A stretch of 46,919 nucleotides of DNA from Ignavibacteria bacterium (GTDB lineage Bacteria; Bacteroidota; Ignavibacteria; Kapaibacteriales; UBA4661), in the NCBI GenBank assembly GCA_014654705.1, contig JACVZY010000048.1, positions 1-46,919 of the forward strand, given 5' to 3'. Both the position numbers and the translations under genes were made by a program. Of the stretch, positions 1-46,919 are shown one piece after another. The notes below the pieces were generated by a model. It searched no databases. It was not told where the DNA came from and saw only the letters and a list, made by a program, of their open reading frames with translations. Each line of letters starts with the position of its first letter. Within the stretch, counting starts at the first letter, position 1.

Positions 1-51
1 GGTACTTGTTCGTTTTGGGCATGAAGTTTGGCTATATTTGCGCTCTTGAGC
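1..51. repeat. Terminal direct repeat (circular overlap), left copy
   Basis: These 51 bases are identical to the last 51 bases of the window. The reading frame that runs off the right end continues without a break from here to a stop at 168-170. An exact overlap of this short fixed length is typical of an assembler's k-mer overlap at the closure of a circular contig, so one copy should be dropped (true length about 46,868 bp). A genuine short terminal redundancy of a linear molecule is the alternative. Confidence 0.93.
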
Positions 52-170
52 AAGGCTGGAAATTGCACGTGCAGCCGATTGTGCGCGATGAAGAATTGCA
101 AGAACGCATGAAAGACACAGCACAAATGTTTTGGGAAAATCACATTGAACCCCGCACACCACCTGAATAG
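1..170 (+). CDS. YqaJ-like recombination exonuclease, C-terminal part (continues from 46469)
   Basis: This is the 3' end of the gene that starts at 46469 and crosses the circular junction. Joined, the protein is 189 residues. This part holds the last stretch, starting around the Tyr-Leu-Phe-Val-Leu-Gly strand that follows the EIK active-site motif, and ends at TAG 168-170. The stop codon sits in the loop of a strong hairpin that looks like a terminator. The function is described under the N-terminal part. Confidence 0.85.
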   Translation, partial: YLFVLGMKFGYICALEQGWKLHVQPIVRDEELQERMKDTAQMFWENHIEPRTPPE

Positions 171-195
171 CAGGTGGTGTGCGGGGATTTTTTTT
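150..195 (+). terminator. Intrinsic terminator of the YqaJ-like gene
   Basis: A perfect 16-bp GC-rich stem (150-165 with 171-186) with a 5-base loop is followed by eight T residues (188-195). The TAG stop of the YqaJ-like gene lies at the loop and start of the right arm. It closes the plus-strand gene run before the convergent minus-strand CBASS operon, whose last stop is at 218. In the minus direction there is no T tract, so it probably terminates only rightward transcription. Confidence 0.9.
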
Positions 196-217
196 GTGTG
201 ATGATGAACGTATTCTG

Positions 218-901
218 CTATTTTCCGATACGATCATCGCCGACCTGCAAAGAACTACCGTCGGATGTTGGAGAAGAAGAGGGACTTGGTTCGGTAGATT
301 GAGGAGTAAGAGGCAGTATTGTGTTATGTAGAGCCGAAGGTAAAAACTTATCTATTTCATTATCGGTAAATGTTAGCTCCTGCTGATTTTTGAGCGAGTT
401 TTGTGCACTTTTGTATGCTTTTTTCAATGTTCTAGGAGCAATGGTATATACCGAGCTTGATAGCACTTGAAGCTCATCACGCTTAACTTTCAAAGTGTTC
501 ATATCCAATAGTCCTGCACGAGTATCCGTCAAAAGAGAAAGATATTTTTCGCGTATTTCCCATAATTTTGCAGCTACGTCTCTATGAGTGTCTCCGATAC
601 GTCCGGGGTCAAAATCTTTGAAATACACGTTTAGCCCAAAAGACAACGCCGAGAGAACTGCAGATACAATACCAGTGATTTCGTTTTTCCCTAATACAGA
701 AACAATAATACCAGTTGTTGAAAGTGCTGAAAAAACGATTTGTAATATTTTTAATCCATTTGATCGACTGAAATAAATATCCGCACATTTTTCATGTGTT
801 TTGTGCGAATATACTGCCCGACCAAAACATTCTCGAATTTGTGATTCAAAAATTTGTAATTTTCTTTGCTCAACTTCAGGTGTTGGGGAAAGCACTTCCA
901 T
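218..901 (-). CDS. SLATT-type two-helix membrane effector (CBASS effector)
   Basis: A 227-residue protein with two adjacent hydrophobic helices (about 51-71 and 75-94) joined by a very short charged turn. A soluble helical N-terminus and a long helical C-terminus follow the SLATT plan (SMODS and SLOG-associating two-transmembrane effector). In characterised CBASS operons such proteins are thought to form pores or disrupt the inner membrane when they bind the cyclic oligonucleotide made by the partner synthase. The partner is immediately upstream: the ATG at 899-901 lies 26 bp inside the CD-NTase gene and has a GGAGAG Shine-Dalgarno sequence within it, which indicates translational coupling. 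The last 30 residues are Ser/Thr/Pro-rich. The exact SLATT subfamily cannot be told by eye. Base composition is AT-rich compared with the YqaJ and lipoprotein genes on either side. Confidence 0.8.
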   Translation of the reverse strand: MEVLSPTPEVEQRKLQIFESQIRECFGRAVYSHKTHEKCADIYFSRSNGLKILQIVFSALSTTGIIVSVLGKNEITGIVSAVLSALSFGLNVYFKDFDPGRIGDTHRDVAAKLWEIREKYLSLLTDTRAGLLDMNTLKVKRDELQVLSSSVYTIAPRTLKKAYKSAQNSLKNQQELTFTDNEIDKFLPSALHNTILPLTPQSTEPSPSSSPTSDGSSLQVGDDRIGK

Positions 902-1760
902 AGATTTCTCTCCATTTTTGGTTAGCAGACCATTCGTAAGAATTTTTTTCGTATTCTATTGCTTCTAAAGCTAGATTATAGGCTTTTTTTGCTTTTGCTT
1001 CAAAGTTGCCTTGACGGTAAATAAGTTGATTACTTCCAATAGCATTCCACTGACTTCTAGCCGGATTTTGATTTGCAAGAAATTCCATGAAATCGCGTGT
1101 CATCCAATCATAGTAGAGATTTGATTTTTTATTATGTTTCCAAGTTGATAAAAATGCAATTGCTAAAGTGTCAATATGAAGCCCGCCAATTGGGACAGCA
1201 CAATTACTTTTCCAAGCACGGGTCATTTTACAAAGGTGTTTTACGTTGCCGTTAAATTCTGTATCATAGTCAGCTATCGCTTGAATTTCCGGTCTAGGAT
1301 TTGTTATTCTCCAATAGCCACCACCATTTGTATCTGGAAATGTGAAGCTAGAATCATCATTCTCAAATGCCGGAACAACCTCAAAGAAAGTGTCATCTGA
1401 AAAACTACAAGCTACAACTTGTCCATCAGCACCAATGTTGGTATTGGGATAGGTTGTTGATAGGGATTGTCTCACTCTTTGAAGAAGAGCAGATTGACCA
1501 TTACTTGTATAACCATTATAAATAGCATAGTAGTAAGACGGAAGCACGAATATAAAATCAATATCGCTACATCCGTTAATTGCCGTCTTGCGCCCATAAG
1601 AACCTACATACAGACTATGTAAGGTTTCCGAGTCAGTTTCCCAAAAGTCCTTGTTTAGTCTTTTTGTAATAGCCTTATATCGCGTAGAAATATCTGAACG
1701 AATACTCGTTGAAATTGTCAAATTACCGCAAAACGTGCTAAATTTAGTTGCAATGCTCAT
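876..1760 (-). CDS. CD-NTase (cGAS/DncV-like nucleotidyltransferase) of a CBASS operon
   Basis: A 294-residue SMODS-class nucleotidyltransferase. It has the polymerase-beta-fold signature: Gly-Ser at G53-S54 (GSYGRKT), a metal-binding pair D66/D68 (SDIDFIFVLP) and a third acid E127 in FFEVVPAF. The third acid is Glu rather than the commoner Asp. The C-terminal half is helical with Trp-rich patches, as in the OAS-like second lobe. In CBASS this enzyme makes a cyclic di- or trinucleotide after phage infection. The start was set at ATG 1758-1760, which gives the family length. The open frame extends 60 codons upstream, but that part overlaps the lipoprotein gene, is basic and looks non-coding. 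It lies 19 bp after the lipoprotein stop and overlaps the SLATT effector gene by 26 bp. No E1/E2, JAB, HORMA or TRIP13 partner is present, so this is a minimal (type I-like) CBASS. Confidence 0.88.
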   Translation of the reverse strand: MSIATKFSTFCGNLTISTSIRSDISTRYKAITKRLNKDFWETDSETLHSLYVGSYGRKTAINGCSDIDFIFVLPSYYYAIYNGYTSNGQSALLQRVRQSLSTTYPNTNIGADGQVVACSFSDDTFFEVVPAFENDDSSFTFPDTNGGGYWRITNPRPEIQAIADYDTEFNGNVKHLCKMTRAWKSNCAVPIGGLHIDTLAIAFLSTWKHNKKSNLYYDWMTRDFMEFLANQNPARSQWNAIGSNQLIYRQGNFEAKAKKAYNLALEAIEYEKNSYEWSANQKWREIYGSAFPNT

Positions 1761-1779
1761 AATTTTAGTAAAGAAGTAA

Positions 1780-2547
1780 TTATTTTTGACGTAGTTTTTC
1801 CACCACCGCTTGATTCTCCACCGAATGCGCCCGCCCCCAACCAAGCGGCAATACCGCCCGTGTTTCAGCATCATCTCTGCGACCAAAATCATTGACCATG
1901 CGCCCGGAAGTCTTGGCAACAACGTAGGGACTTGCTCCATTAACTTGTGCCGAAGCGTTGGTATTCACAAGATTCGTGAGATTCAAACTATCCAGTTTCG
2001 AGCGGCTGATACCAACGGCAAACGCATGAATACAGCCGCTTGTGCCAGAAAATTGTTCATTGTTGCGCCGGAGCATGAGCAAATCTTCATTGCCGATGTT
2101 GTAGAGATTCATCGTACCGCTTCGTGCGGGGGTAAACGCATCGGTATTACGCAAACCCGCCGTGATAAGCGTGTCGCCGTAAGAGCGTGGTGCGTCGGTT
2201 GTCCATGATAACACCAGAAATGTTCCACCGCGAAGGTTGCTCCACAATCCGTAGGACGCATTAAACACAAACCCGCCACCATTATCAAAAACACCATCCG
2301 AACTTTGCGGTGAAAAGTCTTTGAGCATGATACCCCGCGCATCCAACGCCTTTTGTGTAACGAGCAGTTCAACAGTATCGCCTTCGGCAGTACCCGCTTG
2401 CCGAATCCAAAAACCGTTGGTGTATTTATTGATGACGATACCCAAATTTTCGGGTGGTGTTGGTTGTACGACTTCCGGAGCCGGAGGGCAGCCACCGAAA
2501 GTGAGACCAAAAAGCAATACGCAAGCTATGCGAAGGTACTGAGCCAT
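1780..2547 (-). CDS. Putative outer-surface lipoprotein with lamin-tail-like domain
   Basis: A 255-residue protein that starts with a basic-hydrophobic signal peptide ending in a lipobox-like Phe-Gly-Gly-Cys at C20, followed by Pro-rich residues. The mature part (about 33-235) is predicted beta-rich: a VINKY strand, a DTVELLV strand, a GIMLKDFS turn and a TFLVLSW strand. This order resembles lamin-tail (LTD) domains of secreted FCB-group proteins, but the resemblance is by eye only. It lies between the response regulator (183 bp upstream) and the CD-NTase gene (19 bp downstream), on the same strand. It has higher GC than the CBASS genes, so the CBASS pair was probably inserted behind it. A functional link to CBASS is not shown. 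Confidence 0.7.
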   Translation of the reverse strand: MAQYLRIACVLLFGLTFGGCPPAPEVVQPTPPENLGIVINKYTNGFWIRQAGTAEGDTVELLVTQKALDARGIMLKDFSPQSSDGVFDNGGGFVFNASYGLWSNLRGGTFLVLSWTTDAPRSYGDTLITAGLRNTDAFTPARSGTMNLYNIGNEDLLMLRRNNEQFSGTSGCIHAFAVGISRSKLDSLNLTNLVNTNASAQVNGASPYVVAKTSGRMVNDFGRRDDAETRAVLPLGWGRAHSVENQAVVEKLRQK

Positions 2548-2730
2548 GATGTTCAGGAAAAGGAGAAAATAATTTCCAATACCTGCGCAACATACATTCC
2601 CTCCTCTACCAAAGTCAAGAAGTCTTTAGTAAAGCAGCCCATTATTTTGTGGGAGCAATATTTTTAGTAGATAGTTATTGGTACGCTTGCTTTTTGTTTT
2701 CGTTTGACAGTTCTACGATATAGGGCATTT

Positions 2731-3588
2731 TCATTCCTTCAGAGACCGCAAATACAGCAGGACATTCTTTTTGTATATCCCCTCCGCCTCATGTTCTGTG
2801 CCGTCCGGCAGTCTGACCGTCGCATTCTGCGTTCCCCATTGCTCCAGCCGACAATGCGCAGGATGAATGACCAATGACCGTGAGATACGCATAAAACCAT
2901 GCGCCGCAAGTCTTTCGTGATACTGCTTCAAGGGTTTGGCATCGGTCAAGGGCGATTGGTTTTTGCGATGAATGACCGTGTACCCTTCCAATGCCACACA
3001 ATGCGTAATCTCACGGATAAGAACCGTTTGGAGTGATTGCCCCTTGCCATCAGCAAAACGAATGGTGATACTTGCGGGTGCTTCGTCGGTGTGCTGCACA
3101 GGTAACATACCGTTCTTGTATTGCTCTTCTAAACGGGCTTGTATCTGCTCGGTCAAGCGCCGTTCGGTTTCTTCGCGGTCGAGGATATTTCTAATACCCA
3201 ACTCAATCCCTTTCTTGAAATTATCCGCCAAAATCGGTTTGTCAATAAAGCCCACCGCACCGTAGTCAATGGTTTGCCGCAAGTATTTATCAAAGTTGGT
3301 GATGAACACCACCGTAAAAGTTTTCCGCTCTTCGGCAAGGCGATCCAGCACATCGAACCCCGTTCCGGTCATCAGTTCAATATCTAACAACACCAGTTGT
3401 GGTTTGACTTGCTGGATAAGAGCAACACTATCATCCACATCAAAACCTTCACCAACGATGCTGATACGTCCGGCAAAGTGTCGGTGTAAGTGAATACTGA
3501 CAAGCTCACGAATGTTGCTGCTGTCTTCAATAATGACGGTACGCACAGGCGCATGAGGACGTGCAGAGGAAGAAAGCATAATCACCAT
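2731..3588 (-). CDS. LytTR-family response regulator
   Basis: A 285-residue two-domain regulator. The receiver domain (about 15-135) has the acidic pair E21/D22, the phospho-acceptor D69 in LLDIEL, a Thr/Asn at the end of strand 4 (FITN) and the conserved Lys in IDKPI. A short coiled linker leads to a LytTR DNA-binding domain (about 170-285), with the sequence around CVALEGYTVIHRK and FMRISRSLVIHPAH. Such regulators usually pair with a LytS/YehU-type sensor kinase; none is encoded here, so the partner would be chromosomal. The gene is divergent from the giant surface-protein gene across a 571-bp gap and upstream of the lipoprotein/CBASS genes, so both directions are possible targets. The start is ATG 3586-3588; ATG 3577-3579 is an alternative. 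Confidence 0.9.
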   Translation of the reverse strand: MVIMLSSSARPHAPVRTVIIEDSSNIRELVSIHLHRHFAGRISIVGEGFDVDDSVALIQQVKPQLVLLDIELMTGTGFDVLDRLAEERKTFTVVFITNFDKYLRQTIDYGAVGFIDKPILADNFKKGIELGIRNILDREETERRLTEQIQARLEEQYKNGMLPVQHTDEAPASITIRFADGKGQSLQTVLIREITHCVALEGYTVIHRKNQSPLTDAKPLKQYHERLAAHGFMRISRSLVIHPAHCRLEQWGTQNATVRLPDGTEHEAEGIYKKNVLLYLRSLKE

Positions 3589-4159
3589 CTAATAAAAAGG
3601 AGAAACAAAAAAGAGACGTAGATTGAAGAGGTTTTCAAGAAAAAGGAGCGTTCCCAAAAAGGGTTTTGGTAAAAAACAAGTCGCGTACAAAATACTCACA
3701 AATAAATTCACTCCCACAAAATAAATGCCCCTGCTCACCAAAGAAATATTGCATCCGATAAAAAAGGCGTGTAGTTTTGCCCCCGATACTATGCGCCTGT
3801 CGTATAATCTTCACAGCGCACAGTATTGTGATAGTTTTGCCAAATCATTTGACCTGCCGTTTTGAATATATTTCGATGTGCTAAAAACGGGTTTCACCCA
3901 AGGTCTCTTGTTGCCGTACCCCGGTGACCAACTTTGCTCTCTGGTACAATTCTGAGCATTGAGCGTAAAGCTAAAAACAGCGTCATGCTGAAAAAAGCAT
4001 ACCACTCAAGCCAAACCACCCACGTTTTACCGTACCAAATTCTGTGATGTCCATTTTGGACACTACACGGATGCTCTATGTCGCGCAGTGTTTCTGCATG
4101 ACTGGAACATCCCTTGACAACGCAACTAATTTCATTTTTCATTTGTTCACACTGTTGTT
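3589..4159. other. Divergent intergenic region, 571 bp
   Basis: No convincing gene lies between the response regulator (minus) and the giant surface-protein gene (plus). It holds at least one Bacteroidota-type promoter directed at the giant gene, and a second TAGTTTTG box at 3832-3839 without a well-placed upstream element. A transcript from the first promoter would have a leader of about 370 nt. No riboswitch or obvious hairpin was recognised. Confidence 0.5.
3749..3779 (+). promoter_or_regulatory. Bacteroidota-type promoter upstream of the giant surface-protein gene
   Basis: TTG at 3749-3751, a 20-bp spacer, then TAGTTTTG at 3772-3779, which matches the TAnnTTTG -7 box with a normal spacer for this phylum. 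Expected transcription start is about 3785, about 375 bases ahead of the ATG at 4160. The -33 box is only TTG, so this is a moderate call. Confidence 0.45.
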
Positions 4160-7100
4160 ATGACTGTTTTGCTTCGCCGTTTTTACGCTACCCTCCTTGT
4201 TCTCTGCGCCCTAAGCGCAAGCCCTCTCCTCGCTCAATCCGGCGCTAATGCGCCCGACCGCATTGTCTCCCCTGTCCGCACCGACTTACCCGGACGTACC
4301 GTCTGGGCATTCGCCACGACCGGAACGGGAACCAATATCACCACCTTTGCCGCCACCGATAAAGGTTTGTACAAATCCAGTGGCGGCGTTTGGACGCTGA
4401 CGACGCTCGACAAACAAAGCGTCTATGCGGTGAAGTCGCGCCGCGTGGGAAACGTCACGACGCTCCTAGTCGGCACCGACAAAGGCGTTTTGCGTTCTAC
4501 CGATGGCGGTAACACGTGGGTTAGTCCTGAAGTGACGACCGGAACAGTCTCCACTTCCAATATCGTTGCGCTCAAAAAAGTGTTCGATATTGAGGTTGTG
4601 CAACCCGGCAATGGCAACGGGAGCGGCAATGCGAGCGTGTGGTTCGCAGCAACAGACAAAGGTGTCTATCGCTCCACTAACGACGGGCGCTCATGGTCAC
4701 TGGTGAACATTGACCGCACGGCGGATAACAACGAAGTGCGCGGTATCACCGTGGACGGCAACACAATTATCGTCAACCTCTGGCGTGAAGGTCTGTGGCG
4801 TTCGACGAACAACGGTAACTCGTGGACGAAGCTGAGTGTTGCGGGCGAAACGGCACTGTGCCGCGCTGTTCACGCACAGCAAGGAACCAATGCAACCGTT
4901 TGGCTTGCAGGTTCAGTGAGCGGAAATATCTGGCGCTCGACGAACAACGGCAACTCGTGGACACGAGTGTATCAAGGCACAAGCGCAGCACGGAGTATTG
5001 TCGCAAGTTCCCTTAGTCAAGCGGGTATTGATGCGTTTACGGGTTGGGAACGTCCCGGTACGCTTGGAGAACGCTGGATATATCTTTTTGCTACCACTCC
5101 AACGGGGATTGCCTATTCCTTGAATGAGGGTCTTTCTTGGAAGTTATCGCGTACTCCATCGTCTGAGAAGGCAGTTTCACTGGTGGCGTGGAATAATAAA
5201 CTTTTTGTTGGTACCGAAGCAGAGCGATCTATCGGTAGCGCAGTTAAAGAAGGTGCGCAATTACAAAATACTACCGGCGGTACGAATGAATATGATGCTA
5301 CCTGTACCGATGGTTGTAGTGGAGGAGGCTCCGGTAGTGGAAGCAATAATACTGCGGTTATCGGTGCTCCGGTTTTGACACGTACCGCACCGAGGATTTA
5401 TCTTACTCCAAGCACTACGAGTCCCGGTAACTATTCTATTGCCGAGCAGCTACAGGTCTATGGAAGCGGTATCTTTGAGATTGGTGGATTTCCTCTTGAT
5501 GCAACAGTGACACGGGCATCTACCGGGCAAGTATTAACACGGGGAATTTTTTACGGTATTGGTGATTTCTCAGCAAATGGTGGAGGATGGTTCAATGGTG
5601 AACAATATGGGACATTTTCATTCTCTACGGCACTTCCTTCTGATAACTATGGGATACAAATACGCAATATCTCAGGTTTATCGAATACAATTTTTTTCGC
5701 TGTTGGTCCGAGTTTTGACGACCTCACATTCACTGGAGCTTCTGCAAATAGTAATATTGCCTCATCACCAGTAACTATGGTTATTAGCGGTACAGGTATT
5801 GATCAGTGGACACAGCTCCTCATAGACAATCAAACGCCTCAAAACATTGTATATACCTACCGTAACCCCAATGGGTACTCAATGACCGTGACATTTGTTG
5901 CTCCGTCTGACGGTGGTAATCATACTCTTACTCTCCAACGCGGAACAAGTACGACGCAAAGTCGAACATGGACAATTGCTTCCCCCATTCCCGCACTTTC
6001 TTCCGTCACCACCGACCCCTCGCCCGCTCGTGTCGGACAAACCGCTACCATGACCATCGGTGGGCAAAAATTCGCTGCCGATGCACAAGTGCGTATTTAT
6101 GGTCCGAACAACACCGTCACGACCTATAACCCGACCACGCGCACAGGGACAACGGGCATGACCGTGAGCTTCACACCGCCCACCACGCCCGGCGTGTATG
6201 CGGTGGATGTGGTCAATCCCGGTGCGTCCTCACCCTCCGAGCAAACGACCTATATGGTTGCTTATCCCGCTCCTACGCTGACAGCAATTGCGCCCACGCG
6301 CGTCATCCAAAATCTTTCGGCGACACTTTCGCTCACGGGAACAGGGATTCTAACAGGCGTGACAGAGTTCGGACTTTCTTCCGGTCTGAGCAGCACCCTG
6401 AACGGTGCAAATATCACCTTCACTGCACCCGCAAAAGGTACCTACTCAGCAAGCCTGAGTAATCCCACCACCTACGGCGGTGGCGGTACGGCAACCTTGA
6501 GTAACGCCCTCACGGTCGTCGCACCCAATCCCGCGCCCGCAAGCCTAACATTGGATTCGACACGCCTTTTGGTGAATGATGGTGTGCGCACACTGACGCT
6601 CACGGGAACAGGATTTCTCACGGGTTCCAACAGCGACGATAACGCCCGCACAACCGTCACGCTGGATGGTGCAAGCATCACGCCGCAAAGCATCAATGCC
6701 ACGCAAATCATCCTCAATGTTCCGACTGCGGGAACAAATGCAGGCAACCATACCATTGCCCTCACCAATCCTGCCGTGTTCAGCATGGCTTCGGGCGGTG
6801 GCGGTACGGCAAACACGACGTACAGCGTTGCATTCCCACAGCCGACCTTGACCTCACTCGATGCCGACAGCCTCGACCTCAATATCGGCACAAGCCCGCA
6901 AACACTGACGCTCACAGGAACAGGTTTCGTGAATGCAAGCCGCGTCTTTGCCGGAGCGCGTGAGTTGACGGTGAGCAGTCGTACAGCCACATCGCTTGTC
7001 ATCACGATTCCGGCAGGATTCTTCACCGAACCGACGACGGTTGCCGTGCGGGTGGATAATCCCGTTACCTCCGGCGTTACGCCTGCGGACGGTGGTAGTT

Positions 7101-10100
7101 CCGCCACGAAAACGCTCACCATCAAGAACCTTCTTCCAACGCTCACAAGTATTACCCCCGCACCAGTCATAGCGGGCGAAAACGCAACACTCACGCTCGC
7201 GGGAAGTAATTTTATTCAGAATACGTCTCAGGTGTTCGCTGGAATAACGGCGCTCACTACCACGGTTTCCTCAGCAAACAGCCTCACGGCAACGCTTCCC
7301 GCATCACTCGTTGCAGATATTGGCACCCTTTCGCTCACGGTACGCAACACCTTTGGCACGGACATCAAAACCTCGTTGCCCCAAAGTCTGCGCGTTATCC
7401 ATCCTACGCCCGAAGTGACCAGTCTTGCGCCCGTTACCATTCCTGCCTTTGATAGTACCCAAACACTAACCATAAGCGGTGCGAAGTTTGCAGCCGCATC
7501 CATGGTACCGACCCGTGCGCGGGTTGTCTGGAGCAAAAATGGTGTCGAAACGCCGCTTGCGCTTCTGCCCAATCCCACCGCAACACAACTCCGCGTGACG
7601 GTTCCGGCTTCCCTCTTAACCGAACTTGGCAGCGTAACCGTGCGTGTCCAAAATGTGGATTCTGCCGATGCACAAGGAGGACCTTCGGCAAGTTCAACGC
7701 TGACCATTATTCCGCCGCGTCCTGTGGTGACCAGCGTTATGCCAAATAGCGCGACCGCAGGTGCGGGCGCGGTGACCGTCACCATCACAGGCGCGAAGTT
7801 CATTTCTTCGGGCTTGAGTATCCTTATTCGCAACGCACAAAATGGTTTTGTGCGCGGACTACTGAATCCGACCTTTACCAGCAATACCAGCGTTAGCGGC
7901 ATGATTCCGGCGGACGTGGTAACGCTTGCGGGTAATTATACCATCACCGTTGTTAATGCGGCAAACGCTAGTGGTCAAGGCGGTGGCGAATCTACCACCT
8001 CCGCACCGTTCACCATTCTGAACCCTGCGCCGACCATTTCGAGCCTTACGCCTAATCCTGCAACGGTGTTCGCGCCGTTCACCCTTGATGTACAAGGAAC
8101 GGGCTTTGTCAGTGGTGCAACCTCGGTCACGGTGGATGGACAAGTATTCACGCCCGCAAGCGTAACCGTCCTCAGTTCCGTGCGCCTCACCGTCAATGTT
8201 GCTGCCATCACGAGTGCGAAAAATGCCAGTGTGAGTGTGACGAATCCCAAATTGAATAATCAGGGCGGCGGCACGGCAACAACGACCCTCCCTGTTGTTC
8301 CGCCTGTACCAACCGTGAGCCAAGCACAAGGTAACGCAGGTAGCGGCACACTCACGCGGAATGTAGCTGGAACGCTTACCGTGACAGGAACGGGCTTTGT
8401 TACGGGTGCAGTGATTATTTTCAACGGACAAGACCTCACCACCACCGTTGTTGACCAAACCACGGTTCGTGCGAATGTTGCGGCTTCGGCGTTGCCGACG
8501 CAGGGCGTGTATGCGGTGGCGGTACGCAATCCGCAGTTTGGCGGACAAGGCGGTGGCACAAACTCGCCTGTCGTGGGTGTTACCGTGCAAAATCCTACCC
8601 CGACACTCTCTGGCATCAGTCCCACTGCTGTTACTCGTGGCAATGATGTTAGTATCACGCTCACTGGCAACAATTTCTACGACGGCGCGGTGGCATATCT
8701 GAGTGGTGCGAGCGCTTCTACATTTGCAACAGTGTTTGTCAATAATGGTTCACTGACGTTGAGCATTCCGGCAAGCAGCTTGCCCGTGGCTGGTTCGTAT
8801 TCTATCGCCGTTAAAAATGCTGAACCAACACCCGGATTCTCCGGCACACGGACGCTCACCGTCAACAATCCAGCGCCTGTGCTGAGTTCGCTGTCGGTGA
8901 CAGAAATCGAAGCATATAGCAACGACGTGACGCTCACCGTCACAGGAAGCGGTTTTGAAAACGGACTGTTGGCATGGTGGACACCAACGAGCGGAAATCC
9001 GCCGGGCAGCCGTCAAGCATTGCCCGCGCCCACGAGCGTTAGTGCCAATAGCTGCTCCCTCACGATTCCAGCGACACTGCTCACACGCGCCGGAGCATTC
9101 AGCATCACGCTCGAAAATGTTGCGCCTTCGTTGGGTGCATCCGCTCCTTCCACGTTCACCGTGCTTGACCGCGTTCCCACGCTCACGAGCGTCGCACCGA
9201 ATCCCATTGAAGCCTTATCCGGCAACACGCAAATCACGCTCACGGGCGATTATTTTGCACCGAGCGCCGATGCTCTCTGGAATGGTGAAACCCTGACGCG
9301 CGTGTCGGTGAATCGGACAACATTAGTAGCAACCGTTCCGGCAAGCCGTTTACTGTTGGCTACCGTTGCTCAAATTACTGTGCGCAATCCTGTCTTTGCA
9401 GGACGCGGCGGTGGAACCTCCACACCCGCACAGAATCTTGTCATTACCAATCCAACGCCGCGTTTGACATCGCTTACGCCAGCCTTTACCGTTGCTGTGA
9501 CGAGTGGCACGGGTGCTGTGGTAACGCTCAACGGTACAGGCTTTATGCCGGGCGCACCAATGGTACAGTCATTTGTTGAAATGAGCGTGAGTGATTCTGC
9601 CGGAACACCCTCCGGCGTGTGGTCAGTCGTTCCTTCCACGTACCAATCTTCATCCCGTATTAGTGTATTATTGCCGGATGCACTGTTGCATCAACCTGTG
9701 GTGTTCACGCTGCGCGTGGTCTCACCACAAGTCAACAATCAGGGTGGAGGCACGTCCGAAGAACGCTTATTTACCGTTCGCGCTCCTGTGCCTGTCCTGA
9801 CGCTACTCGTGCCAACGGTCGCCACACTAAACGCCCAAACAGGTGATGTGCTGGTGCGCGTGGAAGGTGCGAATTTTACGAATACCTCGCTTGTGCGCGT
9901 TGCCAATGTACCTGTTCCGACACGGTATCTCAGCCCAACTGCACTCGAAGCAACCGTGCAACGTCCCGCATCGGCATATACCGTGACGGTGAATAATCCG
10001 CCCGTCAACGCTCAAGGCGGCGGCACATCGTCAGGACTGCGCCTTGTGATTGTGAACCCTGTACCGACCCTGACGGCGGTACAGCCCTCAACGCTTGCTT

Positions 10101-13100
10101 CGACGGGCGCACCGGACACACTGACACTCAAAGGCACGAACTTTATTACAGGAGTAAAGGTACTCTATAACGGCACGGCGCTTGCTGCCGCATCGGTCAC
10201 GGTTGTGAATGACTCTACGCTCCGCGTTCTCATTCCAACGCTGCCGCTTGCCGTAACGACGCACACGCTTGCCGTGCAACAACCATCCGTCATCACAGGC
10301 GGAGAAACCTTTGGTGGTGGCGCGTCTCAGACGCTGCCCCTAAGCATCGTGTTTCCCGTTCCCACGCTCACGAGTCTTAGTCCCGCAAGCACCGCGGCAA
10401 CACTCAATCCAAACGCAGCGCTCAATCATTGGACACTCACCGTACGCGGAACCTTGTTTGCGAATAATGCCGTTGTTCTCTGGAATGGGCAAACACTCAC
10501 AACAAGCGTTGTTAATAGTACCACGCTCCGCGCAATCGTACCGAATACGTTGGCACACGATAGCGGCACGGTTGCTATTCGCGTCAAGAGCAATGTGCCG
10601 TCTGCTCAAGGCGGCGGCACAAGTGCCGACAGTCTTGCGCTTGGTTTATATTATCCCGTGCCTGTCTTAACAGGTATTGCGCCCGACTTTACAACGGCGG
10701 CAACGCTGACGCGCTTGACGCTCACGGGTACAAACTTTGCCCCCGGCTCCGGTGTGCAGCTTGCGGCAACATTTTTGCCTGCGGTGATGTTGGGCGATGT
10801 ACAAGTTATCAGTCCGACGGAACTCCAAGCGAGTATTCCTGCCTCCTTGCTTGGTACACGCGGCACGTACTCCGTCCGCGTCATGAGTCCACCGACTGCC
10901 TCCGCACAAGGCGGCGGACAGTCCGCCGCCAAAACACTCACTGCTGTTAATCCCGCTCCTGTGCTGACAGCACTTCTGCCCAATACCACAACCGCAAGCG
11001 GCAAGCCGTGGACGCTAACACTCGTGGGGCGCAGCTTCACCGCTACCTCCCAAGTGCGCTATAATGGTGTGCTGCAAAGTGTGGTCAATACCGACTTTAT
11101 CCCAAATGTACAAGCAGACACGCTCCGCGTGAAACTTCCTGCTGTTCCCGTGAATGATACGACGTTCTTCCTGAGCGTGTTTAATCCGCCAAGCACGGTC
11201 AACGGTCAATCGTCGGGCGGTGGCGAATCCGATACGCTGCGTTTGACAATTGGTTTACCATCTCCTACGATTACGAGTATCAGTCCAACGACCACAACGG
11301 CAACCCTTGGCGACCGCGTTCGAGTCTGGACATTGACCATCAATGGAACGTTTTTTGATAATACCGCAAAAGTGTTTGTCAGTGGCGTAGAAGTGCCCTC
11401 GGAGTTTGTTGCCGCGACACGCCTGCGTGTGGTGCTGCCGGACTCCATGCAGTTCTACCAAGCGCGGCGCACGGTGCAGGTGAAGAACACGCCGACGCTC
11501 ACCTCGAATATCGTCAACCTCACCGTGCAGAATCCCGCACCGGTGCTGACGGCAATTGCACCAAGCAGCATTCTTGCCGGACGGGACACGACGATTGTTT
11601 TGACGGGCGACCGCTTTGCGCCGAATAGCACCGTGCGTCTGACCTACGGCACAACCAACACCTTCCTTACGCCGACGCTCCGCGATAGCGTCATCGGACT
11701 TACCGTCACCGTGCCGGGCGCACTCACACGCACGAAAGGCGCGTACACGCTCCGCGTCAGCAATCCTGCGCTTACCCCAACGATGGTTCCGCCGGATACG
11801 GTGCTCTTGGGCGGTGGACTCTCTGCCGCACAAACCCTCACCGTGAACGCCGGAGGCGCGACATCGGTTGAGTACATCGGAGTGGACACACTCCTCTATG
11901 CGGGCGATAGACTCTGGTTCTTTACGCTGCGGTTCCGTGATGCCGTGGGCAATCTCGTGGATAATGATCCGGTGACGCTCACCTATACCAACATTGATAC
12001 AGCAAGCACCAATGGTGCGAGTATTACAGGCACATTCCCGATGACTCGCACCAGTCTGGGCAACTACCGTGCCGATACGCTGCGGTTCCCGGTCGCAGGC
12101 GTGTATGCGCTGACGGTGGACACGGCACAAACAGGCGCACTTACTGTCATCGGTGCAAACCGCTTTACTGTTCTTACCCGCCCCGCCGTCCGTGTAGAAA
12201 TGACAGGACTCAAAGAAACACTCAGCGCCGGAGAGACCCAGCACGTACAGGTGCGGTATTACGATAACCAAAACAATCTCACCGATAACAGTGTCCGCCC
12301 TGTTATTGTCACGGCTCCGTTATCTGGTGGTTACCGTTATGTGCTGGGTTATACCCGCATGAGCACTGGCGTGTATGACATGGAAACGGTACGCTACACG
12401 ACGAGCGGTAACTATACCATCTCCTTTACGGGCATTGATACCCTCAACATCACGGGGAATGGTGTGCCGTACAACCGACGCTTTACCGTGCAAACCAACC
12501 CCGCCGCCAGTGTTCGTTTTACCAATGTGAACCCGTTCTTGACGGCTGGCAACGCACAAAACCGCTTTACCGCCGCGTTCCGTGATACCTTTGGCAATCT
12601 CACCGATGCGCTCACCACCGAGCAACTGGTCGTGCAGTACAGCAATAGCACGACGGCGAGTGTTGGTGATAGTATTGTTACTGGCTCTATCACGCTCTCG
12701 CGTCTCAGCCTTGGCACGTATCAAGCTGACGTTGCCGAACGGTTCCCTGTTGTCGGGTCGTATATCTTGAGCGTGCTAGGCATCAACTCGACAAGCGGAA
12801 CGGCAGCGTTCCGTGTGCAGCCGGCAGGCGACGCACGTGTGGAATTTGCCGGAGTCCGGGATACGCTTGTGGCAGGCGATAGTCTTACATCTGTTACCCT
12901 CAAGTATTGGGATGTGAACGGTAATCTGACCGACAACAATCTTGGTGACATTATCCTCACCAAACGCACAGCACCCACGTTCCCCGCACGAATGGCAAAA
13001 ACACGCATCTCGACAGGCGTGTATGCTGTGCAGACTACCCAAGCGACGGTAGCAGGTGCTTATGACCTGACGGTTCTTGGCATCAGTGCCGCCAACACGG

Positions 13101-16100
13101 GCGGTAATAGAAACGTCGTTGTTGTGCCTGCGCCTGTGACCAATGTGGATTTTGTTATTACCACAACCGCCATGACCCGCACCGGAGCGCGAGCCTCCAT
13201 CACCGCCACCTACCACGACCGCTTTGGGAATCTTGCCGACTTCGCCGGAGACTTGACCCTCAGCAATAGCGAATATGCGTCCGTGGCAACCGTGAGTATG
13301 ACGCGCAGCCGATTGGGTGTCTATACGGGAGCCATTGTGCTTTATGCTCCGGGTAGCTACGCTGTGCAAATCGCAGGTAATAGCGCCAATATCACCATCG
13401 GTGGCACGGAAGCCTTTGCCCTAGAGCCAGGTCCTGCCGTCAGAGCAGACTTCCAAAATGTTCTGCCCGCAATCACGGCGGGTGGGCTACAATCCGCGTT
13501 CACCGTTCTGTTACGCGACCGCAGGGGTAGCCCCACCGATGTCTGGAATGGTGCGATGGCGTTTGATGCGCCCGCTAGTGGCGTGACGGGAACGTTGTCA
13601 TACGATTGGGACAATGGCAATCCTGCGATGTACGGCATAATCACTGCTACGCCAACCACGTTCACGAAGTCCGGCGCATACACCCTGAGTCTAAACGGCG
13701 GTATCACACAGCACGTTGGAACACGCACGTTTGCTGTTGCATCTGCTCCGGCACAAACCGCCTATATCCTGACCACGCCCCCGAATGCGACCGTGACGGC
13801 GGGCGGTACGGTGAGCGTCCGTGTCCGCTTTACCGATAGTTTTGGCAATCTTGCACCTGTGACGAGCACGATAATGTTGCAGCAAAGCGGTACAACCCTT
13901 GCCACCGTCCAGCTTGCCGCCACCGGAATCAAAGGCGAATATACCGCAGCGTTCCGTCCGGCAACCTCCGGGACGTTGACCTTTGCACTCGAAACACCTG
14001 TAACGCAATCAGCGCTTATGCTCGCAGGAACAACCGCTATCACCGTTCTGCCGACTACCGATTACCGCGTGGAACTAACAGGCGTGAAAACGCAAATGGT
14101 AGCGGGCGAAACACAAAACCCGTTCACTATCACGTACCGTGACCGCTATGGTAATCTCACCGACTCTACCGTTGGAGCCGTTATCATGCGCCTTGTCGGG
14201 GGTACGGAACGCGATACGCTCCAAATGTTGCGCCTCGCTAAAGGTGAATACCGCGCCGAAGCGCTGACCGTAACGAAAGTAGGAACCTACCTTATCACCA
14301 TTAGTGGCATTAGCGCACTCAATATCACGGGCGATAGCGCGTTTGTGGTCACGCCGGATGTGGCAGCACAAGCGGTGTTCCAGAATGTGCCGACCGCTAT
14401 CAATGTGAATGCGAATTTGCCCGCGTTTACCGTGCGGTATCGTGACCGCTTTGATAATCCCGTGGATTACAACGGCACGGTTGGGTTTACCAATAGCGCC
14501 AGTCCGTTTGTGCAAGCGGGATTAACACCGCTCAATGCGCAGGCTATCCCTGTGACGCGGACGGCTCTTGCCGTCTCCACGGCAACGCTTACGCCTGTTG
14601 CTGTGGCAGGTGACTACGCGCTCACCGTGCAGGGATTGACGACACTCACGGGAACGACCGCGTTCACCGTGCGTCCACTGGCAGCTGCCAGTGCCGAAAT
14701 CCGTAACGTGCAGGAGCGCGTGAGCGCGGGCGATAGTTTGCCGCCGTTTATTGTCCTCTACCGCGATAAAGCGGGCAACGTCACGGAATACAACCGTAAC
14801 ATCACGCTGACCCGCGTGGGAACAACCGCCAGTCTGACCGTGCCGATGAAGCGCATTGCTATCGGAGTCTCGACGGCAAGCGTGGCAACCGAACTGGTTA
14901 CGCCCGGAACGTATCGTTTGACGGTGCCGGGGCTAACGACGGTCTCCGGCGCGACGACGGTGGTGGTGGTGAGTACCAATGCTGTCAGTAAGGTGGATTT
15001 TTGGGGTGTCACGCCGACGCTGACGGCGGGAACGACACAGGCGGGCGTTACGCTCTACTTCCGCAATGCACAAGATGACCTTACCGATTACGACGGAACG
15101 CTACGGTACAAAACCAGTGATGGCGTAACCAGTGGCACGATTGCGCTCACGCGCCAAGAGCTTGGTATCTATACCGCAGAAGCACAAACCTTTATCCGTG
15201 CCGGAAATTATACCCTTACCACCGATGGTATTGCGACTACCACCGGAACGAGGAGTTTTGTGGTTGGAGCGGATAGTCTGTTCAAAGCAACGTTTATTGG
15301 GGTGACGAATGCTAGTTTTGTGGGGCAAAATATCGCACCATTTACCATTGCACTAAAAGATAGATTTGATAATACTCTGCTCCTCTCACGACCAGTACAG
15401 TATTTTGAAGAAGGTAGTGCTATCGGTAGCACAGTGGCAACACAAACTTCTACCAATGGAACAATGCGTGTTTCAGAATTACGATTCCCTCATCCGGGAA
15501 CTTATACGCTAAGTGTGAGTGATGTAGCAAACATTACAGGTAATCGAATAATTGTTGCCAATTACGGACAACCTACTATTACCAGCATTACCCCACCAGA
15601 AATCCCGATTGCTTCAACAACAACATTCCGTATTACTGGTGTTAATTTTACGCCGATTTCGCTGGTATTTTTCCGCAATCAGCCTTTGATAACCCGATTT
15701 ATTGACTATAATACACTTGAGGCTATTTTGCCTGAATCACTTTCTACTGTAGGAACAAATGATTCTCTGTATGTAAGTAACTACACTCCTCAAGTTGAGT
15801 TTGTATCAGAAAAAGTTGGAATGAAAGGCTCTCAACTAAATGCAGTATTTTTTGATAACCTATTGATTGACTCTGATGATAATTTTGAAGGAAAGGTGGT
15901 TACATTAAACACAATAGCAGGTTGTGCCGAAAAAAATAAAATCCGTTTTACGATAAATAATACACAAACTCCCTGCTTCGCCGCTCAAAGTTTTGAGTAT
16001 CCTGTGACACTTGTCGATGGAAATCAAAAAAATACGATAATCTGGCCAGTAACCGTAAAATTTATCATTCCTGCTTCTGACTTAAAAACCAAGTTCCGAT

Positions 16101-19100
16101 GTGTTGGTGCAGGGAGGCAAGAAGTTGAAATTATTCCGGGAGACGAATGCAGTGGTAATTTAGCAGGAGCTACAAAATTTACAGTTGTAGTAAGAAATCC
16201 TCAGCCCAAGATTACGAATATTAGCCTAGATTACGGTAACAACTTTGATAGCCTAACAAGTGGAAGGGTCATCCCACTTGATATAGTTAATGTTTTACGC
16301 TCACAAGGCAGCTATTTGGCTGTGATAAAACTTAAAGGAACCGGTTTTGTGTATCCTGATTTGTATAGTAAAATTACCGTTAGTTCATCGGATGTTAGCA
16401 ATAACTCACCAGCTATTCAAGCTATCAATACGAGGCTAGATGACCCAAGTAATAGACGGTTAGATAATTTGAGTGGAACAGCACTTACTGTTGGAATTTC
16501 TCTTGTGGAATTCGCCGAATTATTGCGTGAGGCACAAGCAAACAATAAAAGTATTGTGCGTCTTAAAATAAAAGTACGTAATATTATTCATGAAGATGCC
16601 GTCGGCTCAATTTTTGACATTTTCGGTAACGTTATTGAAAAATCTTCGGAAGTTGACTTAAATGTGTCCAGTAGCGGACCTTTTATTTATTCCGTACGGA
16701 ACAACAGTAGCCAAGAAACTGACCAACATCCTAACTTTTTTGTAGGCGAGTCCGGTCAACAGTGCAAAATATATGGGTTAAACCTCTTAGATACAGAAAT
16801 TCGACTTGATGGTAATATTATCCCTAAATCTAGCCTTACTTACCAAAGTGATGTAACGCTTCCCGGCACTTCCCTTAAATGTGAAACTATTACTTTCACT
16901 CTGCCAAGTCAGTTAATTACCTCAGCCCGCTCTATTGGTGGTAGAGATGTGTTCTATGTGCGAAAAGTCAATAACTCTCTTGAACGCTCCTTGAGTGATT
17001 TATTCATCAATATTGTTCATAAGAAACCCGTTATCAGCACTTGGAATGCAGGTTCTCCATTTGCATATAATAATATCTCGGCACAGCTTCAAGGTTCAAA
17101 CTTTGCAAATGCTTCGACTGCACCTACAAGTGTACAATTCAATAACAATCTTGTACCAATACAAGTTTTTAACTCTAATAACCTTAGCGCAACTATTTCT
17201 AAACTGCTTGTCAGAGCCGGTACTAATACTCTCAAGGTTATTAATCCTCCTATATTAGGAACGCTGTTCACGAATAACCTTACTTACCAATCGCGAAATC
17301 CACAATCCATCGGTGGAGGCGATACAACCATAATTGTTACGGCACAAGGTATCCAGCCGAGTAACGCACGTATTCTCAAACCCGAAAAAGTCATTTATTA
17401 CGGCAATCAAGAGAACCCTTACGATACGGTCTTTTCTTTTGCCGGAACAAATCTTTACTTTGAATCAAGGGTATTATACAACGGTTCACAAACTGATACT
17501 TGCGCCCATAATCCTACAACGGATAATAGGCTCGGTCCAAACACAAACACTGTTCTCAGTCCCAAAATCAATATTCAAGCAGCAGGATCGGATACTCTTC
17601 GGATAGTCAATCCTGACGGGCGCGGTGGTTGGCTACAATCGAACCCAATGCCATTTAGAGCATATGATGCAGCACAACTACCCAAAGCAGATAGCGCTTC
17701 GCCAAGACAACTACGACCTGCTTCAGCACCAAACGGATTTACGATATATGGTGTACGATTTGATAATCAAACCTTAGTGCGCTGTACGTTCTTCCCTCTT
17801 TCCGGTAGCCCGACGGCAGCCGATACGGTCGTCGTTGCACAAGACATTCGAGCAAATTCATCACCGACACAAATTTTTGTTCGACCACCGTCCGCGTTTG
17901 TCAATAGAGAAGGTATTCTTTCCTTCCAAGCACTCCACCCCGATACGGTTGGTGTGAAGGAGTATGCGCGAGTACATATCACTAATAGATTTCCCGTTAT
18001 TGAAAGCATTTCCGTAGAGTATGAGCAAAGAATACTCACTCCGCCCGCGATTTGCATATTCAATATCAACTGTACACCGACCGTTAGCTACGTCCCGGGC
18101 GGAAAAAGCGATACCGTGTATGCTGGTACAGGCGGTGAAAATAATCGTCAGCGCCGATTTATTATCAAGGGTCGGAATTTCAAATATAGTCTAAATGAGG
18201 ATTTGAAACTCCTTATTCCCAATCGGAAATCACAAATTATCTTTAATGGTCAGCCCTTACCTTTAGAGCAACACGAGGTTTTGTCGGATACAGAAATCGG
18301 CATTGGTTTCCCCTCCGATGTTCCCAATGATAAATTTTTAACGTTTGCGCCCGGGCAACACTCATTTAGCATGACCAATGAAGAGGGCTTACAAACTGAA
18401 TCTGTAACGAAAAAAAGGATTCTGTCACCGAAGCCAAGTATCAACGAACTCCGCGTTTTACCGAATCGTGTACTGATACCAAATAGTCTCAACAGCACAG
18501 CAGAAATACCGCTCGGCTACCGCGACTCGCTCCGTGTACGTGTGTATAGTGGCGGTGATCAAGCACCAAAAGCAAAGAATTTTGTCAAAGGTACGCGGAT
18601 AAGCGTGAACAGCCTTCCCGATAATGGTCTGGAAACGACATTCCTCGAAAACGGCACTGGTGATGATAAATATGCTCTTGATGTTAGCATACCTGCTATC
18701 TACTTGAGCGCATATTATATCAACTCCCTCGTGGTACGCAATCCGGCTACGAGTGGCAGTGATGGTGGAAATTCTGCTTCCTACTATTTCCGCACAAGAA
18801 TTACTTACCCGCTCATTAGGTTGGATTCGATTTCTCCTTCCAAAATCCCCGTTGGTGAAACCGAAACGCTTATTACTATTCGCGGAGCGAACTTCACGCC
18901 TAACACTGCGGTACGGGTACGACGTTTTGATAGTCTCCGAACCGGAAAAGATGGCAGCACAAGCCCTGCGTTCAGCGAAGAAATCTTGCCCGTTGTTCTG
19001 CCACGAATTGATTCCACAGGAATTGTTGTACGCCTCCGTGCCGGATGGCGCGACCGTATTGGCGTAGATACACTTTTTGTCTATAATCCGGGTAATTTGC

Positions 19101-19843
19101 CATCGTTAGCACAAACAGCCCTACTCACCGTCATTGCGGGACAACCTGTCATTAACCTTATTACCCCGCCTCGCTTGGATGCCTATATTCTCGGTGAGCC
19201 GACACAGGCGGATACTCTGAAAATTAGCGGCAGAAGACTTGATGAAGTTTTGCAGGTCTTGTGGAACAATACACGACCGCTCTCTATTCTCTCACAATCT
19301 GCTACCGAACTTTCGGCTTTTGTACCCGATTCTCTACATAAAGCATTAGGTAGTATTGCTATCAGGATCATAACAGCAGACTCTTTATCAGCGCAAGGTT
19401 TTGTCACTCTGGTATATCCCAAAACAGAAATAGACAGCATCCGACCAAATCCAATCGAACTGCCGGATTTACCTGCTATGGTGGCATACAAAGACGGTGG
19501 AAATCTCACCGCAGCAAACGGACAGCATAGTGAGTTCCCTGTGTATGCCGGACTGCCGACAAGCGTACAACTGTTCCCCAATGCACCCAATCCATTCGAC
19601 GGACAAACAACCATCGAGTATGCCGTTCCCGATGATGCCACACTTGGCATTGAAATCTTAGACCCGCTTGGGAGGAAGATTGCCGACCTTGTGCCGCGCA
19701 AACTGCATAAAGCAGGATACTATACTGTGCAATGGAACGCAGGACATCAAATGGCTTCGGGTGTTTATACTGCTGTGCTGCAAAGCACGGATGGTAAAGG
19801 CAAATTAACACGGAAGACTATTCGCATGACACTTATCCGATAA
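4160..19843 (+). CDS. Giant modular surface protein (Asp-box propeller, TIG and Big_1-like repeats, T9SS sorting tail)
   Basis: At 5227 residues this gene fills a third of the molecule. A signal peptide (1-25, ending SPLLAQ) is followed by an Asp-box beta-propeller (about 30-370; five to six S-T-x-x-G-x-S-W boxes) and a Gly/Ser linker with two Cys (about 380-397). Next come about 22 TIG/IPT immunoglobulin-like modules of about 100 residues (398-2560), each opening P-x-P-x-L-T-x-x-x-P and continuing L-T-x-x-G-T-x-F. Twelve Big_1/filamin-like modules follow (about 2563-3806), carrying variants of Y-R-D-x-x-G-N-L-T-D. A more divergent, AT-richer stretch with further TIG-like modules covers 3807-5130. 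The protein ends in a type A Por-secretion sorting domain (5134-5227, starting PNAPNPFD and containing ASGVYTAVL). It is likely exported by T9SS and anchored on the cell surface as an adhesin-like stalk. No cohesin, enzyme or phage-tail domain was recognised. It heads a same-strand run of eight secreted-protein genes; the next starts 44 bp downstream. No frameshift is visible. Confidence 0.9.
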   Translation: MTVLLRRFYATLLVLCALSASPLLAQSGANAPDRIVSPVRTDLPGRTVWAFATTGTGTNITTFAATDKGLYKSSGGVWTLTTLDKQSVYAVKSRRVGNVTTLLVGTDKGVLRSTDGGNTWVSPEVTTGTVSTSNIVALKKVFDIEVVQPGNGNGSGNASVWFAATDKGVYRSTNDGRSWSLVNIDRTADNNEVRGITVDGNTIIVNLWREGLWRSTNNGNSWTKLSVAGETALCRAVHAQQGTNATVWLAGSVSGNIWRSTNNGNSWTRVYQGTSAARSIVASSLSQAGIDAFTGWERPGTLGERWIYLFATTPTGIAYSLNEGLSWKLSRTPSSEKAVSLVAWNNKLFVGTEAERSIGSAVKEGAQLQNTTGGTNEYDATCTDGCSGGGSGSGSNNTAVIGAPVLTRTAPRIYLTPSTTSPGNYSIAEQLQVYGSGIFEIGGFPLDATVTRASTGQVLTRGIFYGIGDFSANGGGWFNGEQYGTFSFSTALPSDNYGIQIRNISGLSNTIFFAVGPSFDDLTFTGASANSNIASSPVTMVISGTGIDQWTQLLIDNQTPQNIVYTYRNPNGYSMTVTFVAPSDGGNHTLTLQRGTSTTQSRTWTIASPIPALSSVTTDPSPARVGQTATMTIGGQKFAADAQVRIYGPNNTVTTYNPTTRTGTTGMTVSFTPPTTPGVYAVDVVNPGASSPSEQTTYMVAYPAPTLTAIAPTRVIQNLSATLSLTGTGILTGVTEFGLSSGLSSTLNGANITFTAPAKGTYSASLSNPTTYGGGGTATLSNALTVVAPNPAPASLTLDSTRLLVNDGVRTLTLTGTGFLTGSNSDDNARTTVTLDGASITPQSINATQIILNVPTAGTNAGNHTIALTNPAVFSMASGGGGTANTTYSVAFPQPTLTSLDADSLDLNIGTSPQTLTLTGTGFVNASRVFAGARELTVSSRTATSLVITIPAGFFTEPTTVAVRVDNPVTSGVTPADGGSSATKTLTIKNLLPTLTSITPAPVIAGENATLTLAGSNFIQNTSQVFAGITALTTTVSSANSLTATLPASLVADIGTLSLTVRNTFGTDIKTSLPQSLRVIHPTPEVTSLAPVTIPAFDSTQTLTISGAKFAAASMVPTRARVVWSKNGVETPLALLPNPTATQLRVTVPASLLTELGSVTVRVQNVDSADAQGGPSASSTLTIIPPRPVVTSVMPNSATAGAGAVTVTITGAKFISSGLSILIRNAQNGFVRGLLNPTFTSNTSVSGMIPADVVTLAGNYTITVVNAANASGQGGGESTTSAPFTILNPAPTISSLTPNPATVFAPFTLDVQGTGFVSGATSVTVDGQVFTPASVTVLSSVRLTVNVAAITSAKNASVSVTNPKLNNQGGGTATTTLPVVPPVPTVSQAQGNAGSGTLTRNVAGTLTVTGTGFVTGAVIIFNGQDLTTTVVDQTTVRANVAASALPTQGVYAVAVRNPQFGGQGGGTNSPVVGVTVQNPTPTLSGISPTAVTRGNDVSITLTGNNFYDGAVAYLSGASASTFATVFVNNGSLTLSIPASSLPVAGSYSIAVKNAEPTPGFSGTRTLTVNNPAPVLSSLSVTEIEAYSNDVTLTVTGSGFENGLLAWWTPTSGNPPGSRQALPAPTSVSANSCSLTIPATLLTRAGAFSITLENVAPSLGASAPSTFTVLDRVPTLTSVAPNPIEALSGNTQITLTGDYFAPSADALWNGETLTRVSVNRTTLVATVPASRLLLATVAQITVRNPVFAGRGGGTSTPAQNLVITNPTPRLTSLTPAFTVAVTSGTGAVVTLNGTGFMPGAPMVQSFVEMSVSDSAGTPSGVWSVVPSTYQSSSRISVLLPDALLHQPVVFTLRVVSPQVNNQGGGTSEERLFTVRAPVPVLTLLVPTVATLNAQTGDVLVRVEGANFTNTSLVRVANVPVPTRYLSPTALEATVQRPASAYTVTVNNPPVNAQGGGTSSGLRLVIVNPVPTLTAVQPSTLASTGAPDTLTLKGTNFITGVKVLYNGTALAAASVTVVNDSTLRVLIPTLPLAVTTHTLAVQQPSVITGGETFGGGASQTLPLSIVFPVPTLTSLSPASTAATLNPNAALNHWTLTVRGTLFANNAVVLWNGQTLTTSVVNSTTLRAIVPNTLAHDSGTVAIRVKSNVPSAQGGGTSADSLALGLYYPVPVLTGIAPDFTTAATLTRLTLTGTNFAPGSGVQLAATFLPAVMLGDVQVISPTELQASIPASLLGTRGTYSVRVMSPPTASAQGGGQSAAKTLTAVNPAPVLTALLPNTTTASGKPWTLTLVGRSFTATSQVRYNGVLQSVVNTDFIPNVQADTLRVKLPAVPVNDTTFFLSVFNPPSTVNGQSSGGGESDTLRLTIGLPSPTITSISPTTTTATLGDRVRVWTLTINGTFFDNTAKVFVSGVEVPSEFVAATRLRVVLPDSMQFYQARRTVQVKNTPTLTSNIVNLTVQNPAPVLTAIAPSSILAGRDTTIVLTGDRFAPNSTVRLTYGTTNTFLTPTLRDSVIGLTVTVPGALTRTKGAYTLRVSNPALTPTMVPPDTVLLGGGLSAAQTLTVNAGGATSVEYIGVDTLLYAGDRLWFFTLRFRDAVGNLVDNDPVTLTYTNIDTASTNGASITGTFPMTRTSLGNYRADTLRFPVAGVYALTVDTAQTGALTVIGANRFTVLTRPAVRVEMTGLKETLSAGETQHVQVRYYDNQNNLTDNSVRPVIVTAPLSGGYRYVLGYTRMSTGVYDMETVRYTTSGNYTISFTGIDTLNITGNGVPYNRRFTVQTNPAASVRFTNVNPFLTAGNAQNRFTAAFRDTFGNLTDALTTEQLVVQYSNSTTASVGDSIVTGSITLSRLSLGTYQADVAERFPVVGSYILSVLGINSTSGTAAFRVQPAGDARVEFAGVRDTLVAGDSLTSVTLKYWDVNGNLTDNNLGDIILTKRTAPTFPARMAKTRISTGVYAVQTTQATVAGAYDLTVLGISAANTGGNRNVVVVPAPVTNVDFVITTTAMTRTGARASITATYHDRFGNLADFAGDLTLSNSEYASVATVSMTRSRLGVYTGAIVLYAPGSYAVQIAGNSANITIGGTEAFALEPGPAVRADFQNVLPAITAGGLQSAFTVLLRDRRGSPTDVWNGAMAFDAPASGVTGTLSYDWDNGNPAMYGIITATPTTFTKSGAYTLSLNGGITQHVGTRTFAVASAPAQTAYILTTPPNATVTAGGTVSVRVRFTDSFGNLAPVTSTIMLQQSGTTLATVQLAATGIKGEYTAAFRPATSGTLTFALETPVTQSALMLAGTTAITVLPTTDYRVELTGVKTQMVAGETQNPFTITYRDRYGNLTDSTVGAVIMRLVGGTERDTLQMLRLAKGEYRAEALTVTKVGTYLITISGISALNITGDSAFVVTPDVAAQAVFQNVPTAINVNANLPAFTVRYRDRFDNPVDYNGTVGFTNSASPFVQAGLTPLNAQAIPVTRTALAVSTATLTPVAVAGDYALTVQGLTTLTGTTAFTVRPLAAASAEIRNVQERVSAGDSLPPFIVLYRDKAGNVTEYNRNITLTRVGTTASLTVPMKRIAIGVSTASVATELVTPGTYRLTVPGLTTVSGATTVVVVSTNAVSKVDFWGVTPTLTAGTTQAGVTLYFRNAQDDLTDYDGTLRYKTSDGVTSGTIALTRQELGIYTAEAQTFIRAGNYTLTTDGIATTTGTRSFVVGADSLFKATFIGVTNASFVGQNIAPFTIALKDRFDNTLLLSRPVQYFEEGSAIGSTVATQTSTNGTMRVSELRFPHPGTYTLSVSDVANITGNRIIVANYGQPTITSITPPEIPIASTTTFRITGVNFTPISLVFFRNQPLITRFIDYNTLEAILPESLSTVGTNDSLYVSNYTPQVEFVSEKVGMKGSQLNAVFFDNLLIDSDDNFEGKVVTLNTIAGCAEKNKIRFTINNTQTPCFAAQSFEYPVTLVDGNQKNTIIWPVTVKFIIPASDLKTKFRCVGAGRQEVEIIPGDECSGNLAGATKFTVVVRNPQPKITNISLDYGNNFDSLTSGRVIPLDIVNVLRSQGSYLAVIKLKGTGFVYPDLYSKITVSSSDVSNNSPAIQAINTRLDDPSNRRLDNLSGTALTVGISLVEFAELLREAQANNKSIVRLKIKVRNIIHEDAVGSIFDIFGNVIEKSSEVDLNVSSSGPFIYSVRNNSSQETDQHPNFFVGESGQQCKIYGLNLLDTEIRLDGNIIPKSSLTYQSDVTLPGTSLKCETITFTLPSQLITSARSIGGRDVFYVRKVNNSLERSLSDLFINIVHKKPVISTWNAGSPFAYNNISAQLQGSNFANASTAPTSVQFNNNLVPIQVFNSNNLSATISKLLVRAGTNTLKVINPPILGTLFTNNLTYQSRNPQSIGGGDTTIIVTAQGIQPSNARILKPEKVIYYGNQENPYDTVFSFAGTNLYFESRVLYNGSQTDTCAHNPTTDNRLGPNTNTVLSPKINIQAAGSDTLRIVNPDGRGGWLQSNPMPFRAYDAAQLPKADSASPRQLRPASAPNGFTIYGVRFDNQTLVRCTFFPLSGSPTAADTVVVAQDIRANSSPTQIFVRPPSAFVNREGILSFQALHPDTVGVKEYARVHITNRFPVIESISVEYEQRILTPPAICIFNINCTPTVSYVPGGKSDTVYAGTGGENNRQRRFIIKGRNFKYSLNEDLKLLIPNRKSQIIFNGQPLPLEQHEVLSDTEIGIGFPSDVPNDKFLTFAPGQHSFSMTNEEGLQTESVTKKRILSPKPSINELRVLPNRVLIPNSLNSTAEIPLGYRDSLRVRVYSGGDQAPKAKNFVKGTRISVNSLPDNGLETTFLENGTGDDKYALDVSIPAIYLSAYYINSLVVRNPATSGSDGGNSASYYFRTRITYPLIRLDSISPSKIPVGETETLITIRGANFTPNTAVRVRRFDSLRTGKDGSTSPAFSEEILPVVLPRIDSTGIVVRLRAGWRDRIGVDTLFVYNPGNLPSLAQTALLTVIAGQPVINLITPPRLDAYILGEPTQADTLKISGRRLDEVLQVLWNNTRPLSILSQSATELSAFVPDSLHKALGSIAIRIITADSLSAQGFVTLVYPKTEIDSIRPNPIELPDLPAMVAYKDGGNLTAANGQHSEFPVYAGLPTSVQLFPNAPNPFDGQTTIEYAVPDDATLGIEILDPLGRKIADLVPRKLHKAGYYTVQWNAGHQMASGVYTAVLQSTDGKGKLTRKTIRMTLIR

Positions 19844-19887
19844 ACCACCATTATTCTGAATTCCAACAACCTCATTTTTCAAACGTT

Positions 19888-21147
19888 ATGAAGGACTGTA
19901 TAGTCAAAGTATTGGTGGTTTTTGTGCTTGGATTGCTTACTCTATCAAGGATGTATGCACAAGACACAACTATTACGATTTATGGAAAAAAGTTTGCGCC
20001 GGGTGTAATTGTGAAAATCAATAACCATCTCGTTGACAGCACCAATATCAAACGCGATAGCGCACAGCCGTCGAGAATTTTGTATGTGAAATTTCTTCTG
20101 TCTTGGCTCAATAAACCTGCTTCTGCCACTGTAGTAGCAAAAGATGTAGGAGCGAGTTTAACCAGCGATGAAGTTGAAAATACTGTTAGTGTAGGGAACC
20201 CAGGCACTGCACCAACATTATTCACTATTTATACAACTCCACTCTCGCCCAAGATTGTTCTAAAAACAGAGGAAGGTAAAATTCTTGGCTCACAGGAAAT
20301 GCCCATACTTCAAGCAACATCACTTTTTGAATCTGATACAACCTTGGTTGTGAGACTTGAGTATTCAAATTTCAAACCGAATTCAACGTTATTCTTTAGA
20401 ACAAGGACGACCACGCCCCCGTTTGAAATACTTGATACAAATAATATACGACTTTCTAATGGTTTTAATCTCCCTTCAACCGAGGGTTTTATCATTATCC
20501 ACGTTCGATTCCATGCACAAACAGGAATATTACGTGATACAATTAAGGTTGACCTCAAAAAAACAAATAATACATCAACAACTATTCACTCTTTTCAATG
20601 TACGGGAAAACGGCGCATAATGATTCTTCCCTTCTTTACACAGAAAAGCAGCGAGCCTTTCATTAAAATTCCTACTATTGGTGATGTTAATACAGTTTAT
20701 GAGAATGTTGTACAAGCACAATTGGAACCATCGCCTGCCGATTATCTCCGCCAATGTCTAACAATTCTCAACAATCAAATTCTTAGCGAAACAACAATAC
20801 AAGACCCTTTATTTTACTCACAGTTTGAATTTGTACAGCTACCAACATTGATTCCTTACAATGAGGCATCAGTAAAAACCAAAACTCTTCACACAGACAT
20901 TGACGCTTTACCAACATTGCCAAAAGTACAGGAGTTAGACAATCAAAGAATCCATTGTGTACTTATGCTTGTTAATTCTGATGAAGCACAATATAGAGCT
21001 TTTGCTACCTTGCCTCTTGGCTGTAACCCTTGTATTCTCCCTAAATATATAGTTATTGAAGCTAAGTACACACATACTCTAATTGATGCTTCACTTATGC
21101 AAGTAGAAAGTGCGTTTTTTGATGATATAAAAAATCTGTTTCGGTAA
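19888..21147 (+). CDS. Secreted TIG-domain protein, cassette copy 1 (protein A1)
   Basis: A 419-residue protein with a signal peptide (about 1-25, ending MYAQ) and one TIG/IPT-like module (about 26-115: ITIYGKKFAPG, a DSTNI turn, SWLNKP, then VSVGNP). It is related to the modules of the giant protein just upstream. The rest (about 120-419) is of unknown fold. It ends in a short motif, P-K-Y-I-V-I-E-A-K-Y, then an acidic/aromatic helix, which is shared with protein A2 (23106-24413). Between A1 and A2 the TIG part is about four-fifths identical by eye while the middle has diverged strongly. No T9SS tail or lipobox is visible, so it is probably periplasmic, or released or held by a partner. First gene of a three-gene cassette (A-B-C) that is repeated in tandem. 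No Shine-Dalgarno sequence. Confidence 0.8.
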   Translation: MKDCIVKVLVVFVLGLLTLSRMYAQDTTITIYGKKFAPGVIVKINNHLVDSTNIKRDSAQPSRILYVKFLLSWLNKPASATVVAKDVGASLTSDEVENTVSVGNPGTAPTLFTIYTTPLSPKIVLKTEEGKILGSQEMPILQATSLFESDTTLVVRLEYSNFKPNSTLFFRTRTTTPPFEILDTNNIRLSNGFNLPSTEGFIIIHVRFHAQTGILRDTIKVDLKKTNNTSTTIHSFQCTGKRRIMILPFFTQKSSEPFIKIPTIGDVNTVYENVVQAQLEPSPADYLRQCLTILNNQILSETTIQDPLFYSQFEFVQLPTLIPYNEASVKTKTLHTDIDALPTLPKVQELDNQRIHCVLMLVNSDEAQYRAFATLPLGCNPCILPKYIVIEAKYTHTLIDASLMQVESAFFDDIKNLFR

Positions 21148-21219
21148 ACTGATACGCTACTAACCTTTTATCCTTTGAATAGGTAAATACCCATAAAAAC
21201 CATTTTTCCGAATATCAAC

Positions 21220-22182
21220 ATGATAACAAGCAAAAATATATCGTTGTTTGTGAGCGTCGCTTTACTATTTACAATATTGACAACTCATGCTCTCATTGCT
21301 CAAGTTTCATCAAAAGACTCTGCTAGCGCCATTCAAGCTATTAAGACAAAACCTGTTCTGAAAGAGAATCAATACCTTATCCGTTCAGGAACAGAAGAAA
21401 AGATTATCACGGACGTTTTTACTGCTCGTGACGGGTTTCAAAAAACACTTGTCCAAAAACATGGTGTAGAGAAAGAATTTAACGAGATTTATAACACCCT
21501 CCTTCGGGGTGTTATTCAACAGGATAAGTCTGTAACTAACAGCTACAAGAACCTCTTGGAAGATCCCCAAACGCTGCAAGAACTCACACCTGAAGAAGCG
21601 AGAAAAGTATCATGGCGACTTTCTACTGAAGGCTATACTATGGAAACAATTAACCAGTTTCAACAGATTAGTGGTCTAAATCTGATAAATATTTTTGCAC
21701 GCGGTACTTCTGACGTATTACTGAGGAGGACGCTTTTTGCATCTCAAATTGTTATTGGAACAATTGATAGTATATTTTTTGATAGCTCTATTCAAGATGG
21801 TGAAGACCATTCCATGCTTATCAGCGTCAAAGAAACTCTCAAAGGTGATACAGCAATTAAACATCTAATTATACGAGAAAGTGGACGCTCTCATGCTTTT
21901 ATTCCTAGAAAGAAAGCAACATATCTCCTGTTTCTTGAAAAAAGTAGGTATGAATTCTCTACCCTACAATCTCACGGACAACCGCAAACAGGAATTGTTA
22001 AATCTCTTTCTAATGCTTCAGACATCAATCTGCTGCCCCACTTTTCTACGCAACGGGAAAACCTCTTTCTAGCATTAGAAAATAAACCAATTCCGCCTTT
22101 AGATAAAGCTATACTCTTAAAACGTGTCTATGATATGTGTAAAGAATATGCTCCGGTGTTTCAAAAACTGAACTCACGATAG
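21220..22182 (+). CDS. Secreted protein of unknown function, cassette copy 1 (protein B1)
   Basis: A 320-residue protein with an N-terminal signal peptide (about 1-28, ending ALIAQ). No known domain was recognised. The segment around residues 150-225 (an L-R-R-x-L-x-x-S/Q-x-V-I-G-x-I-D-S-I-F core, then an L-K-G-D box and a H/N-x-I-I-R strand) is clearly shared with protein B2 (24477-25499). They are therefore paralogues in equivalent positions of two tandem cassettes. The core is predicted to be a beta-sandwich or barrel; the flanking parts are helical and charged. It sits 72 bp after A1 and 36 bp before the metalloprotease C1, and is probably co-transcribed with them. It could be a protease chaperone, inhibitor or adaptor, but nothing in the sequence proves this. 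Confidence 0.75.
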   Translation: MITSKNISLFVSVALLFTILTTHALIAQVSSKDSASAIQAIKTKPVLKENQYLIRSGTEEKIITDVFTARDGFQKTLVQKHGVEKEFNEIYNTLLRGVIQQDKSVTNSYKNLLEDPQTLQELTPEEARKVSWRLSTEGYTMETINQFQQISGLNLINIFARGTSDVLLRRTLFASQIVIGTIDSIFFDSSIQDGEDHSMLISVKETLKGDTAIKHLIIRESGRSHAFIPRKKATYLLFLEKSRYEFSTLQSHGQPQTGIVKSLSNASDINLLPHFSTQRENLFLALENKPIPPLDKAILLKRVYDMCKEYAPVFQKLNSR

Positions 22183-22218
22183 TTCTCATCCCATTGCCCA
22201 TTTCTTACTACTACTACT

Positions 22219-23058
22219 ATGTTCAAAAACCTTAGCAAATATCTCATTTCTCTCACTATTGGTATGCTTGTTGGAGTTTTTTTTGTGAATCCGGTTGTCA
22301 CCTACGCGCAACAAGCAATTCCTGATGTCCCAACGGTGAAACATTATTTTCCTTATTCTAATGGCACGATTTCCGATGCCAGCTATGGTATTGGTATGCG
22401 TAAATGGTACAGCCTGAATGACACAACGATTAATTTTTATGTTATTCCGCTCGGAGAAAAGTTATGGAATGGTACTGACAGTATTGATATTGCTTGGGAT
22501 GTATTCAGTAAAGCAGTTCAAGTTTGGAATAGCCAAAATATCGGCATATCTCTTAATATAGCTGGTTTTGCTGCTTCGACTGATGAAATAAAACAGACAA
22601 TGACAAAAAACTTATTAGGTTTTGGTAATACTATTACCTCTGCAGAAGACAAACAATATGGTGCAACAAGCCCATATAACCGTAAATATGTCATATATGC
22701 TGATAAATATCACTACGAAATAATACGGACTGTTCACCTTGAACTTAATATTGACCTTTGGAAAGAAAAGGTTTTAGTTTTACAAACCCCTGCTGCTGCT
22801 ACCTCTACCAAATATCCTGATGCAAAGCCGTTGAATGCCTATGCCGTAGCCGTTCACGAACTCGGTCATGTTCTTGGGTTAAAAGATAACTGCGGCGGCA
22901 TACAGTCAATTATGGGTTCTCCCGATTGGGACGGAGACGGAAAAGCATATAATGTTCTCGGTACAAATGCCCTTCCTGAAAGAGATAAATTGATGATTCA
23001 TGCCTTGTACCCTAAAATTACACCCGGGCGAGAGAGTGAGACTCGTTTACCAAAGTAA
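22219..23058 (+). CDS. Secreted matrixin-like zinc metalloprotease, cassette copy 1 (protein C1)
   Basis: A 279-residue protein with a signal peptide (about 1-31, ending TYAQQ) and a metzincin active site HELGHVLGLKDN. H213 and H217 would bind zinc, E214 would be the catalytic base and the final Asp the third ligand, as in some bacterial matrixins that replace the third His. A Met-turn (QSIMGS) follows about 17 residues after the zinc motif. The N-terminal part contains a matrixin-like pattern in which a helix (VFSKAVQVWNSQNI) precedes the active site. No pro-peptide cysteine switch was recognised. It probably cleaves proteins in the periplasm or outside the cell. The partner genes A1 and B1 lie just upstream and the second cassette begins 47 bp downstream. 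C2 is its tandem paralogue, with the standard third His. Confidence 0.85.
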   Translation: MFKNLSKYLISLTIGMLVGVFFVNPVVTYAQQAIPDVPTVKHYFPYSNGTISDASYGIGMRKWYSLNDTTINFYVIPLGEKLWNGTDSIDIAWDVFSKAVQVWNSQNIGISLNIAGFAASTDEIKQTMTKNLLGFGNTITSAEDKQYGATSPYNRKYVIYADKYHYEIIRTVHLELNIDLWKEKVLVLQTPAAATSTKYPDAKPLNAYAVAVHELGHVLGLKDNCGGIQSIMGSPDWDGDGKAYNVLGTNALPERDKLMIHALYPKITPGRESETRLPK

Positions 23059-23105
23059 CATGAATGGTACACAATCCTGAAATGGTAATACTATTATCTA
23101 TGACT

Positions 23106-24413
23106 ATGAAACATTTATTTCTCGGCATATCTGCATTTTTCTTCATCTGGCTGATTACCCTGCCTCTCTATGCACAAGACACGACCATTACCATTTATGG
23201 TAAGAAGTTTGCGCCAGACGTGATTGTGAAAATTAATGGAAAACCCGTTGATAGCACCAATATCAAACGCGATAGTGCTCAACCTTCGCGGATTTTGTTT
23301 GTCAAATTTCCTCTGTCATGGCTCAATAAACCCGGGGCTAGTACCGTAATAGCAAAAGGAGCAGAGGCGAGTTTAACCAGTGATGAAGTCGGAAATATTG
23401 TCAGCGTAGAAAATCCCGGCACTGCGCCAACATTATACACTATTTATACAAAACCACCTCAACCCTCAATAGCGATTGTCAATGTGGATTCAACCAAGCC
23501 ATTAGAACGGCAACGTTCTTTTGTTGCTCTTAATCAGACAAATACCATTCCTTTACAAATTCAATATCGGAACCTACCGAAGCAAAATCTTTTAGTGATG
23601 AGGTTGTCATTTGATGCACCATTATCCAATTCTGCGTTATTTCAGATTTATGATAGTACCATGAAGACAATTCTCACAGGTGCTCCTGATATTTTTCTTG
23701 ATATGGCAAAACCCTCGAATAGGCTATCATTCAACGTACAATTCAAATCACCATCTACGTTACCGACAGACACCATGACGAGAAGTATCCGTTTACGAGT
23801 CCAAATACTAGATGGAAGTAATTTGCAAACCGTCATCCAGCAAACTATTCGACTGGAATTAGTTCCCATCAGAATATTTTCCATTCGCACCATAGCAAAA
23901 AATGATGTAGAAGAGTTTTATCAAGAAAATTCAAACCTTACCAACCTGACGCGGTTTAGCGGCATTAGTAATTTTTTCAATAGTGCATTATTACTTCTCA
24001 ATAGCAGATTGGCTAGAGCACAGGATAGTATCATTGCCTTGAATAATGTTGCATCAAAATTCGCACAAAGCCGTTTTGTCATAAAGCAAACGACCGAGGT
24101 TTCCACGACAAATCTGCCTCTCCAAACTTCAGCAAACGGCAACATTCACAAACAAATTGATGATGTACAAAACTTTTACCAACAATTTGTTACTTTAGGT
24201 CAAAACGAGGCATTTTTAATTATATCGAATGCTGCTGGCAGATATAGCTTTAGTCCCTACCAAGCTATTGCTTCTTCTTGTGATACCGACAGACTGCCGA
24301 GTTATATGGTAGTGGAAGCCAAATATGCACGGGAATATATTAACCCCGGTACAAACTCTATCCACCCTAACTTTTGGGAGGATTTACGCTTATTGCTCAA
24401 TGCAATACCCTGA
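23106..24413 (+). CDS. Secreted TIG-domain protein, cassette copy 2 (protein A2)
   Basis: A 435-residue paralogue of A1. The start was placed at ATG 23106-23108, because this gives a normal signal peptide (about 27 residues, ending LYAQ) that aligns with A1. Earlier in-frame ATGs (23064, 23082, 23100) would add an atypical hydrophilic front. The TIG-like module (about 26-118) is nearly the same as in A1, with the shared KKFAPxVIVKIN and NIKRDSAQPSRIL stretches. The central region (about 120-390) shares little with A1. The C-terminal motif P-S-Y-M-V-V-E-A-K-Y and the closing amphipathic helix are again shared. This pattern, constant ends with a variable middle, suggests a docking or trafficking front joined to a variable functional part. 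Confidence 0.8.
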   Translation: MKHLFLGISAFFFIWLITLPLYAQDTTITIYGKKFAPDVIVKINGKPVDSTNIKRDSAQPSRILFVKFPLSWLNKPGASTVIAKGAEASLTSDEVGNIVSVENPGTAPTLYTIYTKPPQPSIAIVNVDSTKPLERQRSFVALNQTNTIPLQIQYRNLPKQNLLVMRLSFDAPLSNSALFQIYDSTMKTILTGAPDIFLDMAKPSNRLSFNVQFKSPSTLPTDTMTRSIRLRVQILDGSNLQTVIQQTIRLELVPIRIFSIRTIAKNDVEEFYQENSNLTNLTRFSGISNFFNSALLLLNSRLARAQDSIIALNNVASKFAQSRFVIKQTTEVSTTNLPLQTSANGNIHKQIDDVQNFYQQFVTLGQNEAFLIISNAAGRYSFSPYQAIASSCDTDRLPSYMVVEAKYAREYINPGTNSIHPNFWEDLRLLLNAIP

Positions 24414-24476
24414 TACCCTTTTTATCTTCTTTTGATTCACCCTACTTTGATACATCATTCTATTTTGACAACTATT

Positions 24477-25499
24477 ATGCACAAATTCATCTCATCTTTC
24501 TTGATACTCTTGGCTTTATGCTTTAGTTCGGCATCGGCACAAGATAAAAAACAAGCATTACAATCATTCTTCACGAGAATTCAATTTCCCGATAGCAACG
24601 CGAAAGAATTCGACCGCGTGGAACTGCTTCAACTCTATAACAGCGTATCGCAAAAAAATTACAGTACGAAAAAACAAGAGTGCGATAATATTTTGGATTT
24701 GTATAAGCAGAAGTTACTCAATCAAAGTGGGAATGTGGCTCTTGCAAAAAAATATAAATCATTGCTTCAAAGTTTTACCATACCATGGGAGCAAACACAA
24801 AAAGACCTTGCTCACAAATCATGGGAATTAGTGGCACGAGATTATACTTTGGAAAATATGAATGAACTCTACACTACAACAGGTATAAATGCCTTTGCAG
24901 TAATGAATTATGGTCAGTTTGCTGAATCAACAGTATTGAGAAATTCCTTGATAGTGATTGGCAGGATAGATTCTATTTTTACAGGAGATTTTAATGATTT
25001 CCATCAAGTTTCTTACAGCGTCAGTATTTCAAAGGTATTAAAGGGGGATAAGAGCTTAAAAAATGTTATCATTCGCACTGACGACGAAGAGCTTGTAACA
25101 AACGGCAATGGGAATACATATATAATGTCGTATAACTTAAGCTATCATTTCCCTTCGCACCTTGAAAAATTGATTGTTGGTCAAGAGTATTTACTGTGTT
25201 TATCAAAACTTGAATATGAACGAAAAGTTACTCAATTACAACTTGCTTCTGAGCAAAGTAAACAAGAGTATCAATTTAGAAATGACAAAATTACACAAGA
25301 AAAGCGTAATCTTTGTTATGCCAGAAATGTAAGTCTCCAACTGAGCCAAAGTAATAATGAACAAAGTACCGATAGCATCTTACAAGAGAGAGCAAAAAGA
25401 AATAAAAAGTCGATACAAGAGATACAAGATTTGTGCAAAAAACTCAGTAACTTTTTTGAAAAAATGAACCGAGAAAATACCCTGCCAAATCAACACTAA
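24477..25499 (+). CDS. Secreted protein of unknown function, cassette copy 2 (protein B2)
   Basis: A 340-residue paralogue of B1. The start is ATG 24477-24479, followed by a clear signal peptide (about 21 residues, ending SASAQ); upstream in-frame codons would add a hydrophilic leader. The shared core (about residues 145-200: V-L-R-N-S-L-I-V-I-G-R-I-D-S-I-F, then V-L-K-G-D and V-I-I-R) aligns with B1. The C-terminal third (about 245-335) is strongly charged with heptad-like spacing and probably forms a coiled coil; B1 lacks this in the same form. It lies 63 bp after A2 and 50 bp before C2. No function can be assigned from sequence. Confidence 0.75.
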   Translation: MHKFISSFLILLALCFSSASAQDKKQALQSFFTRIQFPDSNAKEFDRVELLQLYNSVSQKNYSTKKQECDNILDLYKQKLLNQSGNVALAKKYKSLLQSFTIPWEQTQKDLAHKSWELVARDYTLENMNELYTTTGINAFAVMNYGQFAESTVLRNSLIVIGRIDSIFTGDFNDFHQVSYSVSISKVLKGDKSLKNVIIRTDDEELVTNGNGNTYIMSYNLSYHFPSHLEKLIVGQEYLLCLSKLEYERKVTQLQLASEQSKQEYQFRNDKITQEKRNLCYARNVSLQLSQSNNEQSTDSILQERAKRNKKSIQEIQDLCKKLSNFFEKMNRENTLPNQH

Positions 25500-25549
25500 A
25501 GGTTATTCTCGCTATCATTCTATTTATCAACAAAGACCCTTTTACCGTT

Positions 25550-26425
25550 ATGAAAACAAAGCCTCTATGTCTTTTATCGTTAGCATTTATCCTCATATTT
25601 TCGGCAAGTAATAACGTTTGCTACTCTCAAGCTGCTTCCAATACTACCTTCGCCGATTATCACCCACCTTATTCAGTTGGTAAGTGGGAAATACAAGAAA
25701 ATGGTATCACTACAATTCCTTGCTATATTCAACGAGCTAATATTACCAGATCCTTTAGGGGTAATGCTGTTGATATTGCAGAAATCGCATTTACTCAAGG
25801 CATTGAATTCTGGAACGCTATTTTACAAGCATCCAATATCCCAATACGCTTAAACGGTATCATAACCAGCAATAAAGAATCCGATGCTTTTAATAATATG
25901 AGTACAGAAAATATTTTTATTATAAGTAATAAGATAACACCAATAATTCCACAAACAGGTGACATAGTGTATGGTTTTACTTCAATTATCGAAAAAAAGT
26001 ATGACTCAGTATTTGTGGGCAGACAAAAATTCATCAAATACAAGGCAAATCACATAGAATTAAACCGTGATGCGTTTGACAAAGACTACCTACGCATTGG
26101 GGTTGGAGATCCTACGCGCACTACAACAACTAACCCAAAGCAAAACATTTGCTACGTAGCTGCCCATGAAATTGGTCATTTTCTTGGTATCAATCGCCAT
26201 TTTGTAAGTTCAAATAGTGGTACAATCATGCACGTTGCCAACATTCTCCCACCATCTGCATTGATAGATTGTGATTGTGATAACATTGTGAGTAAAGTAA
26301 ATAGTTTTGTATCGTTGGAGAAAGATTTGATAAAAGGCTTATACCCTGCTCTTTTTCTGACATCACAACACCAAAACGATGATTGTATTCCACAAAGCAC
26401 CAGACCCGCACCAGTAAAGCCCTGA
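25550..26425 (+). CDS. Secreted matrixin-like zinc metalloprotease, cassette copy 2 (protein C2)
   Basis: A 291-residue protein with a signal peptide (about 1-27, ending CYSQ) and a complete metzincin motif HEIGHFLGINRH (H206, H210 and the final His as zinc ligands, E207 as base). It is followed by a Met-turn in GTIMH. The pattern matches matrixins rather than thermolysins. It is the positional and sequence paralogue of C1, but the two differ widely outside the active site and use a different third ligand (His here, Asp in C1). This suggests divergence after an old duplication. A Cys-rich stretch (DCDCDN) lies near the C-terminus. It is followed after only 6 bp by the propeller-protein gene. 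Confidence 0.85.
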   Translation: MKTKPLCLLSLAFILIFSASNNVCYSQAASNTTFADYHPPYSVGKWEIQENGITTIPCYIQRANITRSFRGNAVDIAEIAFTQGIEFWNAILQASNIPIRLNGIITSNKESDAFNNMSTENIFIISNKITPIIPQTGDIVYGFTSIIEKKYDSVFVGRQKFIKYKANHIELNRDAFDKDYLRIGVGDPTRTTTTNPKQNICYVAAHEIGHFLGINRHFVSSNSGTIMHVANILPPSALIDCDCDNIVSKVNSFVSLEKDLIKGLYPALFLTSQHQNDDCIPQSTRPAPVKP

Positions 26426-26431
26426 TACATT

Positions 26432-28843
26432 ATGATAATGCGTTTTTTAATAATTGCTATACTTTTTCTGTTCCCTTTGTCTCTCTTCGGGCAGTGGTAC
26501 AGAGAAGTAGACAAAAGCGGAAGTCTTCAATGGACAAATATTTCCGGTCCAATAAATGGCAAAATCTCCAGTATTGTGAAGCAGGGTGATACACTTTTTG
26601 CTGCAATAAATACACTTGGTGTACTCTTTTCTACCAATGGCGGGCAATCGTGGGAACGTTCCGGCATGACCACTCCCGCAGAAGAACTTGCTTCTAGTGG
26701 CACATCTTTAACAACTATTTCGGGTAGAGTTCCTTACATATCCAACAATGCAGGGGCTTCATGGCTACCTGCTAAGATTGATACGACATTAGGGTACTAT
26801 GCAAGCGTCATCCTTGCTATGAACAAACAACGGGGCGTAATACTATGCAATTATTATGATTACTCTAATCGCTTTCCAATCGTTAGTAGTACCTTATTTG
26901 CTACGAATAACGGCGGAAGTGATTGGTATAGAGTAGGAAAAATACCGACAACCGGAAATGCAGGTATCACATTTATCGGAGATATACTTGTCATTGGCGG
27001 AGGAAAAATGACAGATTCCACGCATATTTTCTCTTCTGCCGACATGGGTAAGACATGGCGAAAATGTACTCCACTTCCCGAAGGAGTCATAAAACTATAT
27101 GCTCACAAATCTATTCTTTATGCAACAACCCATAATGATAATTCTGTTGTCAATCCCGACCCTATAAACCTATTCGTTTCGCTGGATACAGGAAAATCAT
27201 GGCGGCGCTGCACATCACCACATGATATTGTCTTTCAAGTTCCCTTTCCACTCCCAACACCGGAACAAAAAGAAAACTCATCTCTACCATTTAATGTTAT
27301 CCAAGGAATAACAGGAATACCTGCTGTCACATTTGATAAAAATGGCGATTTGCTGATAGGGCTACGGAATAATATTATTTACCGCTCGGCAGACACAGGG
27401 CGCTCGTGGCAGTTAGTTAACTCTTATCTATGGAAAAGTCGGGCATACCTGACACATACAATCTTTGCTACTGATAATGCTATTTTTCTTGCGGGTCGCG
27501 GCATACATCGTTGTACTTACAAGGGTGAGAATTTTGAACGAGTATTTGCGCCTGCATTTAACCAGCCGGGATGGTTTACACAGTGCCAATCGGGTTTGAG
27601 GGATATTGCTGTTGTCGGTTTAGCAAAGAAAATTTACTTTCTCATTGGGCAAGAGGGATTATATCGCTCATTCGATGGTGTTGTTTGGCAACCTGTTTTT
27701 CCTAAAATGTACCGATGGAAAGCAAATAGTGATATAGATCCCCTCAATTTTACGAATCCACTGCTTTATTCATCGGAATTCGGAAGTTTAGACGTTGATT
27801 ATTGCGTTACTGCCATTGCGGGAAATGATGAAGCAATCGTAGCAATCACCAAAAGCGGAACTATTCTACGTTCCTACGATAGAGGCACAACTTGGTTACC
27901 TGTGCGCAAAGAATCACGCCTTGCTGCCGAAAACGCTTTGCTGACTTTACAAAATTCTACTTTTCTTGCCGTAACGAATGGAGCTGCTTATCGTTCAACA
28001 GATTATGGTACTACATGGCAAGAAATATCGTCTCTTAAAAACTTCGGCATAAGTGCATTTGGCAAAAACGCTATAACTGCTGTGACGGCAAACAATTCTG
28101 CTTTCTTTGCCGCAACAGAACGAGAGATATTTCGCTCCCTTAATAATGGCATAACATGGTCAAAGCATACAGTTTCTTTGGATATTACTAATATTAGAGG
28201 AATTGCGGCGGCAAAAACGGTTATCTATACAGCTACGGATAAAGGGATATTCCGTTCATTAGATAATGGGATATCATGGTTAGAGTCTAAAAATGGATTT
28301 GATGATAACAACATTACGGAAATTCTTGCTGTTGATAATATCGCAGTAGCAATAGTCAATAATCTTCATACTTTTTTTTCAATGGATTATGGAAAAAACT
28401 GGATACAGACAGCAAGCTATAATTCACTTTATTCGTCATCTTCTACTACATTTGAGTCAATTAAGGCAATCGTAACCAACAACACATCCATTCTTGCTTT
28501 GACAAAAGAAAATTCACTTTATCAAGCAGAAATTCCTGTGAATGTTGGGTATATCTATTTACAAAATTATCGTGGTGATACCACTCATTCGCGGGTAGGA
28601 GTTGCTCCAAATCCCACAAGTGATGCAGCAAGTTTTGCATGGATGCAGAATAGTACGGAAACTGTCAGTATTGGTATTTATGATACTTTGGGCAAGTGCG
28701 TCGGTGGTTTTTTTAACCATCCTTATACCTCTGGTTGGTATCGGTATATTTGGGATACATCCGATATGGCTGTTGGTGTATATTTTTATCGGTACGTTAT
28801 TGGTGACCGTGTATATTCGGGTATGATTGCTGTAAAGAGATAG
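26432..28843 (+). CDS. Secreted Asp-box beta-propeller protein with T9SS sorting tail
   Basis: An 803-residue protein with a signal peptide (about 1-21, ending LFGQ). About nine Asp-box (BNR) motifs of the form S-x-D/N-x-G-x-x-W are spread over residues 60-700 (for example STNGGQSW, SADTGRSW, STDYGTTW, SLDNGISW), which is the signature of sortilin/Ycf48-like propellers. The last 80 residues begin VAPNPTSD and contain a GVYFYRY strand, as in type A Por-secretion sorting domains. It is therefore probably displayed on the surface through T9SS, like the giant protein whose N-terminal propeller it resembles. It closes the eight-gene run and ends 11 bp from the convergent parB stop. No terminator is evident in the gap. 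Confidence 0.88.
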   Translation: MIMRFLIIAILFLFPLSLFGQWYREVDKSGSLQWTNISGPINGKISSIVKQGDTLFAAINTLGVLFSTNGGQSWERSGMTTPAEELASSGTSLTTISGRVPYISNNAGASWLPAKIDTTLGYYASVILAMNKQRGVILCNYYDYSNRFPIVSSTLFATNNGGSDWYRVGKIPTTGNAGITFIGDILVIGGGKMTDSTHIFSSADMGKTWRKCTPLPEGVIKLYAHKSILYATTHNDNSVVNPDPINLFVSLDTGKSWRRCTSPHDIVFQVPFPLPTPEQKENSSLPFNVIQGITGIPAVTFDKNGDLLIGLRNNIIYRSADTGRSWQLVNSYLWKSRAYLTHTIFATDNAIFLAGRGIHRCTYKGENFERVFAPAFNQPGWFTQCQSGLRDIAVVGLAKKIYFLIGQEGLYRSFDGVVWQPVFPKMYRWKANSDIDPLNFTNPLLYSSEFGSLDVDYCVTAIAGNDEAIVAITKSGTILRSYDRGTTWLPVRKESRLAAENALLTLQNSTFLAVTNGAAYRSTDYGTTWQEISSLKNFGISAFGKNAITAVTANNSAFFAATEREIFRSLNNGITWSKHTVSLDITNIRGIAAAKTVIYTATDKGIFRSLDNGISWLESKNGFDDNNITEILAVDNIAVAIVNNLHTFFSMDYGKNWIQTASYNSLYSSSSTTFESIKAIVTNNTSILALTKENSLYQAEIPVNVGYIYLQNYRGDTTHSRVGVAPNPTSDAASFAWMQNSTETVSIGIYDTLGKCVGGFFNHPYTSGWYRYIWDTSDMAVGVYFYRYVIGDRVYSGMIAVKR

Positions 28844-28854
28844 CTACTTTATTT

Positions 28855-29658
28855 TTACCGTACCAAGAGTGCTTCAATCTCTTTCAAAATTGCCAACCTT
28901 GTTTTCTTGTCTGCTTTTTGTAAGGTGTTTTCAAGAGCCTTCACGTGCTTCTTTGCTTGATTGAGTACCTCGTTTTTCGATACTAATAGTTTTTCTCCCT
29001 TTTTTCGTGGAGGTATTACGGAAGAATTTTCTATCAATGCTGTGCGATGTTTTTGCAAATCTTTCCGAACCGTTTCGACATTTTGCCCTGTATGGCTCGC
29101 AACAATCGGCGCTGATAGAGGCATTGATGTATCACCAATATCAAACTGGATATTTCCAGATTGATTTTTATAGGTCTTGCTTTTTCTGTCGCCACCACGA
29201 ACATCTTGCAAAACACGATCGTCAAAATTGGGGTAAAGGCGTTTGTACAATTCTATTCTCTGCTCCGGCTTGAGATGCCGACGAAGTAGATTATCTTTAA
29301 TGACAAAATGCTGTTCTTGCTCAGAACTCAAATCGTCTTCCACATACTGCACAGGGACGCTTCTTAAACCCAGTATTTGTGCAACCCGCAAACGATTATG
29401 CCCCGCCAGTAGCGTTCCATCTTCCTTTGCAATGATAGGAACTAAAATACCACGTTCACGAATATCGCTTGTCAAGGTATCAAAATATTGCGAAGATTCT
29501 TCTTGAAATAGTGTGCTGTTAAGCGGATTCACTCGCAGCATTGCAAGTGTTACCTCTTTGACTTCGGAAAGTTTTAATCCGGTGGATGTATTTTGTTCAT
29601 TCGCCTCACTTTTTTTGAGAAGTGATCCCAATCCGGTTCGTTGCGGTTTTTTTTTCAT
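28855..29658 (-). CDS. parB: ParB-like partition protein
   Basis: A 267-residue ParB/Spo0J-type protein. The N-terminal nuclease-like fold contains the phosphate-binding box as AGHNRLRVA (about residues 90-98), preceded by the L-x-x-D-I-R-E-R-G-I-L-x-P-I strand-helix. A central helix-turn-helix region follows (about 120-205), then a Lys/Glu-rich helical C-terminus (about 225-267) for dimerisation. It should load onto a centromere on this molecule; no canonical parS (TGTTTCACGTGAAACA) was found, so the site is probably one of the repeat arrays at 35.8-39.2 kb. The ATG at 29656-29658 overlaps the parA stop by 4 bp, so the two are translationally coupled. Confidence 0.92.
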   Translation of the reverse strand: MKKKPQRTGLGSLLKKSEANEQNTSTGLKLSEVKEVTLAMLRVNPLNSTLFQEESSQYFDTLTSDIRERGILVPIIAKEDGTLLAGHNRLRVAQILGLRSVPVQYVEDDLSSEQEQHFVIKDNLLRRHLKPEQRIELYKRLYPNFDDRVLQDVRGGDRKSKTYKNQSGNIQFDIGDTSMPLSAPIVASHTGQNVETVRKDLQKHRTALIENSSVIPPRKKGEKLLVSKNEVLNQAKKHVKALENTLQKADKKTRLAILKEIEALLVR

Positions 29659-30407
29659 TGCTGTATCCTTTGTAAAAGTTCTTCTGCAAGATGCTGATAA
29701 TCTTCTGCACCGCGACTTTTTGCATCGTGTTCAAAAATTGTTTGTCCTTCCATACTTGCAGCCATGAGCGTTGTATTATTTCGGATAACCGTATTCAGCA
29801 AGACATCTCCAAACTCTGTTTGGCAAAATTTTAGTACGTCATTGTGTCCAGACTGGCGCTTATCGTATAAAGTTGCAATGACTCCCGAAAGACGGAGATT
29901 TTCATTCCCTTCTTGTACTTCTTCGACAACTTCCGCAATACGTTGAAAACCTTTAACAGCAAGAAATTCTGTCTGCATCGGTACAAATAAAGCGTCGGCT
30001 GCAAAAAGGGCGTTGATGGTGAGTAATCCCAATGATGGCGGGCAATCTATGAGGATATAATCATAACGGTCTTTAACAGCAGATAAATGCTTTTTGATGA
30101 TTTGCTCGCGCATTGTACGTCCTGCAAAGGAAATTTCACACGCTGCAAGGTCAAGTTTTGAAGGTAATATATCGAACGGCTCACGATGTTGAATTGCTTG
30201 CTCAATGGTGCATCGTTTTTCGACAACTTCGTAAATAGAAAACTCTGGCTCCTCAAAAAAGCCTGCATGAAGAGTTAAATTTGCTTGCGGGTCTATATCA
30301 ACAAGCAATATTTTCTTTTCGTGATACAATGCTAATGCAGTTCCAGTATTCAATACTGTTGTCGTTTTTCCCACACCGCCTTTGTGATTCACAAATGCTA
30401 TTACCAT
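29655..30407 (-). CDS. parA: ParA-family partition ATPase
   Basis: A 250-residue Walker-type partition ATPase. It has the deviant Walker A motif KGGVGKTT (K9 and K14), the D-I-D-P-Q-A-N switch (about 39-45) and the D-C-P-P-S-L-G Walker B segment (about 115-121). It lacks the long N-terminal DNA-binding extension of type Ia ParA, so it resembles type Ib/chromosomal ParA (Soj). The start was set at ATG 30405-30407 because an AAGGAG Shine-Dalgarno sequence lies at the right distance upstream. The open frame continues 21 codons further, but without such support. With parB it forms a partition operon that keeps the replicon in daughter cells. Confidence 0.95.
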   Translation of the reverse strand: MVIAFVNHKGGVGKTTTVLNTGTALALYHEKKILLVDIDPQANLTLHAGFFEEPEFSIYEVVEKRCTIEQAIQHREPFDILPSKLDLAACEISFAGRTMREQIIKKHLSAVKDRYDYILIDCPPSLGLLTINALFAADALFVPMQTEFLAVKGFQRIAEVVEEVQEGNENLRLSGVIATLYDKRQSGHNDVLKFCQTEFGDVLLNTVIRNNTTLMAASMEGQTIFEHDAKSRGAEDYQHLAEELLQRIQQ

Positions 30408-30423
30408 TACTCTCGCTCCTTTT

Positions 30424-30440
30424 CTGAGCCTGTCGCTCAG
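30424..30440. promoter_or_regulatory. Inverted repeat in the parA leader
   Basis: A perfect 6-bp inverted repeat (ctgagc at 30424-30429, gctcag at 30435-30440, 5-bp centre) lies just upstream of the parA Shine-Dalgarno sequence. It could be an operator for autoregulation by ParA or ParB, or an mRNA hairpin that controls translation. The small size keeps confidence low. Confidence 0.35.
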
Positions 30441-30565
30441 TTGTATAGTTGTGTAGTTCTCGCCAAGCAATCATGCGCACAGTGTTGCACATAAGCCCGC
30501 ACAAAACTACGAAATTTGTTCTCGTCATCGTTGGTTTTTCGCCATGTTCTGCCTTTTTTACTCAC
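30437..30565 (-). CDS. Possible small basic protein upstream of parA
   Basis: A 42-codon frame with a GTG start at 30563-30565, in the 200-bp gap between the primase-helicase stop and parA. The product is rich in Lys/Arg/Asp/Asn in its first half (K-K-G-R-T-W-R-K-T-N-D-D-E-N-K-F). It ends inside the inverted repeat ahead of parA. It has no recognisable family and no strong ribosome binding site. It may be a leader peptide or chance. Confidence 0.2.
   Translation of the reverse strand: MSKKGRTWRKTNDDENKFRSFVRAYVQHCAHDCLARTTQLYN
30502..30509 (-). promoter_or_regulatory. Possible -7 box of the parAB promoter
   Basis: On the minus strand this reads TAGTTTTG, which matches the Bacteroidota TAnnTTTG box. 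The start would fall about 90 nt upstream of the parA ATG. No good TTG element was found at the normal distance, so support is partial. Confidence 0.35.
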
Positions 30566-30608
30566 CTTATGCAAACTCTCGTTGTGCAGTCTGTCGGAAA
30601 AAAGAATA

Positions 30609-33600
30609 TTATACCATACTTCCTGCACATTCGGTTGTCATCATGTATCGCTCTTGTGCTTCCTCATACCGTCCGGCTTCTTCCCGCACCCGTTCCACAA
30701 AGAGCCATTCATATTTGTTACCATCCACACCATACTCCTGCACAAATTCTGCCAGTGTCTTGCGCCGAAGTTCTGTGCCATAGTTGTCAAAGGTATAGTG
30801 TCCGCAAAAGCGCATTCCGCTTTCGGTTTTTACTCGCTCTCGCACATACCGCACATGGAAGAGTGCATCCGTGAGTTCGCCCGCCTTCTGCTGCGTCATT
30901 CGGAACATGAACCCCGTGTAGGCATTCGCACGGTCGGCGATTTCCTTTTTCGTGCGGATGGCGTTCGGGATGTGCCGCGTTGTGCCGTCTGCGCTTGTGA
31001 GTGTGCAGCCAAGCGTTGCCGTACTCGTTATCATACGTCGTATTTCTTCTTCCCGCCGCAGTTTTTCGCGGTCGTGTTTGCTGAGGATGCTGTCGGTCAA
31101 CCCTGCGAGGTGGATAACCTCGCGCTGCTTTATTGCCAAACGCTCGGTGAACGATGCCCACTTGCGTGGGTCGCAGTTGTTGCGGACAAGATGGAGTGCT
31201 TCTGCATGGTCAAAGCCCAGGGTGCGGGCTTCGGAGTAGTATCGCACTAGTGTTTCTGTGCGTTGTTCGCGGAGCAGGGCAGCAAAATTCGTGAGAATGG
31301 CTGTGGTCTCCGGATGTTGTTTCATGAGTGGAAGCAAACTCTCAGGGCAAATTGTTGGTAATGCGCCTTTGAGTGCTTTAGAACGAGAAAGGGTGTTCAG
31401 CGCCGCAAGGAAATAGGCAGTCTTGGTTTCGAGCAGATTCAAAACAGTTTTCTCTTGTTCCAATGTCTCGCGCCGCGTTTCTTCACGGACTTCATCAAAG
31501 AGTTCAGAGCTAAGGAGTGCATTGGACTTCGGAGTGGGTTCGTCCACAATGCGTACAAAGCCGTAGGCTTCCAGCGCTTTAGCAACATCCTCTTGTGTTT
31601 TCATAGTAAGTCGGAGTGAGTGAATACGGTGCATAATCGCACATTCGTCGGTTGACCAGCGATTATTTTTGGTGTTAAAGTGCAGCATCGTGTCTGCAAG
31701 GCGGGAAGTGCTTTTGCGTCCCAAGCCGCAATCAGCAGACGTATTGCGTCCGTGGGCAGTATTAAATGCCTCGGCGACCATCTCAGCAGATAAGAGTGTG
31801 TGCAGAAAATGATGTTGCTCGTTGAAGAGTGGTACTTGGTTATTGGTTGCTTGGTTGCGCGGTGCTTGCTTGCTTATTCCTTGGGTTTTGGAAGAGAAGA
31901 GCCTAACATCAATGGCATCCGCCTTGCGAAAACGGTTCGCAACTTGAATAATCGTGTCCTCGTTTTTTTCATCGAGCATGAGTATTTGCACTCGTCCCGT
32001 GTTGAGGATATTCACGCCACAATCCAAAACACTGGTCGTCAGAATCACGCGGCGTGTGAAGCGACTTTGTTCGGTTGCCGAACGGTATTCGGGCGAAGTG
32101 TCCATCGTGTCGCGGGTAACAATATCCACGTCGTTTTCGGCGATACCGTATTTCACAAGCAGTGTTTTGGTGCGTTTCAGAAGTTTTTTGCTGTTGACGT
32201 TGAGCAGAACAGTCGTTGCAGGATGTTCGTTGAGTGTGGTCAGAATCGTATCAATCACCGCTTCTTCGCGTTTGTCGTAAGAGCGTTGCTCAAAACGGAG
32301 CGGTCGTTTTTGTTGAACATCCACATCGCAGTAGGTAAAATTGAGTGGCTTTTCATGGAACAGGAGTTCGGGCGTAGCCGAGAGGCAGAGTGTTCGTGGC
32401 GCTTGTTTGATAAGGCGGAGCATGGTGCGCATGGCAGAGGTGCGATAATCGTAGTCGCTGACGAGCTTGTGCATTTCGTCCACGACCAAAAGCGTTGTGG
32501 GTTCGCTAATCACATCCAGAAGCCGTGCAGCAGAATCATAGACGCTGACGATAACGCAGGTGTCAAGCGGCGTATCGGCATACAGACGGTGCAGGTCGCT
32601 TTCATTGCCCGTGATGACGATGGGCTTGAGGTCGCTATACTCATTCTTGATTTGTTCCGCCATAGCGACGGTCGGCACAGCAAGGACGGTAACACCGCCT
32701 GTTTTTTTGTGATGGTCGGGTGCGATATGGCGCAAGACGGTATAGGTTTTGCCGCATCCCGTCGGAGCGCGAAGGACGAGGCGAGAAGCAGAGTCCAAAA
32801 GATTCGTGAGTGCTTTGAGAGCCGGCTTTTCGTCGGAAAGTTTGTTTTGGATAGAAAGTTGCCATGCCGGAATAGCATATCCGTTATCGGAACCAACGGA
32901 CTTGGTGAGCGTGATGCTGCGGAGCGGAGCAGGGGAGAGAAGAGCGTTTTTCAGTTCGGTATCAAAGCCATACTTGCAGACATAATCCGCAAGGTCATTG
33001 AGTGCTGGCTTGGGTGCGTCCTTTGTTTCTTGGCGCTCTAAACGGGGGAGTGTACAAATGCAATGCTGAATAGAAGCGTTATGGTGAACAATCCCCCGTT
33101 CCCCCTTTGACAAGGGGGCGAAGACGGTGCTATTGGTGTTTATCAGGGATGCGCTTAGTTTTTGCGCAGCGTTGATACCCGCAAAGTCGGTATCAAAGAG
33201 GATGGTAAGCGTGTTGTTTTGTTCGTGTAAGCGTTTCGCAACGCTTGGCAATAAGCGGTGCTGCACACCGCCCAGCGTAAAAGCATTGTAGCCTTTGGCA
33301 AGCAGTATGAGGCAATCTTTGATGCCCTCGACAAGATATGCAGCTTCATTCGGGCGGAGTTCGTGCAGTCCCAGCGCAAACTTGACTTCGGAAGTATAGT
33401 CGTTCAGCTTCAGGTGAAAGTTTTTGGAGCGGTGGGGAAAGGGCGAGTGTGCGTCCGCACGAAAGTAGCAGTAGCCGTAGTAATTCCCGTCGGCGCTTGG
33501 TACAACGAGCGTGAATCGCGCTTCGTGTGTTCCGCCGTAGGATGTGCCTTTAACCGATGTACCTTCATCGGTGTAGGAGCGCAAGGCACGAATACCAAAA

Positions 33601-34196
33601 CGTTCCAAAAGTTCGCGTGTGATAAATCCACCAGAAATCTTCGCAAGTGTTTCCAGTTCAACAGGTGTAAAGTCGGCGAGTTCAAGCGACGTAACACGGT
33701 AGCGTTTGGTGCTGTGTTCATTGGTTGCTTGGCGTTTGATTCTTGATTCTGTAACCGTTCTTTTTTCGCCTCTATACTTTCGACCACTTTCGTCTTCATC
33801 TTTTAGCTCTATCGAGTAGAGCCGTGCAGCAAAACGTATTTGTGCTTCAAAGGTGGTATAACCGAATCCGTGCAGAAGGGCAGTAAACGTGCCACCGTCG
33901 CCGGAAGCAAAGTCTTTGAAACAGACTTCGCCTTTGGGATTGCGATAAACAGAGAAGTTTTTCTTGCGGGCATCAGCGCGGAGCGGGGAAACATAGCGTT
34001 CACCAACGGTAAAGCCGAAGTCGTGGAAGATGCGGGAACCGCCGTCGAAATTGAGGATGCTGCGGTAGGCAGCAGCAAAAGAGAGAGAAGCGCCAGTCAT
34101 GGGATGAGTGAGACAAAGGCGCGTTTGGAACGGGGAAGCGGGAAGAATATCAGATTGTTCGTGTTTTATCCAAGCAGGTGCAGAAAAAATGTACAT
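30609..34196 (-). CDS. Replicative primase-helicase fusion (primase-like front, TOPRIM, SF2 helicase)
   Basis: A 1195-residue multidomain protein. Residues about 40-120 look like the substrate-binding front of phage/plasmid primases (Y-V-S-P-L-R-x-D, then F-K-D-F-A-S-G-D-G-G), but without a zinc-finger Cys set. A TOPRIM domain follows (about 285-355) with E in LVEGIKD and the FDTDFAG acidic motif. Residues about 465-800 form a superfamily 2 helicase: Walker A APTGCGKT (about 475), a DEAH-like DEMH box (about 573), motif III SATP and a motif VI-like F-R-K-A-D. The last 390 residues are helical and charged, of unknown function. It probably primes and unwinds during replication of this molecule. 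It lies upstream of parA on the same strand and is divergent from a candidate small RNA. The start is ATG 34194-34196; a downstream ATG (residue 34) is possible. Confidence 0.88.
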   Translation of the reverse strand: MYIFSAPAWIKHEQSDILPASPFQTRLCLTHPMTGASLSFAAAYRSILNFDGGSRIFHDFGFTVGERYVSPLRADARKKNFSVYRNPKGEVCFKDFASGDGGTFTALLHGFGYTTFEAQIRFAARLYSIELKDEDESGRKYRGEKRTVTESRIKRQATNEHSTKRYRVTSLELADFTPVELETLAKISGGFITRELLERFGIRALRSYTDEGTSVKGTSYGGTHEARFTLVVPSADGNYYGYCYFRADAHSPFPHRSKNFHLKLNDYTSEVKFALGLHELRPNEAAYLVEGIKDCLILLAKGYNAFTLGGVQHRLLPSVAKRLHEQNNTLTILFDTDFAGINAAQKLSASLINTNSTVFAPLSKGERGIVHHNASIQHCICTLPRLERQETKDAPKPALNDLADYVCKYGFDTELKNALLSPAPLRSITLTKSVGSDNGYAIPAWQLSIQNKLSDEKPALKALTNLLDSASRLVLRAPTGCGKTYTVLRHIAPDHHKKTGGVTVLAVPTVAMAEQIKNEYSDLKPIVITGNESDLHRLYADTPLDTCVIVSVYDSAARLLDVISEPTTLLVVDEMHKLVSDYDYRTSAMRTMLRLIKQAPRTLCLSATPELLFHEKPLNFTYCDVDVQQKRPLRFEQRSYDKREEAVIDTILTTLNEHPATTVLLNVNSKKLLKRTKTLLVKYGIAENDVDIVTRDTMDTSPEYRSATEQSRFTRRVILTTSVLDCGVNILNTGRVQILMLDEKNEDTIIQVANRFRKADAIDVRLFSSKTQGISKQAPRNQATNNQVPLFNEQHHFLHTLLSAEMVAEAFNTAHGRNTSADCGLGRKSTSRLADTMLHFNTKNNRWSTDECAIMHRIHSLRLTMKTQEDVAKALEAYGFVRIVDEPTPKSNALLSSELFDEVREETRRETLEQEKTVLNLLETKTAYFLAALNTLSRSKALKGALPTICPESLLPLMKQHPETTAILTNFAALLREQRTETLVRYYSEARTLGFDHAEALHLVRNNCDPRKWASFTERLAIKQREVIHLAGLTDSILSKHDREKLRREEEIRRMITSTATLGCTLTSADGTTRHIPNAIRTKKEIADRANAYTGFMFRMTQQKAGELTDALFHVRYVRERVKTESGMRFCGHYTFDNYGTELRRKTLAEFVQEYGVDGNKYEWLFVERVREEAGRYEEAQERYMMTTECAGSMV

Positions 34197-34268
34197 AAAG
34201 TGCTTCTTGTAAGCACGTGGTTTACGAACATTTTACGCACCATCCTATCAAGTGATTGTTGATAGTTG

Positions 34269-34299
34269 TTTGTTGTAAATTTACAATCTGTTATATTTG
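34269..34299 (+). promoter_or_regulatory. Bacteroidota consensus promoter of the candidate small RNA, with internal palindromic operator
   Basis: TTTG (34269-34272), a 19-bp spacer and TATATTTG (34292-34299) match the phylum's housekeeping promoter exactly. A perfect 14-bp palindrome, TTGTAAATTTACAA (34273-34286), sits inside the spacer, where a bound repressor would block RNA polymerase. Confidence 0.7.
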
Positions 34300-34304
34300 T
34301 GCTA

Positions 34305-34430
34305 TCTCATCCGTCGTTCCACAACGCACGTGAAAAAATTTCTTTCTGCGCCAGTCCGATCAAAAACTTTGCAGAAAGTATGAATTAGAATCTTTTGAAA
34401 AAGCCACGTTTGCTGCGTGGCTTTTTCGTT
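34305..34430 (+). ncRNA. Candidate small RNA (about 125 nt) divergent from the primase-helicase gene
   Basis: A consensus promoter ends at 34299 and an intrinsic terminator ends near 34430, so a transcript of about 120-125 nt is expected. It has no good open frame. An internal 8-bp stem (34342-34349 with 34371-34378, 21-nt loop) precedes the terminator hairpin. Its place beside the replication gene and its divergent direction suggest a replication or copy-number regulator acting in trans. It is not antisense to the coding part of the primase-helicase. No known RNA family was recognised. Confidence 0.45.
34397..34430 (+). terminator. Intrinsic terminator of the candidate small RNA
   Basis: A perfect 12-bp stem (34397-34408 with 34416-34427) and a 7-nt loop. 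The right arm ends in five T residues, followed by CGTTTCT. Confidence 0.8.
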
Positions 34431-34821
34431 TCTAAATATGTATGTCAAGTGTCTGGTGCAAAGATAGTAATTTTTGGTCAGGAACAAAAGCATGGTGCGG
34501 ATAAAAACTTTTCCCCACGATTCGGGTGGTGCTTTGCGATGATTGTCTGTTGTGGGTGGTCTCTACCTTTTTGGGTGTTGGATAATACTTGTCATGTTTG
34601 GTGTAAACCGTTTGATGAGCGGTTGTACGAGCAGTATGTGTGCGGTTGTATAATATACATTATGTAAACTTGTACCCCTGCCACCTTTTTTATTCGGGTT
34701 CACTTCCTTCTCTTGTTCATGATATTTGCCCCCTAGAGTTATTATTTGTGCGCTGGTGTTTTGCTCATGCTTTTATATGCGTATGTTTTTGTAAGGATGG
34801 TGATTTTTTGTACATTACTGT

Positions 34822-35160
34822 ATGAGTAGTCTTGATCATAGTGTTCTTGAGCGTCTTGGCGCTCTTCTCCAACAACGGGTATCACTTGTTGGGTTAGCAG
34901 CCTTTGGCTCACGGGTGCGTCGCGACAGTCATGGTGCTGCTATGGAACATGACTCTGACCTTGATGTGTTGGTTATTAGCGAGACCCTAACCCCGGATGT
35001 ACGGCGTATTGTGAGTGATTGTGCGTTTGAAGCAGGTTTTGATGCTGGTATTCTTGTTTCGCCCGTGGTGTATTCCCGTGAGGAATGGGAACATAGCCCC
35101 GAAGGAGTCTCACCCCTTGCCGAGAGTATTCGCCATGAGGGAGTTTTCCTAACGATATGA
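34822..35160 (+). CDS. Minimal nucleotidyltransferase (MNT) antitoxin
   Basis: A 112-residue polymerase-beta-fold protein with G-S at G29-S30 (AAFGSRVRRD) and the metal-binding D46/D48 pair (DSDLDVLV). It matches the MntA/MNT family that silences a HEPN toxin by adding AMP residues to it. The insert between the GS and DxD motifs (HGAAMEH) is short, and the third acid may be D34 or a residue near V-F-L. Its stop overlaps the HEPN start by 4 bp (ATGA), the usual arrangement for this toxin-antitoxin pair. It probably stabilises the plasmid or guards against phage. Confidence 0.85.
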   Translation: MSSLDHSVLERLGALLQQRVSLVGLAAFGSRVRRDSHGAAMEHDSDLDVLVISETLTPDVRRIVSDCAFEAGFDAGILVSPVVYSREEWEHSPEGVSPLAESIRHEGVFLTI

Positions 35161-35564
35161 CATACGAAGAACGGTCAATTCTCCGCACCTATCGGCTCGA
35201 ACAGGCAGACACAGCCTTGAGAGACGCACAGGTATTAGTTGCGCATAACGGTTCTGTTCTTGGCATCATCAACCGAGCCTATTACGCAATGTTTTATGCT
35301 ACGCTTGCGCTTTTGCAAGAGCGTTCTTCTGTGCCTTCCAAACATTCGGGGGTGATAACCCTTTTTGATGTTGAGTTCGTCAAAGCAGGTCTTCTTCCCA
35401 AACATCTCTCCAAAAGTCTTCATCGAGCATTTGATTTCCGCCAAGAATCTGACTATAAAGCCACAGCAATGATTGATATGCCGTTGGCTCAAGAAATTCT
35501 TTTCGATGCAGAAGGTTTTGTTGAGGCTGTGCGAGCCTATTTATTCCCGCCTCTCATTTCCTAA
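35157..35564 (+). CDS. HEPN-domain toxin (UPF0332-like)
   Basis: A 135-residue all-helical protein. It has the N-R-A-Y-Y-A-M-F-Y-A segment (39-48), a K-H-S-G-V turn (62-66) and an R-Q-E-S-D-Y motif (95-100) of UPF0332-type HEPN proteins. In related HEPN toxins the R-x4-6-H motif is the RNase centre; here the corresponding site reads R-x4-Y, so nuclease activity is likely only if the variant is tolerated. It is translationally coupled to the MNT gene. It probably acts on RNA, with activity controlled by AMPylation by the MNT partner. Confidence 0.82.
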   Translation: MTYEERSILRTYRLEQADTALRDAQVLVAHNGSVLGIINRAYYAMFYATLALLQERSSVPSKHSGVITLFDVEFVKAGLLPKHLSKSLHRAFDFRQESDYKATAMIDMPLAQEILFDAEGFVEAVRAYLFPPLIS

Positions 35565-35850
35565 TATATCTCCGAACAAGTATAGTATCATATTTTGCGG
35601 TAATAGAGCGGTTGTATAACAATCAGGGTTATCTTATACCCTATCGTTTCTCTGGTGTATTTGGGTCCCCTCCTTTCCTTTTTCCGATGGTTCAGATATG
35701 TACTGTTGGGTCATTGTTAGCGAAAAAGGATTCAAGAACATTCCTTCCTCTGGTAAAGTTCTGCTCAGAATGGTTTCCCCAAAAATGGCATACAACGTCT
35801 CTCTCTTCTAAGAGCGTTGACAGAACCTATAGCTACAGGTAGCAAATAAA

Positions 35851-36118
35851 GTGCCCTTTTTCGCCAAAAACGGCATTTTGCAGAAAAAATGCCTAAAAAT
35901 CACTACAAACAGCATGAACTCAGTGTGAAAAACCATGAACAAAACCTGAACAGAGCATGAACTAAACGTGAAAAACCATGAACTAAACGTGAACGGAACA
36001 TGAACTAAACCTGAATAGAGCATGAACTAAACCTGAACGAACCATGAACTAAACGTGAACAGAACATGAACAAAACCTGAACGTGCAGCAGATGTACCAA
36101 TATGAACTAAACCTGAAC
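35851..36118 (+). repeat. Origin-like repeat unit 1 (conserved block plus 22-bp TGAAC iterons)
   Basis: A conserved AT/GC-mixed block (35851-35910, containing the hairpin-forming GGCATTTT...AAATGCC) is followed by eight near-exact copies of a 21-22-bp direct repeat. Repeat starts fall at 35913, 35934, 35956, 35977, 35999, 36021, 36043 and 36065, with a stray copy at 36101. Each 22-mer is made of two 11-bp halves like catgaactaaa / cctgaac. The 11/22-bp period equals one or two helical turns, as in plasmid iterons. Confidence 0.85.
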
Positions 36119-36390
36119 GGGTATATGCACAAATAATGAGGGTGGTGTTTTTTTTTGTAAACTGGTCTCTTTGTCGCTTTTTCTCTGTTGGCAAACATGA
36201 TGCAGGAATATTCCTTCCTCGGTACAAATCCTGCCGAACGTGGCTACCAAAAAATGATCCATAGCGTCTTGAGCCTGGATGTTGTTGGTCATTTCCCTCC
36301 CCCCAAGAGCGTTGAGAAAACATTTTCTAATCGTTCTGGAAAGAATCAAAAAACAATACCCCTGCAACCTATGTGGTATAGATAAGGAAT

Positions 36391-36660
36391 AAAATGCCCT
36401 TTTTCACCAAAAAACGGCATTTTGGCAGAAAAATGCCTAAAAATCGCTACAAACAGTATGAAATGAGTGTGAAAAACCATGAAATCAACCTGAAATTTTG
36501 TGAAAAAAGTCTGAAACGAACATGAAATCAACCTGAAATTTTGTGAAAAAAGTCTGAAACGAACATGAAATCAGTGTGAAAACGGTATGAAATCAACCTG
36601 AAATTTTGTGAAATCAATGTGAAAGAGCAAAAAATATGTCACCATGAAAAAAGTGTGAAA
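36391..36660 (+). repeat. Origin-like repeat unit 2 (same block, TGAAA-type repeats)
   Basis: The conserved block recurs (36391-36455), followed by an 11-bp-phased array whose core is TGAAA instead of TGAAC. A 44-bp super-repeat is present twice almost perfectly near 36478-36565. The 150-200 bp ahead of the block also resemble those ahead of unit 1, so the duplication covers about 480 bp. Confidence 0.8.
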
Positions 36661-36995
36661 ATCATAGTAACGGGTGTCTTGAGCGTACCGATACTGTTGT
36701 GTACGTATTGTGAGAGGTTATCCGAGAAGAAATAGTCCATAATAATGTTGTTATTGCATTGTAAGCACTTTGAATGAGAGTGCTAATTGCTGATATTGCC
36801 GTCAACATGCAATTACGGCAATCGAGAGCGGCTTCATTCTTCCAATCTGCTTGCACACTCGTTGGTAGAGGCAAGATACAACCGATTGACGTACCTTCTT
36901 ATTGACACATTCCCGAAAAAAACGTATTTTGCCGCCGCCTTGATAGCCTGTGTGTGCCTTTCTCATTTCTTTTGCTTCTGCATCATCCTTTCAAT

Positions 36996-37322
36996 ATGGC
37001 TAACCATACCCATCCCAGCACCCTTCGCTTGCGTAATATGACCTGCACTATTGTCGGCACGTTCCTCCGTTCTGGACAGTGTAGATCGCTTCGCCAAGCA
37101 TTTTTTCGTGTTCTTGACTCCGTTGCTCAAAGCAACCGAAGAACAAACCAAACCACTTTGACCGGGTTTGAACGTGAGCGTAAAGGGCAAAATACACCTC
37201 AAAAACTCTACAATCGGTTTATTGTCTTTACAAAATCTCCCCACTGCCAAGCGCAAACACTTAAAGATTTCATCTACGAACGTCACACGTATTACCAAAC
37301 AACCAAGGTTGATGCTGGCTGA
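36996..37322 (+). CDS. Possible small protein inside the origin-like region
   Basis: A 108-codon frame with ATG at 36996. The predicted product is basic, Gln/Thr/Arg-rich and has no recognised domain. Codon use looks plausible, but the opposite strand is also open over nearly the same stretch and no ribosome binding site is present. It is listed because it is the only frame in 3.8 kb that looks protein-like. Confidence 0.25.
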   Translation: MANHTHPSTLRLRNMTCTIVGTFLRSGQCRSLRQAFFRVLDSVAQSNRRTNQTTLTGFERERKGQNTPQKLYNRFIVFTKSPHCQAQTLKDFIYERHTYYQTTKVDAG

Positions 37323-37529
37323 GGTCTTTTCTTGACGAGGCATATTCAAAACTGCCAAAACTCGCAAAAGTAGCATACGCATAAACAATTGCAATATAAC
37401 ATCTTATTCTCTGTTCTGCTTGTCTTCTCGTGTACATTTTCTTCTATTAGTATGGGGGTAGTTGAAGAAATAAGCGTATCATACCCGTTTCATCTGCTCA
37501 CGTTTCACCCCAATATCGTGCAGTACGCC

Positions 37530-37620
37530 ACCGCCCCTCCCCAGACCGTTCACCCGTCAGCAGGTGTGATGACCTCTATGACCGACAGACCTATCCGTTG
37601 TATGATGATGTGCTTCTGCT
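37530..37620 (+). repeat. Diverged direct duplication, copy 1
   Basis: About 90 bp here recur with roughly three-quarters identity at 38070-38150. The shared parts include CAGACCGTT, CAGGTGTGATGACCTC and ACAGACCTATCCGTT. Neither copy lies in a convincing gene. Confidence 0.6.
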
Positions 37621-38069
37621 TTTGTTCCTCGTTGTCCTTGAGGACAAATCCCTTTCCAAAGTCCATGGTGAATCCCGATAGTTTGCCGCACAGACGGCAC
37701 GATTCACGCCTATTCAAAGAACCTCCGCCACGAGTGGTCTTGATGCTGGCATTGTTGGCGCGATGTTGCGCGAATGATATGCGCCTTTTTCAGAGCTGCA
37801 GGCTCCCTTTCCGGAGATACTTCGACCCGCGCACCGCCAGAGATAATGTTACTCTTTACAGCTCCCACTGAAAAAAGAGAAAAAGAATAGGATGAATCGT
37901 TTTTGGACTTATTCATGGATAACGGTACACCTGCCATCATCCAAGCCGCTCTCATCAGCATCGGCAGAGTCGGAATGTGAATATATTGCAGCTTTGCTCT
38001 TCAGGTTGCAGCTCCAACTGCGTGAGCGCACGAGAGTTTGTAGCGCGATAATCGCCTGATTCCGTCCCT

Positions 38070-38150
38070 GCCCTCCTCAGACCGTTTACCCATCAACAGG
38101 TGTGATGACCTCAACGACCAACAGACCTATCCGTTTTGTTGTGATGTGTC
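38070..38150 (+). repeat. Diverged direct duplication, copy 2
   Basis: Second copy of the segment at 37530-37620, about 540 bp away in the same direction. The conserved words are in the same order, so it is a true duplication and not low-complexity similarity. Confidence 0.6.
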
Positions 38151-38514
38151 CTTTTTTCCTCTTCCGTATCTGGATGTCCTTTCCGGGTCATGTTCTCACT
38201 GAGTTGTTATAGTGCGTGTTGGCGCGATTTATAGTGTCTGCGCCCGAAGTATCGGGTGGTATCCTTCCAAATGCGCATACACGCTTCCATTCACCATAGC
38301 AACTCTTTGAGGGCACGACCCTGTGGGAAGATTTTTGCAAAAACCACCATGGTTGTCCATCTGACATCGACCGTGAGATACCGTTTTACGGTACTCTCCA
38401 ATTCCATACCGCTACGCTGCCACATATGCCCCAAAGTATAATTTTTCTCCCATTCATTGTTCCCTTCGCACATTGTTTTCATGTTCGGTTCATTCTTCCT
38501 TTTTTACACGGAGT

Positions 38515-38708
38515 TGACAAAATTTCAGACTTAGTTCAAGTTTTGTTCGCACTCAGTTCATGTTTTGTTCAGACTTAGTTCATGTTTTGTTTACACTTAG
38601 TTCAGGAAATTTCACACGAAGTTCACATACGTTCACACTCATTTCATGGTGTTTTTGCCTGTTTTTCCGTCACATTGCCGTTTTTTGGTAGAAAAAGGCA
38701 TTTTTTAA
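38515..38708 (-). repeat. Origin-like repeat unit 3, inverted
   Basis: On the minus strand this reads the conserved block (AATGCCTTTTT, then CCAAAAAACGGCA) and then ATGAAATGAGTGTGAA and 11-bp-phased TGAAC/TGAAA repeats, matching units 1 and 2. It is inverted relative to them, so the three units flank 36661-38514 symmetrically. Confidence 0.8.
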
Positions 38709-38721
38709 CAGGATTGAACAA

Positions 38722-38868
38722 GCACTATCTATGACTATCTATGACTATTGATGACTTTTCTTGTACTATCTATGACTATTGATGACTTTTTATGACTTTC
38801 GTTGCACTGCATCGGACTGATGATGACTTTTTGTGACTTTTCTTGTACCGGCTATGACTTTTCTTGAC
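38722..38868 (+). repeat. TGACT-core tandem array
   Basis: About eleven copies of a TATGACT / GATGACTTTT word spaced mostly by 9-11 bp. The array abuts inverted unit 3 and precedes the GTTGACA array. Confidence 0.75.
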
Positions 38869-38901
38869 TGTGCAGATAGAAAAGCACTTTTGTTGCACAT
38901 T

Positions 38902-39161
38902 GTTGACAATAATTGCGCGTCGTTGACAAGTGTTGCGCCTGTTTTTGCTCCATCATGCTCAAAAAATTGCCTCCTCTTCAGCAAAAGTATCCTTCAAGTA
39001 CCATCAGTTGACAACAATTGCGCTAAAAAAAATCGCTGCGTTGACATTCGTGGCGTTTTATATCGCTCGTAGTTGACATTTGTTGCGGATAGTGTCGCTT
39101 TGTGTCGCAACGTGGCGGAAATATTACGGAACATTGCGCCGGAGTTGACACATTGTTGCGC
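38902..39161 (+). repeat. GTTGACA-N4-TTGCGC direct-repeat array
   Basis: Six copies of a 17-bp bipartite site in the same direction: 38902-38918, 38922-38938, 39007-39023, 39040-39056 (right half degenerate), 39072-39088 and 39144-39161 (spacer 5). The first three are exact in both halves. Uneven spacing suggests protein binding sites rather than slippage repeats. The nearest candidate binders are the winged-helix protein (39344) and the DnaA-like protein (39867). Confidence 0.8.
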
Positions 39162-39343
39162 AAAAGCAGTGTCCTTGTGATGTACTGTGCCATGATTTTT
39201 CACGTGCTTACCATCAAATTGCCCGGCGTAGTAGTGGTTCTCGTTGTTATTTCTTTTCCCGCTCGTTTCCCTGAGCATCGTTCTCAGTTGCATAACCTTG
39301 ACTTGTGCCGTGCCACTTCATGCCGTAGATTTTCCCATAAAAA

Positions 39344-39694
39344 ATGACGCACGATGTTTTGCCATCAGCACGTGTTTATCTCAGTACATCGTTTATCCTA
39401 AATGCTGCGGTGAGCAATGCAGAAAAAATACTCGTGCTGCTTCTCAGCACTCATGCTGACGAGCGTGGTGAGTGCCGCGTCCGTCAGGAAATTCTTGCGG
39501 CGGAGTACGGATGTTCGCCGCGTTTTGTGCGGCGCTTGCTCACGCAGCTTCGGGCAAAAGGATTTCTTGCGTGGAAACGCTGCGGGCGGCATAATTACTA
39601 CCACTTATCGGCAAATATTGTGGTACATCCACCATTTTTGCCCGTAAAAACCCGGCAAAAACGGGTGTCCAAAGCCAAAAAACACCCGATGTGA
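39344..39694 (+). CDS. Winged helix-turn-helix protein (HTH_36-like)
   Basis: A 116-residue protein. The central part (about 25-95) follows the HTH_36 plan: a helix with LVLLLSTHAD, the strand-helix REILAAEYGCS, the recognition helix PRFVRRLLTQLRAKGF and a wing ending in NYYHLS. The C-terminus is Lys/Arg-rich. Such proteins occur in plasmid and phage replication modules and as repressors. It is the first gene after the repeat region, so control of replication through the arrays is likely, but that is inference. Confidence 0.8.
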   Translation: MTHDVLPSARVYLSTSFILNAAVSNAEKILVLLLSTHADERGECRVRQEILAAEYGCSPRFVRRLLTQLRAKGFLAWKRCGRHNYYHLSANIVVHPPFLPVKTRQKRVSKAKKHPM

Positions 39695-39732
39695 GCGCAT
39701 TAGAAGCCATTGGAACGATGACTGAGTGCCGT

Positions 39733-39755
39733 GAGCGGAACTATGGGTTCCGCTC
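39733..39755. promoter_or_regulatory. Intergenic hairpin ahead of the DnaA-like gene
   Basis: A perfect 9-bp stem (gagcggaac 39733-39741 with 39747-39755) and a 5-nt loop, without a T run. A related small hairpin (TGAGCG...CGCTCA) occurs at about 40150-40165 near the end of the next gene. It could be an operator or an mRNA processing site. Confidence 0.4.
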
Positions 39756-39866
39756 TCCGGCGAAGCCTCAAAACGGCGATTTTCCTATACGCAATTAGAG
39801 CCGTTATGAGCGGTTTTTCCCGCAAACCCTTGTTCTTATACCCTTTTTTTGACCATTCTGCGCACC

Positions 39867-40178
39867 ATGACCAATAGCCTCAATTACCCCATACTGGCGC
39901 AAACGCTGAATATTCCTGATTTGGAGCGGCGTTTGAAGGCAAAATCCCGCGCCCGTAAACTTGTGGATGTGCGTCGGGCGCTGGCGGCACTGCTCACCGA
40001 ACAAGGCTGGTCGGTGCGAGAAGTCGCTTCGGAACTCTGCCGACCGCATAGTACCGTCGTTCATTTTGTGCAGACGCATAAAAGTCTGTTCACCACCGAT
40101 GGCGCATATAAACACCTGTTCTCGCAAGTCCACACTGTTATCACGAACCCTGAGCGGAACGCTCAAAACAAAGCATGA
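39867..40178 (+). CDS. DnaA domain IV-like DNA-binding protein
   Basis: A 103-residue protein equivalent to the C-terminal DNA-binding domain of DnaA alone. It has a basic helix (S-R-A-R-K-L-V-D-V-R-R-A-L-A, about 27-40), then W-S-V-R-E-V-A-S-E-L, then R-P-H-S-T-V-V-H-F-V (about 59-68), which matches the DnaA signature around G-R-D-H-T-T-V-x-H. The AAA+ part is absent. The start is ATG 39867-39869; an upstream TTG is in frame but has no support. It may recognise repeats in the origin-like region and recruit host DnaA or the primase-helicase, or act as a repressor. Its stop overlaps the next gene by 4 bp. Confidence 0.8.
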   Translation: MTNSLNYPILAQTLNIPDLERRLKAKSRARKLVDVRRALAALLTEQGWSVREVASELCRPHSTVVHFVQTHKSLFTTDGAYKHLFSQVHTVITNPERNAQNKA

Positions 40179-40858
40179 ATATTTCCCTCATTCCCGATGG
40201 CGCAGGTTTCCACGTTGATGCGTTTTTGTATGCTCCTCTGGGACGTACCTATATGCTCCAAATCTGGCGCGAAGAAACCGAAGGCGCTGCCTTTGTAATC
40301 AGCAATCATGTTTTTACGTCGACCATTTCCTATCCGGGAATTGGTGTGAAACACGTTGCGGATAATATTCCTTTTGGTGCGCTGCCCTTCAGTGCGCAGT
40401 TTCATTTATTCATCAATGGTGCGCAAGATGTGGAATCGTCGGGGCATGATGTCCAGATGTTTTTCCAGCAAGCCGCGACGAATACGGGTTACATTCCCCA
40501 GCGTCGCAACGCGCAATATCTCATCCGCGACTTCACAAAGCTGAACGGCATCCAAAAATCGGCGGGCGGAACGTATCGCGTGTGGGATATAGATTTCATC
40601 AGCACCCAAGCGCTTTCGATGGCACAAGCCGCGAACAAGTGCCGTGAACTCGTGCAGGCAGCCACAGCCGACCCGACGTTTTCCTTGCAGTACCGCACTC
40701 GTGCGTTATCCAATGAAGAGTGGACAGCGCAGCGCGACGCGACGTTCAATCAAGCCATGAGCGAAATCGCGCGGGTGATAGATTTTGCGGTGGATGAGGT
40801 GCAGAACAAGCAGAAGTTTAATCTTGTGAATCCGCAGCTTTTGAAAGTGGTGGGGTAA
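40175..40858 (+). CDS. Conserved-looking protein of unknown function
   Basis: A 227-residue protein without signal peptide or membrane segment. The first half is predicted beta-rich (F-H-V-D-A-F-L-Y, Y-M-L-Q-I-W, H-V-F-T-S-T-I-S-Y). The second half is helical and ends in a stretch rich in Ala/Gln/Glu. It is not similar to any family I can name. It is translationally coupled to the DnaA-like gene (ATGA overlap) and followed after 3 bp by a small membrane protein. A phage structural protein is possible but unsupported. Confidence 0.65.
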   Translation: MNISLIPDGAGFHVDAFLYAPLGRTYMLQIWREETEGAAFVISNHVFTSTISYPGIGVKHVADNIPFGALPFSAQFHLFINGAQDVESSGHDVQMFFQQAATNTGYIPQRRNAQYLIRDFTKLNGIQKSAGGTYRVWDIDFISTQALSMAQAANKCRELVQAATADPTFSLQYRTRALSNEEWTAQRDATFNQAMSEIARVIDFAVDEVQNKQKFNLVNPQLLKVVG

Positions 40859-40861
40859 ACT

Positions 40862-41083
40862 ATGCGGCTGTTCCCTTTTGTGCGGTATTGGCTGTTTGTG
40901 TGCGGGTTCTTCGTGGCGCTGCTGGCGCTTTTGCATCCGGCATCTATCGTGGTGTTTGTGCTAACGCTGGTGTGTGTTACTCCGGCGTACCTGCTTTTTG
41001 AGCGTGGGCGGATGGGGCTGGGTGTGGTGGTGTTTTTTGTGGGGATGGTTGTTGCGGCGATGGTGTGTTGGTGGGCTTTTTGA
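40862..41083 (+). CDS. Small three-helix membrane protein
   Basis: A 73-residue, very hydrophobic protein with three likely transmembrane segments (about 9-25, 28-46, 50-72) and little else. It starts 3 bp after the preceding stop, so it belongs to the same operon. It could be a holin-like or small regulatory membrane protein; no family motif is visible. Confidence 0.6.
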   Translation: MRLFPFVRYWLFVCGFFVALLALLHPASIVVFVLTLVCVTPAYLLFERGRMGLGVVVFFVGMVVAAMVCWWAF

Positions 41084-41232
41084 GAGGTCAGTTGTGTATA
41101 GACAGTTTGCAGATTTGCGATGATCAGAGGTTTCAGTACAAATACTTTTTTAGAGAATTTAATTATAGAACTGTTCAAGGAGAATGAAATCTCACTTTTT
41201 GTAAATATGCCGTTATTGATTAAACTTCATTA

Positions 41233-42318
41233 TTATCCATTGAATTTTTTGTTAATGTTATGGATAATATGATTGCTAAATAGCATTTGGGGAATATTAA
41301 ACCTTGAAACTATTGGTGAATTTTCACCCTCAAATGCGAGTTTTCTATTCTCAAATGTTATCTGAAATATATTTGTTGTCTTAAATATTTCCTTTGGGAT
41401 ACTATTACGTGCAAACGGATTGTGGAATATAAAAAGTCCATCAGAAATTTCTTCTGGGTTATTTGGGCTTACTATTTGAGTTTTATAAATAGGTGCTTCA
41501 TCATCTTCTCTAATAATCATTACGGTATTGAGTTGATGGGTAGATAAGGATTGTGATATTGATAGTGAAGTCAGTTTGCCTAGAGTTGTTGTACAAGAGA
41601 ATATAATCGCTGAAATATGTGACATTGAGTTGTCGTTAAATATACCAACCGGAATAGATGAAGTTGTTTTAGGCTTTTTTATCTCTGTTACAATATCAAA
41701 ATCGTTTTTTGAAGGGTTAAAATAAAGTCCATATAGCAAAGCTAATAATGGATAATAGTATTCTCTTCCATAATCAATTTGTCCATATGAACTAAGTGCA
41801 ACAACAAATGGTGTCTCACTCTTAACCCAAGGACAGGAAGAGTAACTGTCTTTATATTTGTCGCTTTTTTTAAGTATCGCACTTGAATTCCTTGCAATAG
41901 CTTCATCTAAAAACTCTTTATAATTTTCTTGTAGATGCGGTGGCTCAAGCATACTAAGAATATTGTCTATATTTCTGTGTTCTTCCCCTATACCACCCTG
42001 TTTAATATTTGCAACAACAGCTTCAATGTTTATTTCTGTCGGTGAGTTTATTATAAAGTCAGGTCTATCTTTTGAAAAGTCAATGCTGAACCCAGCATCT
42101 TTAAAAACTTTGTATAAATAAAATTCCCAAAAGCTGGAATGGAAAGCTGTTTGAAATTCCTTTACAATTTTGTTGTCTCTATCAATAAAGCCATCAGTCC
42201 AACTTGCTAGTATTTTTCGTTCTCCGTCGAGAAGTATATTATCTCGAAGAAATTTAAATTTCTTATGCAGATTGCTTTCTTTTACACCAGCTAATTTATC
42301 AAATAAATCCAAAGTCAT
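41233..42318 (-). CDS. Putative PD-(D/E)xK-like protein (possible defence nuclease)
   Basis: A 361-residue soluble protein on the opposite strand to its neighbours and much more AT-rich than they are. Residues 60-102 follow a PD-(D/E)xK-like pattern: a helix with F-W-E-F-Y-L (E65), then R-P-D-F-I-I (D87), a short strand and I-N-I-E-A-V (E99). The usual Lys is replaced by Val, as in some restriction-like families. The rest (W-V-K-S-E-T-P-F-V-V-A-L, then S-H-I-S-A-I-I-F) resembles uncharacterised stand-alone proteins I cannot name. Its own consensus promoter lies 63 bp upstream. Single-gene acquisition by transfer is likely; an antiviral role is inference. Confidence 0.6.
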   Translation of the reverse strand: MTLDLFDKLAGVKESNLHKKFKFLRDNILLDGERKILASWTDGFIDRDNKIVKEFQTAFHSSFWEFYLYKVFKDAGFSIDFSKDRPDFIINSPTEINIEAVVANIKQGGIGEEHRNIDNILSMLEPPHLQENYKEFLDEAIARNSSAILKKSDKYKDSYSSCPWVKSETPFVVALSSYGQIDYGREYYYPLLALLYGLYFNPSKNDFDIVTEIKKPKTTSSIPVGIFNDNSMSHISAIIFSCTTTLGKLTSLSISQSLSTHQLNTVMIIREDDEAPIYKTQIVSPNNPEEISDGLFIFHNPFARNSIPKEIFKTTNIFQITFENRKLAFEGENSPIVSRFNIPQMLFSNHIIHNINKKFNG

Positions 42319-42380
42319 CGGCTTATATTTTTGTTGTTAGATTTTGCATTATACGTCCTATTTGTCTTAAAATTTCCGCG

Positions 42381-42388
42381 CAAATATA
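42381..42388 (-). promoter_or_regulatory. -7 box of the PD-(D/E)xK-like gene
   Basis: Read on the minus strand this is TATATTTG, an exact TAnnTTTG box. The expected start is about 42375, 57 nt from the ATG at 42318. The -33 element is not clear. Confidence 0.55.
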
Positions 42389-42420
42389 CAACCCCTACCC
42401 TATACCGCGCTAGTGTCACC

Positions 42421-42452
42421 TGTAACGGAAAACCCGTTACAATCGTTGTTAC
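42421..42452. promoter_or_regulatory. Paired inverted repeats (possible operator)
   Basis: TGTAACGG (42421-42428), five bases, then CCGTTACA (42434-42441) is a perfect 8-bp inverted repeat. It is followed at once by GTTGTTACAAC, a second small palindrome sharing GTTACAA. It lies about 33 bp upstream of the leftward -7 box, a natural place for a regulator. Confidence 0.45.
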
Positions 42453-42707
42453 AACATCTATTTTTGCCCGTTTTTTTCTCGTAAGTGCAAACAAGAAAAG
42501 TATTTGACCAAAACACCCCTCCGAGAAACTTTTTTTTCAGTTTTGCATTTTTTTGCTTTTTTCCGGCTCTCCGCTTCTATAACGTTCATTATCATTCAGT
42601 TTTCCCGTGCTTCCCGCCTCCCTATTTTGCATCCGTTCACGCCATCTGCCACGATAATCGTGAGTGCGATGGTTCTCACTTCACCACCACCATTGAAAGG
42701 ATGCACA

Positions 42708-43034
42708 ATGGATATTGCATTGTCGCAAATCACCAAGCTGGAAGGCATTGCCACGCAAGCCAACGGCAATTACCGCCAGTTCACCGAACTCCAAGATTTC
42801 GTCGGCGCGGTGCGCTCCATCGGAACGCTGGAGAAAAATTGCACCGACGCGCTTGCGGCGTTTGATATTCTGCAAGCCGACGCAGACGGCAAAGTTATCG
42901 TCTTTGCCAAAGGCGTTGAGGGCGAAGTACAGTTCACGCCCGATGCTGCTTTCCGCACGGCATTGGACAGCATCAAGACTGCGCTGACGCAGGCGAAAAC
43001 GTCTGTGGGTGCTGTGCAGCTGCCCCTTCCGTAA
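42708..43034 (+). CDS. Small protein of unknown function, phage-module neighbour
   Basis: A 108-residue acidic protein without signal or membrane segments. The start ATG 42708-42710 was chosen because a GAAAGG ribosome binding site lies just ahead; the frame is open further upstream. It is helical at both ends, with a short beta-rich middle (G-K-V-I-V-F-A-K-G-V-E-G-E-V-Q-F). No family was recognised. It stands before the endolysin gene with a strong hairpin between them, which is consistent with a virion-associated or accessory phage gene. Confidence 0.6.
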   Translation: MDIALSQITKLEGIATQANGNYRQFTELQDFVGAVRSIGTLEKNCTDALAAFDILQADADGKVIVFAKGVEGEVQFTPDAAFRTALDSIKTALTQAKTSVGAVQLPLP

Positions 43035-43046
43035 GCTACTCATTTT

Positions 43047-43089
43047 AAGCGGTAGAACGGTTTCAAACCGTCCTACCGCTTTGCTTTTT
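43047..43089 (+). terminator. Strong intergenic hairpin, terminator-like
   Basis: A 17-bp stem with one mismatch (43047-43063 with 43065-43081) starts 13 bp after the preceding stop and is followed by a T-rich tail (tgcttttt). The endolysin ATG follows at 43100. Confidence 0.7.
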
Positions 43090-43099
43090 GAGAATACCC

Positions 43100-43861
43100 A
43101 TGAGCAAAGGAGCTTTCGATATTGCCACCTACGAGCTTGGTACGGCAGAGATTTTCGGTGATACGCATAACTCGCGTATCGTGGAGTATCACGCCGCAAC
43201 AAGTCTTCGCGCCACGAGTGACGAAGTTCCGTGGTGCGCATCGTTTGTGAATTGGTGCTTGAAAAAAGCAACCATCACTGGCACAAACTCCGCACGAGCG
43301 CGAAGTTTCCTCACGTGGGGCGTAGCGGTTTCACTGGAAGAAGCCGAGCGCGGCGATATTGTTGTGTTGTCGCGTGGCACAAATGTACAGTTCGGACACG
43401 TTGGATTTTTTGCCGGACAAGAAGGCAAATCCGTTTTAGTCTTGGGCGGCAACCAGTCCAACAAAGTTAGTATTTCACCCTATCCCCTTCACCGCATACT
43501 TTCGATAAGGAGAGCAATCATGCCTTCAGAAACACCATCACCAACCAAATTTCGTATTCCATCCGTCTTTCAATGGATAGCCGCTGCGCCAACGCTCATC
43601 GGTAAAATCCAACGGATTGCAGCAACCGCACAGGCGAAGAACTGGACAACGACGGCGGTCGCGCTCGTTGCGCTCGTCGCCTACGTGGGCAATCTTTTCG
43701 GCTTGCCGATTGACGACAGCACAGTACGAATGCTGGAAGCAGCCGCGATTGCGGTTATCGGCTTTTTCACCGGAAAGCAGGTTATCAATCCGCAGAAACT
43801 TGATGCCGCATGGAAATCACTCAGCTCACTGGCGGAGGACATCACACATGGACAAACTTGA
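43100..43861 (+). CDS. Endolysin-like cysteine peptidase/amidase (TIGR02594-like) with membrane tail
   Basis: A 253-residue protein. Residues 1-140 match the CHAP/NlpC-P60-like family TIGR02594 of phage and prophage cell-wall hydrolases: C46 in P-W-C-A-S-F as nucleophile, H100 in F-G-H-V-G-F-F and N118 in L-G-G-N-Q. It should cleave peptidoglycan peptide bonds. There is no signal peptide. After a Ser/Pro linker the C-terminus has two hydrophobic segments (about 182-202, 210-225), which is unusual and resembles an endolysin joined to a holin-like anchor. The ATG at 43100 was chosen over an upstream TTG. It overlaps the next gene, a small membrane protein, by 14 bp. Confidence 0.82.
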   Translation: MSKGAFDIATYELGTAEIFGDTHNSRIVEYHAATSLRATSDEVPWCASFVNWCLKKATITGTNSARARSFLTWGVAVSLEEAERGDIVVLSRGTNVQFGHVGFFAGQEGKSVLVLGGNQSNKVSISPYPLHRILSIRRAIMPSETPSPTKFRIPSVFQWIAAAPTLIGKIQRIAATAQAKNWTTTAVALVALVAYVGNLFGLPIDDSTVRMLEAAAIAVIGFFTGKQVINPQKLDAAWKSLSSLAEDITHGQT

Positions 43862-44045
43862 GCTGTACATTATCACAGGCTTGGTGTCGGTGATAGCGTA
43901 TTTCCTGAAGGCGTTGCATGGTGATGTGCTGGGCATCCGGCAAAACCTTCAGCACATCGAAAAGGAAATGGCTGTGAAGCACCAAGCCGATGAAGACCGC
44001 GACCGAAGATTGGAAAACGTTGAGAAGATTGTCCATAAAGAATAG
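43848..44045 (+). CDS. Small holin/XhlA-like membrane protein
   Basis: A 65-residue protein with one N-terminal transmembrane helix (about 5-25) and a charged heptad-rich cytoplasmic coiled coil (about 28-65). This resembles phage holin-accessory or XhlA-type proteins found beside endolysins. It has a GGAGG ribosome binding site inside the endolysin gene and overlaps that gene by 14 bp, so the two are coupled. It ends at a strong terminator. Confidence 0.65.
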   Translation: MDKLELYIITGLVSVIAYFLKALHGDVLGIRQNLQHIEKEMAVKHQADEDRDRRLENVEKIVHKE

Positions 44046-44055
44046 CGCTGCGCGT

Positions 44056-44092
44056 AGCCCGCTTGAAGAGTAATTCAGGCGGGCTTTTTTTT
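44056..44092 (+). terminator. Intrinsic terminator after the endolysin/holin-like genes
   Basis: A 12-bp GC-rich stem with one G-T pair (44056-44067 with 44074-44085), a 6-nt loop and a run of eight T counting the last base of the stem (44085-44092). Confidence 0.88.
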
Positions 44093-44264
44093 ATGACAGA
44101 GCGACAGCGGCAAACATCACGTAGTCCGTCATCACCCAACAAGGTTATTGAACCTACGTTTACGGGAATTTCAGCAACGATTGACAATACAAAAACTACG
44201 ACAAAACTTTCGTATATTTATGAGTTAGCGGTTAGCTTAAAACAATAAACCAATATTCAACATA

Positions 44265-45599
44265 ATGAGCCAAGAATTAGAACACTTTCCCAAAGCAATA
44301 CCCTATTTTAGAAAGTTTGTAGATGAAAACTTGACTGTCTTTCAAGAGGATATGCGTGAATTTAGGACGTATCCCGAGGGGAACTATGCCTCTTTTTATC
44401 GGGACAATGAAGTAATGCAAGTTTTAATCAATATTTATTATAACATTAATGAGACTTTTGGGGACTTAAAAATACCCGAAACATTCGCTTCACCAAAAGC
44501 TCTTGCAAGAACTTGGAATAGTTTTCATATCTTCTTAAAAAATGACGACAAATTATTCAATGACGTTTATGCCAAATTAGGTAATAAAGACGAAGATTTT
44601 CCATTCCCTAGCGTATTAACAACAATAGACACCGACAGAAGAAAAGTAATAGATTTATTAGAATATATTTTGTCGCTTGATGAGGTGAAAAAACATCTTG
44701 AAGAAAACGTCACAAATGCACCTCAAGCAGATAAGGTAAAATATACAATTGCAGAAAGAAGAGTTTTTGACGTTATAATAATCACGGCTATATATAAAGA
44801 ATACGAACAAGTTATACCGCTATTACAAAAAGGTTCGATACCAGCATTCAAAGATCCTTCGAGAGCAATTTATTTTCAAGGTGAACTGCAAACAAATTCA
44901 CAGAAAGTAATTAAAGTGCTTGTTGCTTGTGCTAATCAAATGGGCATGACTTCTGCCGCCTCTTTGGCATCAAAATTAATTTCAAGATTTCAACCAAGAG
45001 TTGTTTCAATGGTTGGTATAGCTGCAGGAATTTCGGGCGAAATTGGCGATGTAATGATACCTGACATTGTTTGGGACTATGGTAGTGGAAAAAGTTCTTT
45101 AGTTGAGAAACGAAATTATCTGGGTATAAAAAAAGAGGTTGAAGAATTTCAGCCTTACCGTTTCCCTATCACGACAAAACAAGATTTAATTGGACAACTT
45201 ATCAAAATTACAAGAGAAACCAATATTAGCGATAGTGTCTTTAATTTAGGAAATCAAATATCTTTTGAACACAAACCTCAAAAATTAAAATCGCATATTG
45301 GGCCATTTGTCTCAGGTTCTGCGGTTATAGCAAACGACAAAATACTTTCTCAAATTAAAAGTCAGGACGGTAAATTAATTGGATTTGATATGGAAGCATT
45401 TGCAATAGCTTATTCTTGTGGTGTTTCTGATATAACACCGCAACCCATTTCAATTATTTTAAAATCAATCTCAGATTATGGCAACAAAAAGAAACAGCAT
45501 AAAGATAAAGATGATCATCAGAGATATGCAGCATTTACAAGTGCTAATTTTTTAATTTTGCTACTTACAAGACACTCTGAAATTTTCGATTTCAATTGA
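44265..45599 (+). CDS. Nucleoside-phosphorylase-type effector with novel N-terminal domain (candidate defence protein)
   Basis: A 444-residue AT-rich gene. The C-terminal domain (about 165-440) is a purine-nucleoside phosphorylase/MTAN-like fold: V-G-I-A-A-G-I-S-G-E-I-G-D (phosphate or base site), F-D-M-E-A-F-A-I (ribose site) and S-I-S-D-Y-G-N-K-K (catalytic Asp near 404). The N-terminal 160 residues are helical and unlike any domain I recognise. In bacterial immunity, PNP-fold proteins act as effectors that destroy ATP or other nucleotides (known in Detocs and some CBASS systems). A stand-alone sensor-effector is therefore a reasonable model, but a metabolic nucleosidase is also possible. 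The ATG at 44265 has no Shine-Dalgarno sequence. The gene sits alone between terminators and is flanked by short inverted TTAGCGGTT words. Confidence 0.75.
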   Translation: MSQELEHFPKAIPYFRKFVDENLTVFQEDMREFRTYPEGNYASFYRDNEVMQVLINIYYNINETFGDLKIPETFASPKALARTWNSFHIFLKNDDKLFNDVYAKLGNKDEDFPFPSVLTTIDTDRRKVIDLLEYILSLDEVKKHLEENVTNAPQADKVKYTIAERRVFDVIIITAIYKEYEQVIPLLQKGSIPAFKDPSRAIYFQGELQTNSQKVIKVLVACANQMGMTSAASLASKLISRFQPRVVSMVGIAAGISGEIGDVMIPDIVWDYGSGKSSLVEKRNYLGIKKEVEEFQPYRFPITTKQDLIGQLIKITRETNISDSVFNLGNQISFEHKPQKLKSHIGPFVSGSAVIANDKILSQIKSQDGKLIGFDMEAFAIAYSCGVSDITPQPISIILKSISDYGNKKKQHKDKDDHQRYAAFTSANFLILLLTRHSEIFDFN

Positions 45600-45937
45600 A
45601 AAAAGCCCAACCGCTAATACGGGTTTTGCATCGGATGGTGTGACGTGTAAACTTGACGCTTTGTGCTTCGTATCAAGTTCAGTGCAGCAGTGAAAGTTTT
45701 GCGCTCCGAAACCCGCCCGAACGCAAAGAATGACTCGCTAGATCTCACTGAGAAAACCACCGTCTTCCCGATTACTACTTGCCTCGCTCTTCTCGGCAGT
45801 AAACCGATAATAACAACCGTGCCTAAAACTTCGCTAAGAAACGCTCGTTTTGCTCAACTCTAAAATACTGATGAACACAAAAGCCGCTTTGAATCGTATT
45901 CGGAGCGGCTTTCGTCTTTCAGAAAGGAGAAAACACG
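45600..45937. other. Intergenic region, 338 bp
   Basis: No convincing gene; a 66-codon frame (45663-45863) has no ribosome binding site and unremarkable composition. It begins with GCCCAACCGCTAAT, whose AACCGCTAA word is the reverse of TTAGCGGTT found ahead of the phosphorylase gene. A 7-bp inverted repeat (AACTTGA 45650-45656, TCAAGTT 45673-45679) follows. A terminator-like hairpin precedes the J-domain gene. Confidence 0.4.
45880..45912 (+). terminator. Terminator-like hairpin ahead of the J-domain gene
   Basis: A 15-bp stem including two G-T pairs (45880-45894 with 45898-45912) and a 3-nt loop. The stem ends in TTT but no long T run follows, so it may be a weak terminator or RNA-processing signal. 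Confidence 0.6.
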
Positions 45938-46402
45938 ATGCGTTACTTTGAAGGAATTTCTACGCTGGACGACCTCAAACGTGCGTACCACGCATGGTGC
46001 AAAAAATTGCATCCCGACGTAGGCGGTAATGATGAGGAAATGAAAGCGCTCAACGCCGAATACGGGCAAATGCTCAAAAGAGTGATGCACGGCGATTTCA
46101 GCACCGAAGCCGAAGCAAGCGAACTTCTCTACCGCGACAAGATTGCGGCGATTGCACACTTGGACGATTTGGAACTGGAAATTATTGGCAAATGGTTGTG
46201 GGTTGCGGGCAACACCTACTCGCACCGCGAAGCACTAAAACACGAAGGCTTTTGTTTTGCGCCCGTGAAAAAACTGTGGTTCTATCGGGCGTTGGAATAT
46301 GCCACCCGCACACGCGGCGAAGCGCACGACATCAACTACATCCGCAAAAAATACGGCAGCGAAAAAGTGTCGCCCAATCATGCAGCACGGGTGCTGCATT
46401 AA
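45938..46402 (+). CDS. J-domain (DnaJ-like) protein
   Basis: A 154-residue protein whose first 50 residues form a minimal J-domain: helix II L-D-D-L-K-R-A-Y-H-A-W-C-K-K-L, the HPD tripeptide, V-G-G-N-D-E and helix III with M-K-A-L-N-A-E-Y. Residues 60-154 carry a small helical part without zinc finger. Such truncated J-proteins are common on phages and plasmids, where they recruit host DnaK for replication or virion steps. A strong AAAGGAG ribosome binding site precedes ATG 45938. The YqaJ-like gene follows after a hairpin. Confidence 0.85.
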   Translation: MRYFEGISTLDDLKRAYHAWCKKLHPDVGGNDEEMKALNAEYGQMLKRVMHGDFSTEAEASELLYRDKIAAIAHLDDLELEIIGKWLWVAGNTYSHREALKHEGFCFAPVKKLWFYRALEYATRTRGEAHDINYIRKKYGSEKVSPNHAARVLH

Positions 46403-46422
46403 ATCACTATTTCAGAAACAAA

Positions 46423-46461
46423 GCCCGCTTTGGTAAACATCGGAGCGGGCGCATTTTTTTT
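46423..46461 (+). terminator. Terminator between the J-domain and YqaJ-like genes
   Basis: A 10-bp stem with two G-T pairs (46423-46432 with 46441-46450), an 8-nt loop and eight T residues (46454-46461). The YqaJ-like ATG follows 7 bp later, so that gene would need readthrough or its own start just inside. Confidence 0.8.
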
Positions 46462-46468
46462 CAAAACT

Positions 46469-46919
46469 ATGCTGGAAGAAATCAAAATAACCTCGCTCAA
46501 AACATGGCGCACCATGCGGCGAAGCGGCATCGGCGGCAGCGATATTGCCGCGCTCATGGGCGTAAACCCATTCGCCATCGCAGAAGATGTGTACCGCTCC
46601 AAAGTCGAAGGCTACGAAACACCCGAAACCGAGCAAATGCGTATCGGCAAACGCATTGAAGCCTTTACCGCCCACGAGTTCAAGCGATTAAAGCCAGAGT
46701 TTACTATTCTCAATCCCAAGCGACTCTTCAAACGCGACGGCATCTTTTTGGCAACGCCCGACCGCTTGCTATCTGTTGGGAGCAGTGAAGCTCACGCGAT
46801 TTTGGAAATCAAAAACGCTGCCTATTGGTCAAAAGACAAGCGCACAATGGCGGCGTACCAAGTGCAGTGGTACTTGTTCGTTTTGGGCATGAAGTTTGGC
46901 TATATTTGCGCTCTTGAGC
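46469..46919 (+). CDS. YqaJ-like recombination exonuclease, N-terminal part (continues at 1-170)
   Basis: First 150 residues of a 189-residue YqaJ/lambda-exonuclease-fold protein. It has the family start G-I-G-G-S-D-I-A-A-L-M-G (20-31), the acid in R-I-E-A-F, P-D-R-L-L and the E113-I-K115 active-site pair. Such nucleases degrade one DNA strand for single-strand annealing recombination, normally beside a RecT/Erf/Bet partner; none is encoded here. It is slightly shorter than the usual 200 or more residues. The start is ATG 46469-46471. The gene is cut by the window edge and resumes in frame at position 52 after the duplicated 51 bases. Confidence 0.88.
   Translation, partial: MLEEIKITSLKTWRTMRRSGIGGSDIAALMGVNPFAIAEDVYRSKVEGYETPETEQMRIGKRIEAFTAHEFKRLKPEFTILNPKRLFKRDGIFLATPDRLLSVGSSEAHAILEIKNAAYWSKDKRTMAAYQVQWYLFVLGMKFGYICALE
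46869..46919. repeat. Terminal direct repeat (circular overlap), right copy
   Basis: Exact copy of bases 1-51; see the left copy. The reading frame of the YqaJ-like gene passes through both copies identically. Confidence 0.93.

Follow-up and report, generated by a model that had tools for sequence, protein, structure and literature searches.

A tandemly duplicated gene unit with NTR-family and metzincin-like products behind a giant TIG-rich surface protein on an Ignavibacteria plasmid

Directly behind the gene for a giant TIG-rich surface protein in an Ignavibacteria bacterium, three consecutive genes (A, B and C) occur twice in a row, raising the question of what they encode and whether they act together and with the giant. 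The window analysed here, contig JACVZY010000048.1 at its full length of 46,919 nucleotides, begins with a 51-bp exact repeat (positions 1–51) of its last 51 bases, and an exonuclease ORF continues across the junction; the whole window thus represents a 46,868-bp circle with ParB-like and ParA partition genes (28855–30470, minus strand). On the plus strand, eight genes spaced 5–72 bases apart comprise the giant (4160–19843, 5227 aa), the unit and, ending the run, a BNR/sortilin-type propeller protein with a T9SS sorting tail (26432–28843), which scores exactly at the Por_Secre_tail cut-off of 27 bits. As a search query the propeller was uninformative because of its many paralogues (27 matches within its own genome). 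The order A1-B1-C1-A2-B2-C2 and both flanking genes agree with the first-pass annotation, and the paralogy it had asserted for all three pairs was borne out by BLASTP (A, 3e-55; B, 4e-14; C, 6e-14). All six frames are open, and the order has been kept despite strong divergence.

The six products had also been credited with signal peptides; simple sequence inspection revealed signal-peptide-like, hydrophobic N-termini ending in AQ or SQ in all of them. A simple pattern found no lipobox in any of the six, and neither Por_Secre_tail nor CHU_C matched A, B or C at E 1. Lacking a T9SS tail, the three proteins may therefore be retained in the periplasm.

A1 (19888–21147, plus strand) and A2 (23064–24413, plus strand; alternative ATG at 23106, the start chosen in the first pass) are TIG-headed proteins whose likeness is uneven. 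A TIG-like block of 289 nt in A1 (19954–20242) is 81% identical in DNA to its counterpart in A2 (23169–23457), with 76 of 94 aligned residues identical, vs 56 of 286 (about 20%) elsewhere. Recent gene conversion of the head is possible from the sequence comparison: identical fourfold sites number 20/36 in the head vs 4/15 in the tail (Fisher 0.07) and identical codons 50/75 vs 25/56 (0.013), the tail alignment being uncertain in both counts. The earlier identification of A as a TIG protein and of C as a matrixin held in part, in that Pfam matches were seen for both, all of them below the cut-off; for TIG, A1 scored 11.8 bits (E 0.25) and A2 16.0 bits (E 0.012) against a cut-off of 20.9.

C1 (22219–23058) and C2 (25550–26425), both on the plus strand, reached 19.6 and 19.3 bits against the Pfam M10 family (PF00413; E 9e-4 and 1e-3; cut-off 24), and none of the best PDB profiles for C, those of karilysin, archaemetzincin and MMPs, did better than E 0.01. 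C1 fits the pattern HEXXHXXGXXH/D plus Met-turn, with the zinc motif HELGHVLGLKD (22855–22887), Asp as third ligand and M232 as the Met-turn candidate. The motif of C2, HEIGHFLGINRH (26165–26200), is irregular: Arg occupies the place of the third ligand and His follows one residue later, M227 being the Met-turn candidate. Both proteins thus resemble matrixins and other metzincins (karilysin, MMPs, snapalysin, M12B, M43) in their Met-turn candidates, and C1 also in its zinc motif; they differ in falling below the family cut-off, C1 with Asp as third ligand and C2 with this ligand out of register. A first scan of genome contigs with C1 returned zero relatives, and C2 alone, searched against 61 genomes, matched only its own. 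Weak profile matches at E 0.01 (eight further genomes of 99 and one place elsewhere in the own genome) lie around the zinc motif, where they span 28–79 of 310 profile positions; none was accepted as a homologue of C. The strongest, in G012, had an E-value of 7.1e-6 and lay in a 395-residue open frame.

B1 (21220–22182) and B2 (24477–25499 from its ATG, 63 bases behind A2; a TTG start at 24432 is possible), both on the plus strand, had no useful match in Pfam, NCBIfam or PADLOC, and PDB profile searches with B yielded no credible match. An AlphaFold model of B1 whose alignment consisted of B2 alone was discarded (pLDDT 41). Joined with its relatives, the B family aligned by hhalign with proteins found with the TIMP profile PF00965 at a probability of 86 (P = 4.8e-6). 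None of 200 column-shuffled controls was as good (best shuffle P = 0.16), and B1 and B2 without relatives gave P = 0.018 only. The comparison set came from 16 matches (nine above the family cut-off), of which three with internal stops were dropped, leaving 13 ORFs; one near-duplicate among these was omitted from the profile.

A structure model of a Rhodohalobacter B homologue (pLDDT 78) shows a helical region preceding an NTR part. Foldseek placed agrin NtA on top (7.5e-4), followed by the NTR domains of PCOLCE1 and complement, with TIMP-2 and TIMP-1 at lower rank; VIA-align gave Z = 10.4 (rmsd 3.8, 112 aligned) for agrin NtA (1jb3) and Z = 9.2 (rmsd 3.2, 112 aligned) for N-TIMP-3 (3cki). Profile comparison and homologue model together establish an NTR/TIMP-type fold for the core of the family, which corresponds by profile alignment to about residues 164–245 of B1 (21709–21954). 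The B family shares this core fold with PF00965 proteins, agrin NtA, the PCOLCE1 NTR domain and complement C345C; the structural matches to complement C3/C5 reflect the common NTR fold and carry no functional reading. TIMPs chelate the zinc of the protease with a free N-terminal cysteine in a CxC arrangement. B differs in this respect, and in the helical region ahead of the core seen in the modelled homologue: B1 has a single cysteine, at residue 307, and no TIMP-type N-terminus, and B2, counted from its TTG start, has its first cysteine beyond the signal-peptide region at residue 84, with no CxC N-terminus. Given the NTR core of the B family and the metzincin-like character of C, each repeat pairs an NTR-family with a metzincin-like protein.

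This pairing does not extend to the relatives of B that we located. Within their vicinity, a strict metzincin motif was found in 0 of 10 loci, which represent nine distinct genes since two (L072 and L081) encode an identical protein; the ten include one doubtful locus (L029, G007:C37), a fragment of 37 positions at the end of a contig that a later search did not reproduce. Two of the ten loci have HExxH inside an unrelated-looking 377-aa ORF. Likewise, none of the 13 TIMP-family genes has the strict motif within 1.5-kb flanks. Rhodohalobacter and Balneolaceae genomes fall into the host's phylum in the genome database, and NCBI places them in Balneolota within the FCB group. The co-occurrence of A, B and C across genomes that the first-pass annotation had proposed to search for did not emerge, the triple being present in one of 99 genomes, its own. 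Scattered homologues, which it had named as evidence against a joint system, were encountered for part of the unit, as B relatives exist without A and C.

The giant combines a sortilin-type N-terminus (Sortilin-Vps10, 4.7e-9) and TIG/filamin-like repeats (TIG, 1.1e-9) with a weak T9SS-type C-terminal tail (Por_Secre_tail, 0.0068; 17.1 bits vs the cut-off of 27). Its DNA is 83% identical to that of the giant of a sister species (G001) up to about 14.45 kb, beyond which the tip (14450–19843) and the downstream genes differ; identity falls from 0.80–0.92 to about 0.6 at 14451–14500, and beyond about 15,000 it is near 0.5 or lower. A stalk stretch is shared at 89–94% identity per 200 residues, and the last 344 residues are still recognisably akin (33%). 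When a segment near the end of the giant was searched in 13 genomes, two matched, the own genome and G001.

Other loci with the same stalk argue for a link between the unit and the giant, and this part of the first-pass reading gained support. A TIG-headed protein follows the giant directly in three of eight such loci (L031, L065, L070) and also follows a further giant end (L114). HExxH lies inside a giant-type ORF in five of the eight, with a Pfam metallopeptidase match in four of those five; these metallopeptidases match C over 17 columns only, around the zinc motif. In five loci (L031, L065, L070, L112, L114) a gene of the TIG-headed family stands upstream of a hydrolase-like gene; the A-like proteins of L065, L070 and L114 pass the Pfam TIG cut-off, those of L031 and L112 fail it, and the A-like heads are similar to TIG repeats in related giants. 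A1 and A2 are tied to this family of congener proteins through the head alone, and at E 1e-4 the family profile had no match in the genome that contains the window.

The closest described counterpart is found in Listeria, where mobile elements carry Mtz, a secreted metzincin with HEXXHXXGXXH/D and a Met-turn, and an adjacent gene for a TIMP-like-domain protein, Tim (PMC8235301). Tim is a cleavage substrate of Mtz, and together the two proteins make cells more sensitive to lysis (PMC8235301). Among the literature searched this paper alone was directly relevant, and because it describes a mobile metzincin/TIMP-like pair, the earlier statement that no system of this make-up had been described was too strong (PMC8235301). 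By the published description, the likeness lies in B and C being adjacent twice on a circular ParA/ParB replicon. In contrast to Listeria, where mtz precedes tim and Tim is a lipoprotein (PMC8235301), B here precedes C and lacks a lipobox, C lies under the matrixin cut-off, a TIG-headed third gene, a tandem duplication and a giant surface protein are present, and the host belongs to the genome-database phylum of Rhodohalobacter rather than to Gram-positive bacteria.

Starting from the anatomy and paralogy of the unit, the NTR-type core of the B family, the circular replicon, the variable tip and the metallopeptidase motifs and domains of related giants, we propose that A-B-C is a plasmid-borne, swappable and duplicated surface-enzyme cassette for the giant, to which we assign a probability of roughly 0.4. 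In this view the giant is secreted and forms a long stalk; between species, its tip and the genes downstream would be exchanged or would diverge quickly, and each repeat would provide one enzyme set. A, with its TIG-like head and a tail of its own, may serve as an adaptor that docks to the TIG-rich giant; C may be a secreted metzincin acting on substrates at the surface; and B, with its NTR fold, would bind C as a partner, holding it in check or, by analogy with Tim, being cleaved by it. Tandem duplication would then have given two sets in which B, C and the A tail diverged while the A head stayed alike, and this divergence suggests that specificity has probably diverged as well. Weighing against the cassette are the absence of a strict metzincin motif near the B relatives and TIMP-family genes inspected, the single genome in 99 with the triple, the missing TIMP-type N-terminus of B1 and the helical region ahead of the NTR part in the modelled homologue, the lack of T9SS tails on A, B and C, the displaced third ligand of C2, the short match between C and the metallopeptidases of giants, and the tie of A1 and A2 to the congener TIG-headed proteins by the head alone.

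Alternatively, B and C could work on their own as a protease with its inhibitor or substrate, in the manner of Mtz-Tim, acting on the envelope of the bacterium itself or on its neighbours; the adjacent giant would then be incidental. This reading, which we rate as rather unlikely, draws on the adjacency of B and C in both repeats (36 and 50 bp apart), on their lack of a T9SS tail and on the mobile-element precedent of Tim cleavage and lysis sensitisation (PMC8235301); however, A stands first in both repeats, related giants repeatedly contain metallopeptidase motifs, and the B relatives elsewhere are unpaired. That the genes are an accessory cluster of secreted proteins, duplicated once on the plasmid and drifting without joint function, seems improbable. 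The order maintained over strong divergence with six open frames, the A head kept at 81% and the recurrence of a TIG-headed and hydrolase-like gene pair beside giants all speak against drift, whereas the scattered B family, the restriction of the triple to one genome in 99 and the irregular zinc motif of C2 would fit it.

Less probable again is a reading along the lines of the idea put forward in the first pass, in which C would act in the periplasm or at the outer membrane to mature the giant or other T9SS cargo, with scaffold and regulator roles for A and B. The same-strand run with short gaps and the combination of signal-peptide-like N-termini with no T9SS tail in A, B and C are consistent with such a role, but G001 shares the stalk stretch and its genome (570 contigs) contains no full-length C match, so that this stretch at least is independent of C.

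If the cassette reading is carried further, the locus might represent a polymorphic plasmid surface-enzyme system, a speculative and rather unlikely extension: in it, exchangeable TIG-adaptor cassettes would serve a giant stalk of T9SS type whose tip can be exchanged, bringing either a metzincin with its NTR-fold partner or an alpha/beta-hydrolase. The partner would be a cognate regulator, shielding the producing cell up to the point at which the protease is released or the NTR part is cleaved off, and the two would be a bacterial counterpart of MMP-TIMP. CDI and Rhs are polymorphic surface and toxin systems with a conserved stalk and a variable tip. The giant resembles them in that conservation of the stalk ends abruptly at a variable tip, which is followed by different genes; it differs in its apparent T9SS route and in cargo genes that are separate ORFs, and any toxin or immunity role here would be hypothetical.

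For the biology of this family, the NTR/TIMP-type fold beside a metzincin-like gene makes B, until now an unknown gene, testable, and a metzincin/TIMP-like pairing reported on mobile elements of Gram-positive bacteria gains an instance on a plasmid from a distant lineage. The giants of this genus may be built to a common plan in which the stalk is conserved, the tip varies and a TIG-headed protein is followed by enzyme genes that can be swapped. Should B control C, the unit would bear on bacterial counterparts of the animal MMP-TIMP logic.

The six open reading frames that the first-pass annotation had placed behind the giant gene were borne out at their positions, all on one strand, as A1-B1-C1 (19888-23058) and A2-B2-C2 (23064-26425). 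Intervals of 5-72 bases separate the genes in the run from the giant, a 5,227-residue TIG/filamin-like surface protein (4160-19843, +), to the BNR/sortilin-type propeller protein (26432-28843, +). All three pairs are indeed paralogous (BLASTP E-values of 3e-55 for A, 4e-14 for B and 6e-14 for C), so the arrangement is most simply explained by tandem duplication of a three-gene unit. Similarity between A1 and A2 is mosaic: within a block that starts where the signal peptide ends (289 nt at 81% in DNA), 76 of 94 residues are identical, against 56 of 286 outside it. What had been described as a TIG protein, an unknown protein and a matrixin protease is real and more specific, namely a duplicated TIG-like, NTR-family and metzincin-like unit that a plasmid carries downstream of a variable-tipped giant protein. 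A, B and C carry no recognisable T9SS tail and may therefore remain in the periplasm.

Because bases 1-51 equal bases 46869-46919 exactly and a RecE-like exonuclease-family ORF runs across the junction of the ends, we read the contig as circular and 46,868 bp long. The replicon encodes ParA, ParB, a helicase/Toprim protein and a protein like replication initiators; none of the ten window proteins scanned with PHROGs matched a capsid or terminase family, and one gene (43088-43861, +) is similar to phage baseplate hub/tail lysozyme and endolysin families. From the proteins scanned, we call it a plasmid. It also carries a CBASS-type pair of a SMODS cyclase and a SLATT_4 two-TM effector (218-1940, -; Pfam 2.9e-49 and 7.9e-63), a match to the anti-phage model PD-T7-5 (41233-42318, -; 7.8e-83) and a further candidate defence gene (44265-45599, +) matching PADLOC PDC-M60C (7.9e-52) and a PN-superfamily effector (1.9e-17). 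A HEPN gene (35157-35564, +; 2.7e-14) and the small ORF adjoining it (34822-35160), nucleotidyltransferase-like by eye and without a Pfam match, form a possible toxin-antitoxin pair.

The orthologue of the giant in the congener genome G001 lies on a contig (C362) whose start is equivalent to window position 11,557. Between about residues 2600 and 3400, each 200-residue stretch of the two proteins is 89-94% identical; past that, identity falls to 0.67, 0.34 and about 0.25, then climbs to 0.36 near the end. At the DNA level they share a single block (11557-14721, 83%), within which fine windows fall at about 14,450, and no further window DNA aligns to C362 at E 1e-10.

The TIG-like head of A is weak, with Pfam E-values of 0.25 (A1) and 0.012 (A2), both below the cut-off, and the tails of A1 and A2 found no relatives in the searches made. 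C1 and C2 likewise match matrixin below the cut-off (9e-4 and 1e-3); against PDB profiles, karilysin, archaemetzincin and MMPs scored best, at E 0.01 or worse and mostly around the zinc motif. C1 contains HELGHVLGLKD and a Met-turn candidate. The corresponding motif of C2 is HEIGHFLGINRH, with Arg in the usual place of the third ligand and His one residue later, and C2 may therefore be altered or inactive.

No family library used gave B a name. A two-sequence profile matched four of 99 genomes, its own included (the one in the congener G007 is a fragment at a contig end and unconfirmed). With six sequences, the profile matched five of 395 genomes of the phylum, again including its own; three B-family proteins occur letter for letter in records of a Balneolaceae bacterium (two) and Rhodohalobacter sulfatireducens (one). 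In hhalign, a ten-sequence B alignment matched (probability 86, P 4.8e-6, 81 columns) 12 bacterial proteins that the TIMP model PF00965 had retrieved, a set taken from 16 matches of which nine pass the family cut-off and including three below it (L090, L093 and L095). Of 200 column-shuffled versions, the best reached P 0.16, far from this value; P was 0.72 with the alignment reversed and 0.067-0.075 with three unrelated alignments. Among subsets, P was 0.018 for B1 and B2 alone, 2.3e-4 for six genus members, 3.3e-6 for three Balneolaceae-type members and 0.0026 for L075 alone. The Rhodohalobacter homologue, modelled from an alignment to which two Balneolaceae proteins and B1/B2 were added (pLDDT 78, pTM 0.75), retrieved agrin NtA first in Foldseek (E 7.5e-4), followed by the NTR domains of PCOLCE1 and complement; TIMP-2 came 11th and TIMP-1 complexes lower. 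VIA-align 2 gave Z 10.4 against 1jb3 (rmsd 3.8, 112 aligned) and Z 9.2 against N-TIMP-3 (3cki; rmsd 3.2, 112 aligned), a tool in which models that have no clear match often score 7 to 8 at best. The predicted NTR fold of B1 and B2 rests on homology to this modelled protein.

TIMPs feature an N-terminal cysteine. B has no such residue and its NTR core is not N-terminal, so that B cannot work exactly as a TIMP does. The adjacency of B and C, seen twice in the window, is like that of the published Listeria Mtz-Tim pair, in which the TIMP-like protein is cleaved by the metzincin (PMC8235301). By analogy, B could act in Tim fashion, after cleavage. A strict metzincin motif, a pattern that would miss C2 itself, is absent from all ten B-family loci (2.1-19.5 kb long, with nine distinct genes, one of them doubtful) and from all 13 TIMP-family loci, each of about 3.2 kb, which counts against a general B-C link. 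Plain HExxH appeared twice in these loci (L079 and L080), in one type of 377-residue ORF.

A segment of the stalk, the conserved part of the giant, searched in 13 genomes, matched in five, on nine contigs including the window. Among the eight other loci (L064-L070 and L031), five (L064, L066, L067, L068 and L069) have HExxH within a giant-type ORF and three the strict HExxHxxGxx[HD]. Pfam metallopeptidase families cover four of the five HExxH segments (three M12B-type, one M43 at 3.1e-17; none for L064), and L067 carries the motif not in the stalk-hit ORF but in the one ahead of it. At L031, L065 and L070, the gene after the giant encodes a TIG-headed-family protein and the next a hydrolase-like protein. 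Where TIG-headed proteins find matches in the five motif-bearing loci, these lie within repeats of the giants themselves, except for one 126-residue TIG ORF in L069 that the contig end cuts. On these short contigs, the two layouts never coincide where visible. Near its giant TIG protein, L067, from congener G007, also encodes a relative of the window's ParA (13502-14413, -; 30% identity, 3.8e-33); giants may often be carried on elements that have partition genes.

Built from two TIG-headed proteins of congeners, a profile matched three of 61 genomes at E 1e-4, with no match in the window's own genome, and added three loci. At L114 the end of a giant, related to the window's giant (1.9e-18) and to others, precedes a TIG-headed gene and a hydrolase; at L112, where no giant is visible, a TIG-headed gene precedes hydrolase-like and PQQ-like genes. 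At L113 (299-2726, +) the terminal part of a PQQ-like ORF and a small protein come before a TIG-headed gene, an order suggesting that congeners, too, may have tandem repeats of such cassettes. BLAST links join six congener TIG-headed proteins, to which A1 and A2 are clearly linked through the N-terminal part only (2.6e-7 for A1 against the L031 protein, across residues 1-64, which include the signal peptide). The hydrolase-like proteins are also linked to one another. GHSMGG is retained in those of L031 and L114, both of which also show alpha/beta-hydrolase Pfam matches, although only the L031 match passes a cut-off. Those of L065 (12174-13781), L070 (1721-3394) and L112 (1833-3494) have neither GHSMGG nor a Pfam match at 0.1; GxSxG is absent entirely from the latter two, and neither of the two in L065 lies where GHSMGG aligns by eye. 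These three are possible pseudo-enzymes.

Two observations tie an enzyme to the giant: metallopeptidase motifs in related giants, and TIG-headed and hydrolase-like genes behind others. The window shows the second layout, with C replacing the hydrolase-like enzyme and B added. The interest lies in the NTR-metzincin pairing and in the cassette pattern, both of which are testable.
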